NCBI GenBank assembly: GCA_002706335.1
Contig: PAKZ01000041.1
Location: forward strand, 124,001 to 188,000
Direction: 5' to 3'
DNA length: 64,000 nt
Source: Ahrensia sp.
GTDB taxonomy: Bacteria > Pseudomonadota > Alphaproteobacteria > Rhizobiales > Rhizobiaceae
Made by a program: the position numbers and the translations under genes. Below are positions 1-64,000 of this stretch, in pieces. Below the pieces are notes generated by a model. It was not told the DNA's origin, did no database searches, and saw only the letters and a list, made by a program, of their open reading frames with translations. Positions within the stretch are counted from its first letter, which is position 1, and each line of letters opens with the position of its first letter.

Positions 1-447
1 GTCCGCGCCCCCGGCAATCTCGGCACGATCATCCGTACCGCCGATGCGGTCGGCGCGAAGGGCGTTATCCTCGTCGGCCAGACGACCGACCCGTTCGCGA
101 CCGAAACCGTGCGCGCAACCATGGGTTCGATCTTCGCCGTGCCCCTGACGCGGATGAGCGAGGCCGATTTCATTGCCTTTGCCGGCAAATGGCCGGGCAC
201 GGTCGCCGGCACGCATCTGAAGGGTGCGGTCGACTACCGCAAACCGAATTATCGGGAGAAGCCGGTGTTGCTGTTTATGGGCAACGAACAGGCCGGGCTG
301 ACCGACGAACTCGCGGCGGCCTGCACCGTCCTGATCAAGATCCCGCAGGCAGGAAGGGCCGACTCGCTCAATCCCGCCATCGCGACCGGCGTCAGCCTGT
401 TCGAGATCCGTCGCCATGCGCTGACTTTCGAGGGAGAAGTATCATGA
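1..447 (+). CDS. TrmH/SpoU-family RNA 2'-O-methyltransferase (5' end missing)
   Basis: The reading frame is open from base 1, so the N-terminus lies outside the window. The visible 148 residues are the C-terminal catalytic SPOUT domain that transfers a methyl group from S-adenosylmethionine to a ribose 2'-OH of rRNA or tRNA. All three SpoU motifs are present: [13 protein letters not shown] at the start, [10 protein letters not shown] in the middle, and [15 protein letters not shown] near the end, which form the knotted SAM pocket. The stop overlaps the lspA start by four bases (ATGA), so the two genes are probably co-translated. The exact RNA target cannot be told from this fragment. Confidence 0.88.
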
Positions 448-929
448 AAGGGCTTCTGCCGGCAGCAACCGCCATCGGACTGGTCGTCGCCGCCGACCGG
501 TTGATCAAGATCCTGGTGGAACGGTCGATGTCCTATCAGGAGACGATCGACCTGCTGCCCTTCTTCGCGCTTTTCCGCACACACAATCAGGGCATCGCGT
601 TTTCGCTCCTGTGGGGGCTCGGACCGCTTCCGCTGATCGCGATCAGCCTCGGCGTCATCGCCTTCGTGCTGTGGCTGTGGCGCTCCAGCCCGGCGGACCG
701 CATCGTCGCGCATCTCGGCTTCGCGCTGGTGATCGGCGGGGCGGTGGGAAATCTGATCGACCGCGCCATGAATGGCTATGTGATCGACTATTTCCTGTTC
801 CATACGCCGGTATGGTCCTTTGCGGTTTTCAACCTCGCCGATGCGGCGATCACCATCGGCGCGGGGCTGATCATACTGGACGAGTTGCTGGTCTGGCGGC
901 GTGAGCGGGCTATCGAAAAAGCCGACTGA
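444..929 (+). CDS. lspA: Lipoprotein signal peptidase (signal peptidase II)
   Basis: Inner-membrane aspartic protease of 161 residues that cleaves the signal peptide of diacylglyceryl-modified prolipoproteins. Four hydrophobic segments are visible (roughly 5-22, 58-78, 90-105, 127-150). The two catalytic aspartates sit in the family motifs GNLIDR (D106) and FNLADA (D133). The ATG at 444 was chosen because it overlaps the upstream stop and gives the normal family length of about 160; the longer open frame starting at 189 only reads the methyltransferase gene out of frame. It ends 31 bases before the acuI start. Confidence 0.95.
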
Positions 930-960
930 ACCTTATTTCCGGAATCCAACGGAGGACATC

Positions 961-1956
961 ATGGCCGACACTTTCAAGGCAATCCTGATATCACGCGACG
1001 AAGACAAGAAGCAGTCCGTCAATGTCGAGACGCTGGCCGTCGATGATCTCATGGAGGGCGACGTCGTCGTCAATGTCGAGGCGTCGACGGTCAACTACAA
1101 GGACGGTCTGGCTATCACCGGAAAGTCGCCGGTTGTGCGGCACTGGCCAATGATTCCCGGCATCGATCTCGCCGGAACGGTCGAAAGCTCCGACCATCCC
1201 GACTGGAAACCCGGCGACAAGGTGATCCTGAATGGCTGGGGCACCGGCGAGACCCATTACGGCGCCTATGCCGGCAAGTCGCGCATCAAGGGCGACTGGC
1301 TGATCGCACGGCCCGAGAGCATCAGCGCGCTGGACGCGATGGCCGTTGGCACCGCCGGCTATACGGCGATGCTGTCGGTCATGGCACTGGAACGCCACGG
1401 CATCACCCCCGATCGCGGCCCGGTGGCGGTGACTGGGGCATCGGGCGGCGTCGGCTCGGTGGCGATCGCTCTGCTCGCAAAACTCGGCTACCACGTCATC
1501 GCCTCGACAGGACGGGCATCGGAAGAAGACTATCTGAAAGGTCTTGGCGCCGCCGAGATCATCGACCGGGCGGAACTCTCCGAACCGGGCCGCCCGCTTG
1601 GCAAGGAACGCTGGGCCGCGGCGATCGACTCGGTCGGCTCGCACACCCTGGCCAACCTGCTGGCGCAGACCACGTATGGCGGTGCGGTCTCCGCCTGCGG
1701 TCTCGCCCAAGGCTTCGACCTGCCGGCCACCGTGATGCCCTTCATCCTGCGCGGCGTGTCGCTGCTCGGCATAGATTCGGTGATGGCTCCGAAAGCGTTG
1801 CGTGAAGAGGCCTGGGCACGGATCGGCACCGATCTCGATGCCGGCAAACTGGCCGCCCTCTCAACGACGATCGGGTTCGACGACATCATAGACACGGCGC
1901 ATGGCCTGCTTGACGGCAAGGTGCGAGGACGTGTGGTCATCGATATGGCCAAATAG
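961..1956 (+). CDS. acuI: AcuI/YhdH-family NADPH-dependent acrylyl-CoA reductase-type oxidoreductase
   Basis: Medium-chain dehydrogenase/reductase of 331 residues of the zinc-free YhdH/AcuI type, which reduces acryloyl-CoA to propionyl-CoA with NADPH and detoxifies acrylate. Visible features are VNYKDGLAITGK (residues 45-56), PGIDLAGTVESS (66-77), GWGTGETHYGAYA, and the nucleotide-binding loop VTGASGGVGS near residue 160. The ATG at 961 follows a good GGAGG ribosome site; the in-frame GTG at 901 would overlap lspA and was not used. In DMSP-degrading marine alphaproteobacteria this gene sits with dmd/acu genes, but here it has none beside it, so the physiological substrate is inferred only from the family. 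Confidence 0.87.
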   Translation: MADTFKAILISRDEDKKQSVNVETLAVDDLMEGDVVVNVEASTVNYKDGLAITGKSPVVRHWPMIPGIDLAGTVESSDHPDWKPGDKVILNGWGTGETHYGAYAGKSRIKGDWLIARPESISALDAMAVGTAGYTAMLSVMALERHGITPDRGPVAVTGASGGVGSVAIALLAKLGYHVIASTGRASEEDYLKGLGAAEIIDRAELSEPGRPLGKERWAAAIDSVGSHTLANLLAQTTYGGAVSACGLAQGFDLPATVMPFILRGVSLLGIDSVMAPKALREEAWARIGTDLDAGKLAALSTTIGFDDIIDTAHGLLDGKVRGRVVIDMAK

Positions 1957-2033
1957 GTCAATTCGGGACGGATCTCGACAGTTTTAACGGCGAGTTCAAC
2001 CGGACGCTAACCGCGACATGCTAGGCAAGGCCC

Positions 2034-3668
2034 ATGAACATGGGCTTTTTCAAGCGCGCGATCGGCCGCGCCGGCAAAGCGATGTCGGGCCTGTTGACGC
2101 AGCGGCGCGACGTCGACGTCATGCTGCGCGCCCGCGAGGACGCGGAACGCGCCAACCGCGCGAAGTCCCGTTTCCTGGCGATGACCAGCCACGAAATCCG
2201 CACGCCGCTGAACGGCATCATCGGCATGGGCAAGCTGCTTGCCGATACCGAACTGACGCCCGAACAGCAGAACTACGTCGAGGCCATCACGGGTTCGAGC
2301 GAATCGCTGCTGACGCTAGTCAATGACCTGATGGAGTTCGCCCGTTTCGAAGCCGGAGACCTAGAATTCCATCCGCAGCGAACTGCGATCGCGCCGTTGG
2401 TCGGCGGGGTCGCAGAGATGCTATGCGGACGGGCCTACGCCAAGGGGATCGACCTCGGCTATCATCTCGCGGCAAACGTTCCGGACAGCGCTGTTCTCGA
2501 TTCGGGCCGTTTGCGCCAGGTGCTGACGAACATCATCGGCAATGCGGTGAAATTCACCGATACCGGCGGGATCGCCGTAACGGTCGTATATGAAGGCGAT
2601 ATGCTCGAATTCGCCGTGCGGGACACCGGCTCGGGCATCGCGCTCGCCGATCAGAGCCGCATCTTCGGCGAATTCGAACAGGCGCAGTTTGGCTATGATC
2701 GGCCGCATGAAGGTATCGGGTTGGGGCTCGCCATCTCCAAGCGGATCGTCGAGGCCGCGGGCGGTGCAATCGCGCTGACCAGCGAGCGCGGCAAGGGATC
2801 CTGTTTCACCGTCCGTTTCCCGGTCGCCGATCCCCAACTCCCGGAGGCCGACCGGCCCGATCTCGGCGGTCGGCCCATCGTCATCCTCAGCCCGAACGCG
2901 GTCGAAGCCGGCCTCATGTGCCGCGACCTCGAAGACGCCGGCGCGCATGTTCAGATGTTCGCGGATCGCGACCGGGCTCTGAAAGCGTGCCTCGGTGCAT
3001 CGGGCGAAGCGACCCTGATCATCGACAACCGGACCGAGGGCGGCGCCGGCTCATTTCTTGATCTCGACGAGATCCCGGCACGGTTTGTCGCCCTGATCGA
3101 GGCCGAAGACCGCGGTTCGACCGGCGCGGAGTTCAAACAGGCGGGCCATGCCTTCCTGACCCGGCCTGTGCGACCGAGCACGCTGATGCGCGTCATTTCG
3201 GACCCGGAGATCGCTTTCGCCGGCACCCGCGCCTCGCCGAGATCCGCACGTCGCCCGGTGCTAACCGTCACTGCCGGGCTGAAAGTGCTCGTCGCAGAAG
3301 ACAATCCGGTGAATTCGCTGCTTACCATGCGCATGCTGGAAAAGCTGGGACATCGGGTCGAGCATGTCGAAAACGGGGCGGCGGCCGTCGACACGCTGCG
3401 GGCAAGCCGTACGGTGTCGCCGTTTGATATCGTGCTCATGGACCTGCACATGCCGGTGCTCGACGGGGTCGACGCGATCCTGGCGGTGCGCCGGCACGAG
3501 GATGAGACCGGGCTCGCGCCGGTGCCGATCCTGGCATTGACTGCCGATGTCCTGCCTGAAACCCATATCGCGGTGATCAATGCCGGCGCGGATGGCATTC
3601 TGACGAAGCCGCTCGAACCCGACGAATTCAACGCCCAGATCGCCCGCTTGAACCGTAAGGCAGCATAA
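2034..3668 (+). CDS. Hybrid histidine kinase without sensor domain
   Basis: Cytoplasmic 544-residue hybrid kinase. A short basic leader (1-35) with no membrane segment runs straight into HisKA, with the phospho-acceptor H53 in [10 protein letters not shown]. The ATP-binding domain follows: N-box [10 protein letters not shown] around N170, G1 box DTGSG at 198-202, and GIGLGLAIS at 227-235. Residues 280-390 look like a degenerate receiver, lacking a clear acceptor aspartate. A true C-terminal receiver starts near 416 and carries the acid pair AEDN and acceptor D470 in VLMDLHMP. There is no PAS, GAF or transmembrane input, so the signal or partner is unknown. The start may be the second ATG at 2040; no strong ribosome site is seen. 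Confidence 0.9.
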
Positions 3669-3790
3669 CTGCGGCTTGAGTTCGTCATGCGATTGTCGCA
3701 TTAGGCGTCTAGCGAAAGCCCACTCGCCGGCGGCCCGATTATACCGCGACGGCGCGGTTTCACACCCTTCGCCGGAAAAGGGGGTTCAGG

Positions 3791-4690
3791 ATGAATATCG
3801 CGAACACCACCGCACTGACCGACAGCAACTTGCATACGGCGCCTTCGTCCGCGGGATGCGACGCCTACGGAAAGACGCTTCTGGGCGAAATCGGCCCATT
3901 GCAGGCGCGACTGATCGCCAACGCGGCCGAACTCGACGCGGCGCAGCGGCTACGTTTCCGCGTCTTTGGCGAGGAGATGGGCGCCAGCTTCTCACAGGGC
4001 AGTGCGGCGACCGACCGGGACGAAGACCGTTTCGATGCGGTTTGCGACCACCTGATTGTCCTCGATACGACCCTGCCGGGCGATGCGCCTGACCAGATCG
4101 TCGGCACCTACCGGCTGCTTCGCGACGAGGTCGCGACACGTACGGGCGGCTTCTATTCGGCGGGAGAATTCGAAATTGGAACGCTGGTAGCGCGCCACGA
4201 GGAGAAGAAATTCCTCGAACTCGGCCGGTCCTGCGTCATGTCCGCTTATCGCTCGAAACGGACGATAGAACTGCTGTGGCAGGGAATCTGGGCCTATTGC
4301 CTGCGTCACGATATTGACGTGATGACCGGCTGCGCCTCATTTCCCGGTGCAACCGCGCAGTCGCATGCCCTTGCACTCTCGTTTCTCTACCACCACGCTC
4401 GCGCCGAGGGCCAATGGGCGATCGAGGCGGCGAGTTCCGACTCGGTTTCGATGGACATGATGCCGGTGGAGGCGGTGGACATGAAAGCGGCGCTCGCCGC
4501 CACGCCGCCGCTGATCAAGGGCTATTTGCGGCTTGGCGCCAAGTTCGCCGGAACGGCGGTGATCGACCGGGCTTTCCGGACAACCGACGTCATGGTCATT
4601 CTGCCGGTCTCCACGATCAGCGAACGCTATGTGCGCTATTACGGCGCCGATGCAGGCCGCTTCGCGCCCGGCGACAAGACCTCTTCCTGA
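3791..4690 (+). CDS. olsB: L-ornithine N(alpha)-acyltransferase (OlsB-like)
   Basis: GNAT-fold enzyme of 299 residues that moves a 3-hydroxyacyl chain from acyl carrier protein to the alpha-amine of ornithine, the first step of phosphate-free ornithine lipid synthesis. The length and the blocks RLRFRVFGEEMGA, VGTYRLL, EFEIGTLV, LELGRSCVMSAYRS and GCASFPGATA match the rhizobial OlsB family. OlsA, which would add the second acyl chain, is not in the window. An AGGGGG ribosome site lies seven bases before the ATG. The stop is six bases from the convergent maeB stop. Upstream 3669-3790 holds no gene; a PhoB box was looked for but none was convincing. Confidence 0.85.
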   Translation: MNIANTTALTDSNLHTAPSSAGCDAYGKTLLGEIGPLQARLIANAAELDAAQRLRFRVFGEEMGASFSQGSAATDRDEDRFDAVCDHLIVLDTTLPGDAPDQIVGTYRLLRDEVATRTGGFYSAGEFEIGTLVARHEEKKFLELGRSCVMSAYRSKRTIELLWQGIWAYCLRHDIDVMTGCASFPGATAQSHALALSFLYHHARAEGQWAIEAASSDSVSMDMMPVEAVDMKAALAATPPLIKGYLRLGAKFAGTAVIDRAFRTTDVMVILPVSTISERYVRYYGADAGRFAPGDKTSS

Positions 4691-4696
4691 CCTGGC

Positions 4697-6997
4697 TCAC
4701 GCATTCGCATTGTAGGCCGCAAGCGCCGCCATATTGACGATATCGGCATCCTTGGCGCCAAGCGAGACGATCTGGACCGGCTTGTTCAGACCGACCAGCA
4801 ACGGGCCGATGACCGTCGATCCGCCCAGTTCCTGCAGCATTCGGGTTGAGATCGACGCCGAGTGGAAAGCCGGCATGACCAGCACGTTGGCGGGGCCCGA
4901 CAGGCGACAGAACGGGTATTGGCGCATCAGATCCGCGTTGAGCGCGACATCGGCGGCCATTTCGCCGTCATACTCGAAATCAACGCGGCGCTTGTCCAGG
5001 ATACGTACCGCCTGCCGGACCTGCTCAGACCGTTCGCTCGGCGGATCGCCGAAGGTCGAGTAGGCAAGCAGCGCGACGCGCGGCTCGTATCCCATGCGGC
5101 GAGCCTGGCCGGCTGCCTCCTCGGCGATATCGGCGAGTTGCTCGGCGTTCGGCATGTCATGCACAGCGGTATCGGCGACGAGCACGGTGCGGCCACGGCA
5201 CAATGCCAGCGACATGCCGATGACGCGGTGGCCGGGGCGCGCGTCGATGACACGGCGCACATCGGCGAGCGCGGTCGAATAGTTGCGCGTCACGCCGGTC
5301 ACCATTCCGTCGGCATCTCCAAGCGCCACCATAGAGGCGGCGAAGTGGTTGCGGTCGTTGTTGATCAGGCGCTGGCAATCGCGGAACAGGTAGCCCTCGC
5401 GCTGCAAACGCTCGTAGAGATAGTCGGCATAGACACCGTTGCGCCTGGAAAGACGCGCATTGATGATTTCGATGTTCGGCCGGTCGAGTTCGACACCGGC
5501 CTCCTTGGCCGTATTGCGAACCAGATCCTCGCGGCCGAGCAGGATGGCGGTTCCGAGCTGCTGGTTCACGAAGGAGACCGCTGCGCGCATCATCTGTTCT
5601 TCCTCGCCCTCGGTAAAGACGATGCGTTTGGGGTGCTTGCGCACCCGTTCGTAGATGCGCTGCAGCGACGATGCGATCGGATCACGGCGCGCGGAGAGCT
5701 GGTGGGCGTATTCCTCGAAATCCGCGATCTCGCGGCGCGCAACGCCGGTCTCCATCGCCGCCCTGGCGACGGCAACCGGGATCGCCGATATCAGGCGCGG
5801 ATCGAACGGCACGGGAATGATGTAGCCGGGACCGAATTTCGGACGGTTGCCCGCATAGGCGGCGGCGACATCATCGGGCACATCCTCGCGCGCCAGTTGG
5901 GCCAGCGCCTGGGCGGCGGCGGCCTTCATCGCCTCGTTGATCTCGGTGGCGCGCACGTCGAGCGCGCCGCGGAAGATGTAGGGGAACCCCAGAACGTTGT
6001 TGACCTGGTTCGGATAGTCCGAACGGCCGGTCGCCATGATGGCGTCGTCGCGAATGGTCGAAACCTCTTCCGGCGTGATTTCCGGATCCGGGTTAGCCAT
6101 GGCGAAAATGATCGGGTTCGGCGCCATGGACCGCACCATTTCAGTGGTCAGCGCACCCTTCACCGAAAGGCCGAGAAACACGTCTGCCCCGTCCAGCGCT
6201 TCGGCGAGCGAGCGGCGGTCCGTCTTGACCGCATGAGCCGACTTCCACTGGTTCAGCCCGGTGGAGCGGCCCTGATAGATGACGCCCTTGGTGTCGCACA
6301 GGATGACGTTGTCGTGGCGCACGCCCATCGACTTGATCAGTTCGATGCAGGCGATGGCCGCCGCACCGGCACCGTTGCACACGACCTTGGCGGTCTTCAG
6401 ATCACGGCCGGTCAAATGCAGCGCATTGATCAGGCCGGCGGCTGCGATGATCGCGGTGCCGTGCTGGTCGTCGTGAAAGACGGGAATGTCCATCGCCTCG
6501 CGCAGCCGCTGCTCAATGATGAAACAGTCCGGCGCCTTGATGTCTTCCAGATTGATGCCGCCGAAAGACGGGCCGAGCAGGCGCACGCAGTTGACGAATT
6601 CGTCGATGTCCCTCGTATCGACTTCGAGGTCAATGGAATCGACATCGGCGAACCGCTTGAACAGGACGGCCTTGCCCTCCATCACCGGCTTTGAGGCCAG
6701 CGCGCCGAGATCGCCCAGGCCGAGAATGGCAGTGCCGTTGGTGACGACGGCGACCATATTGCCCCGTGCCGTGTAATCGAACGCCTTGGACGGATCCTCG
6801 GCGATCGCCTTGACCGGCACCGCGACGCCCGGCGAATAGGCCAGCGACAGGTCGCGCTGCGTCGCCATCGGCTTGGTCGGATTGATCTCGAGCTTGCCAG
6901 GGCGGCCGCGCGCGTGAAAATCCAGCGCTTCCTGTTCAATGACGCGCGGACGCGCATCAGCCCCTGCGCCGGGCGCAGGCTTCGGGGATTTCGGCAT
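4697..6997 (-). CDS. maeB: NADP-dependent malic enzyme with phosphotransacetylase-like C-terminal domain
   Basis: Oxidative decarboxylation of malate to pyruvate. The 766-residue protein has the two-part MaeB layout: malic enzyme domain with AYSPGVAVP and [12 protein letters not shown] near residues 50-100, a nucleotide-binding segment [15 protein letters not shown], then from about residue 430 a phosphotransacetylase-like domain beginning around [20 protein letters not shown] and containing [14 protein letters not shown]. The C-terminal domain is normally catalytically silent and gives acetyl-CoA control. It is divergent from mutS, with about 120 bases between starts. NADP rather than NAD preference is inferred from the family, as Hyphomicrobiales often carry two paralogues (dme and tme). 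Confidence 0.9.
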
Positions 6998-7117
6998 GGG
7001 CGTTTCCGTCCGTTTTTTATCGTTGTCCCAAACAAAGTGGGGAGCTTGTCGTAAGGCTATTTGCCCAGTCTGTAAACGCGACTATGACTCGGGAAACGCC
7101 GAACCAGCACACGAAAC

Positions 7118-9814
7118 ATGCTCACCACAAATACACAGGCGCCCGCACTGACGCCGATGATGGCGCAGTATCTGGAGATCAAGGCGGCCAATCCGGACTC
7201 GCTTCTGTTCTACCGGATGGGCGATTTCTACGAGCTGTTTTTCGAGGATGCGGAGATCGCCTCCCGGGCGCTCGGCATCACGCTCACCAAGCGCGGAAAA
7301 CATCTTGACCAGGATATTCCGATGTGCGGCGTGCCTGTCCACGCCGCCGACGACTATCTGCAGAAGCTTATCGGCAAAGGGTTCCGCGTCGCCGTCTGCG
7401 AACAGCTCGAAGATCCCGCCGAGGCCAAGAAGCGCGGCTCGAAATCCGTGGTCAAACGCGATGTGACGCGGCTGGTTACACCCGGCACGATCACCGAGGA
7501 AAAACTGCTCGATCCGTCGGAAAGCAGTTATTTCATGGCGGTCGGGCGGACGAAATCAGGGGCCGGCCCGGAACTGGCGCTCGCCTGGATCGATATCTCG
7601 ACCGGCCAATTCCGTATCGCAGCGACAGCGCCGGAAAGGCTGTTGTCCGACATCCTGCGCATCGGGCCACGCGAGATCACGGTCGCCGAGAGCGTCTTCG
7701 CCGACGAGATGCTGAGACCTGTTTTCGATCAACTGGGGCTCGCTGTCTCGCCCCTGCCCTCAAGCTTCTTCGACAGCGCCAACGCACATGACAGGCTTGC
7801 GCGGTTCTATGCAGTGCAGACGCTCGACGGGTTCGGCGAGTTCAGCCGCGCCGAGCTTGCCGCCGCGGCTGGGGCGCTTGCCTATGTCGAGCGCACACAG
7901 ATTTCAGAGCGCCCGGTCCTGCAGCGTCCGGAACGCGAGGATGCCGGTTCGACCCTGTTCATCGACCCTGCCACACGGGCCAATCTGGAAATCGAGCGCA
8001 CGCTTTCGGGATCGCGGCAAGGCAGCCTTCTGAAGTCGATCGACAGGACGATCACCGGTGGCGGCGCGCGATTGCTGGCGGAAAGGCTGCGCTCGCCGCT
8101 AACCGATGTCGCCGCGATCAATGAGCGGCTGGATTCTATCACTTTCTTTCTTGGCGGTGACGACATCCTGACCGAGAGACTGCGCGATCTCCTGAAATCG
8201 ACGCCGGACATGCCGAGGGCGCTTTCGCGGCTGTCGCTCAATCGCGGTGGACCGCGAGACCTTGCCGCAATCGGCGAAGGACTTAAGGCGGCGGCACAGG
8301 CCAGCCGGCTGCTTGCCGGGGCCCAGCTTACGGAAGAGCTCGGGCGTTCGGCTGCCCAGCTCTCTGCAGCGCCGCAAGCCTTGAGCGACCACCTTCTCCG
8401 CGCGCTCGATGAAGAGGTGCCGTTGATGAAACGCGACGGCGGTTTCGTGCGCAACGGCTACCATGAAGAACTGGACGAGATGCGGGCGCTACGCGACCAG
8501 TCGCGCAAGGTCATCGCCGGACTGCAGAGCCAGTATATCGACGAAACCGGCGTGAAATCGCTGAAGATCAAATACAACAATGTACTGGGCTATTTCATCG
8601 AGGTGACGCAGCAGAACGCCGATGCGCTGACCGGGACCGACGAGGCCAAGGGCCGCTTCATCCATCGCCAGACGCTGGCCAATGCGATGCGTTTCACCAC
8701 GACGGAGCTGGCCGATCTGGAGAGCCGGATCGCCAATGCCGCAGACCGGGCGCTATCGATCGAACTGGGCGTTTTCGAGCGGTTGCAGGAAGAGATCATC
8801 GATGCCGCCGACGCGATCCGCGACGCGGCGCAGGCGCTTTCAGCCATCGACGTGTCGATCGCGCTGGCGCGGCTGGCGGAATCGGAGGGCTACTGCCGCC
8901 CGAAAGTGGATGACAGCCGGACCTTTGCCGTTGTCGCCGGACGGCACCCGGTGGTCGAGCAGGCATTGCGCAAGCAGGCGGCTCATCCGTTCGTGGCGAA
9001 TGACTGCGACCTGTCGCCGGAAGACGGAGGTGAGCAGGGCGCGATCTGGCTCCTGACAGGCCCGAACATGGGCGGCAAGTCGACCTTTCTGCGCCAGAAC
9101 GCACTGATCGCAATCCTCGCGCAAATGGGATCCTTCGTGCCAGCCGGCAGCGCCCATGTCGGCGTTGTCGACCGTCTGTTCAGCCGTGTCGGTGCATCGG
9201 ACGATCTGGCACGCGGTCGCTCGACCTTCATGGTCGAGATGGTCGAAACCGCGGCGATCCTCAATCAGTCGGGCGACCGGTCTCTGGTTATCCTGGACGA
9301 GATCGGGCGCGGTACCTCGACTTTCGACGGGCTATCGATTGCCTGGGCGACGGTTGAGCACCTGCACGCGAAGAATCGGTGCCGGACACTCTTCGCCACC
9401 CATTTCCACGAATTGACCGCGCTCGCTGAAACGCTCGCAAATCTCCACAATGTCACCATGCGCGTGAAGGAGTGGGAGGGCGACGTGATTTTCCTGCATG
9501 AAGTCACGAAAGGCGCTGCCGACCGGTCCTATGGCGTTCAGGTGGCAAAGCTCGCCGGCTTGCCGGATAGCGTCGTGGCGCGGGCCCGCGACGTCCTCGA
9601 CCAGCTGGAGGCACAGGGGCGGGATTCCAAGGCGTCGAAACTCGTTGATGACCTGCCGCTGTTTTCCGCAGAGATTCGTCACGAGTCGCGCAAGCCAGCC
9701 GGCAACAGCGAACTCGACACGGCAGTCGACAGCCTGATCCCCGATGAAATGACGCCGCGGGAGGCCTTGGAGACGCTCTACCGGCTGAAAGGCCTGGTAA
9801 CGAAACCGCAGTGA
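7118..9814 (+). CDS. mutS: DNA mismatch repair protein MutS
   Basis: Mismatch-recognition ATPase of 898 residues. The N-terminal mismatch-binding domain has the signature [11 protein letters not shown], with the phenylalanine and glutamate (FYE) that contact the mispaired base. The C-terminal ABC-type ATPase shows Walker [10 protein letters not shown] near residue 648, Walker [17 protein letters not shown] near 724, and the following ATHFHELT histidine loop. The start at ATG 7118 gives a normal MutS N-terminus; 6998-7117 is the shared intergenic region with maeB. MutL is not in the window. Length and motifs are complete, so the gene looks functional. Confidence 0.97.
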
Positions 9815-9877
9815 AGCCTGTGTGACAATGGGACAAAGCTTCTATATGAGGCTCGATAGATCCCCCCGGACCTTATC

Positions 9878-12709
9878 ATGACGCCTGCCGACACCCTTTC
9901 GCGAACGAAGACCAAGACCGACGTGCTGCTTTCCGAACTGATCGCCATTGCCGACAGCCATGGCGGTGACGGCTCGGACCATGCCATTCGCGCCGATGTG
10001 CTCGCGCATCTCAAGGCCGCGCTTGCCCAGCAGCGGGAAGACGCAGAGCAACAGCTCTTCGAGGATGGCGGCGGGATCGCCTGCGCACAAAGGCTGTCCG
10101 AGGGTATGGATACGATCATCCGTGCTGTCTACGACTTTGCAATGGAGCGGGTTTTCAAGGTCAACAATCTTTCTCAGGGCGAAAAGCTGGCGCTCGTCGC
10201 GGTCGGCGGTTACGGGCGGGGCACATTGGCGCCGGGCTCCGACATCGACCTTCTCTTCGTGCTTCCTTACAAACAGACGCCGCTCGGCGAACAGCTCGCC
10301 GAATATATCCTCTACATGCTTTGGGACATGGGGCTGACCGTCGGCCACGCCACGCGATCGATCGACGAATGCGTGCGGCTATCGAAGACGGATACGACGA
10401 TCTGCACCGCGATCCTCGACATGCGCTATCTCTATGGCGAGAAAGGCCTGTTCGACCAGCTCGAGACGCGTTTCTTCGCAGAAGTGGTGCAGAACACCGC
10501 TTCGAGTTTCATTCAGGCCAAGCTTGGCGAGCGCGACGCGCGCCACAAGCGGATGGGCGAAACGCGCTACCTGGTCGAGCCGAATATCAAGGACGGCAAG
10601 GGCGGTCTTCGCGCCCTGCAGACGCTGTTCTGGATCACCAAATATTTCTACGGCATTTCCGACCGCTCGGATCTGGTGAAAAAGGGCGTTCTCAGCCGCA
10701 GCGAATACAATCTCTTCGTCAAATGCGAAGATTTCCTGTGGGCGGTGCGGTGCCACCTTCATTTCCTGACCGGCAAAGCGGATGAGCGGCTCGGTTTCGA
10801 GGTGCAGCGCAGCCTGGCCGACCGGCTCGGCTACAAGAGCCATCCCGGCCTGAAGGATGTCGAGCGTTTCATGAAGCATTACTTCCTGATCGCCAAGGAT
10901 GTCGGTGACCTGACCCGCATCATCTGCGCGGCGCTCGAAGAGGAAGAAGTCAAAAACACACCCGGCTTCAACCGTCTGCTGCAGACGCTGCCCTTTACGC
11001 GGCGCCCGCAGAAAATCCGCGGCACGACCGATTTCATCATCGAGAACAAGCGCATCAACGTGGCCGGCGACGATGTATTCGAAAAGGATCCGGTCAACAT
11101 CATTCGCATGTTCTGGTTCGCGGATCGCGACCAACTCGACTACCATCCGGATGCGCTGCAGCTGACGCGCCGTTCGCTGAAACTCATCGGCAAGGCGCTG
11201 CGCAACGATCCGGAAGCCAACAAGCTGTTCATGGACATCCTGACATCGCGGAAGGACCCGGCGCTCAATCTGATCCGCATGAACGAGGCCGGCGTGCTCG
11301 GGCGATTCATACCGGACTTCGGCAAGGTCGTGGCGATGATGCAGTTCAACATGTATCACCACTTCACCGTGGACGAGCATCTGATCCGGTCCGTCGACGT
11401 CTTGTCGAAGATCGAGCGCGGCCTGCTCGAAGAGGACCATCCGCTCGCCTCCTCGATCCTGCCCGACATGACGCAGGAATACCGGCGCATTCTGTACGTC
11501 GCCCTGTTCCTGCACGACATCGCCAAAGGCCGACCGAAGGACCACTCGATTGCCGGGGCGGAAGTCGCCGAAAAACTGTGCCCGCGCCTCGGCCTGACTG
11601 CGGCGGAAACCGAAACCGTGGCCTGGCTGATCCGCGATCACCTGACGATGAGCACCGTCGCCCAGTCGCGTGACCTCTCCGACCGCAAGACGATCGACGA
11701 CTTCGTCGCCGTTGTGCAGACGGTGCTGCGGCTGAAACTTCTGGTGATCCTGACCGTCTGCGATATCCGCGCCGTAGGGCCGGGTGTCTGGAACGGCTGG
11801 AAAGGCCAGCTTTTGCGCACGCTGTATTCCGAGACCGAACTGGCGGTGACAGGCGGCTACTCGGAAATCGACCGCAAGCAGCGGTCAGCGCTCAATCGCG
11901 AACAATTGCTCGAGAGGCTTTCGGACTGGCCGGCGGAGGAGCGGCGTAACTATGTCGACCGGCACTATGACAGCTACCTCCTGACCGTCGATATCGAGGA
12001 TCAGGTCCGCCACGCGGAGTTCATGCGGGAAGCGCTGGCGGAGGACAAGAAGCTGGCGACTACGGTCAAGACGAACCAGTTTCAGGCCATTACCGAGATT
12101 TCGGTACTCGCGCCGGACCACCCGCGCCTGTTGTCGATCATTGCGGCCGCCTGCTCATCCGCCGGCGCCAAGATCGACGGCGCCCATGTGTTTACGACAC
12201 GCGACGGCTGGGCGCTCGATACGATCCTCGTCAATCGCGAATTCGATGACGATGGCGACGAGTTCCGGCGCGCGAAACGGATCGGCAAGGTGATCGAGGA
12301 TGTCCTGTCGGGCCGGGAATATGTGCCCAACATGCTGGCCAACAAGATGAAGCCGAGGCGCAATCTCAAGGCATTTTCGATAGAGCCGGCCGTTGCGGTG
12401 AAGAACACGCTGTCCAACAAGTTCTCGGTAATCGAGGTAGAAGGGCTGGACCGGCCCGGCATCCTCTCGGAGATAACCAGCGCGCTGTCCGATCTGACGC
12501 TCGATATCCATTCGGCGCATATCACCACCTTCGGCGAGAAGGTGGTCGATACGTTCTACGTCACCGATCTGACAGGCCACAAGATTACCGCTCCCGCGCG
12601 GCAGAAGCGGATCAGCAAGGTTCTCACCGATGTGCTGATGGGCCGCGCCGACGAAAATCCGGTGGTACAGATCAGCGCCGGTCTCGCGCGTTCGAAAAAG
12701 GCCGGATAA
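9878..12709 (+). CDS. glnD: Bifunctional [protein-PII] uridylyltransferase / uridylyl-removing enzyme
   Basis: Primary nitrogen sensor of 943 residues that uridylylates PII proteins when glutamine is low and removes UMP when it is high. In order: nucleotidyltransferase domain with [17 protein letters not shown] near residues 109-125, a helical linker, the HD hydrolase domain with FLHDIAKG near 545, and two C-terminal ACT domains at about 730-800 and 848-915 that bind glutamine. The mutS-glnD-murJ order is conserved in Hyphomicrobiales. murJ starts three bases after the glnD stop, suggesting co-transcription. No NtrC-type site is evident in the 63-base gap upstream. Confidence 0.96.
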
Positions 12710-12712
12710 TTC

Positions 12713-14290
12713 ATGAGCCTTTTCGGCAAGTTCCTCGGTGTCGGCGGCGCGACTTCGGCCAGCCGGGTGCTCGGTTTCGTGCGCGAGGCGATGATCGCCT
12801 CGGTGCTCGGTGCGGGGCCCGTGGCCGACGCTTTCTATGCCGCCCTGCGTTTTCCGAACCTGTTCCGGCGGCTGTTTGCCGAAGGCGCCTTTAATTCCGC
12901 CTTTGTGCCGATCTTCGCCAAGGAGGTGGAGACCAATGGCGAGGCCAGCGCCGCGCGCTTTGCCGGCGAGGTATTTTCGGTGCTGGCTCTCGTGCTGGCC
13001 GGCCTGACCGTGCTGGCACTCGTCTTCATGCCGTTCCTGGCCGGAACGGTGATCGCGCCGGCCTTCCAGGACACGCCGGAGAAATTCGACCTGACCGTGC
13101 TTTTAGCCCGCATCATGTTTCCCTATCTGGCGGCAATGTCGCTGGTGGCGATGCTGTCGGGCGTGCTCAACTCGTTCCGAAAGTATTTTCTGGCCGCACT
13201 GGCGCCTGTGCTCCTCAATGTCGTGCTGATCGGCGTTCTATTTGCCGCCGTTCGGTCAGGCTGGGATCCGCGCTTCGTGGGCGTCGCGCTGAGCATCGGT
13301 GTCGTTCTGGCCGGCCTCCTGCAACTCGGCCTGCTCGTCTACGGCATCCTTCGCATTGGTTTCACCTTCACGCCGAAGCGGCCGCGCCTGACCCCACAGG
13401 TCAAACGCCTGCTGACGCTCGCGGCACCGGCGGCGCTAACCGGCGGCATCGTGCAGATCAATCTCGTCATCGGCCAGATCATCGCATCACAACAGGATGG
13501 TGCTATCGCCCTGCTCAACTATGCCGACCGGCTCTACCAGCTACCGCTCGGCGTGATCGGAATCGCTATCGGCGTGGTGCTGCTGCCGGAACTGGCGCGC
13601 GCGCTCGGCGCGGGCGAACAGAAGACAGCACTGACGCTGCAGAATCGCAGCCTTGAATTCGGCCTCGGATTGACCGTTCCGGCCGCCGTGGCGCTGGCGC
13701 TGACGCCGGTTCCCTTCATCGCGGTGATCTATGAGCGCGGCGCGTTCCTTCCAGAAACGACGCAGGCGGCCGCGGCGGCTCTTGCGGCGTTCGCGATCGG
13801 TCTGCCCTCCTTCGTCCTGATCAAGGTGCTGCAACCCGCCTATTTCGCACGTGAGGACATGAAGACGCCGATGTGGTTCTCGCTGGTTTCGCTGGTCGTC
13901 AATGCCGGCGGCAGCCTGGCGATGTTCCCGGTCCTTGGCCATGTCGGCATAGCGGCGGCAACCAGCTTCGCCGGCTGGGCCAACGCCATGCTGCTCGACT
14001 GGACGCTGTGGCGGCGCAACCAGTTTCGCCCGTCGCCGGAAACGCTCCGCCGCGTCCTGTTGATCATCGTATCGGCAGCCGCGATGGGAGTGGTCCTGTT
14101 CGGCGCATGGCATTATCTGCGCGACAGTTTCCTCACCTCCAACATCCTGATCCGCGCCGGCATCGCCGCTCTTCTGATCGGCGTATCGATGATCGTCTAT
14201 TTCGGACTGGCGCTCGCGACGGGCGGGATAGACAGATCGATGCTGATGCGAACGGTCAAACGCCGGCGCTCGAGCGGCGCGGAGCAATGA
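12713..14290 (+). CDS. murJ: Lipid II flippase MurJ
   Basis: Polytopic inner-membrane protein of 525 residues in the MOP exporter superfamily that moves lipid-linked peptidoglycan precursors to the periplasmic face. The N-terminal family signature is clear: SRVLGFVREAMIASVLGAGP, then ADAFYAALRFPNLFRRLFAEG, which includes the conserved basic and acidic residues of the central cavity. About fourteen hydrophobic segments can be counted. It follows glnD at three bases, an arrangement common in related genomes. The C-terminus ends in a short basic tail (KRRRSS). Confidence 0.95.
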   Translation: MSLFGKFLGVGGATSASRVLGFVREAMIASVLGAGPVADAFYAALRFPNLFRRLFAEGAFNSAFVPIFAKEVETNGEASAARFAGEVFSVLALVLAGLTVLALVFMPFLAGTVIAPAFQDTPEKFDLTVLLARIMFPYLAAMSLVAMLSGVLNSFRKYFLAALAPVLLNVVLIGVLFAAVRSGWDPRFVGVALSIGVVLAGLLQLGLLVYGILRIGFTFTPKRPRLTPQVKRLLTLAAPAALTGGIVQINLVIGQIIASQQDGAIALLNYADRLYQLPLGVIGIAIGVVLLPELARALGAGEQKTALTLQNRSLEFGLGLTVPAAVALALTPVPFIAVIYERGAFLPETTQAAAAALAAFAIGLPSFVLIKVLQPAYFAREDMKTPMWFSLVSLVVNAGGSLAMFPVLGHVGIAAATSFAGWANAMLLDWTLWRRNQFRPSPETLRRVLLIIVSAAAMGVVLFGAWHYLRDSFLTSNILIRAGIAALLIGVSMIVYFGLALATGGIDRSMLMRTVKRRRSSGAEQ

Positions 14291-14401
14291 GACCCACTTG
14301 AAGGTTGCGCAAGCGCCTGCCATAAGCGCGCCGCATACATAACCCGTGCAGACCAGACCTGCTCTGCAAAGGGGCCCTCCACCAGCTTCGGGTAACAGAC
14401 A

Positions 14402-15466
14402 ATGAGCAGCTTTGAACCCCTCGTCTTTTCGGGCGTGCAACCGACCGGCAATCTGACGCTTGGCAACTATCTCGGCGCCATCCGAAAATTCGTCGCTCTG
14501 CAGGACACCCATAACTGCATCTATTGCGTGGTCGACCTGCACGCGCTGACGATCAACCCTTCCCCGCAGGATCTGATTGACGGACGGCGCGCCATCGCGG
14601 CGGCCTTTCTGGCATCGGGCATCGATCCGGTGAAGCATATCGTCTTCAACCAGGCTGCCGTGTTCCAGCATTCCGAACTCGCCTGGGTCTTCAACTGCAT
14701 TGCGCGCATGGGCTGGCTCAACCGAATGACCCAGTTCAAGGAAAAGGCCGGTAAGGACCGCGAGAACGCCTCGGTCGGCCTGTTCGCCTATCCGAACCTG
14801 ATGGCCGCCGACATTCTGGTCTACCGCGCGACGCATGTGCCGGTCGGCGACGACCAGAAACAGCATCTAGAACTGACCCGCGACATCGCCCAGAAGTTCA
14901 ACTGGGACTACCGCGAGCGGACAAAGGCGCTCGACCTCGGCGTGCCGATGGAGATCGGCGACGAAACCATCGACGGCTATTTCCCGATCACCGAACCGCT
15001 GATCGAGGGCCCCGCAACGCGCATCATGAGCCTGCGTGACGGAACCAAAAAGATGTCGAAATCGGATCCCTCCGACCTGTCGCGCATCAACCTGACCGAT
15101 ACCGCCGACGATATCGCCAAGAAGATCCGCAAGGCCAAGACCGATCCGGAGCCGCTTCCAGGCGATACCAGCGGCTTCCAAGGGCGGCCGGAAGCCGAGA
15201 ATCTCGTCAACATCTACGCGGCGCTGTCCGAAACGAGCAACGATGCTGTGCTGCAGGAATTCGGTGGGCAGCAATTCTCCGTCTTCAAGCCGGCGCTCGC
15301 TGAACTCGCCGTAGAAAAACTCGCACCGATCGCGGACGAGATGCGCCGACTGATGGCTGATCCCGGCCATATCGACGCCGTTCTGGCGACTGGTGGCGAG
15401 CGCGCATCGGCGCTGGCGGAGAAGACAATGGTCGATGTCCGGCGCCTTGTCGGGCTGACCGTATAA
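14402..15466 (+). CDS. trpS: Tryptophanyl-tRNA synthetase
   Basis: Class I aminoacyl-tRNA synthetase of 354 residues charging tRNA-Trp. The HIGH-equivalent is [12 protein letters not shown] at residues 15-26, with an asparagine at the second histidine position as is common in TrpRS. The KMSKS loop appears intact as [10 protein letters not shown] near residue 218. SGVQPTG and [10 protein letters not shown] are further TrpRS signatures. It lies 111 bases after murJ; that gap has no obvious terminator or leader peptide with tandem Trp codons, so no attenuation is proposed. Confidence 0.96.
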
Positions 15467-15559
15467 CCTCAACCGGCCACTTCAGGAGACACGCGGCCGC
15501 GTCACTTTGCCAAAATCTCGGCGCTTGAAGCGGCCCCGGCCGCGTGCCATTTATCCATA

Positions 15560-16051
15560 ATGTTTACCAAACGACTGATCCACGAAGCCGGTCACCGCCG
15601 GAAGTTCATGGCGGTGATCGACGATACGCCGGAATGCGAACGCGCGGTTCTCTACGCGGCCAGGCGCGCCGCCAAGACCAGTGGCGGGCTGACTCTGCTG
15701 TTCGTTATCGAGCCCGGCGACTTCCAGCACTGGCTCGGCGTGGAACAGGTCATGCGCGCCGAAGCGATGGAAACCGCAGAGGCAGCACTCTCCAAGCATG
15801 CCGCCTATGCCCGCGAGAAGGTCGGGATCGAGGCGGAGCAGGTTGTGCGGGAAGGCGTTGCAGTGGAGCAGATCCACGCCCTGATTGAAGAGGATCAGGA
15901 CATAGCCATCCTTGTTCTTGCTGCGGGCGCCGCCAAAGAGGGGCCCGAGCCGCTGGTCTCGTCGATTGCCGGACGGAACGCCGCATTTCCGATCCCGGTC
16001 ACGGTCGTGCCGTACAATCTCAGCGACGAGGACATCGAAAGCCTGTCCTGA
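15560..16051 (+). CDS. Universal stress protein (UspA family)
   Basis: Single-domain Usp of 163 residues with the alpha/beta nucleotide-binding fold. It begins with a basic leader RRKFMAVIDD, whose VIDDTPECERA segment is the first strand and its loop. The C-terminal half has ILVLAAGAAKEGPEPLVSS, a variant of the ATP-binding G-x2-G-x9-GS motif that is not well kept, so ATP binding is uncertain. The trpS - Usp - NfuA order is seen in related genomes. The ATG at 15560 has no good ribosome site but keeps the conserved leader; an internal ATG at 15608 would lose it. Confidence 0.87.
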   Translation: MFTKRLIHEAGHRRKFMAVIDDTPECERAVLYAARRAAKTSGGLTLLFVIEPGDFQHWLGVEQVMRAEAMETAEAALSKHAAYAREKVGIEAEQVVREGVAVEQIHALIEEDQDIAILVLAAGAAKEGPEPLVSSIAGRNAAFPIPVTVVPYNLSDEDIESLS

Positions 16052-16147
16052 GAACCCGGGCGAAAAAGGCGCATCGCAATTGCTTGATATCGACGCACGA
16101 TAGACCTATTTTAGAATTATTCCAAACAGCACGCCGGAGCATCCGCA

Positions 16148-16717
16148 ATGTTCATCCAGACCGAAGCCACGCCTAACCCCGCCACGCTGAAGTTCCTGCC
16201 TGGCAAGGTCGTGCTCGATCAGGGGACGGCGGATTTTCGCGATCCGGAGGAGGCCGCCGCGCAATCGCCATTGGCCGCGCATCTGTTCGAGATTCCCGGC
16301 GTGACCGGTGTTTTCTTCGGCTACGACTTCGTCACGATTACCAAGAACGACGCTTCGGAGTGGCACCACCTGAAGCCGGCGATCCTCGCTGGCATCATGG
16401 AGCACTTCATGTCCGATGCGCCGGTGATGGCGTCACAGGCAGCGGGCCAGGAAGTGGATGCCGGCGAAGAATTCTACGACACAGCCGATGAACCGATCGT
16501 CGCGACGATCAAGGAACTGCTCGACACGCGTGTACGCCCGGCCGTGGCGCAGGATGGCGGCGACATCACGTTCCGGGGATACAAGAAGGGCACCGTGTTC
16601 CTCTACATGAAGGGCGCATGCGCCGGCTGTCCGTCCTCGACGGCGACGCTGAAGCACGGCATCCAGAACCTGCTCCATCACTTCATCCCCGAAGTTCAGA
16701 GCGTCGAAGCGGTCTGA
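16148..16717 (+). CDS. nfuA: NfuA-type iron-sulfur cluster carrier (Nfu_N + NifU C-terminal domain)
   Basis: Fe-S scaffold or carrier of 189 residues that delivers [4Fe-4S] clusters to target enzymes. The N-terminal Nfu domain starts MFIQTEATPNPATLKFLPG, the typical alphaproteobacterial and mitochondrial NFU1 form. The C-terminal NifU-like domain carries the cluster-binding pair C158 and C161 in GACAGCPSS. A GGAG ribosome site precedes the ATG by about eight bases. A strong hairpin terminator follows the gene. It is separate from any nif gene, so this is a housekeeping carrier rather than a nitrogen-fixation protein. Confidence 0.93.
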   Translation: MFIQTEATPNPATLKFLPGKVVLDQGTADFRDPEEAAAQSPLAAHLFEIPGVTGVFFGYDFVTITKNDASEWHHLKPAILAGIMEHFMSDAPVMASQAAGQEVDAGEEFYDTADEPIVATIKELLDTRVRPAVAQDGGDITFRGYKKGTVFLYMKGACAGCPSSTATLKHGIQNLLHHFIPEVQSVEAV

Positions 16718-16743
16718 CGGCCTTTCCGATAAACAGCGCATAA

Positions 16744-16775
16744 AAAAAAGCCGGGTCGAAACAACCCGGCTTTTT
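16744..16775. terminator. Bidirectional rho-independent terminator between nfuA and the L,D-transpeptidase gene
   Basis: Perfect seven-base stem GCCGGGT / ACCCGGC (16750-16756 and 16764-16770) with a seven-base loop, flanked by an A-run on the left and TTTTT on the right. The flanking runs extend the stem and let it act on both strands. It lies between two convergent genes. Confidence 0.93.
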
Positions 16776-16796
16776 CATTGGATAAAGTCGCGCCAA

Positions 16797-17423
16797 TTAC
16801 ATTACGATGACCTTCGCACCGGGCTCGGCACGATTGTAAAGATCAATCACGTCCTGGTTCATCAGACGGATGCAGCCCGACGAAACGTTGTGGCCAATCG
16901 ACCACCATTCCGGCGAACCGTGCAGGCGATAACCGGTATCGCCTCCCTTGTTATAGAGATACATGGCGCGCGCGCCGAGCGGATTGGTCAGACCAGGCTC
17001 CATTCCGCCTCGATATTTCGCGAGTTCAGGCTGACGCTTGATCATAGCTGCGGGCGGCGTCCAGGGCGGCCATTCGCGCTTGTAGGCGATGCGCGCCGTG
17101 CCGGACCATGTGAAGCCTTCGCGGCCGACGCCGATACCGTAACGCACGGCTTTGCCGTTATCGAGCACGAAATAGAGGTGCTTGGCCTTGGTGTCGACGA
17201 TGATCGTGCCGGGCTTCTCGTTCGTCTCATACCTCACGATCTGACGGCGATATTGCCGCGAAACCTTGCTCACCGGAATGGCCGGCAATTTGTACGCCCC
17301 GTCCGATTTGGACGTATAGGCATTGACCATCAGGTTGGCGCCGGCGTCGCCGATTGTGCTACAACCAGCCAGCGCTGCGCTCGCAGCCAGCGCGAAAGCA
17401 ATGAATACGCGTGATCCCCGCAT
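16797..17423 (-). CDS. L,D-transpeptidase lipoprotein (ErfK/YbiS/YnhG family)
   Basis: Periplasmic YkuD-domain enzyme of 208 residues that makes 3-3 peptidoglycan cross-links or anchors proteins to peptidoglycan. The signal sequence is of lipoprotein type: MRGSRVFIAFALAASAALAG followed by C21 as the lipidated cysteine. The catalytic block reads HGSPEWWSIG then HNVSSGCIRL with nucleophile C184. The ATG at 17423 was chosen over the upstream in-frame start at 17474 because it has a GAGGGAG ribosome site and gives a proper signal peptide. Hyphomicrobiales use L,D-transpeptidases heavily in polar growth; the specific role of this paralogue is not known. Confidence 0.92.
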   Translation of the reverse strand: MRGSRVFIAFALAASAALAGCSTIGDAGANLMVNAYTSKSDGAYKLPAIPVSKVSRQYRRQIVRYETNEKPGTIIVDTKAKHLYFVLDNGKAVRYGIGVGREGFTWSGTARIAYKREWPPWTPPAAMIKRQPELAKYRGGMEPGLTNPLGARAMYLYNKGGDTGYRLHGSPEWWSIGHNVSSGCIRLMNQDVIDLYNRAEPGAKVIVM

Positions 17424-17616
17424 GAAATTCTCCCTCGAAAACCGACTGCGGCGTTCCGCGTTCCGCGTCGACATCCTTGTTAATACAGACTCGCGAGCCT
17501 GTCATCTATGACTCAATTATTGATTAACCATGAACATAAAAATGTGACATTGATCACACACCGGCCGTGTTTGGCTGCCGGGTGTGCAGCGGGCCGAATC
17601 GTGGCAGGCTGGTTAA

Positions 17617-18099
17617 ATGCCGCTAATTGCCCTGCATGCTCGAAACCCACTCGAAGACGGTCGCCAATCGGCGCGAGCGCTGAGAATCCGGCGTGGCGTG
17701 CAACTGCTCTTGAGCGAACTGGGCGCCGCGCATCTACCGGAACTCACGCTCGCCAACGGACGACGAGCCGACATCATCGCGTTGCTGCGCGACGGCTCTA
17801 TCTGGATCGTGGAGATCAAGTCCTCGATCGAGGATATGCGGTCTGACGGAAAGTGGCCGGATTATCGAGACTTTTGCGACAGGCTTTTCTTCGCGACCCT
17901 GGACGATGTGCCGGGCGAGATCTTCCCTGACGACTGCGGCTTCATCCGCGCCGACACGCATGGCGCGGCTATGTTGAGGGACGCGCCCGAACACCGGCTG
18001 GCCGCCGCGCGGCGCAAGGCGGTCACTCAGAGGATCGCGCAATCGGCAGCGCAGCGGCTTTATGCGGCGGAACTTGCGGGCATCGATCTGCCGGAGTGA
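17617..18099 (+). CDS. mmcB: MmcB-family DNA repair protein
   Basis: Small protein of 160 residues in the MmcB family (PF06319), a PD-(D/E)XK-like nuclease fold linked to mitomycin C tolerance in Caulobacter and mostly found in alphaproteobacteria. The putative metal site is D52 in GRRADIIAL and the ExK pair E66/K68 in WIVEIKSS. It is divergent from the L,D-transpeptidase gene with 193 bases between starts; that AT-richer stretch probably holds both promoters but no site was clear enough to name. Its stop lies nine bases from the convergent regA stop. Confidence 0.85.
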   Translation: MPLIALHARNPLEDGRQSARALRIRRGVQLLLSELGAAHLPELTLANGRRADIIALLRDGSIWIVEIKSSIEDMRSDGKWPDYRDFCDRLFFATLDDVPGEIFPDDCGFIRADTHGAAMLRDAPEHRLAAARRKAVTQRIAQSAAQRLYAAELAGIDLPE

Positions 18100-18108
18100 G
18101 CGATCCCG

Positions 18109-18657
18109 TCAGCGCGGCGCGCGCTTGGCGAGAATGCGCTGCAGTGTGCGGCGATGCATGTTGAGACGCCTTGCCGTTTCGGAGACGTTACGGTCGCACA
18201 TCTCGAAAACCCGCTGGATATGTTCCCAGCGCACACGATCGGCCGACATCGGATTTTCCGGCGGCGCGACCTTCTCGCCGGCCTTGGCGGTCAGCGCGGT
18301 GTAGATTTCATCCGCATCGGCAGGCTTGGCCAGATAGTCCACCGCGCCGATCTTCACCGCATGAACGGCGGTGGCGATGTTTCCGTAACCGGTCAGTACG
18401 ATGGCCCGCGCATCGGGGCGCTTCGTCCTGATCGCCTCAATCACGTCGAGGCCGTTGCCATCGCCCAGACGCATATCGACCACAGCATAGGCCGGCGGAT
18501 CCTTCTTCACCTCGGCAAGACCGCCGGCGACTGTTTCCGACGCGACGACCGAAAACCCGCGGCTCTCCATAGCGCGCGCGAGCCGCTGTAAAAAGAGCTT
18601 GTCGTCATCGACGATCAGGAGGCTCTTGTCGGGTCCGAGTTCGTTGCTTTCATTCAT
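18109..18657 (-). CDS. regA: RegA/ActR/PrrA-family redox response regulator
   Basis: Two-domain regulator of 182 residues: receiver with acid pair in LLIVDDDK, phospho-acceptor D61 in VVDMRLGDG, switch residue in VLTGYGNIATAV, and K in YLAKPAD; then a Fis-type helix-turn-helix ending in NVSETARRLNMHRRTLQRIL, the hallmark of the RegA/ActR/PrrA group. These control electron-transport, carbon and nitrogen fixation and acid-tolerance genes in alphaproteobacteria. It sits 43 bases downstream of its kinase regB. The ATG at 18657 was preferred to in-frame TTG 18684 and GTG 18666, since the conserved region begins well after it; the start is not certain. Confidence 0.93.
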   Translation of the reverse strand: MNESNELGPDKSLLIVDDDKLFLQRLARAMESRGFSVVASETVAGGLAEVKKDPPAYAVVDMRLGDGNGLDVIEAIRTKRPDARAIVLTGYGNIATAVHAVKIGAVDYLAKPADADEIYTALTAKAGEKVAPPENPMSADRVRWEHIQRVFEMCDRNVSETARRLNMHRRTLQRILAKRAPR

Positions 18658-18700
18658 GTCATTCACCTGTCCTGCCTCCTCCAACCCTATACTTAGCGCG

Positions 18701-20002
18701 TCAAACGGCCGCTTGCATTGACAAACGCGGCCATTCGACGATCACGGCGGCACCTTTTCCGGTGGAAAACGCATTTGAAAAGACAACATTCGCACCCGAG
18801 CGTTCGAGAAGCGTCTTTGCGATAAAGATACCAAGCCCCAGTCCGCCGCCGCCATTACGCGGCCGGTTCGGCGTACGGGGAATGTCCGGTTCGCCGAGAT
18901 GCTCCAGCACTTCCGGCGGAAAACCGGGGCCGTCATCTATAATGCGCACCCGCACCCTGTCTTCGTTCCACGCCATGCGGATTTCGACACTCTCCTTGGC
19001 AAAATCTACCGCGTTCTCCACGAGATTCCCAAGTCCGTAAATGATCCCCGGATTGCGAGGGCAGACCGGCTCGGTCCCCTCGTTTTCCTCGATCGTTGCA
19101 TTGATCGCGATGCCGAATTCGCGATGCGGGGCGACCACTTCCTCGATCATGGTCCGAAGCGCGACGCGGGCCATGTGGTCCTCATCTCCGGCTCCGAGCG
19201 TCGACAAGCGCCTCAGAATCTCGCGGCAACGATCGGCCTGGGTGCGCATCAGCGCGATGTCCTCGCGCAGGCTTTCCGGATCGAAGGGTTCGCGGCCCAT
19301 TTCCTTTGCGACCAGCGAAATCGTCGCGAGCGGCGTTCCCAGTTCATGGGCGGCGGCGGCGGCCAGCCCGTCGAGTGCGGAAAAATGCTGCTCGCGCTGC
19401 AGAACCAGCTCCGTCGCCGCGAGCGCATCGGAAAGCCGCCTGGCTTCTTCGGCGACCCGGTAGACATAGAAGGCGGTGAAGATCATCGCCGAAACGACGG
19501 CGACCCACATGCCGGCGACAAAGACCAGCGGAATTTCCAGGAGTATGTCGGGATACCAGGGAAGCGGCAGATGGACGAAGGTGAGCGCCGTGGTGAAAGC
19601 CAGCGTGATCGCCGCGAGCGTCGCGGTGAAGCGCGGCGGCAGGGTGGTGGCGGAAATGATGACCGGCACGACGAGGAGGATGCAGAAGGGATTGGTCAGC
19701 CCGCCGGTCAATGCAAGCAGGCCTGACAATTGCGCCACATCGAAGATAAGCACAGCGAAGACGCCGACCGGGCGAAGGCGCTTATTGGTCGGAAACAAGC
19801 GTGTTAGGGCAAGGTTGAGGATCGCGGCAAGCGCGATCAGGAACAGGCAGGCGATGATCGGCAGTTGGAAATGCAGCACCGTGGCGACGAACAGTACCGC
19901 CGCCAACTGGCCCGCTATAGCGAGCCAACGAGTGTTGTTGATCGTCGACAGACGAAGCCGGCGCGTGCCGAATCCCGTGTCGTTGCCAAGTTCATATTCC
20001 AT
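18701..20002 (-). CDS. regB: RegB/ActS/PrrB-family redox sensor histidine kinase
   Basis: Membrane kinase of 433 residues that senses quinone pool and redox state and phosphorylates RegA. Six hydrophobic segments lie between residues 27 and 182. The ubiquinone-binding heptad GGLTNPF is exact at 100-106. The H-box is AAAAHELGTPLATIS with H219, and the redox-active cysteine of RegB corresponds to C259 in QADRCREILRRL. The ATPase domain shows N-box NLVENAVDFA and DDGPGFP. The gene is 51 bases downstream of hrpB on the same strand. All known redox-sensing residues are kept, so full redox control is expected. Confidence 0.94.
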   Translation of the reverse strand: MEYELGNDTGFGTRRLRLSTINNTRWLAIAGQLAAVLFVATVLHFQLPIIACLFLIALAAILNLALTRLFPTNKRLRPVGVFAVLIFDVAQLSGLLALTGGLTNPFCILLVVPVIISATTLPPRFTATLAAITLAFTTALTFVHLPLPWYPDILLEIPLVFVAGMWVAVVSAMIFTAFYVYRVAEEARRLSDALAATELVLQREQHFSALDGLAAAAAHELGTPLATISLVAKEMGREPFDPESLREDIALMRTQADRCREILRRLSTLGAGDEDHMARVALRTMIEEVVAPHREFGIAINATIEENEGTEPVCPRNPGIIYGLGNLVENAVDFAKESVEIRMAWNEDRVRVRIIDDGPGFPPEVLEHLGEPDIPRTPNRPRNGGGGLGLGIFIAKTLLERSGANVVFSNAFSTGKGAAVIVEWPRLSMQAAV

Positions 20003-20053
20003 AAAGCGTATATACGATGCGTGTTTGATTTTTTAAATGATAACAAAAAGCAG

Positions 20054-22525
20054 TCAGCTTCTCGGTTTGGCGCGGCTTGTCGGGTCGGTGTTGGCGGGGT
20101 CCTCCGGCCAGACATGTTTCGGATAGCGGCCGCGCAGATCGGCGCGCACGCCGGCCCATGATCCGGCCCAGAAACCCGGCAGATCCTGGGTTCGCTGGAT
20201 CGGCCGATGGGCGGGCGAGAGCAGTTCGAACGTCAGCGGCACCTCGCCGCCGCCAATCGACGGATGCGTCCTGATGCCGAAGAGTTCCTGCACGCGTATG
20301 GCGACTACCGGCGCGGCCCCGTCCGCCGGATAATCGAGCATGATCGAGGAGCCGGTGGGCGCTTGGTAACGCGAGGGCGCGAAGTCTTCGATGCGGCGTT
20401 GAAGGTCTGCCGGGACGCGCAGCATCAGGGCGTCGCGCAGCATGCCGGGATTGAGGCCGTTGAGGTTCACCGCGCCCTGCAGGAACGGAGCGAGCCAGTC
20501 GTCGAGGCTTCCCAGCAGGGCTGCATCGTTCATCGCCGGCCACGGATCGCCGAGGCGGGCATGCAGCCAGGAAAGCCGCGCGCGAAGCTGCGAGACCTCC
20601 TTCGACCAGGGGAGAAGGCCAAGCCCATGGGTGCGGACCGCTTCGAGAAGCGCCCCGGTCGCCGCCTCGCCCGACTCGACCTTCACAGGCACGCGGCCGA
20701 GGACGATCGCGCCGAGACGCTCGACCCGCCGCGCGGTCAATGCGCCCTTTTGCCTGTCGAAGTCGGCTTGGGCCACCGTCTCGATGCGATCACCCAGACG
20801 GGAACGGATATCGGTTTCCGCGAGCGCGGCTGCCGCGGTGACGCGTCCTTCCCTTGCGACGCCGGTCACATCGGCGACAATGATGAAGTCCTCACCGGCC
20901 AGCCGCTCGGTTTCGTCCAGCGCGACGCCGCGACCATTCGCCATGACGAAAGCCTTATGGCGCGCGCCGCCGCGCGATTTCGCGACACGGTCGGGATAGG
21001 CATCGAGCAGCATCGCTCCGGCCGAGAGCACATCGCCGCGTTCGGGCAGCGAGAGCCCCGCGACGGTGCGTTTCGCCATCTCGCGCAGCCGCGACAGTTG
21101 CGGACCCTTGCCGCGCAAGGCCGTGTCGAGGCGATGGCCGATATCGACGCCCGGCCCGGCCGCGCCACGTTCGGTGACCAGCAGGGCGAGAAGCATGCGT
21201 CGGAACGCATCCTCGCGGCTTGAGGCGGACACCACCATGGCAGCGAGCCGCGCAGGCAGGCCGAAATCGCGCATGGCCGCGCCTTTCGGCGTCAGTCCGC
21301 CGGTTGCGTCGAGAGCGCCGAGCATGGTCAGCAGCGCCCTTGCCTCGGTCAGCGCCGGAGCGGGCGGGGGATCGAGAAACCGCAGGCTTGCCGGATCGGT
21401 GACGCCCCATGCGAGGCAATCAAGCAGCAGCGAGGTCAGGTCCGCATTGAGGACTTCAGGCGGATCGAAGGGCGCAAGCGCGCGAGTCTGTTCCTCGCGC
21501 CACAGCCGAATGGCCATGCCGGGTTCCGTGCGCCCGGCACGGCCGGCACGCTGGGTCGCTGCGGCCTGCGAGACCCGGCCGGTCTCCAGCCGGGTCAGGC
21601 CGGAGCCGGGGTCGAATACCGGTCGCCGCGCGAGACCGGAATCAATTACGATGCGGACACCGTCTATGGTGATCGAGGTTTCGGCAATCGCGGTTGCCAG
21701 CACAACCTTTCGCGTTCCGGGTTCAGGCGGACGAATGGCGCGATCCTGACCGGCTATGTCCATCATGCCATAGAGCGGCGCGATGACGATGGTTTCCGGC
21801 AGGCGGCTTTCCAACGCTTCGGTTGCTCGGCGGATCTCGCGCTGCCCCGGCAGGAAGACCAGAATGCTGCCGGTCTCCTCGGCAAGCGCTTTGCGGACGA
21901 TGCGGACAACCGCCTGTTCGGACGTCTCAGTTCCCGGGCGCTCCTCGTAGCGGACATCGACGGGAAAAGCCCGGCCTTCGCTTTCGATGACCGGCGCATT
22001 GCCGAGCAATGCAGCGACGCGTGCGCCGTCGAGCGTCGCCGACATGACCAGAATACGAAGATCCTCGCGCAGACCCTCCTGCACGTCTAGAGCGAGCGCG
22101 AGACCGAAATCGGCGTCGAGGCTGCGCTCATGAAACTCGTCGAAGAGAATCGCGCCGATGCCGGAAAGTTCAGGGTCGCCGGTGATCATGCGCTGGAACA
22201 CGCCTTCGGTAACGACCTCGATGCGGGTCTTCGGGCCGACCCGCGTGTCGAAGCGCATGCGGTAGCCGACGGTTTCGCCGACCTTTTCGCCCAACAGTTC
22301 CGCCATGCGGCGGGCCGCGGCGCGGGCGGCCAGCCGGCGCGGCTCCAGCACGATGATCTTTTCCGTGCCGAGCCAGTCTTCATCGAGCAGCGCGAGTGGC
22401 ACCAGGGTCGTCTTGCCGGCGCCGGGCGGCGCGACGAGGACCGCATTGGCGGTTTCCGCGAGCGCGGCTTTCAGATCGTCGAGGACCTCGACGACGGGCA
22501 GGTCGGGCACGGCGAAACGCGTCAT
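20054..22525 (-). CDS. hrpB: ATP-dependent helicase HrpB
   Basis: DEAH-box helicase of 823 residues. Motif I is APPGAGKTT at 32-40, motif II is DEFH at 129-132, and SATLDG, FLPGQREIRR, IAETSITIDG and QRAGRAGR mark later helicase motifs. The C-terminal third (HrpB_C) includes the terminal segment RPIQRTQDLPGFWAGSW typical of the family. The cellular role of bacterial HrpB is poorly defined. It overlaps ynjD by four bases (ATGA), so it is probably translated from the same message as the transporter genes. Confidence 0.94.
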   Translation of the reverse strand: MTRFAVPDLPVVEVLDDLKAALAETANAVLVAPPGAGKTTLVPLALLDEDWLGTEKIIVLEPRRLAARAAARRMAELLGEKVGETVGYRMRFDTRVGPKTRIEVVTEGVFQRMITGDPELSGIGAILFDEFHERSLDADFGLALALDVQEGLREDLRILVMSATLDGARVAALLGNAPVIESEGRAFPVDVRYEERPGTETSEQAVVRIVRKALAEETGSILVFLPGQREIRRATEALESRLPETIVIAPLYGMMDIAGQDRAIRPPEPGTRKVVLATAIAETSITIDGVRIVIDSGLARRPVFDPGSGLTRLETGRVSQAAATQRAGRAGRTEPGMAIRLWREEQTRALAPFDPPEVLNADLTSLLLDCLAWGVTDPASLRFLDPPPAPALTEARALLTMLGALDATGGLTPKGAAMRDFGLPARLAAMVVSASSREDAFRRMLLALLVTERGAAGPGVDIGHRLDTALRGKGPQLSRLREMAKRTVAGLSLPERGDVLSAGAMLLDAYPDRVAKSRGGARHKAFVMANGRGVALDETERLAGEDFIIVADVTGVAREGRVTAAAALAETDIRSRLGDRIETVAQADFDRQKGALTARRVERLGAIVLGRVPVKVESGEAATGALLEAVRTHGLGLLPWSKEVSQLRARLSWLHARLGDPWPAMNDAALLGSLDDWLAPFLQGAVNLNGLNPGMLRDALMLRVPADLQRRIEDFAPSRYQAPTGSSIMLDYPADGAAPVVAIRVQELFGIRTHPSIGGGEVPLTFELLSPAHRPIQRTQDLPGFWAGSWAGVRADLRGRYPKHVWPEDPANTDPTSRAKPRS

Positions 22526-23178
22526 GCCGCGTCCCGGCCGATTTCGATCACCTCGCCGCCGGCGGCTTCGGCATCCGCCGCGTCATGGGTGACGAGGATC
22601 ACGGGAAGGCGCGAGCGCTTCGCCTTGTCGAATACCAGATCGCGGATCTGGCCGCGCAACTGCATGTCAAGCTTGGAAAAGGGCTCGTCGAGCAAAAGGA
22701 AATTCGGCGCGGCCAACAATGTCCGGGCGAGCGCGACGCGCGCCTTCTGGCCGCCGGAGAGCGTATCGGGATCGCGATCGAAGAAATCCGCCAGCCCGAC
22801 ATCGTCAAGCGCTTCCGACGCACGGGACCGGCGAACCGCCTTTCCCTTCACGGATTGCGGGATGGCGAAGACGAGATTGCCTCCAACGGACATGTGCGGA
22901 AAGAGAAGCGGATCCTGGAACAAGATGCCGGCGTGGCGGTCGCCGGCGGGCAGATGCGCAACGTCGCGGCCGCCGCAGACAACCCTTCCCTCGCCCGAAA
23001 AGACCGGGTCGAGAAAGCCGCCGACATAGGCAAGAAGCGTCGACTTGCCGGAGCCGGACGGTCCCATGACGGTCAGGGTTTCGCCGGGCCGAATATGCCG
23101 GTCGACAGCGACCAGTTCCCGCCCGTTCAGGCGGATACACACGGCATCGAGGCGCAGGCCGGCGGTCTCGTCAGGCAA
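22522..23178 (-). CDS. ynjD: ABC transporter ATP-binding protein (YnjD-like)
   Basis: ATPase of 218 residues. Walker A GPSGSGKST lies at 39-47, signature LSGGQKARVALARTL near 140, Walker B NFLLLDEPFSKLD near 160, and a switch histidine in VILVTHDA. With the upstream permease and binding protein it matches the E. coli YnjBCD set, a thiamin-transporter-like importer whose substrate is not established. The start is TTG at 23178, supported by GGAG six bases upstream; no ATG lies nearby. It follows ynjC by 19 bases. Confidence 0.85.
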   Translation of the reverse strand: MPDETAGLRLDAVCIRLNGRELVAVDRHIRPGETLTVMGPSGSGKSTLLAYVGGFLDPVFSGEGRVVCGGRDVAHLPAGDRHAGILFQDPLLFPHMSVGGNLVFAIPQSVKGKAVRRSRASEALDDVGLADFFDRDPDTLSGGQKARVALARTLLAAPNFLLLDEPFSKLDMQLRGQIRDLVFDKAKRSRLPVILVTHDAADAEAAGGEVIEIGRDAA

Positions 23179-23197
23179 GGAAAGCTCCGGGTTGAAG

Positions 23198-24922
23198 TCA
23201 GGCGACCTTCATGGCGCGGCGATTGCGGAAAAGCAACGCCGGCACCAATGCCGCGAAGGCAAAGCCGAGGAAGGGCAGCAGCATCTGCAGGAAGGCGTAG
23301 ATGCCGACCACGCGGCGGTTTCCGCCGGAGCCGAGCGCGACCGCCTCGGTCGTGATCGTCACCAGCCTTCCGGCGCCGATCAGGACCGTCGGCAGATACT
23401 GCCCAACGGAGACGGCGAAGCCGACCGCACAGGCGACGAGAATGGCGCGCGACAGCATGGGAAGGCGAATGGCGAGCAGCGTGGCCCACGGCCCCTTGCC
23501 GAGCCCGGCAGCGATGGCCTCGTAGCGCGGATCGAAGGCGCGCCAGGGCGCGGCCAACGACAGAAAGACGTAAGGCAGCACAAAGACCATATGCACCAGA
23601 ACAAGAGCCATCCACGTGGCGCCGACGCCGCCATGGGTGAGGAAGAGCTTCAGGCCGAACACGAAGCCGGCCTGAGGCACCAGCAAAGGCAGATAGAGGA
23701 AGAACAGCGCCCAGCGATTGCCAGCACGCCGCACCTGCCCTTCGCGCGCGAGGCTTCCTATGACGATCAGCGCAGACAGGGCGGTCGAGGCGAAGCCGAC
23801 CGTGACCGTGGTCCAGAGCGGACCGGCGATCTGCGGCATGCTCCGCATCCAGCCACGCAGCGTCAGCGTATCCGGCAAGACATTCGGAAACTGCCAAAGG
23901 CCGGAGACCGACCAGAGAGCCAGAACCGCGAGACCGCCGAAGACAATGAGCGCGGTGAGCACCACCGAGGTGAGCGCGACATGCCGGATGGCGCGATCGG
24001 TGCCGAAGCGGCGCCCCTCACCGCAAAAATGCATCACCGCCATGCGCCCGATCCTTTCAAGAAGCAGCCAGACGAGCAGCGCCGCGAGCGTTATGCCCAA
24101 TTGCAGAACCGCTCCGGCGGACGCCATGAAACGCGAAGTCAGTTCGGGATCATTCATCCACTGGACGAGGCGGACGGGCAACGCCGACGGTGTGGTCGGA
24201 CCGAGGATGACGGCGACATCGACGGCCGAGGAAGCAAAGGCGATCACCGCGAAGACGGCCAGGCGGATCTGGCGGTAGATGGCCGGCCATGTGGTGAAGA
24301 GGAAGCCCGAGACGCGGCCGTAGCCAAGCGACGCCGACAGCCGGGTGGATGCCGCGAGCCGCACCTGCGGCAGGGCGGCAAGCGTCATCAGCAGCAGGAA
24401 CGGCACTTCCTTGACGATCAGGCCGAGCATCAGGGACAGGCCGAGGGAATCGTTGACGATCAGCCAGTCGGGCGGGCGGTCCCAGCCGGTCGCCCAGGGC
24501 GACACCAGCCGGGCAAGGAAGCCGGACGGCGCGATCATGAAGGCGAGGCCGAAAGCGGCTGCGGCATGCGGCACGGCCAGCAGCGGCGAAACCAGCGACT
24601 GGATGAAGCGGAATGTCCGCGTCTGCGACCAGCCGCCGACGAAGAGCGCGACGAGCACCGTGGAAACGGCCGCCGTGACTACGCCGGCAGCCAGCGCGAT
24701 CCCGCAGGACCGCAGCAGGCCGGGCTGCGCGAGCACGATTTGGAACGGCTCCAGCGACAGGCTTTCCCCGCCGAGCGCCGGCAGATAGCCGAAGGCGGGC
24801 AGAAATGTGCCTGCCAGTCCACCGATCACCGGCAGAGCGAGCACGGCGATCGCGATGGCGGGTGCGAAACGAAGCACCGGAAAGGGAGCGGCTAGTTGGC
24901 GACGCCGTAGCGGCGCGCCCAC
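23198..24922 (-). CDS. ynjC: ABC transporter permease, fused two-domain (YnjC/ThiP-like)
   Basis: Inner-membrane permease of 574 residues made of two fused half-permeases with about twelve hydrophobic segments. The linker near residues 270-320 carries the second-half start LLLERIGRMAVMHF. EAA-type loops are recognisable, for example EAIAAGLGKGPWATLLAIRLP in the second half. The fused layout is that of ThiP and YnjC. The predicted GTG start at 24922 overlaps the end of ynjB by 31 bases and has an AG-rich run directly against it, so the true start may lie a little downstream. Confidence 0.85.
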   Translation of the reverse strand: MGAPLRRRQLAAPFPVLRFAPAIAIAVLALPVIGGLAGTFLPAFGYLPALGGESLSLEPFQIVLAQPGLLRSCGIALAAGVVTAAVSTVLVALFVGGWSQTRTFRFIQSLVSPLLAVPHAAAAFGLAFMIAPSGFLARLVSPWATGWDRPPDWLIVNDSLGLSLMLGLIVKEVPFLLLMTLAALPQVRLAASTRLSASLGYGRVSGFLFTTWPAIYRQIRLAVFAVIAFASSAVDVAVILGPTTPSALPVRLVQWMNDPELTSRFMASAGAVLQLGITLAALLVWLLLERIGRMAVMHFCGEGRRFGTDRAIRHVALTSVVLTALIVFGGLAVLALWSVSGLWQFPNVLPDTLTLRGWMRSMPQIAGPLWTTVTVGFASTALSALIVIGSLAREGQVRRAGNRWALFFLYLPLLVPQAGFVFGLKLFLTHGGVGATWMALVLVHMVFVLPYVFLSLAAPWRAFDPRYEAIAAGLGKGPWATLLAIRLPMLSRAILVACAVGFAVSVGQYLPTVLIGAGRLVTITTEAVALGSGGNRRVVGIYAFLQMLLPFLGFAFAALVPALLFRNRRAMKVA

Positions 24923-26112
24923 TCCTCCTCGACCATCGACATCCAGGAGGGATGCGGCTCGGGCAGGGCCGGTCCGAGTTCGTCGGGGCGCAGGGTGGCG
25001 ATGCCGAGATCGAGCGACGCGAAACGGGCCCGGTCGGCATCATCCAGCCTGTCCATCGCCAGAACAGTCGGATCGCCCCAGATCTGCGGATCCTGCTTGC
25101 GGGCCTGGGCTTCGGGCGACAGCAGGAAATTCGCGGTCACGAGCGCACCCGCCTTCGCAGCGGCATTATAGGGAATTGCAACGAAATGGGTGTTCGACAG
25201 GGTACCGCCGGAGAAGGTGAAGGAGCGCACCGTGTCGGGCAGCAGGTCGTTGGCAATCGCGCTTGAGGCTTCCGCCGGATTGAAAGCGAAAGTGATGTCA
25301 AGTTCGCCGTCGGCGAGCAACTGGCTCATCGACGGATAATCCTTCGGGAAGGCCTTGGCCGAACGCCAGAGATTGGGGTGCAATTCGTCGAGATAATCGA
25401 AGAGCGGCTTCGAAAGTTCGGCGAATTCGTCCGCCTCGACGGGTTTCAGAAGCTTGGCGGGATCGGCAATCTTTTCCGACAGGATCTGCTTCAGGAAGGA
25501 AGAGCCGATGAAATCCGGCGGCTGGGGATAGGAGAACCGGCCGCGATTATCCTTCGACCATGCGAGCAGTTCGTCGGCCGAATCCGGCAGGTCTCCCGCA
25601 TCGGTGCGAGCGCTGTCATAAAAGAACACCAGCTTCGCCATGCCCCAGGGCGATTCCATGCCGTCGGTCGGAATGGTGAAATCGGTGGTGATGGTCGGCT
25701 GGTTCTCGACGTCGACATATCGCCAGTTGGGCAATTGTTGCGCCCAGTCCGGGCCGAAGAGCAGACCCTGCCGCTTCATCGAGGCGAAGTTTTCGCCATT
25801 GATCCAAATGAGGTCAATCGTGCCGTCCTCATCCTTGCCGGCGGCCTTCTCTGTGACGACAGTGGCGACCGCATTGGCGGTGTCATCGATCTTCACATGG
25901 ACGAGCTTGACGCCAAATCGCTCCTGTAACTCGCCGCCAACCCAGTCGATATAAGCATTGATCGATTGCGAGCCGCCCCAGGCGTTCCAGTAGACCGTCT
26001 CGCCCCTGGCGTCACCGAGCACGGCTGTCCAATCGGACGGATCGGGTTCGGCGGCGACAGCAAGCGTGGTGGAAAGTGCGAGCGCGGCAAGAGCAGCAGA
26101 CAGGCGTTTCAT
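24892..26112 (-). CDS. ynjB: ABC transporter substrate-binding protein (YnjB-like)
   Basis: Periplasmic binding protein of 406 residues with a cleavable signal peptide (MKRLSAALAALALSTTLAVA, cleavage after AVA). The block VYWNAWGGSQSINAYIDW with DLIWINGENFASMKRQGLLFG matches the YnjB family rather than ThiB. The ATG at 26112 follows GAGGGG by about eight bases and gives a clean signal peptide; the in-frame extension to 26151 was rejected. It heads the ynjB-ynjC-ynjD-hrpB run. The substrate is unknown; no TPP riboswitch-like structure is visible upstream in 26113-26220, which argues against simple thiamin control. Confidence 0.85.
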   Translation of the reverse strand: MKRLSAALAALALSTTLAVAAEPDPSDWTAVLGDARGETVYWNAWGGSQSINAYIDWVGGELQERFGVKLVHVKIDDTANAVATVVTEKAAGKDEDGTIDLIWINGENFASMKRQGLLFGPDWAQQLPNWRYVDVENQPTITTDFTIPTDGMESPWGMAKLVFFYDSARTDAGDLPDSADELLAWSKDNRGRFSYPQPPDFIGSSFLKQILSEKIADPAKLLKPVEADEFAELSKPLFDYLDELHPNLWRSAKAFPKDYPSMSQLLADGELDITFAFNPAEASSAIANDLLPDTVRSFTFSGGTLSNTHFVAIPYNAAAKAGALVTANFLLSPEAQARKQDPQIWGDPTVLAMDRLDDADRARFASLDLGIATLRPDELGPALPEPHPSWMSMVEEEWARRYGVAN

Positions 26113-26220
26113 CGGATCGTCCCCTCGTTGACGAATTCTTGGTCGAACCATAGATGCGCCGGGCTCTGGGTCAATCGGAGCGGCGCTACACGCTTTGTCA
26201 CATTCGAGTGAGAGCGGCGG

Positions 26221-26640
26221 TCAGTCGCGGTGGACGATCTCGACTTTCCGGATCAGCTTTTCGGGCTGCGGCCGATCGAGGTCGATGGAGAGCAGGCCGT
26301 TCTTCAGTTCCGCGCCGAGCACGCGCATGCCGTCTGCGAGAACGAAAGCTTTCTGGAACTGGCGCGCCGCGATGCCGCGATGCAGGAACTCACGCGGCTC
26401 CTCGTCGGACTGGCGGCCGCGGATGACCAGTTGCGAATCCTCCGTGGAGATATCCAGATCCTCGATGGAAAAGCCGGCAACGGCCAGCGTGATGCGCAGA
26501 ACCTCGGCACCTTCCCGGACCAGCCGTTCGATATTGTAGGGCGGGTAGCCGTCGGAGCTCTTGGCAATACGTTCGAGCGATTTCTCGATGGTCTCGAAAC
26601 CGACGAGCAGCGGGCTCGAAAAGGGCGGCACGCGCGACAT
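26221..26640 (-). CDS. Small heat shock protein (Hsp20/IbpA family)
   Basis: ATP-independent chaperone of 139 residues that holds unfolding proteins. The alpha-crystallin domain runs from about residue 28 (PPYNIERLVREGAEVLRITLAVAG) to the conserved AELKNGLLSIDLDRP near 117. The arrangement PPYNIE and FQKAFVLADGM is the class A IbpA/HspH form of rhizobia. The 5' leader can fold into a ROSE-type hairpin over its ribosome site (separate entry). The gene is divergent from the nucleoside hydrolase. Confidence 0.93.
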   Translation of the reverse strand: MSRVPPFSSPLLVGFETIEKSLERIAKSSDGYPPYNIERLVREGAEVLRITLAVAGFSIEDLDISTEDSQLVIRGRQSDEEPREFLHRGIAARQFQKAFVLADGMRVLGAELKNGLLSIDLDRPQPEKLIRKVEIVHRD

Positions 26641-26720
26641 GGTGATGTCCTTTCAGTCCAAGCGACATTTCCGGCGAACCCGTTATGGCATTCGCCGGCG
26701 CTCCTGATATGGTCCGGCGA
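26641..26720 (-). promoter_or_regulatory. Candidate ROSE-type RNA thermometer in the hsp20 leader
   Basis: Read on the reverse strand, the leader has GTCGCTT (26666-26660), a seven-base loop, then AAGGAC (26652-26647), six bases before the hsp20 ATG. AAGGAC pairs with GTC-CTT leaving one unpaired G, which is the defining bulged-G pairing of the UYGCU/anti-Shine-Dalgarno helix of ROSE elements. Further upstream CCGGCGAA / TTCGCCGG (26698-26691 and 26678-26671) forms a perfect eight-base stem, as expected for the preceding stable hairpins. ROSE elements are established regulators of rhizobial small heat shock genes. The 5' end of the transcript is not known. Confidence 0.75.
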
Positions 26721-26746
26721 AAAACCGATTGCAAGCAGGAGCCACC

Positions 26747-27688
26747 ATGCCGGATCGCCGGGCCATCATCATCGACACCGATCCGGGACAGGACGACGCT
26801 CTTGCCATCCTGCTGGCGCTGGCGAGCGACGAGTTCGACGTGCTCGGCATCACCGCCGTCGCCGGCAATGTGCCGCTGACGCTGACAGAGAAGAATGTGC
26901 GCAAGATCTGCGAGCTGGCGGACCGGCCGCAGACGAAAGTATTTGCCGGTTCGTCGCGGCCGCTTATGCGCGATCTGGTCACCGCTGAATATGTGCACGG
27001 CAAGACCGGGCTGGACGGGCCGGACCTGCCGGAGCCGGTGATGCCGCTGCAAACGCAGCACGGCGTCGACTTCATCATCGAGACGCTTCGGGAGCGCGCG
27101 TCCGGCGAAGTGACTCTGTGCACGCTTGGCCCGCTCACCAATATCGCTTTGGCGCTGATCCGGGCCCCGGACATCGCGCCAAAGATCCGCGAGATCGTGA
27201 TGATGGGCGGCGGCTTCTTCGAGGGCGGTAACGTAACGCCGACGGCAGAATTCAACATCTATGTCGATCCGCATGCGGCTGCGACCGTGTTCCGCTCCGG
27301 TGTGCCGATCGTGATGATCCCCCTCGACTGCACCCACAAAGCGCTGACGACACGCGACCGGATCGCAGCGATGCGCATGCATGGTACGAAAGTGACAGAG
27401 GCCGCCGCCGAACTGATCGATTTCTTCGAGCGTTTCGACGAGGACAAATACGGCACCGATGGCGGGCCGCTGCACGATCCCTGCGTGATCGCCTGGCTAC
27501 TAAAGCCGGAACTATTCTCGGGCCGCGACTGCAATGTCGAGATCGAGACCGGTTCGGAGCTGACGATGGGCATGACGGTGGTCGACTGGTGGGGCGTGAC
27601 CGACAGGCCGAAGAACGCCCATGTCATTCGCGACATAGACGCCGATGGCTTCTTCAAGCTGCTGACGGAGCGGATCGCGCGGCTTTAG
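26747..27688 (+). CDS. Inosine/uridine-preferring nucleoside hydrolase
   Basis: Calcium-dependent N-ribohydrolase of 313 residues that splits ribonucleosides to base and ribose for salvage. The metal-binding N-terminal motif DTDPGQDD (D10, D12, D16, D17) is exact. GNVPLTLTEKN, VTLCTLGPLTNIALAL and MMGGGFFEGGNVTPTAEFNI are the other IUNH blocks, with N and E residues for ribose contact. A catalytic-region histidine is near the C-terminus (GPLHDPCVIAWLL). The ATG at 26747 follows AGGAG; the in-frame ATG at 26729 is less well placed. It is the last gene before tRNA-Leu and the island. Confidence 0.93.
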   Translation: MPDRRAIIIDTDPGQDDALAILLALASDEFDVLGITAVAGNVPLTLTEKNVRKICELADRPQTKVFAGSSRPLMRDLVTAEYVHGKTGLDGPDLPEPVMPLQTQHGVDFIIETLRERASGEVTLCTLGPLTNIALALIRAPDIAPKIREIVMMGGGFFEGGNVTPTAEFNIYVDPHAAATVFRSGVPIVMIPLDCTHKALTTRDRIAAMRMHGTKVTEAAAELIDFFERFDEDKYGTDGGPLHDPCVIAWLLKPELFSGRDCNVEIETGSELTMGMTVVDWWGVTDRPKNAHVIRDIDADGFFKLLTERIARL

Positions 27689-27812
27689 GCGATTGTCCGC
27701 GCCGGGCGGATCGAGCGGGTTGAAAAATTGTTACAAATTCCGACCGGAAGCCCCGCAACGCCGTTGACTTGGCGCGCGCGTGCTTCTAATGGGTGCCGCC
27801 TAGCCAAACCGT

Positions 27813-27897
27813 GCCCAGATGGCGGAATTGGTAGACGCGCACGGTTCAGGTCCGTGTGCCGCAAGGCGTGGAGGTTCGAGTCCTCTTCTGGGCACCA
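27813..27897 (+). tRNA. tRNA-Leu, anticodon CAG
   Basis: Class II tRNA of 85 bases. Acceptor stem GCCCAGA (27813-27819) pairs with TCTGGGC (27887-27893), followed by A and an encoded CCA. The anticodon stem is CACGG / CCGTG with loop TTCAGGT, giving anticodon CAG for CUG codons. A long variable arm and the T-arm GGTTCGAGTCC are present. The gene is intact even though its 3' end is the integration target of the island. Confidence 0.96.
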
Positions 27898-27905
27898 TTT
27901 TCTTC
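27882..27905 (+). repeat. attL: left attachment site at the 3' end of tRNA-Leu
   Basis: The tRNA 3' end and the first bases beyond it (CCTCTTCTGGGCACCATTTT and CTTC) recur at 37435-37456 with two single-base deletions. The repeat covers the T-stem to CCA end, the usual crossover region of tRNA-targeting tyrosine integrases, and the integrase gene begins 180 bases downstream. Confidence 0.85.
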
Positions 27906-27944
27906 TCCGACATTGTCCGAACGGCTTCAAGAGCAGCACACAGA

Positions 27945-27966
27945 AGCCCGGATTTCCGGGTTTTTT
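27945..27966 (+). terminator. Rho-independent terminator after tRNA-Leu
   Basis: Five-base GC stem CCCGG / CCGGG (27947-27951 and 27956-27960) with loop ATTT and a run of six T. It lies inside the island's left end, so it appears to have arrived with the element and now ends the tRNA transcript before the integrase gene. Confidence 0.75.
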
Positions 27967-28001
27967 ACCATCTGATCGTCCAGCAAGCTCCGACCCGGTT
28001 C

Positions 28002-28081
28002 GTTGGCATCCAGAAAATTTGTTGGTATCATCGTTGGCATTCGGCTGAAAATGCCAACGCTTCGGCAATCGGGATACCAAC
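28002..28081. repeat. Left cluster of integrase arm-type repeats (GTTGGYATC)
   Basis: Five copies of a nine-base element: forward GTTGGCATC (28002), GTTGGTATC (28021) and GTTGGCATT (28033), and inverted AATGCCAAC (28050) and GATACCAAC (28073). The pair at 28021 and 28033 is 12 bases apart, the same spacing as at the right end of the island. The cluster abuts the integrase start, so it may also act as the integrase operator. Confidence 0.75.
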
Positions 28082-28082
28082 A

Positions 28083-29273
28083 ATGCCGCTCACTGACACC
28101 CAAATCAGAGCCCTTAAACCATCGGAGAAACCGACTAAAGTCAGCGACGCTGGCGGATTGCATTTACTGATTTCGCCGCTTGGTTCGAAATTGTGGCGGA
28201 TGGCTTATCGGTATGGCGGCAAGCAGAAGACGCTGGCATTCGGCTCATATCCCATCACCACGCTCGCGGAGGCCAGAGAGAAGCGGGATAATGCAAAGCG
28301 ACTTCTCGCGACGGGAATTGACCCGTCCGTGCTGATCAAGACCGAAAGGGCCGCCAAGAAGGTGGCCAACGGTAATACCTTCAAGGCCATTGCGGATGAG
28401 TTTCTCTCGAAAGCCGAACGCGAAGGCCGAGCGGAAGCCACCTTGGCGAAGAAGCGATGGCTGCTTGGCATGGCCAGCCATCATTTCGGCAACCGTCCGA
28501 TTACCGAAATCACTGCATCCGAAATATTGATCCCTCTCCGCAAAGTGGAGAGCGATGGCAACTACGAAACCGCCCGGCGATTGCGCGCCACGATCGGACA
28601 GGTCTTTCGCTATGCTATCGCGACCGCTCGCGCGGACAACGATCCGACATTCGGCCTTCGCGGCGCATTGATTGCTCCAAAGGTCACCCATCGCGCTGCC
28701 ATTACAGACAAAAAGCAATTCGCCGGGCTTGTCCGGGCGATATGGGGCTATGAAGGTACACCAGAAACGCGCGCCGCACTCAAACTGATGTGCCTGCTCT
28801 ATCCGCGTCCGGGTGAACTGAGACAGGCCGAATGGTCTGAATTCGACCTGGACAAGGCAATATGGACCATCCCCGCCAAGCGCAGCAAGATGCGGCGTGA
28901 GCATCGCAAACCTCTTCCGCCATTGTCGGTCGAAATTCTTCACGATATCCGCCGCCTGACCGGCAACCGCGCGAATGTCTTCCCGTCCATTCAATCACCG
29001 CAGCGCGCCATGAGCGAAAACACCCTTAACGCCGCGCTGAGACGCCTTGGCTTCGCCAAGCACGAAGCCACCGCGCACGGCTTTCGCGCGACCGCTTCCA
29101 GCCTTCTGAACGAAAGCGGCAAATGGCTGCCTGACGCGATCGAAGCGGAACTCGGGCATATGGGCGCTGACGAGGTGCGGCGCGCCTATCATCGAGCTCA
29201 GTATTGGGATGAACGGGTGAGAATGAGCGATTGGTGGGCGACCGAGGTGAAAAGCCTGATGCGTGCCGATTGA
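28083..29273 (+). CDS. P4-type tyrosine integrase
   Basis: Site-specific recombinase of 396 residues that probably catalyses insertion at tRNA-Leu. The N-terminal arm-binding domain MPLTDTQIRALKPSEKPTKV is typical of P4-family integrases. The catalytic set is complete: R242 in YPRPGELR, H332 and R335 in HGFRAT, H359 in ELGHMG and nucleophile Y374 in HRAQYWDERV. The ATG at 28083 lies directly after the repeat cluster; the open frame reaching back to 27819 runs through the tRNA and was rejected. An intact catalytic set suggests the element could still excise. Confidence 0.93.
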   Translation: MPLTDTQIRALKPSEKPTKVSDAGGLHLLISPLGSKLWRMAYRYGGKQKTLAFGSYPITTLAEAREKRDNAKRLLATGIDPSVLIKTERAAKKVANGNTFKAIADEFLSKAEREGRAEATLAKKRWLLGMASHHFGNRPITEITASEILIPLRKVESDGNYETARRLRATIGQVFRYAIATARADNDPTFGLRGALIAPKVTHRAAITDKKQFAGLVRAIWGYEGTPETRAALKLMCLLYPRPGELRQAEWSEFDLDKAIWTIPAKRSKMRREHRKPLPPLSVEILHDIRRLTGNRANVFPSIQSPQRAMSENTLNAALRRLGFAKHEATAHGFRATASSLLNESGKWLPDAIEAELGHMGADEVRRAYHRAQYWDERVRMSDWWATEVKSLMRAD

Positions 29274-29339
29274 TGTAAGTTCTTCCCCTAGACTTTGAAG
29301 CCAATCGTCTGGCCAAATATCGCTGGAGGACACAGCGAT

Positions 29340-30341
29340 ATGGCCAGACTGCCAATGAAAAGCGAATTCGATCCGATCGAGTTCCTAGTGCGCTGCCGCT
29401 TTCCGCGACTTTCGCTTGTCGGCGTAGCGACGCTCGGCGAGCGGAAGAGAACCACAGAAAGTGGAGCTGATCTGGCGGCCATGGCAAAGGAAGCCGCCCT
29501 CTACCGCGAAGAGCTTGGAAGGCTTTCTTCTTCTGAAATCGACATGCGAGTCGATCAGGAGCGAAAACGACTTCGACTAGCGGAAGAGCAGAGAATTCGG
29601 CGCGAAGAGGCCGCGCTTTGGTTCAATCAGCCGGACGTAGCGGCAGACTTCGGCTATTGGGCGGCGGCATCTTACTGGACACAGGATGAAGCCGTGGCGT
29701 TGTCGCTCGGCAAAGAACCGCGACAAGTGACCTGGGAGGCCTTATCGCCTTATCTCAACAAATCTCCTCTCGCGAATGATTTCGCCGACAGGCGGCTGCT
29801 AGTGCAGCGCGCCGTTACCATGCAACAGCTCTACACTCATACATTGCCGCCATTCTTCTTGGCATGGGCACGGCGAACAAAGATGCAGGTCCCGCCCGAA
29901 TTGGAAGTCGCCGTTGAGGCTCTGGGTCAACAAATCGCGGATTGGAAAACTTTCTACGACGCAAAGGTTCAGTTGGTTGAGGCGCTTCAGGAACGGCTGG
30001 AACTTGAAAAGAAAACAACCGAGCAGCAAGCCGCTCAAATTGCCGAACTCGATAGGGCTTCATCCGAAGCGGCCGAACGCGTTCGGAGCATAATTGCCGA
30101 AAAAGACAGCCGCATCGCCGAATTGGAAAGCGGCTCGAGTAAGTCGGCAGCGAGTCGCGAGCGGCAATCATTGCTCAAGCTGGTGATTGGCATGGCTATC
30201 AAAGGCTATGGCCACAATCCTGATGCGGCGCGCACGTCAACGTCTCGGGAAATATCAAGCGACCTTCAGCTGATCGGATTATCTCTCGATGAGGATACAA
30301 TTCGGAGATATCTCACCGAGGCCAAAGACCTGCTTCCCTGA
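29340..30341 (+). CDS. Island protein of unknown function with coiled coil
   Basis: Not recognised. The 333-residue protein has a basic N-terminus, a charged helix (about 45-90), a central part with FGYWAAASYWTQDEAVALSLG, which resembles nothing I can name, and a long predicted coiled coil at about 212-265 rich in Glu, Gln and Ala heptads. The C-terminal 60 residues (LLKLVIGMAIKGYGHNPDAA to RRYLTEAKDLLP) look like a separate compact helical domain and may bind DNA or the same protein. The ATG at 29340 follows GGAGG by ten bases. It lies between the integrase and the AlpA module, so a regulatory, replication or defence role are all possible. Confidence 0.7.
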   Translation: MARLPMKSEFDPIEFLVRCRFPRLSLVGVATLGERKRTTESGADLAAMAKEAALYREELGRLSSSEIDMRVDQERKRLRLAEEQRIRREEAALWFNQPDVAADFGYWAAASYWTQDEAVALSLGKEPRQVTWEALSPYLNKSPLANDFADRRLLVQRAVTMQQLYTHTLPPFFLAWARRTKMQVPPELEVAVEALGQQIADWKTFYDAKVQLVEALQERLELEKKTTEQQAAQIAELDRASSEAAERVRSIIAEKDSRIAELESGSSKSAASRERQSLLKLVIGMAIKGYGHNPDAARTSTSREISSDLQLIGLSLDEDTIRRYLTEAKDLLP

Positions 30342-30346
30342 TCGCC

Positions 30347-30405
30347 AACCGACCAGCCAAAAGCAAACCGAATTCGGTTAGGCCAAAACCGAACTCGGCC
30401 AACCG
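30347..30405. repeat. AACCG repeat array with perfect palindrome, upstream of the AlpA module
   Basis: Four AACCG units begin at 30347, 30366, 30387 and 30401. The second forms a perfect 14-base palindrome AACCGAATTCGGTT (30366-30379). The third, AACCGAACTCGGCC, is a degenerate copy placed exactly 21 bases on, i.e. two helical turns. This looks like tandem operators for a dimeric regulator, with AlpA or the zinc-ribbon HTH protein downstream as candidates; iterons are the alternative. Confidence 0.6.
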
Positions 30406-30457
30406 CCAAAACGGACATTCTAAGCCTCACCTCGACGCAACAGCACGAGGTGGCACC

Positions 30458-30658
30458 ATGCCGGACGCACTCCCCGAAAACGGATTTCTCCGTCTCTCTT
30501 CCATCATCGCGCCCGACGGCCCGATCCCGATTAGCAAGTCGACATGGTGGGCGGGGGTAAAGGACGGCCGCTTTCCGAAACCGATGAAGCTCGGCCCTCG
30601 CATTACGGTGTGGCGTGTCGAGGATATCCGCGCACTGATCGAGAAGGGCGCTTCCTAG
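30458..30658 (+). CDS. AlpA-family phage/island regulator
   Basis: Small winged-helix DNA-binding protein of 66 residues with the AlpA core GFLRLSSII...PISKSTWWAGVKDGRFPKPMKLGPRITVWRVEDIRALI split over the chain. AlpA-type proteins switch on integrase or excisionase genes of cryptic elements. It starts 52 bases after the AACCG array and ends one base before the next gene, so it leads a three-gene operon ending in the second recombinase. Confidence 0.85.
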   Translation: MPDALPENGFLRLSSIIAPDGPIPISKSTWWAGVKDGRFPKPMKLGPRITVWRVEDIRALIEKGAS

Positions 30659-30659
30659 G

Positions 30660-31130
30660 ATGGCATACCGAGCGCGCCGGTCGGCCATCAAACTACATCA
30701 CAATTACACCTTCGAAGAAGCGGCGCGCGTTCTCGGCGTCTCGAAAGGAACAGTGAGACGGTGGCAGGACAAAGGATTACCGGTGATCGCCGATCGAAAG
30801 CCATTCCTGATTCTGGGCGGCGAATTACGGGATTTCCTAGATAGGCCGACCCGCTCGAAGAAAAAATGCCGATTGCATGAATGCTACTGTTTCAAGTGCC
30901 GCGAGCCACGAGCGCCTGCCTTTGCGGAAGCCGAATTCTTTCCACTAAGCGTGACCAGCGGGAACATGCGGGCGCTGTGTTCGGTCTGTTCCACCGTCAT
31001 GCACAAGCGCGTCTCGACGACCGATCTTTCCGCCTTGAAGGCCGTTCTCGGCGTCACGATCAGGCAAGGCTGCCACCCCCTAACCAAGGGCACTGATCCC
31101 TGCCTGATTGAGCACGAAACAGAGGACTGA
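30660..31130 (+). CDS. Helix-turn-helix protein with zinc ribbon
   Basis: Protein of 156 residues not assigned to a named family. Residues 16-55 are an excisionase/MerR-like HTH (YTFEEAARVLGVSKGTVRRW). Residues 70-115 carry two CxxC knuckles, C77/C80 in CYCFKC and C107/C110 in CSVC, so a zinc ribbon is likely. It starts one base after the AlpA stop and ends five bases before the second recombinase, a position that suggests a directionality or accessory factor for that recombinase. The lack of an independent ribosome site supports translational coupling to AlpA. Confidence 0.75.
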   Translation: MAYRARRSAIKLHHNYTFEEAARVLGVSKGTVRRWQDKGLPVIADRKPFLILGGELRDFLDRPTRSKKKCRLHECYCFKCREPRAPAFAEAEFFPLSVTSGNMRALCSVCSTVMHKRVSTTDLSALKAVLGVTIRQGCHPLTKGTDPCLIEHETED

Positions 31131-31135
31131 TCAGC

Positions 31136-32245
31136 ATGCGAAAACACAACGTCAAGAACGAGCGCATCAAGCGCCAGTATCTCGCCTTCTTGGGGGAAGC
31201 GAAGCGCCTTTCACCGAAGAGCGTAGACCAAGCGGCGGCGGCAATCGCTTCTTTCGAGGCATCGACCGGACACAAGGATTTTGCGCATTTCCATATCGAG
31301 CAGGCACGCAAGTTCAAACGCGATGTCCATGATGCCACCAATCCCGCGACGGGCAAGCCGCTCGCCAAAGCGACGATTCATTCCCGCCTCATGGCTCTCA
31401 AGGCCTTTGCCCAATGGCTCGCCGGACAACCCGGATACAAATCCCGTATCCGCTATTCGGACGCGGAATATTTCAATCCGTCCGCCAATGATAGCCGAAT
31501 TGCCACCGCCCATCGTGAGCGCCCGGTCCCGAGCATGGAGCAAATCCGCCACGCGATATTTTCCATGCGTAACGGAACCGGAATCGAGAAACGCAACCGG
31601 GCAATCATTGCCTTTGGAATCCTGTCCGGCGCGCGGGATGACGCGATCGCCTCGCTTTCCCTACGCCATATAGATTTGACGGCGCGAACGATATTTCAGG
31701 ATGCGCGCACAGTCAGAACGAAGAACCGCGCGACCCTAACGTCCTCGTTCTTTCCGGTAGGCGCTGACATCGAGGATATCGTCATTGATTGGATTTCGTA
31801 TTTGAAGACCGAAATGTTATTCGGGCCGGACGATCCTCTCTTCCCGGCAACCCGAGTCGGCCTGAATGAAGCAGGCCACTTCGCGCCTATCGGCCTAGAT
31901 CGGAAGTTTTGGAAGAACGCCGACGCGATCAGGCGAATTTACCGCGAGGCCTTTGAAGCGGTCGGGCTGCCCTATTTCAATCCGCACTCATTTAGAAAGA
32001 CACTTGCCCAGATTGGCATTGAAGTGACCACCACTACAGAGGAGTGGGCGGCCTGGTCAGCAAATTTCGGGCACGCGAACGTAGCAACCACGTTCCAGAG
32101 CTACGCTAAGGTTCCAAGCCATCGCCGGGCAGAAATTTTTGAGAGACTGAATAAGTCCGCGACGATGGATGCATTGAGCCCGGATGTACCGGATCAAGAT
32201 ACCATCGCAAGAGTTGTCGCCTTCCTTCAGCTCAAGGCAGGATGA
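31136..32245 (+). CDS. Second tyrosine recombinase (phage integrase family)
   Basis: Recombinase of 369 residues, unlike the P4-type enzyme at the island's left end. The N-terminal SAM-like core-binding domain spans about 8-105. Catalytic residues are R167 in LSGARDDA, K196 in VRTKNR, H284 and R287 in HSFRKT, H313 in FGHANV and Y323 in FQSYAKV, so all appear present. It is the third gene of the AlpA / HTH-zinc-ribbon set. A recombinase in this internal place may belong to a nested element or may serve a task other than island integration. Confidence 0.88.
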   Translation: MRKHNVKNERIKRQYLAFLGEAKRLSPKSVDQAAAAIASFEASTGHKDFAHFHIEQARKFKRDVHDATNPATGKPLAKATIHSRLMALKAFAQWLAGQPGYKSRIRYSDAEYFNPSANDSRIATAHRERPVPSMEQIRHAIFSMRNGTGIEKRNRAIIAFGILSGARDDAIASLSLRHIDLTARTIFQDARTVRTKNRATLTSSFFPVGADIEDIVIDWISYLKTEMLFGPDDPLFPATRVGLNEAGHFAPIGLDRKFWKNADAIRRIYREAFEAVGLPYFNPHSFRKTLAQIGIEVTTTTEEWAAWSANFGHANVATTFQSYAKVPSHRRAEIFERLNKSATMDALSPDVPDQDTIARVVAFLQLKAG

Positions 32246-32298
32246 AGGGCACCGAAGTCCGCTGAAAAAGTGATGCCATGGCTACCTGCTTGCTATAG

Positions 32299-32314
32299 TT
32301 CGAAGCGATTCGAA
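32299..32314. promoter_or_regulatory. Twin TTCGAA sites upstream of mod
   Basis: Two TTCGAA palindromes, 10 bases apart, lie 30-45 bases before the mod start inside the likely promoter region. One helical turn spacing suits cooperative binding of a regulator, but no controller gene adjoins the system. Chance is a real alternative. Confidence 0.35.
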
Positions 32315-32343
32315 TATCCTGACTGCGCGCAACGGGAGGCGTC

Positions 32344-33972
32344 ATGCCCACACTCGACTGGATCGGCAAGAAGGCGGTGGTCAACCACCATCGCGACGTA
32401 CCCTACCGGCTGATCCATTGCGACAAGGACAAGAGCGTCGGCGACGCGGACGCGGGCAATCTGCTTGTGCAGGGCGACAATCTCGAAGCGCTGAAGGCGC
32501 TGCTTCCCTATTACGCGGGCAAAGTGAAGTGCATCTATATCGATCCGCCCTACAACACCGGCAACGAGGGCTGGGTCTACAACGACAACGTAAACTCGCC
32601 TGAAATTCGGGCGTGGCTCGGCTCGGTTGTTGGCAAAGAAGCCGAAGACCTTTCGCGCCATGATAAGTGGCTGTGCATGATGTATCCGCGCCTGCGTTTA
32701 TTGAAGGAATTCCTTACTGAAGACGGCTCGATTTGGATTTCATGCGATGACAACGAGGCTCACTCGCTTAAGGTTGTCCTTGACGAGATAATGGGCAGGA
32801 AGAACTTCGTCACTTCCTTCATCTGGCAGAAGGTCGACAGCCCAAACGACAACAAGGTTCCGATAACACCCGACCATGAATATCTATTCTGTTATGAGCG
32901 GAACAAAGAGAGCGCTGCATTCAAAAAGAAGGGCGATCCTTCAATCCTACTGTCATATAGAAGCACGGAGGAAGAGCCGAGACTTCACCGTGACCGTTTG
33001 GTGAAGAAGAACGGCGCAAACAGTCTCCGCGAAGATCGGCCCACTATGTTTTTCGCGATTGAAGCGCCTGATGGCACAGCGGTTTATCCAATCCATGATG
33101 ATGGCCGTGAGGCAAATTGGGCATACAGCCCATCTGGCGTTACGAAACTCAAGGCCGAAAACCGGCTTGTTTGGAAGGAACGAAGTAAGGGAGGCGAAAG
33201 CGTATGGGTTCCATACGCGCGCGAGTTTGCGCCTGAAATTCCTACCAGGCCGCACCCGACAATTCTTCTGGATGTGAAGACATCGCGGCAAGCTAAGGCA
33301 CATCAACGCGAGTTGATTCCAAGTCAAGAGCCATTCTCTACGGTGAAGCCAGAGCAGCTTATTCAACGGATATTGGAAATCGCGACCGACAGGGAGGACA
33401 TCGTACTAGATTCCTTTCTCGGTTCTGGAACCACTGCTGCGGTTGCGCATAAAATGGGCCGAAATTGGCTGGGCGTGGAGATGGGAGATCACGCGACCAC
33501 CCACTGCGCTCCGAGATTGTCGAAGGTCATAGGAGGTGAGCAGGGGGGCATCTCTGCTGAGGTTGACTGGCAGGGGGGCGGTGGCTTTCGCTTCTGCACC
33601 CTCGGCGAACCGCTTTTCGATGCTGACGGCAATGTGAGCCCGGCCGTCACCTATCCCGACCTTGCCGCGCATGTCTTCTTCTGTGAGACGGGCTCGCCAA
33701 TTCCGCGCCGGGCCGACAGCTCGTCGGCCTTGATCGGCACGTTCCAAGGGCGAGCGGTCTATCTGCTTCACGCGGCCGAAGCGATTGGCGTCGCCAGCGC
33801 CAATGCCGGGAACGTGCTCACGGCTTCCGCGCTTGAAAACCTGCCCCTTCCCGAAACGGGGTTCACCGGCGCGCGCGTTGTCTATGCGGAAGGCTGCACC
33901 GTGCCAGACGACCGGCTTTCGCAACTCGGTGTGACGTTCAAACAAATCCCCTACCAGATCGAAGGGATTTGA
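32344..33972 (+). CDS. mod: Type III restriction-modification DNA methyltransferase subunit (Mod)
   Basis: N6-adenine or related amino methyltransferase of 542 residues that both modifies the target site and gives the Res subunit its specificity. Motif IV is DPPYNTG at 67-73 and motif I FLGSG near residue 358, an order that places it in the beta class used by Type III and related enzymes. The stretch between (about 100-340) would hold the target recognition domain. A GGGAGG ribosome site precedes the ATG. The stop is three bases before res. No simple-sequence tract is seen, so phase variation by slippage is not expected. The recognition site cannot be read from sequence. Confidence 0.93.
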   Translation: MPTLDWIGKKAVVNHHRDVPYRLIHCDKDKSVGDADAGNLLVQGDNLEALKALLPYYAGKVKCIYIDPPYNTGNEGWVYNDNVNSPEIRAWLGSVVGKEAEDLSRHDKWLCMMYPRLRLLKEFLTEDGSIWISCDDNEAHSLKVVLDEIMGRKNFVTSFIWQKVDSPNDNKVPITPDHEYLFCYERNKESAAFKKKGDPSILLSYRSTEEEPRLHRDRLVKKNGANSLREDRPTMFFAIEAPDGTAVYPIHDDGREANWAYSPSGVTKLKAENRLVWKERSKGGESVWVPYAREFAPEIPTRPHPTILLDVKTSRQAKAHQRELIPSQEPFSTVKPEQLIQRILEIATDREDIVLDSFLGSGTTAAVAHKMGRNWLGVEMGDHATTHCAPRLSKVIGGEQGGISAEVDWQGGGGFRFCTLGEPLFDADGNVSPAVTYPDLAAHVFFCETGSPIPRRADSSSALIGTFQGRAVYLLHAAEAIGVASANAGNVLTASALENLPLPETGFTGARVVYAEGCTVPDDRLSQLGVTFKQIPYQIEGI

Positions 33973-33975
33973 TCG

Positions 33976-36624
33976 ATGTCGTTGCCGGTATTCCATCTCA
34001 AGAAGTATCAGATCAAGACACTCGCCAGCCTTCGCGCTTTTCTGGCGAAAGCCGTCGAACTCAACGATGCAGATACGGCATTCTATGCGCTGACGAAACG
34101 TCCCTTCGTTGGACCGCCCGGTCTCCCTGGTTTACCCTATGTCTGCTTGCGCGTTCCGACCGGCGGCGGGAAGACCATTCTCGCTGCCCACAGCGTTGCC
34201 GTGGCAGCGGACACTCTCCTTCGGTGCGAGAATCCGACAGTGCTTTGGCTGGTTCCGTCGCAAGCGATCCGCGAACAAACGCTATCAAGCTTGCGGGACC
34301 GATCGCACCCAAACAGGCGCGCACTCGCCGACCGGTTCGGCGAGAACGTTCGCGTCATGACCGCGCAGGAGGCGCTATATGCCAAACGTGCGGACTATGA
34401 CGGCGGTGCCGTTGTCATCGTGGCCACGATTCAAGCTTTCCGCGTCGAGGAGACTGAAGGCCGCAAGGTCTACGACGCCAACGGCGAACTCATGGACCAC
34501 TTCACCGGCATCGCAGAGGCATTGAAAGCGACGCTGGAAGCCGGACCTTCGGGCGACCCCGTTCCGTCGCTCGCAAATGTACTGCGCATGCGGCGGCCCA
34601 TGGTCATCGTCGACGAAGCACACAACGCGCGCACCGACCTTTCCTTCGATACCTTGGCGCGCCTCAAGCCATCCCTGATCGTCGAATTCACGGCAACGCC
34701 AGTGACCCCAGAAGAGCACAAGCCGGAGAAAGGCATATACGCGTCGAACGTGTTGCACCATGTGTCGGCCGCTGAGCTGAAGGCCGAAGAGATGATCAAG
34801 CTTCCGGTCATACTTCGAGGCCGAAGCGATCCGCGCGACACGATCAGCGATGCAATGGCCTGGCTGGACGAGCTAGGCGTTACGGCGAAGGCAGAAGAAA
34901 AGGATACCGGAGAATTCGTCCGGCCGGTGATGCTTCTTCAGGCGGAAGCGAAATCGAAGCTCAAGCAAACACTGCATGCCGAAGAGTTGCAGAAGCTGCT
35001 TGTCGAAGATTTCCGCGTGCCCAAAGAGCACATTGTTATCGCAACCGGCGACAGCAAGGGGCTCGACGGCGTCGACCTCTTCGACCGAGATTGCAAGGTC
35101 CGGTTCATCATCACGCAACAGGCGCTCAAGGAAGGCTGGGATTGCTCTTTCGCCTATGTGTTGTGTTCTGTTGCAGAGCAGAAGTCGGCACGCTCGGTGG
35201 AGCAACTTCTAGGCCGCGTGTTGCGCCTGCCCGGCGCGAAATGGAAGAAGAACGACGATCTTAATCGCGCCTACGCCTTCGCCACGACAACTAGCTTCCA
35301 GAACGCCGCGCAGACCCTTCGCGACGGGCTGGTGAACAATGGTTTTGAGCGGGTTGAAGCGCAAGCGCTGGTGCGTGCCGTCACCGAGCCTCTGCAAGGC
35401 CTTGAGGACGGCGGCTCGGCTTATGTTCACGAAGAGGCCATACCGGACGGAATTGAATTGGCCGATATTGCCGCCACCATCGAGGCAGCAACCGGCGGGC
35501 GCGTTTCTATCGATGCGGCGTCTCGGGTCATCCGTGCACGAGGTGCACTCAACGACTACGACCGAAAAAGCCTGTTGTTGGCGATGCCGGACGCTGCAGC
35601 AAGCCTCGTTGATGCGCTCGTTCACAAGTCACGCGGCGCGCGCCTAAAGTCAGTAGAACCGGACAAGGAGCCTGTGCGCTTCGCGGTGCCACGGCTCGCA
35701 GTTCAAACGGCCAATGGGCTTCAGCTTTTTGACCGCGCCCATTTCCTCGACATTCCGTGGAAGCTCGAAAATGACGATTCAGCGCTTCTCATGGAATTCT
35801 TCGTGCCCCCGAGTAAGGCGCGCGAAGAAGCCCATGTGGACGTCGACAAGGGCGGGCATGTAACGGTTGAGTTCGTCTCGGATCTTCACGAGCAACTTGC
35901 ACTCAACCTGCAGGAGCGTGGCTGGACAAAGAACGCCTTGGTAAATTGGCTGGATCGTCGCTTGCCGTATTCCTCGCGCCGCGACATTACGCGGATTTCG
36001 TCGACACTGTTCATAGCCAAGGCGCTAGAAACAATTTCCGACAAGACCGGAATGACGCTGGACGAACTGGCGCGTGCAAAGTTTCGGATTGTTGAGGCGC
36101 TGGTGAAGACCATTGCGAAACATCGCGACCGACGCGAGAGCGAAGCATTCCAGCATGCCCTGATCCCGCAAGGCGGACTGGATTTCAAAACGAGTTCCGA
36201 CCTGGAGTTGGTATTTGATGAAAGCCGCTATGGATATCGCCAGCCCTATCGCGGAGGAACCAACTTCCAGAAGCACCAATTTCGTGTGGTCGGCGATCTG
36301 GAACCAAGCGGCGAGGAATATGATTGCGCTGTGTATCTTGAACGCCTCGCCGAGGTGAAAGCATGGATTCGCAATACGTCTCAGCAACCGGGCTCGTTCT
36401 GGCTGCAAACCGCTACTGACAAGTTCTATCCGGACTTCGTAGCTCTGCTGAACGACGAACGACTGCTGGTGGTTGAATACAAGGGCGCGCATCTTTCTTC
36501 GACCGACGATTCCAAGGAGAAGCGCCTGGTCGGGGACCTCTGGGCGGATCGGTCCGGCGGGAAATGCATCTTTGTGATGATCGAAGACAGGGAATTCGCC
36601 AAGATCGATCGGGCCATTCGTTAG
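33976..36624 (+). CDS. res: Type III restriction enzyme Res subunit (helicase-nuclease)
   Basis: Superfamily 2 translocase-nuclease of 882 residues that acts with Mod to cleave unmodified DNA. Walker A is PTGGGKT at 61-67 and the Walker B box VIVDEAHNART is near residue 211. Motif VI appears as EQLLGRVLRLPG near 415. The C-terminal PD-(D/E)XK nuclease is visible as FYPDFVALL followed by LVVEYKG near 815-835, with D, E and K all in place. Length is in the range of Type III Res proteins. The gene looks intact, so the system is probably active. Confidence 0.92.
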   Translation: MSLPVFHLKKYQIKTLASLRAFLAKAVELNDADTAFYALTKRPFVGPPGLPGLPYVCLRVPTGGGKTILAAHSVAVAADTLLRCENPTVLWLVPSQAIREQTLSSLRDRSHPNRRALADRFGENVRVMTAQEALYAKRADYDGGAVVIVATIQAFRVEETEGRKVYDANGELMDHFTGIAEALKATLEAGPSGDPVPSLANVLRMRRPMVIVDEAHNARTDLSFDTLARLKPSLIVEFTATPVTPEEHKPEKGIYASNVLHHVSAAELKAEEMIKLPVILRGRSDPRDTISDAMAWLDELGVTAKAEEKDTGEFVRPVMLLQAEAKSKLKQTLHAEELQKLLVEDFRVPKEHIVIATGDSKGLDGVDLFDRDCKVRFIITQQALKEGWDCSFAYVLCSVAEQKSARSVEQLLGRVLRLPGAKWKKNDDLNRAYAFATTTSFQNAAQTLRDGLVNNGFERVEAQALVRAVTEPLQGLEDGGSAYVHEEAIPDGIELADIAATIEAATGGRVSIDAASRVIRARGALNDYDRKSLLLAMPDAAASLVDALVHKSRGARLKSVEPDKEPVRFAVPRLAVQTANGLQLFDRAHFLDIPWKLENDDSALLMEFFVPPSKAREEAHVDVDKGGHVTVEFVSDLHEQLALNLQERGWTKNALVNWLDRRLPYSSRRDITRISSTLFIAKALETISDKTGMTLDELARAKFRIVEALVKTIAKHRDRRESEAFQHALIPQGGLDFKTSSDLELVFDESRYGYRQPYRGGTNFQKHQFRVVGDLEPSGEEYDCAVYLERLAEVKAWIRNTSQQPGSFWLQTATDKFYPDFVALLNDERLLVVEYKGAHLSSTDDSKEKRLVGDLWADRSGGKCIFVMIEDREFAKIDRAIR

Positions 36625-36712
36625 GCGTTCCACTTTTTCGAATACCGCCCACAAATTGCCGGCTTGATCCCGATTAGTTATACTCTGTTGGATATTCGCT
36701 GGATTTCTTCCG

Positions 36713-37315
36713 ATGCTCACGCCTGCAGAGAAGTCGTTCTTAAGGTCCCAAGGCCTAGCTGAAGCGGATGTCTACGACGCCAGAAACCAATCAACCAGTT
36801 ACTGGAAAAGGCGAGTTCGCGAAGCTGGCAAAACCGTAGTCCTGGGTTCGCCATGCTCGAAGGAAGGCCACAGACTTAGATCACGATCGGGTCACTGTGT
36901 TCAATGTGATACGAAGAAGCTCGCTTATCAAAAGCGTTATCACTCCGATGGCTATGTCTATATTGCCGGATCGCTGAGTGCGAAGGTTCTTAAGATCGGA
37001 ACGGCGATCAACGTTGATCAGCGAGAAAGAAATCTCTGCGGGCATAACTACGCAAACATTAGTGATTGGAAGATAATTTTTCATGTGGCTGTAGCCGACG
37101 CGGGAGAAGTGGAGCAGCGCGCTCTTCGAAGCTTGGAATTCTTTCGACAAGGGCGCACGTACGAGAAAGACGGACGGGTTCAAGTTGCTGGAGAAGTGAT
37201 TGATGCCCGACTCGCAAGAGTGGCAAGTGCCGTTGTGGATGCGATAGGTGATGCGCCGACGAAGAATGCATGGCGATCGGTCAACTGGAAGAAATATGAC
37301 TTCCCAAAAAAGTGA
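36713..37315 (+). CDS. Zinc-finger protein with GIY-YIG-like (T5orf172-type) domain
   Basis: Protein of 200 residues. A cysteine-histidine cluster C48, H53, C62, C65 forms a likely zinc finger. It is followed by GYVYI (80-84), KIG (94-96), arginines at 104 and 106 and a glutamate at 134, matching the pattern of the T5orf172/MUG113 branch of the GIY-YIG nuclease fold. The catalytic tyrosine, arginine and glutamate positions appear kept, so nuclease activity is plausible but not proven. It lies 88 bases downstream of res as the last gene of the island, which suggests an accessory to restriction or an independent defence nuclease. Confidence 0.65.
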   Translation: MLTPAEKSFLRSQGLAEADVYDARNQSTSYWKRRVREAGKTVVLGSPCSKEGHRLRSRSGHCVQCDTKKLAYQKRYHSDGYVYIAGSLSAKVLKIGTAINVDQRERNLCGHNYANISDWKIIFHVAVADAGEVEQRALRSLEFFRQGRTYEKDGRVQVAGEVIDARLARVASAVVDAIGDAPTKNAWRSVNWKKYDFPKK

Positions 37316-37354
37316 ACTCGGCCCTTGCCCAAATCAGGACGTCAATCGACGCGT

Positions 37355-37375
37355 GTTGGTATCTTTGCTGGTATT
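37355..37375. repeat. Right pair of integrase arm-type repeats
   Basis: GTTGGTATC (37355-37363) and GCTGGTATT (37367-37375) are direct copies of the left-end element with the same 12-base spacing as 28021/28033. They lie about 60 bases inside attR, the expected place for the second arm of an integrase complex. Confidence 0.7.
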
Positions 37376-37434
37376 CTAGCATAGAAGAATATTTTTATAT
37401 AATTTTATCAACAACTTATCTAACTAGTGTGACG

Positions 37435-37456
37435 CCTCTTCTGGCACCATTTCTTC
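37435..37456 (+). repeat. attR: right attachment site, degraded tRNA-Leu 3' end
   Basis: Copy of the attL sequence that lacks one G of the GGG in the acceptor stem and one T of the following T-run. Both copies are followed within a few bases by ATTGTCCG. The AT-rich stretch 37381-37430 lies just inside. The site is 20 bases from the stop codon of the convergent DHOD-like gene, which marks the chromosomal side. Confidence 0.82.
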
Positions 37457-37476
37457 CAAGAATTGTCCGTATCCGG

Positions 37477-38472
37477 CTATAAGCCGTCGAAGTCCTGTAG
37501 GACCTTGATGTAGTTCGCTCGTTCGTAAGCTTCCGGATTGTCCACATTGGCGTGGCTCATCCTGCCGCGGATGTCGGCGGGGGAATTCAGGCCGCGTGAG
37601 GACAGCCAGTCGGTAAGACCGTCGACGAGAACGCGCATGTGGTCGATTCCGTGGCGCAGCAGTGACGACGTTGTCATGACGACGTCGGCGCCGGCGAGCA
37701 GGTACTTGACGACGTCCTCGGGGGTCTCCACGCCGGTCGTCGCGGCCAGCGAAGCTGGGGTGCGTCCGGCGAGCACGCCGATCCACAAAAGCGGCAGCCG
37801 CATTTCATAGGCGTTCGATAGCTGGATGTCCGGCCTGACCGTCAGCGTGGCAGGATCAATGTCGGGCTCGTAGAAGCGGTTGAACATCGCCAGGCCTTTT
37901 GCGCCCGCCTCCGTCAGTTCGCCGGCCATATGGCCCGGCGAGGAGAAATAGGGGCCGATCTTGACCGAGACCGGGATCTTCACGGTGGAACTGACGGCGC
38001 GCACAACGTCGACATAGCGGGCTTCCACGTCCAGGCCGCTCTCGGTTGCGTCAGACGGGATGAAGAAGATGTTCAGTTCGATCGCGGCTGCGCCGGCCTG
38101 CTCGATGTCCCGCGCATAATCCACCCAGCCATTGGCGGTGGTGCCGTTCAAGCTGGCGATGACCGGAATGGCGAGCGAAGCCGCCGCGTTCTCGATGAGA
38201 GCCAGATGCTGGCCCGTATCGTAGGCATAGGCGGTCTGTGCCGGGAAATAGCTCAACGCCTCGCTGAAACTGTCCGCGCCATGGTCGATCAACGCATCGA
38301 AAATCTCCTGCTCGCGCTCGATCTGCTCCTCGAAAATCGATGGCAGCACCACCGCACCTGCGCCGCAATCCTGCAGGTGCAGAAGATTGTCGAGATGGCG
38401 GTTGAGCGGGCCGGCGCTCGCCACCACCGGGTTTTTCAACGAAAGGCCGAGATAGCTGGTGGTCAGATCCAT
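37477..38472 (-). CDS. Dihydroorotate dehydrogenase-like flavoprotein
   Basis: FMN-binding TIM-barrel protein of 331 residues in the DHOD-like group that often adjoins pyruvate:ferredoxin oxidoreductase genes. The barrel core is clear (LKNPVVASAGPLNRHLD, IPVIASLNGTTANGW, IPVSVKIGPYFSS, LPLLWIGVLAG, GADVVMTTSSLL). Where true DHODs have an asparagine-x-serine-x-proline-asparagine type signature with catalytic Cys or Ser, this protein reads ELNIFFIPSD (132-141), so dihydroorotate oxidation is unlikely. The ATG at 38472 has GGAGG upstream; the frame extending to 38814 lies inside nifJ. It is the last gene of the GltD-PFOR operon, 10 bases after nifJ. Confidence 0.88.
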   Translation of the reverse strand: MDLTTSYLGLSLKNPVVASAGPLNRHLDNLLHLQDCGAGAVVLPSIFEEQIEREQEIFDALIDHGADSFSEALSYFPAQTAYAYDTGQHLALIENAAASLAIPVIASLNGTTANGWVDYARDIEQAGAAAIELNIFFIPSDATESGLDVEARYVDVVRAVSSTVKIPVSVKIGPYFSSPGHMAGELTEAGAKGLAMFNRFYEPDIDPATLTVRPDIQLSNAYEMRLPLLWIGVLAGRTPASLAATTGVETPEDVVKYLLAGADVVMTTSSLLRHGIDHMRVLVDGLTDWLSSRGLNSPADIRGRMSHANVDNPEAYERANYIKVLQDFDGL

Positions 38473-38482
38473 GTCGGCCTCC

Positions 38483-41400
38483 CTAGAGCTTGCGCGCCGC
38501 GCCCATGACTTCCGAGGGGTTCGGGCCGGCATCCATGCGCGCGAATTCCTCATAGCTGTGATACTTGTCGCGGATCGCCTGTTGTGCCTCGCCGAGCAGC
38601 GCGGCCGCCTTGTCGGGCCGACTTGCGGCGAGCGCGCTGTAACGCAGCTCGTTGTAGGCGTAGTCCTTGAAGGGCAGGGTCGGGCGGGGCGAATCGAGCC
38701 GGAACGGCGCCTCGCCGACGCCTCGCAAAGCCGGATCGTAGCGTAGCAGGGGCCAGTAGCCGCTCGCCACCGCCTTGTCCTGTTGCGAAAGCCCTTTCCG
38801 CAAATCGTAGCCATGGGCGATACAGTGGCTGTAAGCCAGGATCAACGACGTGCCTTCCCAGGCTTCCGCCTCGCGGAAGGCCTGAAGTGTCTGCTGCGGA
38901 TTGGCGCCCATCGCTACCTGCGCCACATAGACATTGCCATACGCGATCGCCTGCAGGGCGAGATCCTTGCGCGCGGTGCGCTTGCCAGCCGCGGCGAATT
39001 TGGCGATCGCGCCGAGCGGCGTCGCCTTGGATGCCTGGCCGCCGGTGTTTGAGTAGACCTCGGTATCCATCACCAGAATATTGACGTTGCGGCCGCTGGC
39101 GAGCACGTGGTCGAGGCCGCCATAGCCGATGTCATAGGCCCAGCCGTCGCCGCCGACGATCCAGACCGAGCGCCGGACGAGATGGTCCACGACCGAAAGC
39201 AGGTATTCGGCGGTCGCATTGCCCTTGAGAGCCAGCAGTTTCGTCTTCAATTCGGCGACGCGTTCGCGCTGCCGGCGGATTTCCGATTCGCTGATCTGCG
39301 GAGCGTCGAGAATGGCGGTCACAAGATCCGGGCCGACGGCGTCGGCCATCTGGCACAGCAGGTCGCGCGCGATCTCCAGATGCTTGTCGGCCGCAAGCCG
39401 GAAGCCGAGGCCGAATTCGGCATTGTCCTCGAACAGCGAATTCGACCAGGCCGGACCCCGCCCCTCGGCGTTTTTGGTCCAGGGCGTCACCGGCAGGTTA
39501 CCGCCATAAATCGACGAGCAGCCGGTGGCGTTGGCGACCATCAGCCTGTCTCCGAACAGTTGGGACAGGAGCTTCACATAGGGAGTCTCGCCGCAACCAG
39601 CGCAGGCGCCCGAGAATTCGAAGAGCGGTTCGAGGAATTGCACGCCGCGGACATTGGCGAAATCGACGCGGGCGCGGTCGTTGACCGGCAGGCCCTCGAA
39701 GAAGGCGATGTTTTCCCGCTCCGCAGCGACCAGCCCTGCCTTCTCCTCAAGATTGATGGCCTTGATGCCGGGTTCGACGGCGCTTTGTGCCGGACAGGCC
39801 TCTACGCACAGACCACAGCCGGTGCAGTCTTCGACATAGAATTGCAGCGAGAACTGCACGTCCGGATAGCCGCGGGCATTGACCGGCGCGGACTTGAAAC
39901 TCGCCGGCGCGCCGTCGAGTTGTGCCTCGTCGTAATATTTCGCGCGGATCACGCTGTGCGGGCAGACGAAACTGCACTGGCCGCACTGGATGCACAGATC
40001 CTGCCGCCAGACCGGAACCTCCTCGGCGACGTTGCGCTTCTCCCATGCTGCCGTGCCCGAGGGAAACGTGCCGTCGACGGGCATGGCGCTGACCGCGATC
40101 TCGTCGCCCAGACCTTCCATCATCCGCGCGGTCACCCGGCGGACAAAGTCCGGCGCCGTGTCGGGGACGATCGGCGGGCGCTCGAATCGGCTGGACGGTT
40201 CTGCCGGAACCTTGACCTCGTGGAGGCGCGCCAGCGCCCCATCGACCGCGGCCCAGTTCTGCTCGACGATCCGCTTGCCCTTGCGTCCGTAACTCTTGGA
40301 GATAGCCTGCTTGATGGCGGCGATCGCCTCGTCATGCGGCAACACGCCGGAAAGCGCGAAGAAGCAGGTCTGCAGCACCGTGTTGGTGCGGTTCTTCAGG
40401 CCGACCTCGCGCGCCGCCGTCGAAGCGTCGATGACATGGAATTTCAGCTTCTTCGCGATGATCTGTTCCTGGACGCTGCGCGGAAGATGCTCCCAGACCT
40501 CGTCCAGACCGTAAGGACTGTTCAGGAGGAAGGTCGCGCCGGGCGCGGCAAGCCGCAGCACATCGATCTTTTCGAGGAAATGAAACTGGTGGCAGGCGAC
40601 GAAATTGGCCGAGCGGATCAGATAGGGCGAGCGGATCGGGTTGGGTCCGAAACGCAGATGCGAAACCGTCTGGGCGCCGGATTTGTGAGAATCGTAGACG
40701 AAATAGCCCTGCGCATAGCGCCCGGAATCTTCCGCGATGATCTTGACGCTGTTCTTGTTGGCGCCGACCGTGCCGTCGGCGCCGAGACCGTAGAAAACGG
40801 CGCGAACCGCATCGTCCGGCTCGGTCGCGTAGCTCGCGTCGACATCGAGGCTGGAAAAGGTCACATCATCCTTGATGCCGACGGTGAAACCGTTGCGCGG
40901 TTCCGGCTTCTTCAATTCGTCGAACACCGCCTTGGCCTGGGCCGGATCGAAATCCTTCGACGACAGACCGTAGCGTCCGCCGACGACTTTCGGCATGGTC
41001 TCCCGGCCGGCACGCATGATCGCTGAGACGACGTCGAGATAGAGCGGCTCTCCGGTCGCGCCGGGTTCCTTGGTCCGATCGAGAACGGCGATCGCCCGGC
41101 ATGTTTCTGGGAGCGCAGACAGAAGATGCTCGACCGAGAACGGCCTGAACAGCCTGACAATGATGACGCCGACCTTTTCGCTATGGGCGACGAGATGGCC
41201 GACCGTCTCGCGAACGACTTCCGCACCCGACCCCATGACGACGATGACGCGCTCGGCATCCGGCGCGCCGAAATAGTCGAACAATTTATAATGCCGGCCG
41301 GTCAGCGCGTCGAACTGTTCCATCGCATCGGCGACGATACCGGGCACGGCGAGATGAAAGGGGTTGGCCGCCTCGCGCCCTTGGAAGAAGACATCGGGGT

Positions 41401-42070
41401 TCTGGGCGGTGCCGCGCACGAAGGGGTTCTCGGGGTTCAGCGCCCTTGCCCGATGCGCCTTCACCGCCTCGTCGTCGATCATCGCGCGGATGGTCTCGTC
41501 GGGCACCAATGTCAGCGTGTTGACCTCGTGCGAAGTGCGGAAGCCGTCGAAGAAATGGACGAAAGGCACGCGCGACTTCAGCGTGGCGGCCTGCGCGACC
41601 AACGCCATGTCATGGGCCTCCTGCACCGAATTCGACGCCAGCATGGCAAAGCCGGTCGGCCTGATCGCCATCACGTCGGAATGGTCGCCGAAGATCGACA
41701 GCGCCTGCGTGGCGACCGAACGCGCCGCGACATGGAACACCGACGGCGTCAGTTCGCCGGCGATCTTGAACATGTTGGGCAGCATCAGGAGGAGGCCCTG
41801 CGAGGCCGTGAAGGTGGTGGTCAGCGCGCCGGCCTGCAGCGCGCCGTGAACGGCGCCCGCCGCGCCGCCCTCGCTCTGCATTTCTTGGATAACCGGCACA
41901 TTGCCCCAGATGTTGGTGAGGCCGTGCGATGTCCATTCGTCGGCCAGTTCCGCCATCGGCGAGGACGGGGTGATGGGATAGATGGAGCAGACTTCGTTCA
42001 CCCGGTAGGCGACATGGGCAACGGCCGAATTGCCGTCCATCGTCGCTTGCACCTCATTGACATCAGCCAT
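38483..42070 (-). CDS. nifJ: Pyruvate:ferredoxin (flavodoxin) oxidoreductase
   Basis: Single-chain PFOR of 1195 residues that converts pyruvate and CoA to acetyl-CoA, CO2 and reduced ferredoxin or flavodoxin, or runs in reverse. The order is complete: pyrimidine-binding domain with YPITPSSPMAE, CoA and gamma domains, two [4Fe-4S] motifs CIQCGQCSFVCP (from 693) and CTGCGLCVEACP (from 749), an acidic cysteine SGACAGCGETPYV for the proximal cluster, and the thiamin diphosphate domain GDGWAYDIGYGGLDH with DTEVYSNTGGQ. The ATG at 42070 follows GGAGG and overlaps the upstream gene by eight bases. PFOR is usually oxygen-sensitive, so expression under low oxygen is likely; RegBA is a candidate controller. 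Confidence 0.95.
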   Translation of the reverse strand: MADVNEVQATMDGNSAVAHVAYRVNEVCSIYPITPSSPMAELADEWTSHGLTNIWGNVPVIQEMQSEGGAAGAVHGALQAGALTTTFTASQGLLLMLPNMFKIAGELTPSVFHVAARSVATQALSIFGDHSDVMAIRPTGFAMLASNSVQEAHDMALVAQAATLKSRVPFVHFFDGFRTSHEVNTLTLVPDETIRAMIDDEAVKAHRARALNPENPFVRGTAQNPDVFFQGREAANPFHLAVPGIVADAMEQFDALTGRHYKLFDYFGAPDAERVIVVMGSGAEVVRETVGHLVAHSEKVGVIIVRLFRPFSVEHLLSALPETCRAIAVLDRTKEPGATGEPLYLDVVSAIMRAGRETMPKVVGGRYGLSSKDFDPAQAKAVFDELKKPEPRNGFTVGIKDDVTFSSLDVDASYATEPDDAVRAVFYGLGADGTVGANKNSVKIIAEDSGRYAQGYFVYDSHKSGAQTVSHLRFGPNPIRSPYLIRSANFVACHQFHFLEKIDVLRLAAPGATFLLNSPYGLDEVWEHLPRSVQEQIIAKKLKFHVIDASTAAREVGLKNRTNTVLQTCFFALSGVLPHDEAIAAIKQAISKSYGRKGKRIVEQNWAAVDGALARLHEVKVPAEPSSRFERPPIVPDTAPDFVRRVTARMMEGLGDEIAVSAMPVDGTFPSGTAAWEKRNVAEEVPVWRQDLCIQCGQCSFVCPHSVIRAKYYDEAQLDGAPASFKSAPVNARGYPDVQFSLQFYVEDCTGCGLCVEACPAQSAVEPGIKAINLEEKAGLVAAERENIAFFEGLPVNDRARVDFANVRGVQFLEPLFEFSGACAGCGETPYVKLLSQLFGDRLMVANATGCSSIYGGNLPVTPWTKNAEGRGPAWSNSLFEDNAEFGLGFRLAADKHLEIARDLLCQMADAVGPDLVTAILDAPQISESEIRRQRERVAELKTKLLALKGNATAEYLLSVVDHLVRRSVWIVGGDGWAYDIGYGGLDHVLASGRNVNILVMDTEVYSNTGGQASKATPLGAIAKFAAAGKRTARKDLALQAIAYGNVYVAQVAMGANPQQTLQAFREAEAWEGTSLILAYSHCIAHGYDLRKGLSQQDKAVASGYWPLLRYDPALRGVGEAPFRLDSPRPTLPFKDYAYNELRYSALAASRPDKAAALLGEAQQAIRDKYHSYEEFARMDAGPNPSEVMGAARKL

Positions 42071-43757
42071 TGGCGGCAACCTCCGGGATCATGTCGATGG
42101 CGTGGCAGGGGCACTGCTCGAAGCAGGTCGCGCAGCCGGTGCATTTGTCGTAGTCGAATTCGTAGCGCTTGCCGGGGCCGAGCTTGATGATCGCGTCCTC
42201 GGGACAGGCCGCGAAGCAATTGTCGCACTCGTAACAATCGCCGCAGGAGTAGCATCGCTGCGCCTCGAACCGGGCCTGTTTCTCCGTGAAGCCACCGACG
42301 ATCTCGTCGAACCCGGCCCGCCGGTCGCTTTCCAGCCGGCGCTGTTCTCCCGGCTCGGCGTCCGAATAGACGGGCAGATGCAACTTGTCGAAGGTGACGA
42401 GATCGGCGGCCGGCGGATCGACATAGCCGGCCCCATTAAGCCAAGCATCGATATGCCGGGCGGCGCGCTTGCCGTGGCCGACCGAGATCGTCACGGATTG
42501 CTGGCTCGGTACCATGTCGCCGCCGGCGAAAACGCCATCTGCACCGGTCATCATGTCCGGTCCGATCTCGACCGCGCCGTCCGGCGTGAAGCCGATGCCG
42601 GGCATGGTGGCGAGGAAGCCGCTGTCGCTTTGCTGGCCGATCGCCAACACGACCGCGTCGGCCGACAAAGTCTCCAGTTCGCCGGTTGGCCGGGGGCGGC
42701 CGTTTTCATCGAGTTCCATGCGTTCGATGGTCAGGTCGGAACCTGAAATCTCGCGGATGGTGGTCAGCCATTTGAACTTGACGCCTTCCTCCAGCGCCTC
42801 ATCGGCCTCGAAGGCATGCGCCGGCATGTGTTCGCGGTCGCGCCGGTAGACGATCAACGTTTCGGCTGCGCCCAGACGCTTCGCGGTGCGGGCGGCGTCC
42901 ATCGCCGTGTTGCCGCCGCCATAGACGACGACGCGGCGGCCGAGCAGAGGCGGCTGTCCGGCGCTGGTCTCGTGCAGGACATTGACCGCATCGAGGACGC
43001 GGGCCGCATCGCGGGCGGGGATGTCCACGCGCTTGCCGAGGCCGGCACCAATCGCAAGGAAGACCGCATCGAAGCCGCCGTCGCGCTTTTCGGCCATCAG
43101 GTCGGTCACCTTGTGGTTGGTGACGATCTTCACGCCCAGCGCCTCGATGCGCGCCACCTCCTGCGCCAGTTCTGCGCGCGGCATGCGATAGGCCGGGATG
43201 CCGAAATGCATCATGCCGCCAGCGACGGGGCCCGCCTCGCGGATCTCGACGGCGTGGCCGAGTCTTGCGAGATGATAGGCCGCCGAAAGGCCGGCCGGCC
43301 CGGCGCCGACGACGAGGATCTTTTTCCCGCTCGGCGGGCGAACTGCCTTGAACGCCCAGCCCTTTTCCGCAGCCATGTCACCGAGGAAACGCTCGACGGC
43401 ATGGATCGAGACGGGTGCGTCGACCTCGCCCCGATTGCAGCCGCTTTCGCAGGGATGGTAGCAGACACGGCCGTGAACGGCCGGCATGGGATTTTGCGCC
43501 GTCAGGATATCCCATGCCTCGCGATATCGGCCCGCCTGCGCCTCGGCGAGCCAGCCACGAATGTCTTCACCCGCCGGACAGGCATTGCTGCAGGGCGGCG
43601 TCAGCGTCACATAGTGCGGCTTCTCGCGCCGCACAGGGCCGGTGCCGTGCGACGTGGTCAAATCGACAGCGGGCGTGAATTCCGGTAGCTTGGTGTTCAA
43701 GTTTCCTCGCGCCCCTCTTCCGTCATATGAGGGCAAGTGTCGCTTGCGGCGCTCCAT
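42063..43757 (-). CDS. GltD-like NAD(P)-binding flavoprotein with C-terminal ferredoxin domain
   Basis: Protein of 564 residues built like the small subunit of glutamate synthase plus a ferredoxin tail. The N-terminal Fe-S region has CSNACPAGEDIRGW and CYHPCESGCNRGEVD. FAD-binding loop is VVGAGPAGLSAAYH, NAD(P) loop VVYGGGNTAMDAARTAKR. The C-terminus has two [4Fe-4S] motifs, CDNCFAACP and CTGCATCFEQCP. It should move electrons between NAD(P)H and ferredoxin and so couple PFOR to the pyridine pool. No large GltB subunit is near. The ATG start at 43757 is used; a TTG at 43700 has a better GAGGAA ribosome site and is a real alternative. Confidence 0.88.
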   Translation of the reverse strand: MERRKRHLPSYDGRGARGNLNTKLPEFTPAVDLTTSHGTGPVRREKPHYVTLTPPCSNACPAGEDIRGWLAEAQAGRYREAWDILTAQNPMPAVHGRVCYHPCESGCNRGEVDAPVSIHAVERFLGDMAAEKGWAFKAVRPPSGKKILVVGAGPAGLSAAYHLARLGHAVEIREAGPVAGGMMHFGIPAYRMPRAELAQEVARIEALGVKIVTNHKVTDLMAEKRDGGFDAVFLAIGAGLGKRVDIPARDAARVLDAVNVLHETSAGQPPLLGRRVVVYGGGNTAMDAARTAKRLGAAETLIVYRRDREHMPAHAFEADEALEEGVKFKWLTTIREISGSDLTIERMELDENGRPRPTGELETLSADAVVLAIGQQSDSGFLATMPGIGFTPDGAVEIGPDMMTGADGVFAGGDMVPSQQSVTISVGHGKRAARHIDAWLNGAGYVDPPAADLVTFDKLHLPVYSDAEPGEQRRLESDRRAGFDEIVGGFTEKQARFEAQRCYSCGDCYECDNCFAACPEDAIIKLGPGKRYEFDYDKCTGCATCFEQCPCHAIDMIPEVAANG

Positions 43758-43835
43758 TGCGCGTTGATCGGCGTCAAGGCTTACAAAAATTTACGGCTGA
43801 AGGCGGCGGAAGATCGTCCAAGCGAGGCAATCCCG

Positions 43836-44438
43836 TCAGGGCGTCGGGAGCGTCAGGTCCGGCGCCGCTTCGATCAGTTGCGTCGTCGTGCTCTCGAAAC
43901 CCTCGGACTTCAGGTGATAGACCGCTTTCGCAATAAAGCCGGTCTCGGGGTGCACCCAATATTTGTGATGGTTCTCCGACTTGAAGCCCTGCATCGAAAC
44001 GTAATCCGCTTCGACCGTGTCGAACATGACGCCGTCCAATTCCTCATTCCCGCACACCTCGTTCTTCGCGGTTTGCGCGTTCGCCTCCATCTGAGCCGTC
44101 GCAGCGTCCGGATCGCTGTCGAGTGCGCGCAGTTTCGTCCAACTCTCGCCATGATCGGCGGAGGTGTACATGACATCGGCGTGGGTCAGCACCCAGGGCT
44201 GGCCGGCAGGTTCGATCATCTCGGTCATCCAGTGACCGGGCGCTTGCTGATAGAACCAGTTCTGACTGGCCGGCGCGCCCTTGATCTCCTGCGTGACATG
44301 GATTTTCACCGCGCCGTCGCCACTGCCCCCAACCAGCAAACGGACGAAACGGTCCCGGCAGGTTTCGGCGGAAGCCGGATAAGCCGTCGCGGATGCCAGC
44401 AATGCGGCGGCGATTACGGGTTTGGCAATGCGGTTCAT
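43836..44438 (-). CDS. Secreted protein of unknown function
   Basis: Protein of 200 residues with a clear Sec signal peptide (MNRIAKPVIAAALLASATAY, cleavage likely after ASA near residue 24). Two cysteines (in AETCRDRF and NEVCGNEE) could form a periplasmic disulfide. The mature part is mixed beta-type with QNWFYQQAPGHW, TSADHGESWTKL and HHKYWVHPETGFIAKAVYHL, which recalls lipid- or sugar-binding folds but matches no family I can name. AGGGA lies eight bases before the ATG. It sits between the uronate operon and the PFOR operon on the same strand, with about 80 bases on either side, so it may be transcribed alone. Confidence 0.75.
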   Translation of the reverse strand: MNRIAKPVIAAALLASATAYPASAETCRDRFVRLLVGGSGDGAVKIHVTQEIKGAPASQNWFYQQAPGHWMTEMIEPAGQPWVLTHADVMYTSADHGESWTKLRALDSDPDAATAQMEANAQTAKNEVCGNEELDGVMFDTVEADYVSMQGFKSENHHKYWVHPETGFIAKAVYHLKSEGFESTTTQLIEAAPDLTLPTP

Positions 44439-44517
44439 GAGTTCATCCCTGCGTTAAAGTCGCAGTTTCAATCCTGCCAGACCACCGGGATTCCCACAAT
44501 TCTCCGTCAAATAACCG

Positions 44518-45981
44518 TCAGGCGTGCTCGGTTAAATGCGCCGCAGCCTTCTCCGCGCCGATGTCGATGAGCGTGCCGAGCGCCCTTTCGAGGCCTTCGT
44601 GCATGGCGGGTTCGGAGGCCAGCGATACGGGGAAGATTTCCTCGATCGCCAAATAGGCCTGGACGATTTCCGCCAGCGACCCGCCCTTTTCCCAGATCGC
44701 GCGAAGGCGATCCGCCATCGGATCGCGGACGTCAATCGTTTCGCCGTTCTCGTCGGTCGCGGAGGTGTAGCGCATCCAGGCCGCGACGACGAGGAACAGG
44801 CCCTCCGGCACTTGGCCGGCTGCGAGGTTCTCCGCGATCGAGCCAAGCAGACGCTGCGGCAGCTTCAGCGAACCGTCCATGGCGATCTGCCAGGTCCGAT
44901 GGCGAATGCGTGGATTGGAGTAGCGATCCATAAGCGCGTCGGCATAGGCATGAAGATCGACCCCGGGCGGTGGCGTCAGCACGGGGATGATCTCTTTGGA
45001 CCAGAGATGGCGAACGAAACTGGCCAAGGCCGGCCGCGCCACGGCCTCGGAGACATTCTCCGCGCCTGAAAGATAGCCGAGATAGGCGAGCGCCGAGTGG
45101 GTGCCGTTCAGGCAGCGCAGTTTCATGTGTTCGTAAGGCCGGACATCGTCTACCATCTCGACGCCAACCGCGCCGAAATCGGGACGGGCTCCGCCGGTGA
45201 AACGATCCTCTATCACCCACTGGCGAAAAGGCTCGTGCATGACAGGCGCTGCATCGAATACGCCAGTGCGTTCCGTCAAGCGCTCGATGTCGGCTTCGGT
45301 CGTCGCCGGTACGATCCGGTCGACCATGGCGCAAGGGAAGGAACACTCCGCCTCAATCCATGCCGCGAGGTCTTCCTCCATCCGCCCGGCGAGCTCAAGC
45401 ACGATGCCGCGCAGCATCGCACCGTTTTCCGGCAGATTATCGCAGCAGAGAACCGTGAAAGGCGGAAGCCCCGCCTTCCGGCGACGGTCGAGCGCACGGC
45501 AGAGAAAGCCCGGCGCGGATTTCGGCCGCTCGGGATCTGCAAGGTCGGCAACGATGTCGGGATGAGTGAAATCCAGCTTTCCCGTCGAGGGCGCGTGGCA
45601 ATAGCCCTTCTCGGTAACGGTCAACGAGACGATCCTGACCGCCGGATCAGCCATGGCGTCGAGCACCGCATCGGGACTCTCGGGCGCGACCAAGATCGAA
45701 CGCACGGCGGTACCGATGCGCAATGTCTCGCCGTCCGGACCGAGTTCACAGGCGGTGTAGGCGCAGCCCTGGGGAACGAGACTGTCGCGCAGATCGGGAT
45801 TACGCAGGCTGACTCCAAGGATGCCCCAGTCGCCGCCGGATTTCTCCATCGCTTCCTCGACATAGAGCGCGGCGAAGGCGCGGAAGAATGCGCCGAGGCC
45901 CAGATGGACGATGCCGATGGCCGGGTTCAGCGCATCTTCCGGCCGACTTAGACGGGGGCGGTTGCTTATGGTGCCAGTCAC
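44518..45981 (-). CDS. uxuB: Fructuronate reductase (D-mannonate oxidoreductase)
   Basis: Polyol-specific long-chain dehydrogenase of 487 residues converting fructuronate to D-mannonate with NADH. The N-terminal nucleotide loop IGIVHLGLGAFFRA and the central KGYCHAPSTGKLD and LKLRCLNGTHSALAYLGYL-type blocks (here MKLRCLNGTHSALAYLGY) match UxuB and mannitol dehydrogenases. The length fits UxuB (486 in E. coli). Start is GTG at 45981, overlapping the uxaC stop by four bases (GTGA); the frame to 46089 lies inside uxaC. Position after uxaC and with uxuA nearby points to fructuronate rather than mannitol. Confidence 0.9.
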   Translation of the reverse strand: MTGTISNRPRLSRPEDALNPAIGIVHLGLGAFFRAFAALYVEEAMEKSGGDWGILGVSLRNPDLRDSLVPQGCAYTACELGPDGETLRIGTAVRSILVAPESPDAVLDAMADPAVRIVSLTVTEKGYCHAPSTGKLDFTHPDIVADLADPERPKSAPGFLCRALDRRRKAGLPPFTVLCCDNLPENGAMLRGIVLELAGRMEEDLAAWIEAECSFPCAMVDRIVPATTEADIERLTERTGVFDAAPVMHEPFRQWVIEDRFTGGARPDFGAVGVEMVDDVRPYEHMKLRCLNGTHSALAYLGYLSGAENVSEAVARPALASFVRHLWSKEIIPVLTPPPGVDLHAYADALMDRYSNPRIRHRTWQIAMDGSLKLPQRLLGSIAENLAAGQVPEGLFLVVAAWMRYTSATDENGETIDVRDPMADRLRAIWEKGGSLAEIVQAYLAIEEIFPVSLASEPAMHEGLERALGTLIDIGAEKAAAHLTEHA

Positions 45982-47384
45982 AGGCGGTAAGCCTTCCTGA
46001 CCAGAGTGTTGGTGAGATCGAGCGCCATTTGTTCCGCCTCCTCCATGTCCACCCGACCGTCGCCGACAAGACCGGCCAGCCATGCGCAATCAACGCGGCG
46101 CGCCACGTCATGGCGGGCGGGGATCGAGCAGAAGGCACGGGTGTCATCGTTGAAGCCGACGGTGTTGTAGATGCCGGCAGTCTCGGTGACGATCTGACGA
46201 TACCGCATCATCCCTTCGGCGCTGTCGAAGAACCACCAGGGTGGACCAAGACGCAGCGCAGGATAGACGCCCGCGAGCGGCGCCAGTTCGCGCGAATAGA
46301 CGGTCTCGTCGAGGGTGAAGAGGATGATGGTCAGTTCGGAACGCATGCCCACCGCATCAAGCAGCGGTTTCAAGGCGCGCACATAGTCGGTGCGCTGGGG
46401 GATATCGAAGCCCCTGTCGCGGCCGAATTTCGAAAATACTTCCGGCGAATGATTGCGGTAGGAGCCCGCATGAATCTGCATGACGAGGCCATCATCCAGG
46501 CTCATGCGCGCCATTTCGGTCAGCATGTGGCCGCGGAAGGCATCGGCTTTTTCCTGCGTCAGGTCGCCGAGCAAGGCGCGCGCGAAGAGCGCCGCCGCCT
46601 CGGCCTGCGGCAGATCTTCGGTGCGGGCGTTTGGGTGACCGTGATCGCTTGCCGTCGCGCCATGCTGCTTGAAAAACGCGCGGCGCTTGCGATGCGCTTC
46701 CAGATAGCCTTCCCATTTTGTCGTGTCGCAACCGGTAAGTTCACCAAACCTCGCAATGTTGCCGCTGAAATCCGGCGTCTCGGGATCGATGACCGTGTCA
46801 GGACGATATGTGGTGACGACACGGCCATTCCAGCCGGACTCGGCGATCATGCGATGCCATTTCAGATCGTCGAGCGCGCCTTCCGTGGTCGACAATGCTT
46901 CGATGCCGACCCGCTCGAACAGCGCGCGGGGCCTGTATTCGTCCGAAGCGAGACGTTCGGAAATTCGATCATAATAGAGATCGGCCGTCTCGGCGGAGAG
47001 GCGTTTGTAGAGGTCGAACAAGGTTTCGAAGGCGTGATCGAGCCACATGCGCGTCGGCGTGGCGCGGAACAGGTGATAATGGCTGGCGAAAAGCCGCCAG
47101 ATCGTGCGCCCTTCGGTTTCGACCCGCCCGCCATCGGCGCGCGGCACGCCGAGATCGGCGAGATCCACGCCCTGCGAACACAGCATCCGGAAGACATAGT
47201 GGTCCGGCGTCACGAAGAGCTGTGCCGGGTCGGGAAAAGGTTCGTTTTCGGCGAACCAGCGCGGATCGGTATGGCCGTGCGGCGAAATGATCGGCAGATC
47301 GACGATGCCCTCATAGAGGCGGCGCGCGGTCTTGCGGGTCGCGGGATCGTTCGGAAAAAGCCTGTCCGGATCAAGCAGGGGCAA
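45978..47384 (-). CDS. uxaC: Glucuronate isomerase
   Basis: Amidohydrolase-fold isomerase of 468 residues that converts D-glucuronate to fructuronate (and galacturonate to tagaturonate). Signatures are LPIISPHGHTDPRWFAEN near the N-terminus with the metal-binding HGH, and FAPGFNDDTRAFC-type C-terminal block (here TVGFNDDTRAFCSIPARHD). The start is TTG at 47384, with GGGAGA seven bases upstream, and the length then equals that of E. coli UxaC (470). The open frame to 47495 runs into dctM and has the wrong composition. It lies 28 bases after the dctM stop. Confidence 0.93.
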   Translation of the reverse strand: MPLLDPDRLFPNDPATRKTARRLYEGIVDLPIISPHGHTDPRWFAENEPFPDPAQLFVTPDHYVFRMLCSQGVDLADLGVPRADGGRVETEGRTIWRLFASHYHLFRATPTRMWLDHAFETLFDLYKRLSAETADLYYDRISERLASDEYRPRALFERVGIEALSTTEGALDDLKWHRMIAESGWNGRVVTTYRPDTVIDPETPDFSGNIARFGELTGCDTTKWEGYLEAHRKRRAFFKQHGATASDHGHPNARTEDLPQAEAAALFARALLGDLTQEKADAFRGHMLTEMARMSLDDGLVMQIHAGSYRNHSPEVFSKFGRDRGFDIPQRTDYVRALKPLLDAVGMRSELTIILFTLDETVYSRELAPLAGVYPALRLGPPWWFFDSAEGMMRYRQIVTETAGIYNTVGFNDDTRAFCSIPARHDVARRVDCAWLAGLVGDGRVDMEEAEQMALDLTNTLVRKAYRL

Positions 47385-47412
47385 TGTCGTCTCCCAGGGT
47401 TTGCGGCAGTGT

Positions 47413-48693
47413 CTAGCCGAAAGCGAGGTGCGGCAGGAAGAGCACCACACCGGGGAAAAACAGCAAGACCATGACGAGCAGAATGATCGCGCCAACGAAA
47501 GGCAGCGATTCGCGGACGTAGTCCTCGATCTTGCAGTCGAGCAGCGAGCAGACCGTGTACATGGCGACGCCGACCGGCGGGGTCATCGAACCGAGCGTGA
47601 CGAGCGTCATCATGAGGATGCCGAAATGGACCGGATCGAAACCGACCGACTTTATCACCGGCACGAAGATCGGCGTCAACAACAGCACCAGAACCGTGCT
47701 CTCGACGAACAGGCCGGCGACGAAGAGCATCGCCAGGATGATGGCGACGATCGCCTGCGGCTGGGTGATGCCAGACAGAAGCGCGCCGGCAATGGTCTGC
47801 GGAACCTGCAGAAAGATGATGGCGAAACCGATCATGCCCGACATCAGGATGATCAGCATGATCATGCCGATATCGGCGACCGAATTTTCGATGGCATGCA
47901 TCGCCTTCGCAAGCGTCAGTTCGCGATGGGCGAAGAAGCCGACAATGAAAGCGTAGACCACGGCGAAGGCGCCGACTTCGGATGGGGTGAACAGGCCGCC
48001 GCGGATCGAGACGATCAGAAGGACCGGAAAGGCGAGCGCCCATTTGGCGTCCCAGGCGGCATATCCCACGGCGGAGACGGACGGCTTTTGCGCATCGGCT
48101 GCCACATAGTTGCGGCGGCGCGCGACCAGCCAGGCCGTGACCATCAAGAAAAGCATCATCAACAGGCCGGGGACAATGCCGGCAAGGAAGAGCTTGCCGA
48201 TGGAGACCTGACCGACATAGCCGTAGAGGATCAGGCCGATAGACGGCGGGATGGTCGCGGTGATCAGTGAGGAAAGAGCGATCACGGCGGCGGAATAGCC
48301 TTTGGAATAGCCGTTGCCGATCATCTGCGGGCCGAGAATGCGCGCTTCCATCGCCGCGTCCGCAACCGCGGAGCCGGACACTCCGCCCATCAAGGTGGAC
48401 AGGATGATCGATACCTGCGCTAGGCCGCCGGCCATCCATGAAACGGTGATGTTGGCGAATTTGAAAAGACGGTCCGTGATACCGCTCTCGTTCATCAAAT
48501 GGCCCGCGAAGACGAAGAATGGAACAGCCAGCAGCGGGAAGCTCTGCGACACAGAGGCCACTTTCTGCACGCCGATCGACATCGGCATCACGTCCGAGGT
48601 CATGAAGAAAACGAACCCGGACAGGCCGATGGCGAAGGCCACGGGGGCCCCGAGGATCAACAGGAAGAGGAAAACGGCGCCGATCAGCAGCAT
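47413..48693 (-). CDS. TRAP transporter large permease (DctM family)
   Basis: Sodium-coupled TRAP large subunit of 426 residues with about twelve hydrophobic segments. Typical DctM blocks are FAGHLMNESGITDRLFKFAN, STLMGGVSGSAVADAA and IPPSIGLILYGYV. It lies between the small permease (gap two bases) and uxaC, so the whole reverse-strand set is one operon. The substrate, inferred from the neighbouring catabolic genes, is a hexuronate or oligogalacturonide-derived uronate. Confidence 0.92.
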   Translation of the reverse strand: MLLIGAVFLFLLILGAPVAFAIGLSGFVFFMTSDVMPMSIGVQKVASVSQSFPLLAVPFFVFAGHLMNESGITDRLFKFANITVSWMAGGLAQVSIILSTLMGGVSGSAVADAAMEARILGPQMIGNGYSKGYSAAVIALSSLITATIPPSIGLILYGYVGQVSIGKLFLAGIVPGLLMMLFLMVTAWLVARRRNYVAADAQKPSVSAVGYAAWDAKWALAFPVLLIVSIRGGLFTPSEVGAFAVVYAFIVGFFAHRELTLAKAMHAIENSVADIGMIMLIILMSGMIGFAIIFLQVPQTIAGALLSGITQPQAIVAIILAMLFVAGLFVESTVLVLLLTPIFVPVIKSVGFDPVHFGILMMTLVTLGSMTPPVGVAMYTVCSLLDCKIEDYVRESLPFVGAIILLVMVLLFFPGVVLFLPHLAFG

Positions 48694-48695
48694 GG

Positions 48696-49208
48696 TCAGA
48701 CTTCCTGGTGGAGATCTGCGTCGCCGTCGGGGCGCGCGAAGACCAGGGTTCGACCTTGCGGGTCGCGCAAGGCCTGGACGGCATTGGCGATGATGACTGC
48801 GCTCAGCAGGATGCAGCCGACGGGCACGGCGATGGTCACGAAACCGTAGGAGATGCCGCTGTCACCGAAGATCCGCTCCTTGTTCAGCATAGTCAGCTTG
48901 TACCCCTCCCAGGCGAGCACGGCCATGAAGACGATGAACAGCGCCGCAAGGCCGAGTTCGATGCCGAGACGGATGCGGCGGCTGAAATAGCAAACGACGA
49001 GGTCGACGCCGAGATGCGCCCGATCGCGCATGGCGCGAGTGGCGCCGAAGAAACACAGCCAGATCAGGAGCAGTTGGGCCATATCGACCGACCAGATCAG
49101 CGGATGGCCGAAGAACCGCATGACCGCGGCGGAAAAAACAAGGCCGGTGATCACGAGCAACAGGACAGCGCCAATCGCCAGTTCGAGCCGCGCAAGCAAT
49201 CGCGCCAA
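48696..49208 (-). CDS. TRAP transporter small permease (DctQ family)
   Basis: Small membrane subunit of 170 residues with four transmembrane helices. DctQ features are VMRFFGHPLIWSVDMAQLLL and FFGATRAMRDRAHLGVDL, the latter being the conserved cytoplasmic loop. The start is a TTG at 49208 with a strong GGGAGGA ribosome site seven bases upstream. It is followed by dctM after two bases and preceded by dctP with a gap of 69 bases. Confidence 0.9.
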   Translation of the reverse strand: MARLLARLELAIGAVLLLVITGLVFSAAVMRFFGHPLIWSVDMAQLLLIWLCFFGATRAMRDRAHLGVDLVVCYFSRRIRLGIELGLAALFIVFMAVLAWEGYKLTMLNKERIFGDSGISYGFVTIAVPVGCILLSAVIIANAVQALRDPQGRTLVFARPDGDADLHQEV

Positions 49209-49277
49209 TTCCAGTCCTCCCGCAATCGTGTCGGGCGGACCGGAGCCCGCCCGTTCTCATTTCAACACGCGCGACGG

Positions 49278-50258
49278 TTATTCGCCAGCGGCGATGGCCC
49301 GGACCTTGTCGCGAAGCTCGCCATAACCGAGTTCGTCATAGACGGGAGCGGTGCGTTCCTTGAAGACCGCAGTGTCGATTTCGGCGATGGAGATGCCCTC
49401 CGCCTTCAGATCGGCCTCGATCTGCGCCAGCGAGTCCCGCGTGCCGTAGGAGGCGATGTCGCCCGCCTTCAAAGCTTCTTCGAGAAGGGCTGTCTGGTAT
49501 TTCTCGGGCAAGCTATCGAACCAGCCAGCGCTGGTGACCATACCGGTGATCAGGTTGATATGGCCGGTCAGGGTAATGTTCGAGATCACCTCGTCGAGCT
49601 TCGCGCCGACGACGGCGGGAAGCTGGGCCTCGGCCGCGTCAATGGTCTTTGTCTGGATAGCGTTGTAGACATCGGCCCAGGGCATCGGTGTCGGCTCAGC
49701 GCCCATCGCGCGGATCGTGCCAGTCCAGACGGGTGCGCCGGGGGTCCGCATGCGAACACCCGAAAGATCGTCGGGACCGTTGACCGGTTTGTTCGTCAAA
49801 AGGTGGCGTTCGCCCTGCCACCAGTTGAAGGACAGGACCTGCAGGCCCGAACCGTCTGCCAGCTTGCCGGCCCAGTCATTGAACATGTCCGAGGTCACGA
49901 CCTTGCGGATGCCGTCATAGCCCGACGCTAGGAACGGCGCGCCGAGAATGCCGAACTCGTTCTGGAAGACGGCGAGACGACCGCCGTCGACGATCACCGC
50001 AACGGGCGCTCCGGCGCGGGCCTGTTCGAGCACATCTTCATCGGGACCCAACTGCGAATTGGGGAAGAGACGCACTTCAACGGCGCCATCGGTCGCTTCG
50101 GCGACGTTGTCGCGGAACGCCTCAAGTCCCTTGTAGAGCGGATCGCTGGTGGCGAGCGCAGTGTTGACGCTCAGTTGGTAGTCTGCGGCAAACGCTCCAG
50201 TCGCCCCGGCCATCAGTGCCGTCGCAGCGATGACAGACTTGATCGTGAAATGTTTCAT
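49278..50258 (-). CDS. TRAP transporter substrate-binding protein (DctP family)
   Basis: Periplasmic receptor of 326 residues with a Sec signal peptide (MKHFTIKSVIAATALMAGAT, cleavage after AFA near 24). DctP blocks include LSVNTALATSDPLYKGLEAF, LPTPMPWADVYNAIQTKTID-type segment (here EPTPMPWADVYNAIQ) and the carboxylate-binding arginine in GVRMRTPGAPVW. The ATG at 50258 has GGAGGAG upstream; the frame reaching 50987 crosses the divergent regulator and was discarded. It heads the reverse-strand hexuronate operon. Confidence 0.93.
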   Translation of the reverse strand: MKHFTIKSVIAATALMAGATGAFAADYQLSVNTALATSDPLYKGLEAFRDNVAEATDGAVEVRLFPNSQLGPDEDVLEQARAGAPVAVIVDGGRLAVFQNEFGILGAPFLASGYDGIRKVVTSDMFNDWAGKLADGSGLQVLSFNWWQGERHLLTNKPVNGPDDLSGVRMRTPGAPVWTGTIRAMGAEPTPMPWADVYNAIQTKTIDAAEAQLPAVVGAKLDEVISNITLTGHINLITGMVTSAGWFDSLPEKYQTALLEEALKAGDIASYGTRDSLAQIEADLKAEGISIAEIDTAVFKERTAPVYDELGYGELRDKVRAIAAGE

Positions 50259-50320
50259 AGGTTTTCTCCTCCCTGACAACGCCGGAAACGACGCTTTCCT
50301 CATTTGACGGGAGACTAGTA

Positions 50321-50333
50321 TGGTAGTATACGA
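50321..50333. promoter_or_regulatory. Candidate operator of the GntR hexuronate regulator
   Basis: TGGTAGTATACGA is a near-palindrome (TGGTA, centre GTA, TACGA) just upstream of the gntR start, in the 84-base gap it shares with dctP. A TAGTAT half-unit at 50316 repeats it eight bases earlier. FadR-subfamily GntR proteins usually bind short palindromes of GTA/TAC type, so this is the best site in the gap. Confidence 0.5.
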
Positions 50334-50342
50334 AGAGTCAAG

Positions 50343-51053
50343 ATGACCACTAATTCCGACTTCGTTGCCGCGCTCGATATCGGCGCCCAGCCGCGCCCTT
50401 CCACAATGGGAAGCCACGTCTTCGACGTGTTGAGGCAGGCCATCATCCAGCTCAAGCTGAAGCCCGGCAACGCCGTCTCCGAGACGGAAATCGCCAAGCA
50501 ACTGGGGGTGTCCCGCCAGCCCGTGCGGGAGGCGATCATCAAGCTTGCGGATGCGGGCCTCGTCGAGGTTCGCCCGCAACGCGGCACCTATGTGCTGCTG
50601 ATCTCCGAACGCGAGGTGAAGACCGCCCGTTTCCTGCGCGAAGCGATCGAGGTCGCCATCGCGCGCAAGGCTTGCGAGACGGTGGGGCCGAAGGAAGCCT
50701 CCGATCTGCGTGCCTGCATCGCCCGGCAGAAGATGGCCGAAGACAGCGGCGTCTACACCGAGTTCCTGCGGCTCGACGAGCAGTTCCACCAGACGATCGC
50801 CCGCATCGCCGATTGCGAGAGCGCATGGAAAGTGCTGGAGGGGCTGAAGGCGCAAATGGACCGCGTGCGCTTTTTGTCGATCCCTATGGCGACACCTGTG
50901 CCGACGCTGATCAGGCAGCACGGTGAAATCGCGGAGGCGATCATCGCCGGGAATCCGGACCGGGCAGAGGACGCTATACGGGTGCATTTACGCGAAATCC
51001 TCAAATCACTGCCGAAACTGTCCGCAGAGCATCCCGATCTTTTCGTTGAGTAA
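50343..51053 (+). CDS. GntR-family (FadR subfamily) transcriptional regulator of hexuronate genes
   Basis: DNA-binding regulator of 236 residues. The winged HTH occupies about residues 22-90 (VFDVLRQAIIQLKLKPGNAV, then EIAKQLGVSRQPVREAI). The C-terminal all-helical FCD domain, which binds an organic acid and a metal, has FLRLDEQFHQTIARIADCES with the metal-ligand histidine. It is divergent from the TRAP-uxaC-uxuB operon and 63 bases ahead of uxuA, so it very probably represses both arms and is released by a uronate or fructuronate, as ExuR/UxuR do. Confidence 0.88.
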   Translation: MTTNSDFVAALDIGAQPRPSTMGSHVFDVLRQAIIQLKLKPGNAVSETEIAKQLGVSRQPVREAIIKLADAGLVEVRPQRGTYVLLISEREVKTARFLREAIEVAIARKACETVGPKEASDLRACIARQKMAEDSGVYTEFLRLDEQFHQTIARIADCESAWKVLEGLKAQMDRVRFLSIPMATPVPTLIRQHGEIAEAIIAGNPDRAEDAIRVHLREILKSLPKLSAEHPDLFVE

Positions 51054-51116
51054 CCGCCGGTCTCCGGCCAAAAAGAAGAAGCGACGATCTGAGTCGCGAG
51101 AGGGAGAGGAGCGGGA

Positions 51117-52346
51117 ATGCGACGCACATGGCGCTGGTTCGGCCCACAGGACAGGGTGACGGTCGACGACATGCTGCAGGCCAGTGTCGAAGGCGTCGTC
51201 TCGGCATTGCATCACGTGCCGACCGGCGCGGTCTGGAGCGCTAAAGAAATCGCGAAACGTCAGGCAGACATAGCGTGCATGAAGGATGGCACGTCTTCCG
51301 GGCTTGCCTGGGAAGTGGTCGAGAGCCTTCCCGTTTCCGAAGACATCAAGAAGCAGAACGGTGCGTGGCGGGAACATATCGAAGCCTACAAAACGAGCCT
51401 CGCCAATCTGGCCGCCGCCGGCATCGAGGTCATCTGCTACAATTTCATGCCGGTACTCGACTGGACGCGCACGGACCTCGCATGGCGACTACCGACCGGC
51501 GGAACCTGCATGCGTTTCGACATGGTCGATTTCGCCGCCTTCGACCTTCACATCCTAAAGCGCGACGGCGCGCGGGGAGATTTCCCAGAGACTGTTGCCG
51601 CAGAGGCTGACGCGCGTTTCGCGACGATGAGCGAGGACCGCAAGAAGCAGCTCGCCACCAATGTCGTTTTCGGCCTGCCGGGCGCGGCCGAGCACATGAC
51701 GCTCGAGATGGTCCGCACGCATCTCGCCGAATATGACCGGATCTCGCCGGAAGCGCTGCGGCAGCACCTGATCGACTTTCTTTCCGAGATCGTCCCGACG
51801 GCGGAGCGCCTCGGTCTGCGCATGTGCTGCCATCCCGACGACCCGCCCTTCGGGCTGCTCGGCCTTCCGCGCATCATGTCAACGGAAGCCGACTACAGGC
51901 AGGTTCTCGACGCGGTGCCGAGCGCGGCCAATGGCGTAACATTGTGCTCCGGCTCTCTGGGCGCACGCCCGGACAACGATCTGCCGGGCATTATGGAGCG
52001 CCTCGGCGACCGGGTGCATTTCCTGCATCTGCGCAATGTAAAGCGCGAGACACGGGCGCAGCGCGGCTCGTTCCACGAGGCCGAGCATCTCGGCGGCGAT
52101 ACAGACATGGTTGCTCTGATAGCCGCAGCGCTGGCCGAAGAAGGCAAACGCCGCGCCGCCGGTCGTGCGGACAGCTCTATCCCGTTCCGGCCCGATCACG
52201 GTCAGGACATCATGGACGATCTCGGACGGCAGGCGCAGCCCGGTTATCCGGCCATCGGCCGGATGAAGGGACTGGCCGAATTGCGCGGCATCGTTACCGC
52301 GCTTTCGCATGACCGTTATGGCGCAACGCGCGGCGGCACCGCTTAG
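51117..52346 (+). CDS. uxuA: Mannonate dehydratase
   Basis: Metal-dependent TIM-barrel enzyme of 409 residues that dehydrates D-mannonate to 2-keto-3-deoxygluconate. Signatures MRRTWRWFGPQDRVTVDDML, VEGVVSALHHVPTGAVW and YNFMPVLDWTRTDL are those of UxuA. The metal site includes CCHPDDPPF and FLHLRNVKRE, and RPDHGQDIMDD is near the C-terminus. A strong GAGGAG ribosome site precedes the ATG. With UxaC and UxuB it completes glucuronate to KDG; the kinase and aldolase that follow are not in the window. Its TAG stop shares bases with the convergent GH13 gene. Confidence 0.95.
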   Translation: MRRTWRWFGPQDRVTVDDMLQASVEGVVSALHHVPTGAVWSAKEIAKRQADIACMKDGTSSGLAWEVVESLPVSEDIKKQNGAWREHIEAYKTSLANLAAAGIEVICYNFMPVLDWTRTDLAWRLPTGGTCMRFDMVDFAAFDLHILKRDGARGDFPETVAAEADARFATMSEDRKKQLATNVVFGLPGAAEHMTLEMVRTHLAEYDRISPEALRQHLIDFLSEIVPTAERLGLRMCCHPDDPPFGLLGLPRIMSTEADYRQVLDAVPSAANGVTLCSGSLGARPDNDLPGIMERLGDRVHFLHLRNVKRETRAQRGSFHEAEHLGGDTDMVALIAAALAEEGKRRAAGRADSSIPFRPDHGQDIMDDLGRQAQPGYPAIGRMKGLAELRGIVTALSHDRYGATRGGTA

Positions 52347-54712
52347 GCTGCCCTTTCGTAGACGAGCCCGGCGCTGTCATCGAGGACAATCGGGCCGCCG
52401 ACATAAGCCCCGTCGATCGACGGTGTCTTGAGGGTCAGGCGCCAGCCCGTGCCCTGGATGCCCGGAACCGGCAGCGTCAGCGGATCAAACTCGCCCGTCT
52501 CTCCGCCTTCCATATGGGTGACGGTAAAGACCTGATTGCCGTTCGGGGCGTGACGCAGGCAGACGAAGACCGTCCTTCCGTCGACCGGACGCAGATAGTC
52601 GAAGGTATCATTTGCGCCGAGATTATCACGCAGCCATGCATTGGAACGCCGGAACTTCCGCAGCGCCAGCATGAAGCCGGTCTGGTTCGGATCGAGCAGC
52701 GGCAGGGAATGGGACACGTTGCAATATTCATGCATGTCATCCATCCAGGCGCGGGCGATTATCTTCAGCTCGTCCGGCGTGAAAACATCCGGGCCTGATA
52801 GTTTCGGCTCCACCGCGTTAAGGAGGCCGGCGATCTTGTCGAGATCGTATTCGGTCACCTCCACCAGCGCCGGCAGGATCTCGAAGAAGCGCACGAGTTC
52901 CTCGCGCGTGGCAAAACCGATCTCCTTCAGGCGTCGGAAGCTCGACGGCACCGAGTAGGAATATTCGTCCACCTGCCATTTGAGCGAGATCGCTTCCTCG
53001 GCAACGACCTTGACGCCATACCGGTCGTCCTGATTGCGGATGAAGCCCCAGCTCGCCCGCGCGGCGGCGTTCAGGAAGTCCATCGGCACGCCGGGCAGCG
53101 CGGCATAGGTCAGCATCGAGACCGCCGGATTGTCATAGGCTGTGTCGAGGATCTCCATGCGCGTGCGGCCGAGGCGGGTGTTGATGTTGAGCTTCGGATT
53201 GACTTGCGTGCCGCGGCGCAGCGTGTCGTGGTTGGCTGTCCCGGAAATCCAGTTGGCGCCATGGCTCGCAATCTCGCGGATGCGCCAGTATTTCGACAGC
53301 CAGAAACCGTAGATGAACGGCGTGTTGTGGGCAAAAGTCAGCGGCCCCCACTGGAAGATGTCCTGATCGCCGAGATTCTCGATCACCGCGCGATAGGTCG
53401 ACGACAATTCCCAGTCTTCCTGCGGCCAGGGACGTCCGTCCTCGAAGATGAACCACGGCCGGAACTGCGTTCCCGCGACCTCCTGCTTAACCTCCGTCAT
53501 CTGCCGCAGATAATCGTCATCATGCTGGAGCGACTGGGTGTGCGGATCCCACCATTTGAAGTCCTGAGCGCCGTCGACGCGCACGCCATCGGCGCCGAAA
53601 TTGACCTTGCGGCGCTGCATTTCGAGAAGGATCGCGCGGACCGCCGGGTTCTTGTACTCCAGGTTCTGGCCATACATGTTCGGCCCCGCGAAGAAATGCG
53701 GATTGAGCGTGTTGAGGCCCTGATTGTCGGAATGGCCGAAAACCACGTCGAAAACGAGCTTCTTGGGCTTGCCCGGAAAATTGTGCAGGACAGCCGCGAG
53801 ATCGACCAGCTCATCGGGGCGGCCGCTTTCGAGAAGTACGGGATTGACGGCGCCCATACCGGCGATGACGACGTCATAGCCCCAGTTCGTCGTGTCGGGC
53901 CGCGTCAGCTCAACGGAGACGGACCTGTCCGTTCCATCGGATTCCTGCCAGAAATCCGGCCCCGTCTCGTAGACGGTCGTCGGCTCGACAGGCAGCAATT
54001 GAACGGCGTCATAGCCGAGATAGAGCGCATCGCCCTGCTCCAGCGGAAGATCGGCGCGCAGGCGCTCCGAGAGGCGCTCGAAGTGGCGCGCAAGGCTCGC
54101 CAGCGTGCCGCCGGCTGTGGCGGTCGGAACATGGATCTGAAGAATGTTGGTGGGTGGGCCAAAACGGTGGGGCTGTTCGCCCGACAGCGCCTCGTAATAG
54201 CCGCGATCGGACCGGGCGGCCTGCATTGCCCCGGTATCATAAAGCTCGGCCGGCGCCATCGCGCCGAACGGCAAGGAAGCCGCGAGCGGGTCGAGGATAC
54301 GGTGCCAGTCGCCGGATGCATCGCGCCAGGCCAGCGCATAGAAGTCGCCGATCAGATCGCGCGTTCCCGCTTTCAAGCCGGAGACGCAAGCGAATGTGTG
54401 CGCCTCGTAGCGCATCACCGGAAGATAGACGCGCTCGAAGCTCAACTCCTGGTGGGATCGGGTCAGGTCGATATCGTCGGAGGGCTCCAGTATCTCCAGA
54501 AATACATCGCCATCCGGGACGCGATGATCGAGAAGTTCGGGCGTCCAGAAACCGAACTCGAAAAGGTCGCCAAATTTTTGCGCGCCGAGGCGGCGGGCGA
54601 TGGCTGCTTCCGCGTCAAAGGCGGTCGGCTGCGTGGTCAGCTGTTCGCGACACCAATCGACGAGTCGTTGCGTGGCCTCGGCGTCGAGGCTGGCGCGGTC
54701 CTTTAGGGACAT
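52343..54712 (-). CDS. GH13-like glycoside hydrolase, possibly glucosylglycerol hydrolase (GghA-like)
   Basis: Protein of 789 residues with a GH13-type barrel in the middle. The nucleophile motif is GADGVRVDGAQD with D380, and the third acidic residue is in SGTANHDTLRRG near 500; FIFEDGRPW near 430 may hold the acid/base glutamate. DVVFGHSDNQGLNTLN near 325 is the first barrel motif, with a histidine. The unusual long N-terminal part without starch-binding features and the overall build recall the GghA group, which hydrolyses the compatible solute glucosylglycerol. That assignment is from memory of the family and not certain; another alpha-glucosidase or phosphorylase is possible. It is 44 bases downstream of pgm and so likely in the glycogen operon. 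Confidence 0.6.
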   Translation of the reverse strand: MSLKDRASLDAEATQRLVDWCREQLTTQPTAFDAEAAIARRLGAQKFGDLFEFGFWTPELLDHRVPDGDVFLEILEPSDDIDLTRSHQELSFERVYLPVMRYEAHTFACVSGLKAGTRDLIGDFYALAWRDASGDWHRILDPLAASLPFGAMAPAELYDTGAMQAARSDRGYYEALSGEQPHRFGPPTNILQIHVPTATAGGTLASLARHFERLSERLRADLPLEQGDALYLGYDAVQLLPVEPTTVYETGPDFWQESDGTDRSVSVELTRPDTTNWGYDVVIAGMGAVNPVLLESGRPDELVDLAAVLHNFPGKPKKLVFDVVFGHSDNQGLNTLNPHFFAGPNMYGQNLEYKNPAVRAILLEMQRRKVNFGADGVRVDGAQDFKWWDPHTQSLQHDDDYLRQMTEVKQEVAGTQFRPWFIFEDGRPWPQEDWELSSTYRAVIENLGDQDIFQWGPLTFAHNTPFIYGFWLSKYWRIREIASHGANWISGTANHDTLRRGTQVNPKLNINTRLGRTRMEILDTAYDNPAVSMLTYAALPGVPMDFLNAAARASWGFIRNQDDRYGVKVVAEEAISLKWQVDEYSYSVPSSFRRLKEIGFATREELVRFFEILPALVEVTEYDLDKIAGLLNAVEPKLSGPDVFTPDELKIIARAWMDDMHEYCNVSHSLPLLDPNQTGFMLALRKFRRSNAWLRDNLGANDTFDYLRPVDGRTVFVCLRHAPNGNQVFTVTHMEGGETGEFDPLTLPVPGIQGTGWRLTLKTPSIDGAYVGGPIVLDDSAGLVYERAA

Positions 54713-54756
54713 GGGCTGTCTCCCGTGCTTTGCGGGCCGTGGAAACCCTGTTTCCT

Positions 54757-58311
<3,555 letters not shown>

Positions 58312-58312
<1 letters not shown>

Positions 58313-60399
58313 CAATCTTTCTCCTGAACCAGAACGATCACAGAGGCTTCTGAAACCGTAATTTTCCCGCCGGACACCGGTTTCGGATCCGCTTCGGGAT
58401 GGGCCGTGTCGATTTCCAGTTTCCAGTGCATGCCCTCGGGGTCCTCCGGGGAATTTACCTCCACCGCCGACCCGGCGTTGAAGACGGCAAAAATCGCTGT
58501 CTCGAGCGCCGAGTAGCGCGGCGTGCCTGATGCGGTGCGCATTTCCACGCAGACGAGGCGCAGATCGGGATTATTCCAATCTTCACTGGTCATCGGCGTG
58601 CCGTCGGCACGGCTCCAGAACAGATCTTCCTTGCCGTCGATGGCGCGTTCGCGCGAGTGAAGGAAGCGTTTCTGGCGCAGGATCGGGTGCGCTTTGCGAA
58701 AAGCGATCATGCGCTTGGTGAATTCGAGGAAGGCGTCGTCGCCATTTTCCCAGTCGATCCAGCTGATTTCGCTGTCCTGGCAATAGGCGTTGTTGTTTCC
58801 GCCCTGGCTGTGGCCGATTTCATCGCCGGCAAGGATCATCGGCGTGCCTTGGGCAAGAAGCAGCGTCGCCATCATGTTGCGCCGACGCCGTTCCCGGGCG
58901 GCGAGAATGCCGATATTCTGGGTCTCGCCTTCGGCTCCTAGATTGAAGGAATAGTTTTCCGAATGGCCGTCGCGATTGTCCTCGCCATTGGCCTCGTTGT
59001 GCTTGGAATTGTAGGAAACCACGTCGGCAAGCGTGAAACCATCATGGGCGGACACGAAATTGACCGATGAGGTCGCGGGACGGCCGGAATGGTCGAATTG
59101 CAGGGCCGAGCCTGTCAGTCGATCCGCAAGATCCGGAGCACGGCCGGGATCGCCGCGCCAGTATCGGCGTATGCCGTCGCGAAACCTGTCATTCCATTCC
59201 ATGAAGGGCGGCGGAAAGGCGCCGAGCTGATAGCCTCCCGGCCCGATGTCCCAAGGCTCGGCGATCAGTTTAACCTTTGTGAGCACGGGATCCTGACGCA
59301 CCGCATCGAAGAAGGCCGCACCGCGATCGAAACCGGTCGACGTGCGCCCGAGTGTGGAGCACAGATCGAAGCGGAAGCCGTCGACATGCATCACCTCGAC
59401 CCAGTAACGCAGCGAATCCATGACCATGCGCAACACCATGGGATGGTCGAGATTGAGCGTGTTGCCGGTGCCGGTGTCGTTGACATAGTAGCGCGGGTTC
59501 TGCTCCAGCCGGTAGTAAGACCGGTTGTCGAGTCCACGGAAGGACAAGGTCGGGCCCAGTTCGTTGCCTTCGCCTGTATGGTTATAGACCACGTCCATCA
59601 GCACCTCGATGCCGGCGGCGTGGAAGCGGGCCACCATCGTCTGGAACTCGGAGATATCTCCATCATGCAGATAACGCGGTTCCGGCGCGAAGAAGCCGAT
59701 GGTCTGGTAGCCCCAGTAATTGGTGAGATCGCGCTCGACGAGGAACTTGTCGTTGAGGAATGCCTGCGACGGCAGCAGCTCAATCGTGGTAATGCCAAGC
59801 TTGACCAGATAGTCGAGCATCGGCTCCGAGGCGAGACCGAGGAACTTCCCGCGTGGCGCGGCGTCGGGATGCAACTGCGTCATGCCCTTCACATGCGCCT
59901 CGTAGATGATCGTCTCGGCGATCGGCGTGTCCGGCGGCTCATCGTCGCCCCAGGAAAATGCGGGGGCGACCACGACGCATTTGGGCATGAAGGGTGCACT
60001 GTCGGCCTTGTCGAAGCTCAGATCGTCGCGCTTCATGCCGATCTCGTATCCCATCAGCGCATCCGACCATTTAGGGTGGCCGGTCAGGCGCTTGGCATAG
60101 GGATCGATCAGGAGCTTGTTGGGATTGAAGCGATGGCCTTCGTCGGGACGATAGGGACCATGGGCGCGGTAGCCATAGAGCTGGCCCGGGCGCAGGCCCG
60201 GGATGTAGCCATGCCAGACATCGCCGTCGCGCTCCGGCAGATCGAGACGGGCCGTCTCGGTCTCTCCGTCTTCGGAAAACAGGCACAGGGTCATCCGGCT
60301 GGCGTGCTCGGAAAAGACCGCGAAATTGACGCCGTCGCCGTCAAAGGTCGCGCCAACGGTCGCGGGGTTGCCGGCGTAAAGCGAGAAATCCACTGTCAT
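58312..60399 (-). CDS. glgX: Glycogen debranching enzyme GlgX
   Basis: GH13 isoamylase-type enzyme of 695 residues that hydrolyses alpha-1,6 branches of limit glycogen. An N-terminal CBM48-type domain starts [19 protein letters not shown]. Catalytic motifs in order are [10 protein letters not shown] near 270, [11 protein letters not shown] with nucleophile near 343, [14 protein letters not shown] with acid/base glutamate near 379, and [10 protein letters not shown] near 450. The ATG at 60399 overlaps the glgA stop by four bases. The neighbouring malQ and glgA make the glycogen role secure. Confidence 0.95.
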
Positions 60400-61829
60400 G
60401 GATGCGTTCCGAGACTTTCATAAAGAGCGGCGTAGCGCGGCGCCGAGGCCGACCAGCCGACAGGATGAGCCATGGCGCGGCGCTGCATGCGCTCGAAGGC
60501 CGACTTGTTAGAATAGACATCACACAATCGCATCAGCGCGGCCTCCAGCGCATCCGCTGTAACGGGATGAAACTGGAAGCCGGTCGCGACATCGGCGGCG
60601 ACCGCGGCGTCATTGGCATTGATGACCGTGTCCGCCAGTCCGCCGGTCATCGCGACGACAGGTATCGCGCCATAGCGCAATCCGTAGAGCTGGGTCAGGC
60701 CGCACGGCTCGAAGCGCGACGGAACGATGACAGCGTCGCCGCCGGCCATCATGCGATGCGACAGGGGTTCGTCGTAGCCTATGCGCACGGAGACCTGCGG
60801 CATGGATTCGGCAGCCTCCATCCAGGCTTTTTCAAGGGCCGCGTCGCCGGATCCCAGAAGAGCGACCTGGCCGCCGCGGGCAACGAATTCCGGCAGAGCC
60901 TGGAGCAGCAGGTCGAGCCCCTTCTGCTCGGTCAGCCGGGAAATGACCACGGCCAGCGGGCCGTCCGTCTGCGCGAGACCGAACTCCTCGATCAGCCGGC
61001 CGCGGTTGGCGGCCTTCTTCTTCGGCGACTTGTAGTTCGCGATGGCGGGGTCGGTTTTCGGATCCCAGACTATTCCGTCAATGCCATTCAATATGCCGAC
61101 AAGATCGGCCTGCCGGGCGCGCAGGACGCCGTCCAGCCCCATGCCGAATTCGGGCAACATCAGCTCGCGCGCGTAGGTCGGGCTGACGGTCGACAGTTTG
61201 TTGGAAAATTTCAGGCCGGCCTTGAGGGCATCGATTTGGCCGTAGAATTCGAAGCCTTCCGGGTGGAAGCCCCACTGCGGCAGACGCATGGATTTCAGCT
61301 TCGAAGCTGGGGCGAGACCGTGGAAAGCGATGTTATGGATCGTCAGCAGCGTGCCGACCCGGTCCGCCGCCTCCATTTCGTGCAAATAGACCGGGACGAG
61401 CCCGGCCTGCCAATCATGCAGATGCAGGACTTCGGGTCGCCAATTTCCGATGCCTTCCGCTGCGATGGATGCGGCCATCCAGCTCAATGCCGCAAAGCGC
61501 TCAGGATTATCGGGCCAATCTTTCCCGTCTGGGCCGAGATAGATCGAGCCCGGCCGGTCATAGAGATGCGGCGCGTCGAGCACGAAAAGGTCTAGACCGG
61601 CGACCTTGCCTCCCAGAAGGCGCGCCGGTCCGCCCATCAAGTCCGATTCATTGCGAAGCGCGCGCGGCCGCTTCAGCGCCTCCATCACCGCCGGATACCC
61701 CGGCAGCAAGGTTTTCAATTGCCAGCCTTCTGCGGCCATGGCACCAGGCAGCGCGCCCGCGACATCGGCAAGTCCTCCCGTCTTGACCAGAGGCGCACAT
61801 TCCGACGCCACGGACAGAACTTGCCTCAT
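60396..61829 (-). CDS. glgA: Glycogen synthase
   Basis: GT5 enzyme of 477 residues adding glucose from ADP-glucose to the growing alpha-1,4-glucan. The N-terminal ADP-glucose loop [13 protein letters not shown] begins at K16. The C-terminal GT-B site has [20 protein letters not shown] near 373 and TGGLADTV after it. The ATG at 61829 overlaps the glgC stop by four bases; the frame running to 61898 lies inside glgC. Length is that of E. coli GlgA. Confidence 0.96.
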
Positions 61830-63082
61830 CCGGCGGCTCTCCGGTCCAACATATCCTGGGTGATCAAGGTGACTCCAGTATCGCTGACGCGGAACCATTT
61901 GGCGTCTTCCTCGGGATCCTCGCCGACGACGAGGCCAGTGGGGATCACTACGCCGCGGTCGATGACGACATTGGTCAGCCGGGCAGAGCGTTCGATCGTC
62001 ACATAGGGCAGGACGACCGCGTGATCGAGCACCGAATAGGAATTGGAATGCACGCCGGTGAACAACAGTGAATTGCGCACCTCCGTACCGGAAATGATGC
62101 AGCCGCCGGACACGAGACTGGACACCGCGCTGCCGCGCCGGGATTCCTCGTCATGAACGAACTTGGCCGGCGGCATGATTTCTGAATAGGTCCAGATCGG
62201 CCAATGGCGATCCCACAGATCGAGATCCGGCGCAAAGTCGGTCAGGTCGATATTGGCCTTCCAGAACGCGTCGACGGTACCGACATCGCGCCAGTAGGCC
62301 GGGGCATCTGGCGCGACCTTCACGCAGCTTCGCGAAAAGCGGTGCGCGACAGCCTTGCCGTTCTTGACGATGTCCGGGATGATGTCGCCGCCGAAATCGT
62401 GGCGGGAATTCGGATCGGCCGCGTCCCTGATCAGGAGATCGCGAAGGAATTTCCAATCGAAGACATAGATCCCCATCGAGGCAAGTGCGACGGTCGGATC
62501 GTCGGGCGTACCCGGCGGATCGGCGGGTTTCTCGAGGAAATCGGTAATGCGATCATCGGCATCGATCGCCATGACCCCGAATGCCGTGGCCTCCTCGCGC
62601 GGGACGGTAAGGCAGCCGACCGTGACATCGGCGCCGCTTTCAACGTGATGGCGCAGCATCACCTCGTAATCCATCTTGTAGACGTGATCGCCGGCGAGAA
62701 TGAGAACATAGTCGACGTCGTAACTGTCGACGATGTCGATGTTCTGGGTCACCGCGTCGGCCGTACCGAGATACCACATGTTCTCGTCGACACGTTGTGA
62801 GGCCGGCAAAATATCGAGATACTCATTACGTTCCGGGCGGAAGAAGTTCCAGCCCCGCTGGCAATGGCGGATCAGCGAATGCGCCTTGTATTGCGTCGCG
62901 ATCGCCATCTTGCGGATGCCGGAGTTCAGCGCGTTGGACAGGGCGAAGTCAATGATCCGCGCCTTGCCGCCGAAATAGACCGCGGGCTTGGCGCGCCGGT
63001 CGGTCAGTTCCTTCAGCCGGCTGCCCCTGCCTCCGGCAAGAACGAACGCCATGCTTCTGTTCGTCAGTCTGGAAATCGCCAT
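61826..63082 (-). CDS. glgC: Glucose-1-phosphate adenylyltransferase (ADP-glucose pyrophosphorylase)
   Basis: Committed step of glycogen synthesis, making ADP-glucose from ATP and glucose-1-phosphate. The 418-residue protein has the nucleotide-binding loop [15 protein letters not shown] at 13-27, the activator-site region [19 protein letters not shown] at 32-50, and [17 protein letters not shown] for the sugar-phosphate site. The C-terminal left-handed beta-helix carries [22 protein letters not shown] lies about ten bases before the ATG. Activation by fructose-6-phosphate or pyruvate, usual in alphaproteobacteria, is not visible from sequence. Confidence 0.96.
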
Positions 63083-63103
63083 GCCACCTTCTCCTCCCTG
63101 TGA

Positions 63104-64000
63104 TCAGGTCCCGTAGGTCAGGACAACAGTCGAAAGCGGCGGTAACGTTACACGCGCCGATGCCGGCTGCCCCTGAAATCCCTCACTCGTAGCAATAACG
63201 CCGCCGAGGTTGCCTCGGTTGCCTCCGCCATAGATTTCCGCGTCGGTGTTGAGCGCCTCGCGCCACTTGCCCTCGATCGGCAGGCCGCACAGCCAGTCAC
63301 GACGCTCGACAGGCGTAAAGTTGCAGATGACGACGACTGGCGGATCGTCCGGACCGCCGCGGCGCAACCAGGCATAGATGGAATCCTCGACCGCATTGGC
63401 TTCGATCCACTGGAAGCCGTCCTCCTCGCAATCCTTTACATGCAGCGCCGGCATGGCGCGGTAGAGCGTGTTGAGATCGCGGATCAGCCGCTGGATGCCT
63501 TTGTGGTTCGGATTATCCAGGACGCCCCAATCGACCTCGCCCGACTGGGCCCACTCGGCAGGCTGGGCGATCTCGCAGCCCATGAACAGAAGCTTCTTGC
63601 CGGGATGGCCCCACATGAACCCGTAATAGGCGCGCAGATTGGCGAAGCGCTCCCATTCATTGCCAGGCATGCGGGACAGCATCGACCCCTTTCCGTGCAC
63701 GACCTCGTCATGGCTTATCGGCAGGATGAAGTTTTCCGAGAAGGCGTAATGCAGGCCGAACGTCATCTGGTGATGATGGTATTTCCGGTAGATCGGCTCG
63801 AGCTTGATGTATTCGAGCGTGTCGTTCATCCAGCCCATGTTCCACTTGTAGCCAAAGCCGAGACCGCCGGTATCCACCGGGCGCGACACACCGGGGAAAC
63901 TGGTGCTCTCCTCTGCGACTGTCATGATGCCGTCGACCTCGCCATAGACGGCCGTGTTCATGCGCTGGAGCATGTCGATCGCCTCGAGGTTCTCGCGGCC
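63104..64000 (-). CDS. glgB: 1,4-alpha-glucan branching enzyme (N-terminus outside window)
   Basis: The frame is open to the right edge of the window (GRENLEAID, then MLQRMN), so the visible 298 residues are the C-terminal part of GlgB; the ATG at 63973 is internal. It makes alpha-1,6 branches in glycogen. [15 protein letters not shown] holds the catalytic acid/base glutamate, and [17 protein letters not shown] holds the third acidic residue. [17 protein letters not shown] is a GlgB signature. It ends 21 bases before glgC, making it the first visible gene of the glycogen operon. Confidence 0.95.

What the first reader, a model, noticed from the sequence alone, without database searches (positions are those of the whole stretch)
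37477..43757. Three-gene redox operon: GltD-like flavoprotein, PFOR and an active-site-altered DHOD-like protein
The flavoprotein has NAD(P), FAD and ferredoxin modules, PFOR supplies or uses low-potential electrons, and the DHOD-like protein lacks the usual substrate signature (ELNIFFIPSD instead). The tight overlap of the first two and 10-base gap to the third imply one functional unit. It may be a reversible NAD(P)H-ferredoxin-pyruvate system with the DHOD-like protein as an uncharacterised flavin partner.
Basis: partly seen in the sequence, partly recalled or inferred. Interest (0 to 1): 0.7.

Follow-up and report, generated by a model that had tools for sequence, protein, structure and literature searches.

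The report
Pyruvate-oxidising operon with unexplained flavin-type partner
Three neighbouring genes encode a pyruvate-oxidising enzyme, a flavoprotein that probably links it to NAD(P), and a look-alike of dihydroorotate dehydrogenase that has lost the residues of that enzyme and sits beside the pyruvate enzyme in many kinds of bacteria; the gene set is already in print, but what the look-alike does is still unknown.

Summary
The three genes are real, on the minus strand, with the spacing described; the first probably starts at TTG 43700, not 43757. They belong to curated families: NF009410 "NAD(P)-binding protein", TIGR02176 NifJ-type PFOR and NF005741 "dihydroorotate dehydrogenase-like". ELNIFFIPSD is that last family's signature: catalytic Cys in 0 of 82 relatives, the usual Lys in 0 of 82, but Asn134, Lys171, Asn198 and Arg199 in 82 of 82. 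The genome has three ordinary dihydroorotate/dihydropyrimidine dehydrogenases elsewhere. In 200 genomes of the phylum, all 12 with the DHOD-like gene have it directly behind nifJ; of 80 loci from many phyla, 75 do and 21 also have the flavoprotein gene; on plasmid records only 2 of 8 do. The two neighbours also occur separately on nifJ. An FNR-type palindrome lies just upstream, as in 6 of 18 three-gene loci examined. The trio is in print for Propionibacterium (with a proposed bifurcating complex) and listed for Rhodobacter capsulatus. Best reading: a low-oxygen PFOR operon in which the flavoprotein couples PFOR to NAD(P) and the DHOD-like protein is a NifJ-associated, probably FMN-binding partner of unknown substrate, not a dihydroorotate dehydrogenase.

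The parts
42063..43700 (-).
38483..42070 (-). NifJ: single-chain pyruvate:ferredoxin (flavodoxin) oxidoreductase, 1195 aa, with two CxxCxxCxxxCP motifs and further Cys where PFORs have cluster ligands (those ligands recalled)
   Evidence: (TIGR02176, 1754 bits, cut-off 911); only match in the genome at E up to 1e-20
37477..38472 (-). Dihydroorotate dehydrogenase-like protein (NF005741/PRK07565), 331 aa, DHOD-type TIM barrel without the catalytic Cys/Ser, without a ferredoxin module and without a quinone-type N-terminal extension
43764..43777 (.). FNR/FixK-type palindrome TTGAC-GCCG-ATCAA upstream of the operon
   Evidence: only match of TTGAYNNNNRTCAA in the window, 0.12 expected, 11 of 100 shuffles with at least one; also upstream of 5 of 17 other three-gene loci examined

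Best explanation
An operon switched on at low oxygen (inferred from the FNR-type site) for CoA-dependent oxidation of pyruvate. NifJ makes acetyl-CoA and passes electrons through its own 4Fe-4S clusters. The GltD-like protein is its NAD(P) module: C-terminal PorD-like ferredoxin domain to N-terminal cluster to FAD to NAD(P) (order inferred from GltD, DPD and Nfn proteins; direction open). The DHOD-like protein is a NifJ-associated, probably FMN-binding barrel that no longer handles dihydroorotate. With a single cysteine it cannot hold an Fe-S cluster of its own, so it most likely exchanges electrons with the clusters of NifJ or with ferredoxin, much as the FMN domain of dihydropyrimidine dehydrogenase does with its attached ferredoxin domain, and acts on an unidentified, perhaps anionic small molecule (Arg199, Lys171, Glu49, Asn109 invariant). 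Shown: gene identity, spacing, recurrence, correlated divergence, loss of the dihydroorotate residues. Inferred: FMN binding, contact with NifJ, electron exchange, NAD(P) coupling.
For: Family scores over curated cut-offs. In 200 genomes of the phylum the DHOD-like family is over its cut-off in 12, each time directly behind a NifJ (29-67 nt by model coordinates); NifJ is over its cut-off in 31. Of 14 control genomes, the two over the DHOD-like cut-off are among the four over the NifJ cut-off. In 80 loci, 75 have NifJ sequence directly upstream, 69 of them within 110 nt; the 60 with near-full NifJ carry labels of 16 phyla. Distances of DHOD-like and NifJ proteins correlate over 60 pairs (r 0.69, 0 of 999 permutations; GltD-like and NifJ r 0.88 over 18). 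Apart from an antisense-ORF cluster in 14 loci, no other neighbour family was found in more than 7 loci. The DHOD-like model (pLDDT 86) matches DPD (Z 31.7, 285 aligned, 3.3 A) and DHODB (Z 28.6, 270, 2.9 A). Residues named above are in 82 of 82 rows. GltD-like: the 16 Cys in 18 or 19 of 19 rows, the YRR positions in 17-18; its C-terminal part matches a PFOR delta subunit among solved structures, 9bt4_G, E 7e-7. FNR-type site. No match to the NifH family in the genome at E up to 1e-10, so hardly a nitrogenase gene set.
Against: No biochemistry. DHOD-like genes without adjacent NifJ exist: 5 of 80 loci (L027, L029, L038, L053, L067), and the genomes of L038 and L067 have no NifJ over the cut-off. 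On plasmid records 6 of 8 DHOD-like genes have no NifJ beside them; some stand beside lactate dehydrogenase, PEP synthase or phosphofructokinase genes, in Bacteroidales beside a YggS-family gene. The 80 loci were found by their DHOD-like gene and cannot show how often NifJ lacks it; in the phylum sample 27 of 39 NifJ rows lack it. FMN binding rests on conserved positions and fold only. 12 of 18 three-gene loci examined have no strict FNR-type site.
Confidence: 0.45

Rival explanations
1. Three-protein electron-bifurcating complex, as proposed for Propionibacterium: ferredoxin and NAD(P) bind the NfnB-like (GltD-like) subunit, and the DHOD-like subunit oxidises quinols, so that a quinol can be used to make NAD(P)H with the help of PFOR electrons.
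For: Flanking genes of PFOR co-transcribed and co-regulated; a nifJ knock-out severely crippled growth (PMC7650540, section 20 read). The trio recurs in Pseudomonadota, Bacteroidota, Actinomycetota and others.
Against: The two flanking genes occur separately on nifJ (19 GltD-like only, 11 DHOD-like only, 1 both, 8 neither, of 39). The DHOD-like protein scores lower with class 2 (quinone) models (best 21 bits) than with class 1B (72) or PreA (67), and the two class 2 structures I picked out of the list align only from their residue 47 on. It is not an NfnA/PyrK-type protein: DHO_dh is its only Pfam hit.
Confidence: 0.15
2. The DHOD-like protein is an ordinary FMN enzyme that makes or uses a metabolite near pyruvate, co-regulated with NifJ but not touching it.
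For: A gene without NifJ beside lactate dehydrogenase and PEP synthase genes in Stanieria; an ORF that looks like PPDK downstream in L038 and L050 (named by eye, not scanned); new conserved polar residues.
Against: NifJ directly upstream in 75 of 80 loci with few other recurrent neighbours is unusually strict for a mere pathway neighbour.
Confidence: 0.2
3. Non-redox helper of NifJ (assembly, stability or oxygen protection), a DHOD fold kept without catalysis.
For: Catalytic Cys and lysine absent in all 82 rows; many NifJ do without it; oxygen-linked control suggested.
Against: Positions that match flavin contacts of DHODs (recalled: Asn134, Lys171, Asn198, Gly247) are invariant, which a scaffold would not need; present in Anaerolinea thermolimosa, an anaerobe (recalled).
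Confidence: 0.15
4. A working dihydroorotate dehydrogenase.
For: Pfam DHO_dh over its gathering score (39.3 against 27 bits); the same fold.
Against: Cys 0 and Ser 1 of 82 at the catalytic position, Lys 0 of 82 at residues 43 and 44; the genome has class 2 PyrD, class 1B PyrD and PreA over their cut-offs.
Confidence: 0.03

Closest known systems
PFOR with flanking genes in Propionibacterium (PMC7650540)
   Same: PFOR flanked by a GltD-like and a DHOD-like gene; co-transcribed there; also thought to be one redox unit
   Different: Other phylum; I did not test those genes here; their NfnA and quinol reading of the DHOD-like protein does not fit this protein's anatomy
rcc_01729, nifJ, pyrD1 of Rhodobacter capsulatus (PMC5359404, one table passage seen)
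   Same: Pyridine nucleotide-disulfide oxidoreductase, nifJ and 'dihydroorotate oxidase' listed in this order under one RegA-bound region
   Different: A regulon entry only; whether pyrD1 belongs to NF005741 was not tested here
nifJ operon of Synechocystis (sll0741, sll0743, sll0744; PMC11368403, passages seen)
   Same: nifJ with a gene annotated as dihydroorotate dehydrogenase in one transcription unit, transiently raised in dark microoxic conditions
   Different: The table lists a hypothetical gene too and no GltD-like gene (it lists upregulated genes only); family of sll0744 not tested here
Dihydropyrimidine dehydrogenase (DPD) and PreT-PreA
   Same: GltD-like plus DHOD-like proteins together hold the same five kinds of domain (Fer4_20, FAD, NAD(P), FMN barrel, ferredoxin); DPD domain layout recalled
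   Different: The ferredoxin module sits on the GltD-like protein, not on the barrel; catalytic Cys absent; PFOR encoded between them
NADH-dependent phenylglyoxylate dehydrogenase Pad (recalled; PadG and PadI model names seen)
   Same: A 2-oxoacid:ferredoxin-type enzyme joined to a GltD-like flavoprotein for NAD (recalled)
   Different: Multi-subunit enzyme for another substrate; no DHOD-like protein (recalled)

Membership tests
NF005741 dihydroorotate dehydrogenase-like protein | Score over the curated cut-off of 303 bits | tested here: met
   436.1 bits, residues 1-328
Dihydroorotate dehydrogenase (class 1 or 2) | Catalytic Cys or Ser in the N-[IL]-S-[CS]-P-N loop (motif recalled) | tested here: not met
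   ELNIFFIPSD here; at aligned column 137 Cys 0 of 82, Ser 1 of 82; own-genome PyrD2, PyrDB and PreA have Ser or Cys in that loop
Dihydroorotate dehydrogenase (class 1 or 2) | Lys that contacts flavin and substrate carboxylate (L. lactis DHODA Lys43, recalled) | tested here: not met
   Lys in 0 of 82 at residues 43 and 44
Dihydroorotate dehydrogenase class 2 (quinone) | N-terminal extension for the quinone (recalled) | tested here: not met
   First strand at residue 5; two listed class 2 structures (4xq6, 8ofw) align from their residue 47; best class 2 model 21 bits
PreA / DPD pyrimidine half | C-terminal 2[4Fe-4S] ferredoxin domain on the FMN barrel | tested here: not met
   331 aa with a single Cys (sequence); no Fer4 hit
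NifJ-type PFOR (TIGR02176) | Score over cut-off and cluster cysteines | tested here: met
   1754 bits against 911; Cys 693, 696, 699, 703, 749, 752, 755, 759, 823, 826, 851, 1083
NifJ-type PFOR (TIGR02176) | Pyruvate- and CoA-dependent reduction of ferredoxin or flavodoxin | not testable with these tools
   needs enzyme assay
NF009410 GltD-like NAD(P)-binding protein | Score over the curated cut-off of 516 bits | tested here: met
   755.7 bits
NfnAB-type bifurcating complex | NfnA, a PyrK/FNR-type subunit, encoded beside NfnB (recalled) | tested here: not met
   The operon's third protein has only a DHO_dh hit; the rest of the genome was not searched for NfnA
NfnAB-type bifurcating complex | Bifurcation activity | not testable with these tools
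   needs enzyme assay

The most novel reading that the evidence does not exclude
The DHOD-like protein is an unrecognised flavin subunit of NifJ-type PFOR, found across many bacterial phyla, which gives the enzyme a second electron outlet (or inlet) to a small anionic metabolite beside ferredoxin; in the trio clade, with the GltD-like NAD(P) module as well, PFOR could split its electrons between two carriers.
Probability: 0.25. Interest if true: 0.75.

Novelty: new member of a known kind. Interest (0 to 1): 0.42.

Why it matters
PFOR is a central enzyme of anaerobic carbon metabolism, and NifJ is its single-chain form. A DHOD-type barrel that follows it in 75 of 80 loci found by that barrel, over many phyla, yet is labelled only dihydroorotate dehydrogenase-like, is a visible gap: databases may credit these organisms with a pyrimidine enzyme they do not have, and models of their redox balance may lack an electron route. 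Genes so annotated lie with nifJ in Rhodobacter capsulatus and Synechocystis, both laboratory organisms, so the question can be tested now.

Tried and rejected
Chance neighbourhood: rejected. A change peculiar to this DHOD-like protein: rejected, it is the family signature. Nitrogen-fixation role of NifJ here: no NifH-family match in the genome at E up to 1e-10. Other recurrent partner genes around the 80 loci: none in more than 7 loci, except a cluster of 16 antisense ORFs in 14 loci that overlap the genes and are taken as artefact. A repeat of the tRNA-Leu that would bound the island to the left: no shared word of 12 bases or more elsewhere in the window.

Results against the reading, and limits of the counts. 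5 of 80 loci and 6 of 8 plasmid records have the DHOD-like gene without adjacent NifJ (two of the six are records of the same Methylocella species, and the plasmid gene tables are incomplete); in 2 of those 5 genomes no NifJ passes the cut-off. L045 and L079 are counted among the 75, though L045 has only a C-terminal piece of NifJ upstream and L079 has runs of N there; others are cut by contig ends. Coordinates were copied by hand: all rows over the cut-off for NifJ (39, three of them contig-edge pieces) and for the DHOD-like family (12), and 25 rows of the GltD-like family; by my reading the rows left out lie in genomes with no NifJ over the cut-off. For G038, G166 and G199 GltD-like matches under the cut-off exist whose places were not listed. 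The NifJ tree is a FastTree tree of 96 rows, 60 of them loci chosen by their DHOD-like gene, so it does not show which arrangement is older. The GltD-like count (22) includes L061, a weak 35% hit that is not adjacent; I use 21 (17 of the 51 loci with room upstream). The FNR-site count covers 18 of 22 trio loci (window included); L023, L050, L054 and L080 lacked room. The background pieces include the same loci.

Papers: PMC7650540 passages and section 20 in full; PMC11368403, PMC5359404, PMC8360058, PMC5028390, PMC10434189 passages only; PMC9560874 listing only. That the family has no known function in print rests on the searches in an open-access library that lacks most subscription papers, and I opened only the papers named.
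Full report
WHAT IS THERE. Three genes lie on the minus strand: in order of transcription a GltD-like flavoprotein, NifJ, and a DHOD-like protein. NifJ starts at 42070, inside the end of the first gene (42063), an 8-base overlap. The DHOD-like gene starts at 38472, ten bases after the nifJ stop. In the window this is TTG 43700 behind an AGGA stretch.

FAMILIES. The flavoprotein is NF009410 (755.7 bits, cut-off 516), NifJ is TIGR02176 (1754 bits, cut-off 911), and the third protein is NF005741, 'dihydroorotate dehydrogenase-like protein' (436 bits, cut-off 303). NifJ has two ferredoxin motifs and Cys 823, 826, 851 and 1083. The flavoprotein has five N-terminal cysteines, a GxGxxG and a GxGxxA motif, YRR after the second, and 11 cysteines in its C-terminal part; the cysteines are conserved in 18 or 19 of 19 rows, the three YRR positions in 17 to 18. 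The C-terminal part matches a PFOR delta subunit among solved structures (9bt4_G, E 7e-7). That YRR favours NADP is recalled.

THE DHOD-LIKE PROTEIN. Its best solved relatives by profile are DHODB and DPD. The AlphaFold model (mean pLDDT 86.2, low at residues 76-83) aligns best with DPD (1gt8, Z 31.7, rmsd 3.3, 285 residues), and with DHODB (1ep3, Z 28.6, rmsd 2.9, 270 residues) as the next family. In the alignment of 82 rows the catalytic position is Tyr 43, Phe 28, others 11 (Cys 0, Ser 1), and residues 43 and 44, where class 1 enzymes have their Lys, hold Lys in 0 of 82. Asn134, Lys171, Asn198 and Gly247, and also Arg199, Glu49, Glu71, Asn109 and Trp116, are in 82 of 82. So positions that match flavin contacts (recalled) look kept, the dihydroorotate side is gone, and a new conserved set is there. 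Flavin binding itself is an inference. The genome holds three other members of the fold, each over a curated cut-off: class 2 PyrD, class 1B PyrD and PreA. Beside the class 1B gene is a PyrK-like gene that stays under the equivalog cut-offs (best 138.6 of 270 bits); beside PreA an ORF that looks like PreT (by eye).

HOW OFTEN IT RECURS. In 200 genomes of the phylum the family passes its cut-off in 12, each time directly behind a NifJ. NifJ passes in 31 of 200; all 12 falling among these has a chance of about 2e-11 if genomes were independent, which they are not. Among the 14 control genomes the two over the DHOD-like cut-off (Synechococcus elongatus, Bacteroides ihuae) are among the four over the NifJ cut-off. 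In the window's genus 4 of 6 genomes have the gene. Of 80 loci of named records, 75 have NifJ sequence directly upstream, 69 of them within 110 nt, and 21 have the GltD-like gene before it; the 60 with near-full NifJ carry labels of 16 phyla. NifJ and DHOD-like distances correlate (r 0.69, 60 pairs, 0 of 999 permutations), as do GltD-like and NifJ (r 0.88, 18 pairs). No further neighbour family was found in more than 7 loci apart from an antisense artefact.

THE MODULES ARE SEPARABLE. Of 39 NifJ rows in the phylum sample 1 (the window) has both neighbours, 11 the DHOD-like only, 19 the GltD-like only and 8 neither; in 8 genomes the two kinds sit on two different nifJ genes. In the NifJ tree all GltD-linked rows but one lie in one clade of 40 (the exception is a Verrucomicrobiota row), and DHOD-linked ones lie all over the tree (most rows chosen by the DHOD-like gene). 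Exceptions to the NifJ link: 5 of 80 loci, of which three genomes have NifJ elsewhere and two none over the cut-off; and 6 of 8 plasmid records, while two have the full trio. Of the six, the Acaryochloris plasmid holds a NifJ-like stretch elsewhere, and other records of the same two Bacteroidales species hold nifJ.

REGULATION. TTGAYNNNNRTCAA occurs once in the 64 kb, at 43764-43777, just upstream of the operon (0.12 expected; 11 of 100 shuffles have at least one). Within 400 bases upstream of the GltD-like gene 6 of 18 trio loci, the window included, have a strict site, against 11 of 2662 background pieces, which include these loci (Fisher p 4e-10, not corrected for kinship). None of 36 other loci has one within 400 bases upstream of NifJ; these are mostly loci without the GltD-like gene, but L050 and L080, which have it, are among them. 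This suggests FNR/FixK-type control in part of the Proteobacteria; reading the pattern as an FNR site is recalled knowledge.

WHAT IS ALREADY IN PRINT. For Propionibacterium, PMC7650540 (section 20 read) reports the two flanking genes, co-transcription with PFOR and a crippled nifJ knock-out, and proposes a bifurcating complex with quinol oxidation at the DHOD-like subunit. R. capsulatus rcc_01729, nifJ and pyrD1 are listed together under a RegA-bound region (PMC5359404, one passage). In Synechocystis nifJ and sll0744, annotated as dihydroorotate dehydrogenase, are listed under one transcription unit and rise transiently in dark microoxic conditions (PMC11368403, passages). So the arrangement is not new.

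MECHANISM AND VERDICT. Most likely the operon serves pyruvate oxidation at low oxygen, with the GltD-like protein as NAD(P) module and the DHOD-like protein as a flavin-containing partner of NifJ that uses NifJ's clusters or ferredoxin as its electron partner (0.45 overall; about 0.9 that it is not a dihydroorotate dehydrogenase). The substrate is open. It is a new member of a published but uncharacterised kind of operon.

Noticed in passing
window 27813-37400: A probable integrated island next to the operon: tRNA-Leu (27813-27897), tyrosine integrase (ORF 27819-29273), a type III-like methylase and restriction pair (32344-33972, 33976-36624) and a T5orf172 protein (36713-37315); G+C 53-60% per kb against 62-65% around it, ending near the 3' end of the operon. 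No repeat of the tRNA was found in the window.
   Followed up: partly
window 44518-50987: Genes upstream of the operon look like hexuronate use: fructuronate reductase/mannitol dehydrogenase type (44518-46089), UxaC glucuronate isomerase (45978-47495), TRAP binding protein DctP (49278-50987).
   Followed up: no
L143:458-5359 and L144:476-5413: A PFOR-like protein of 1633-1645 aa with extra ferredoxin-like domains in the genomes of L038 and L067, in L144 followed by an rnfC gene; these two genomes have a DHOD-like gene but no NifJ over the cut-off.
   Followed up: partly
L136, L138: In two Bacteroidales records the DHOD-like gene stands directly behind a YggS-family PLP-protein gene, with no NifJ nearby.
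   Followed up: no
L137; L038 and L050: DHOD-like gene beside lactate dehydrogenase and PEP synthase genes in Stanieria, and before an ORF that looks like PPDK in L038 and L050: genes around pyruvate (the PPDK name is by eye).
   Followed up: no
G039:C1:1311795-1316970: GltD-like and NifJ genes without a DHOD-like family match over the cut-off in another genome of the same class that is scored 100% complete.
   Followed up: no
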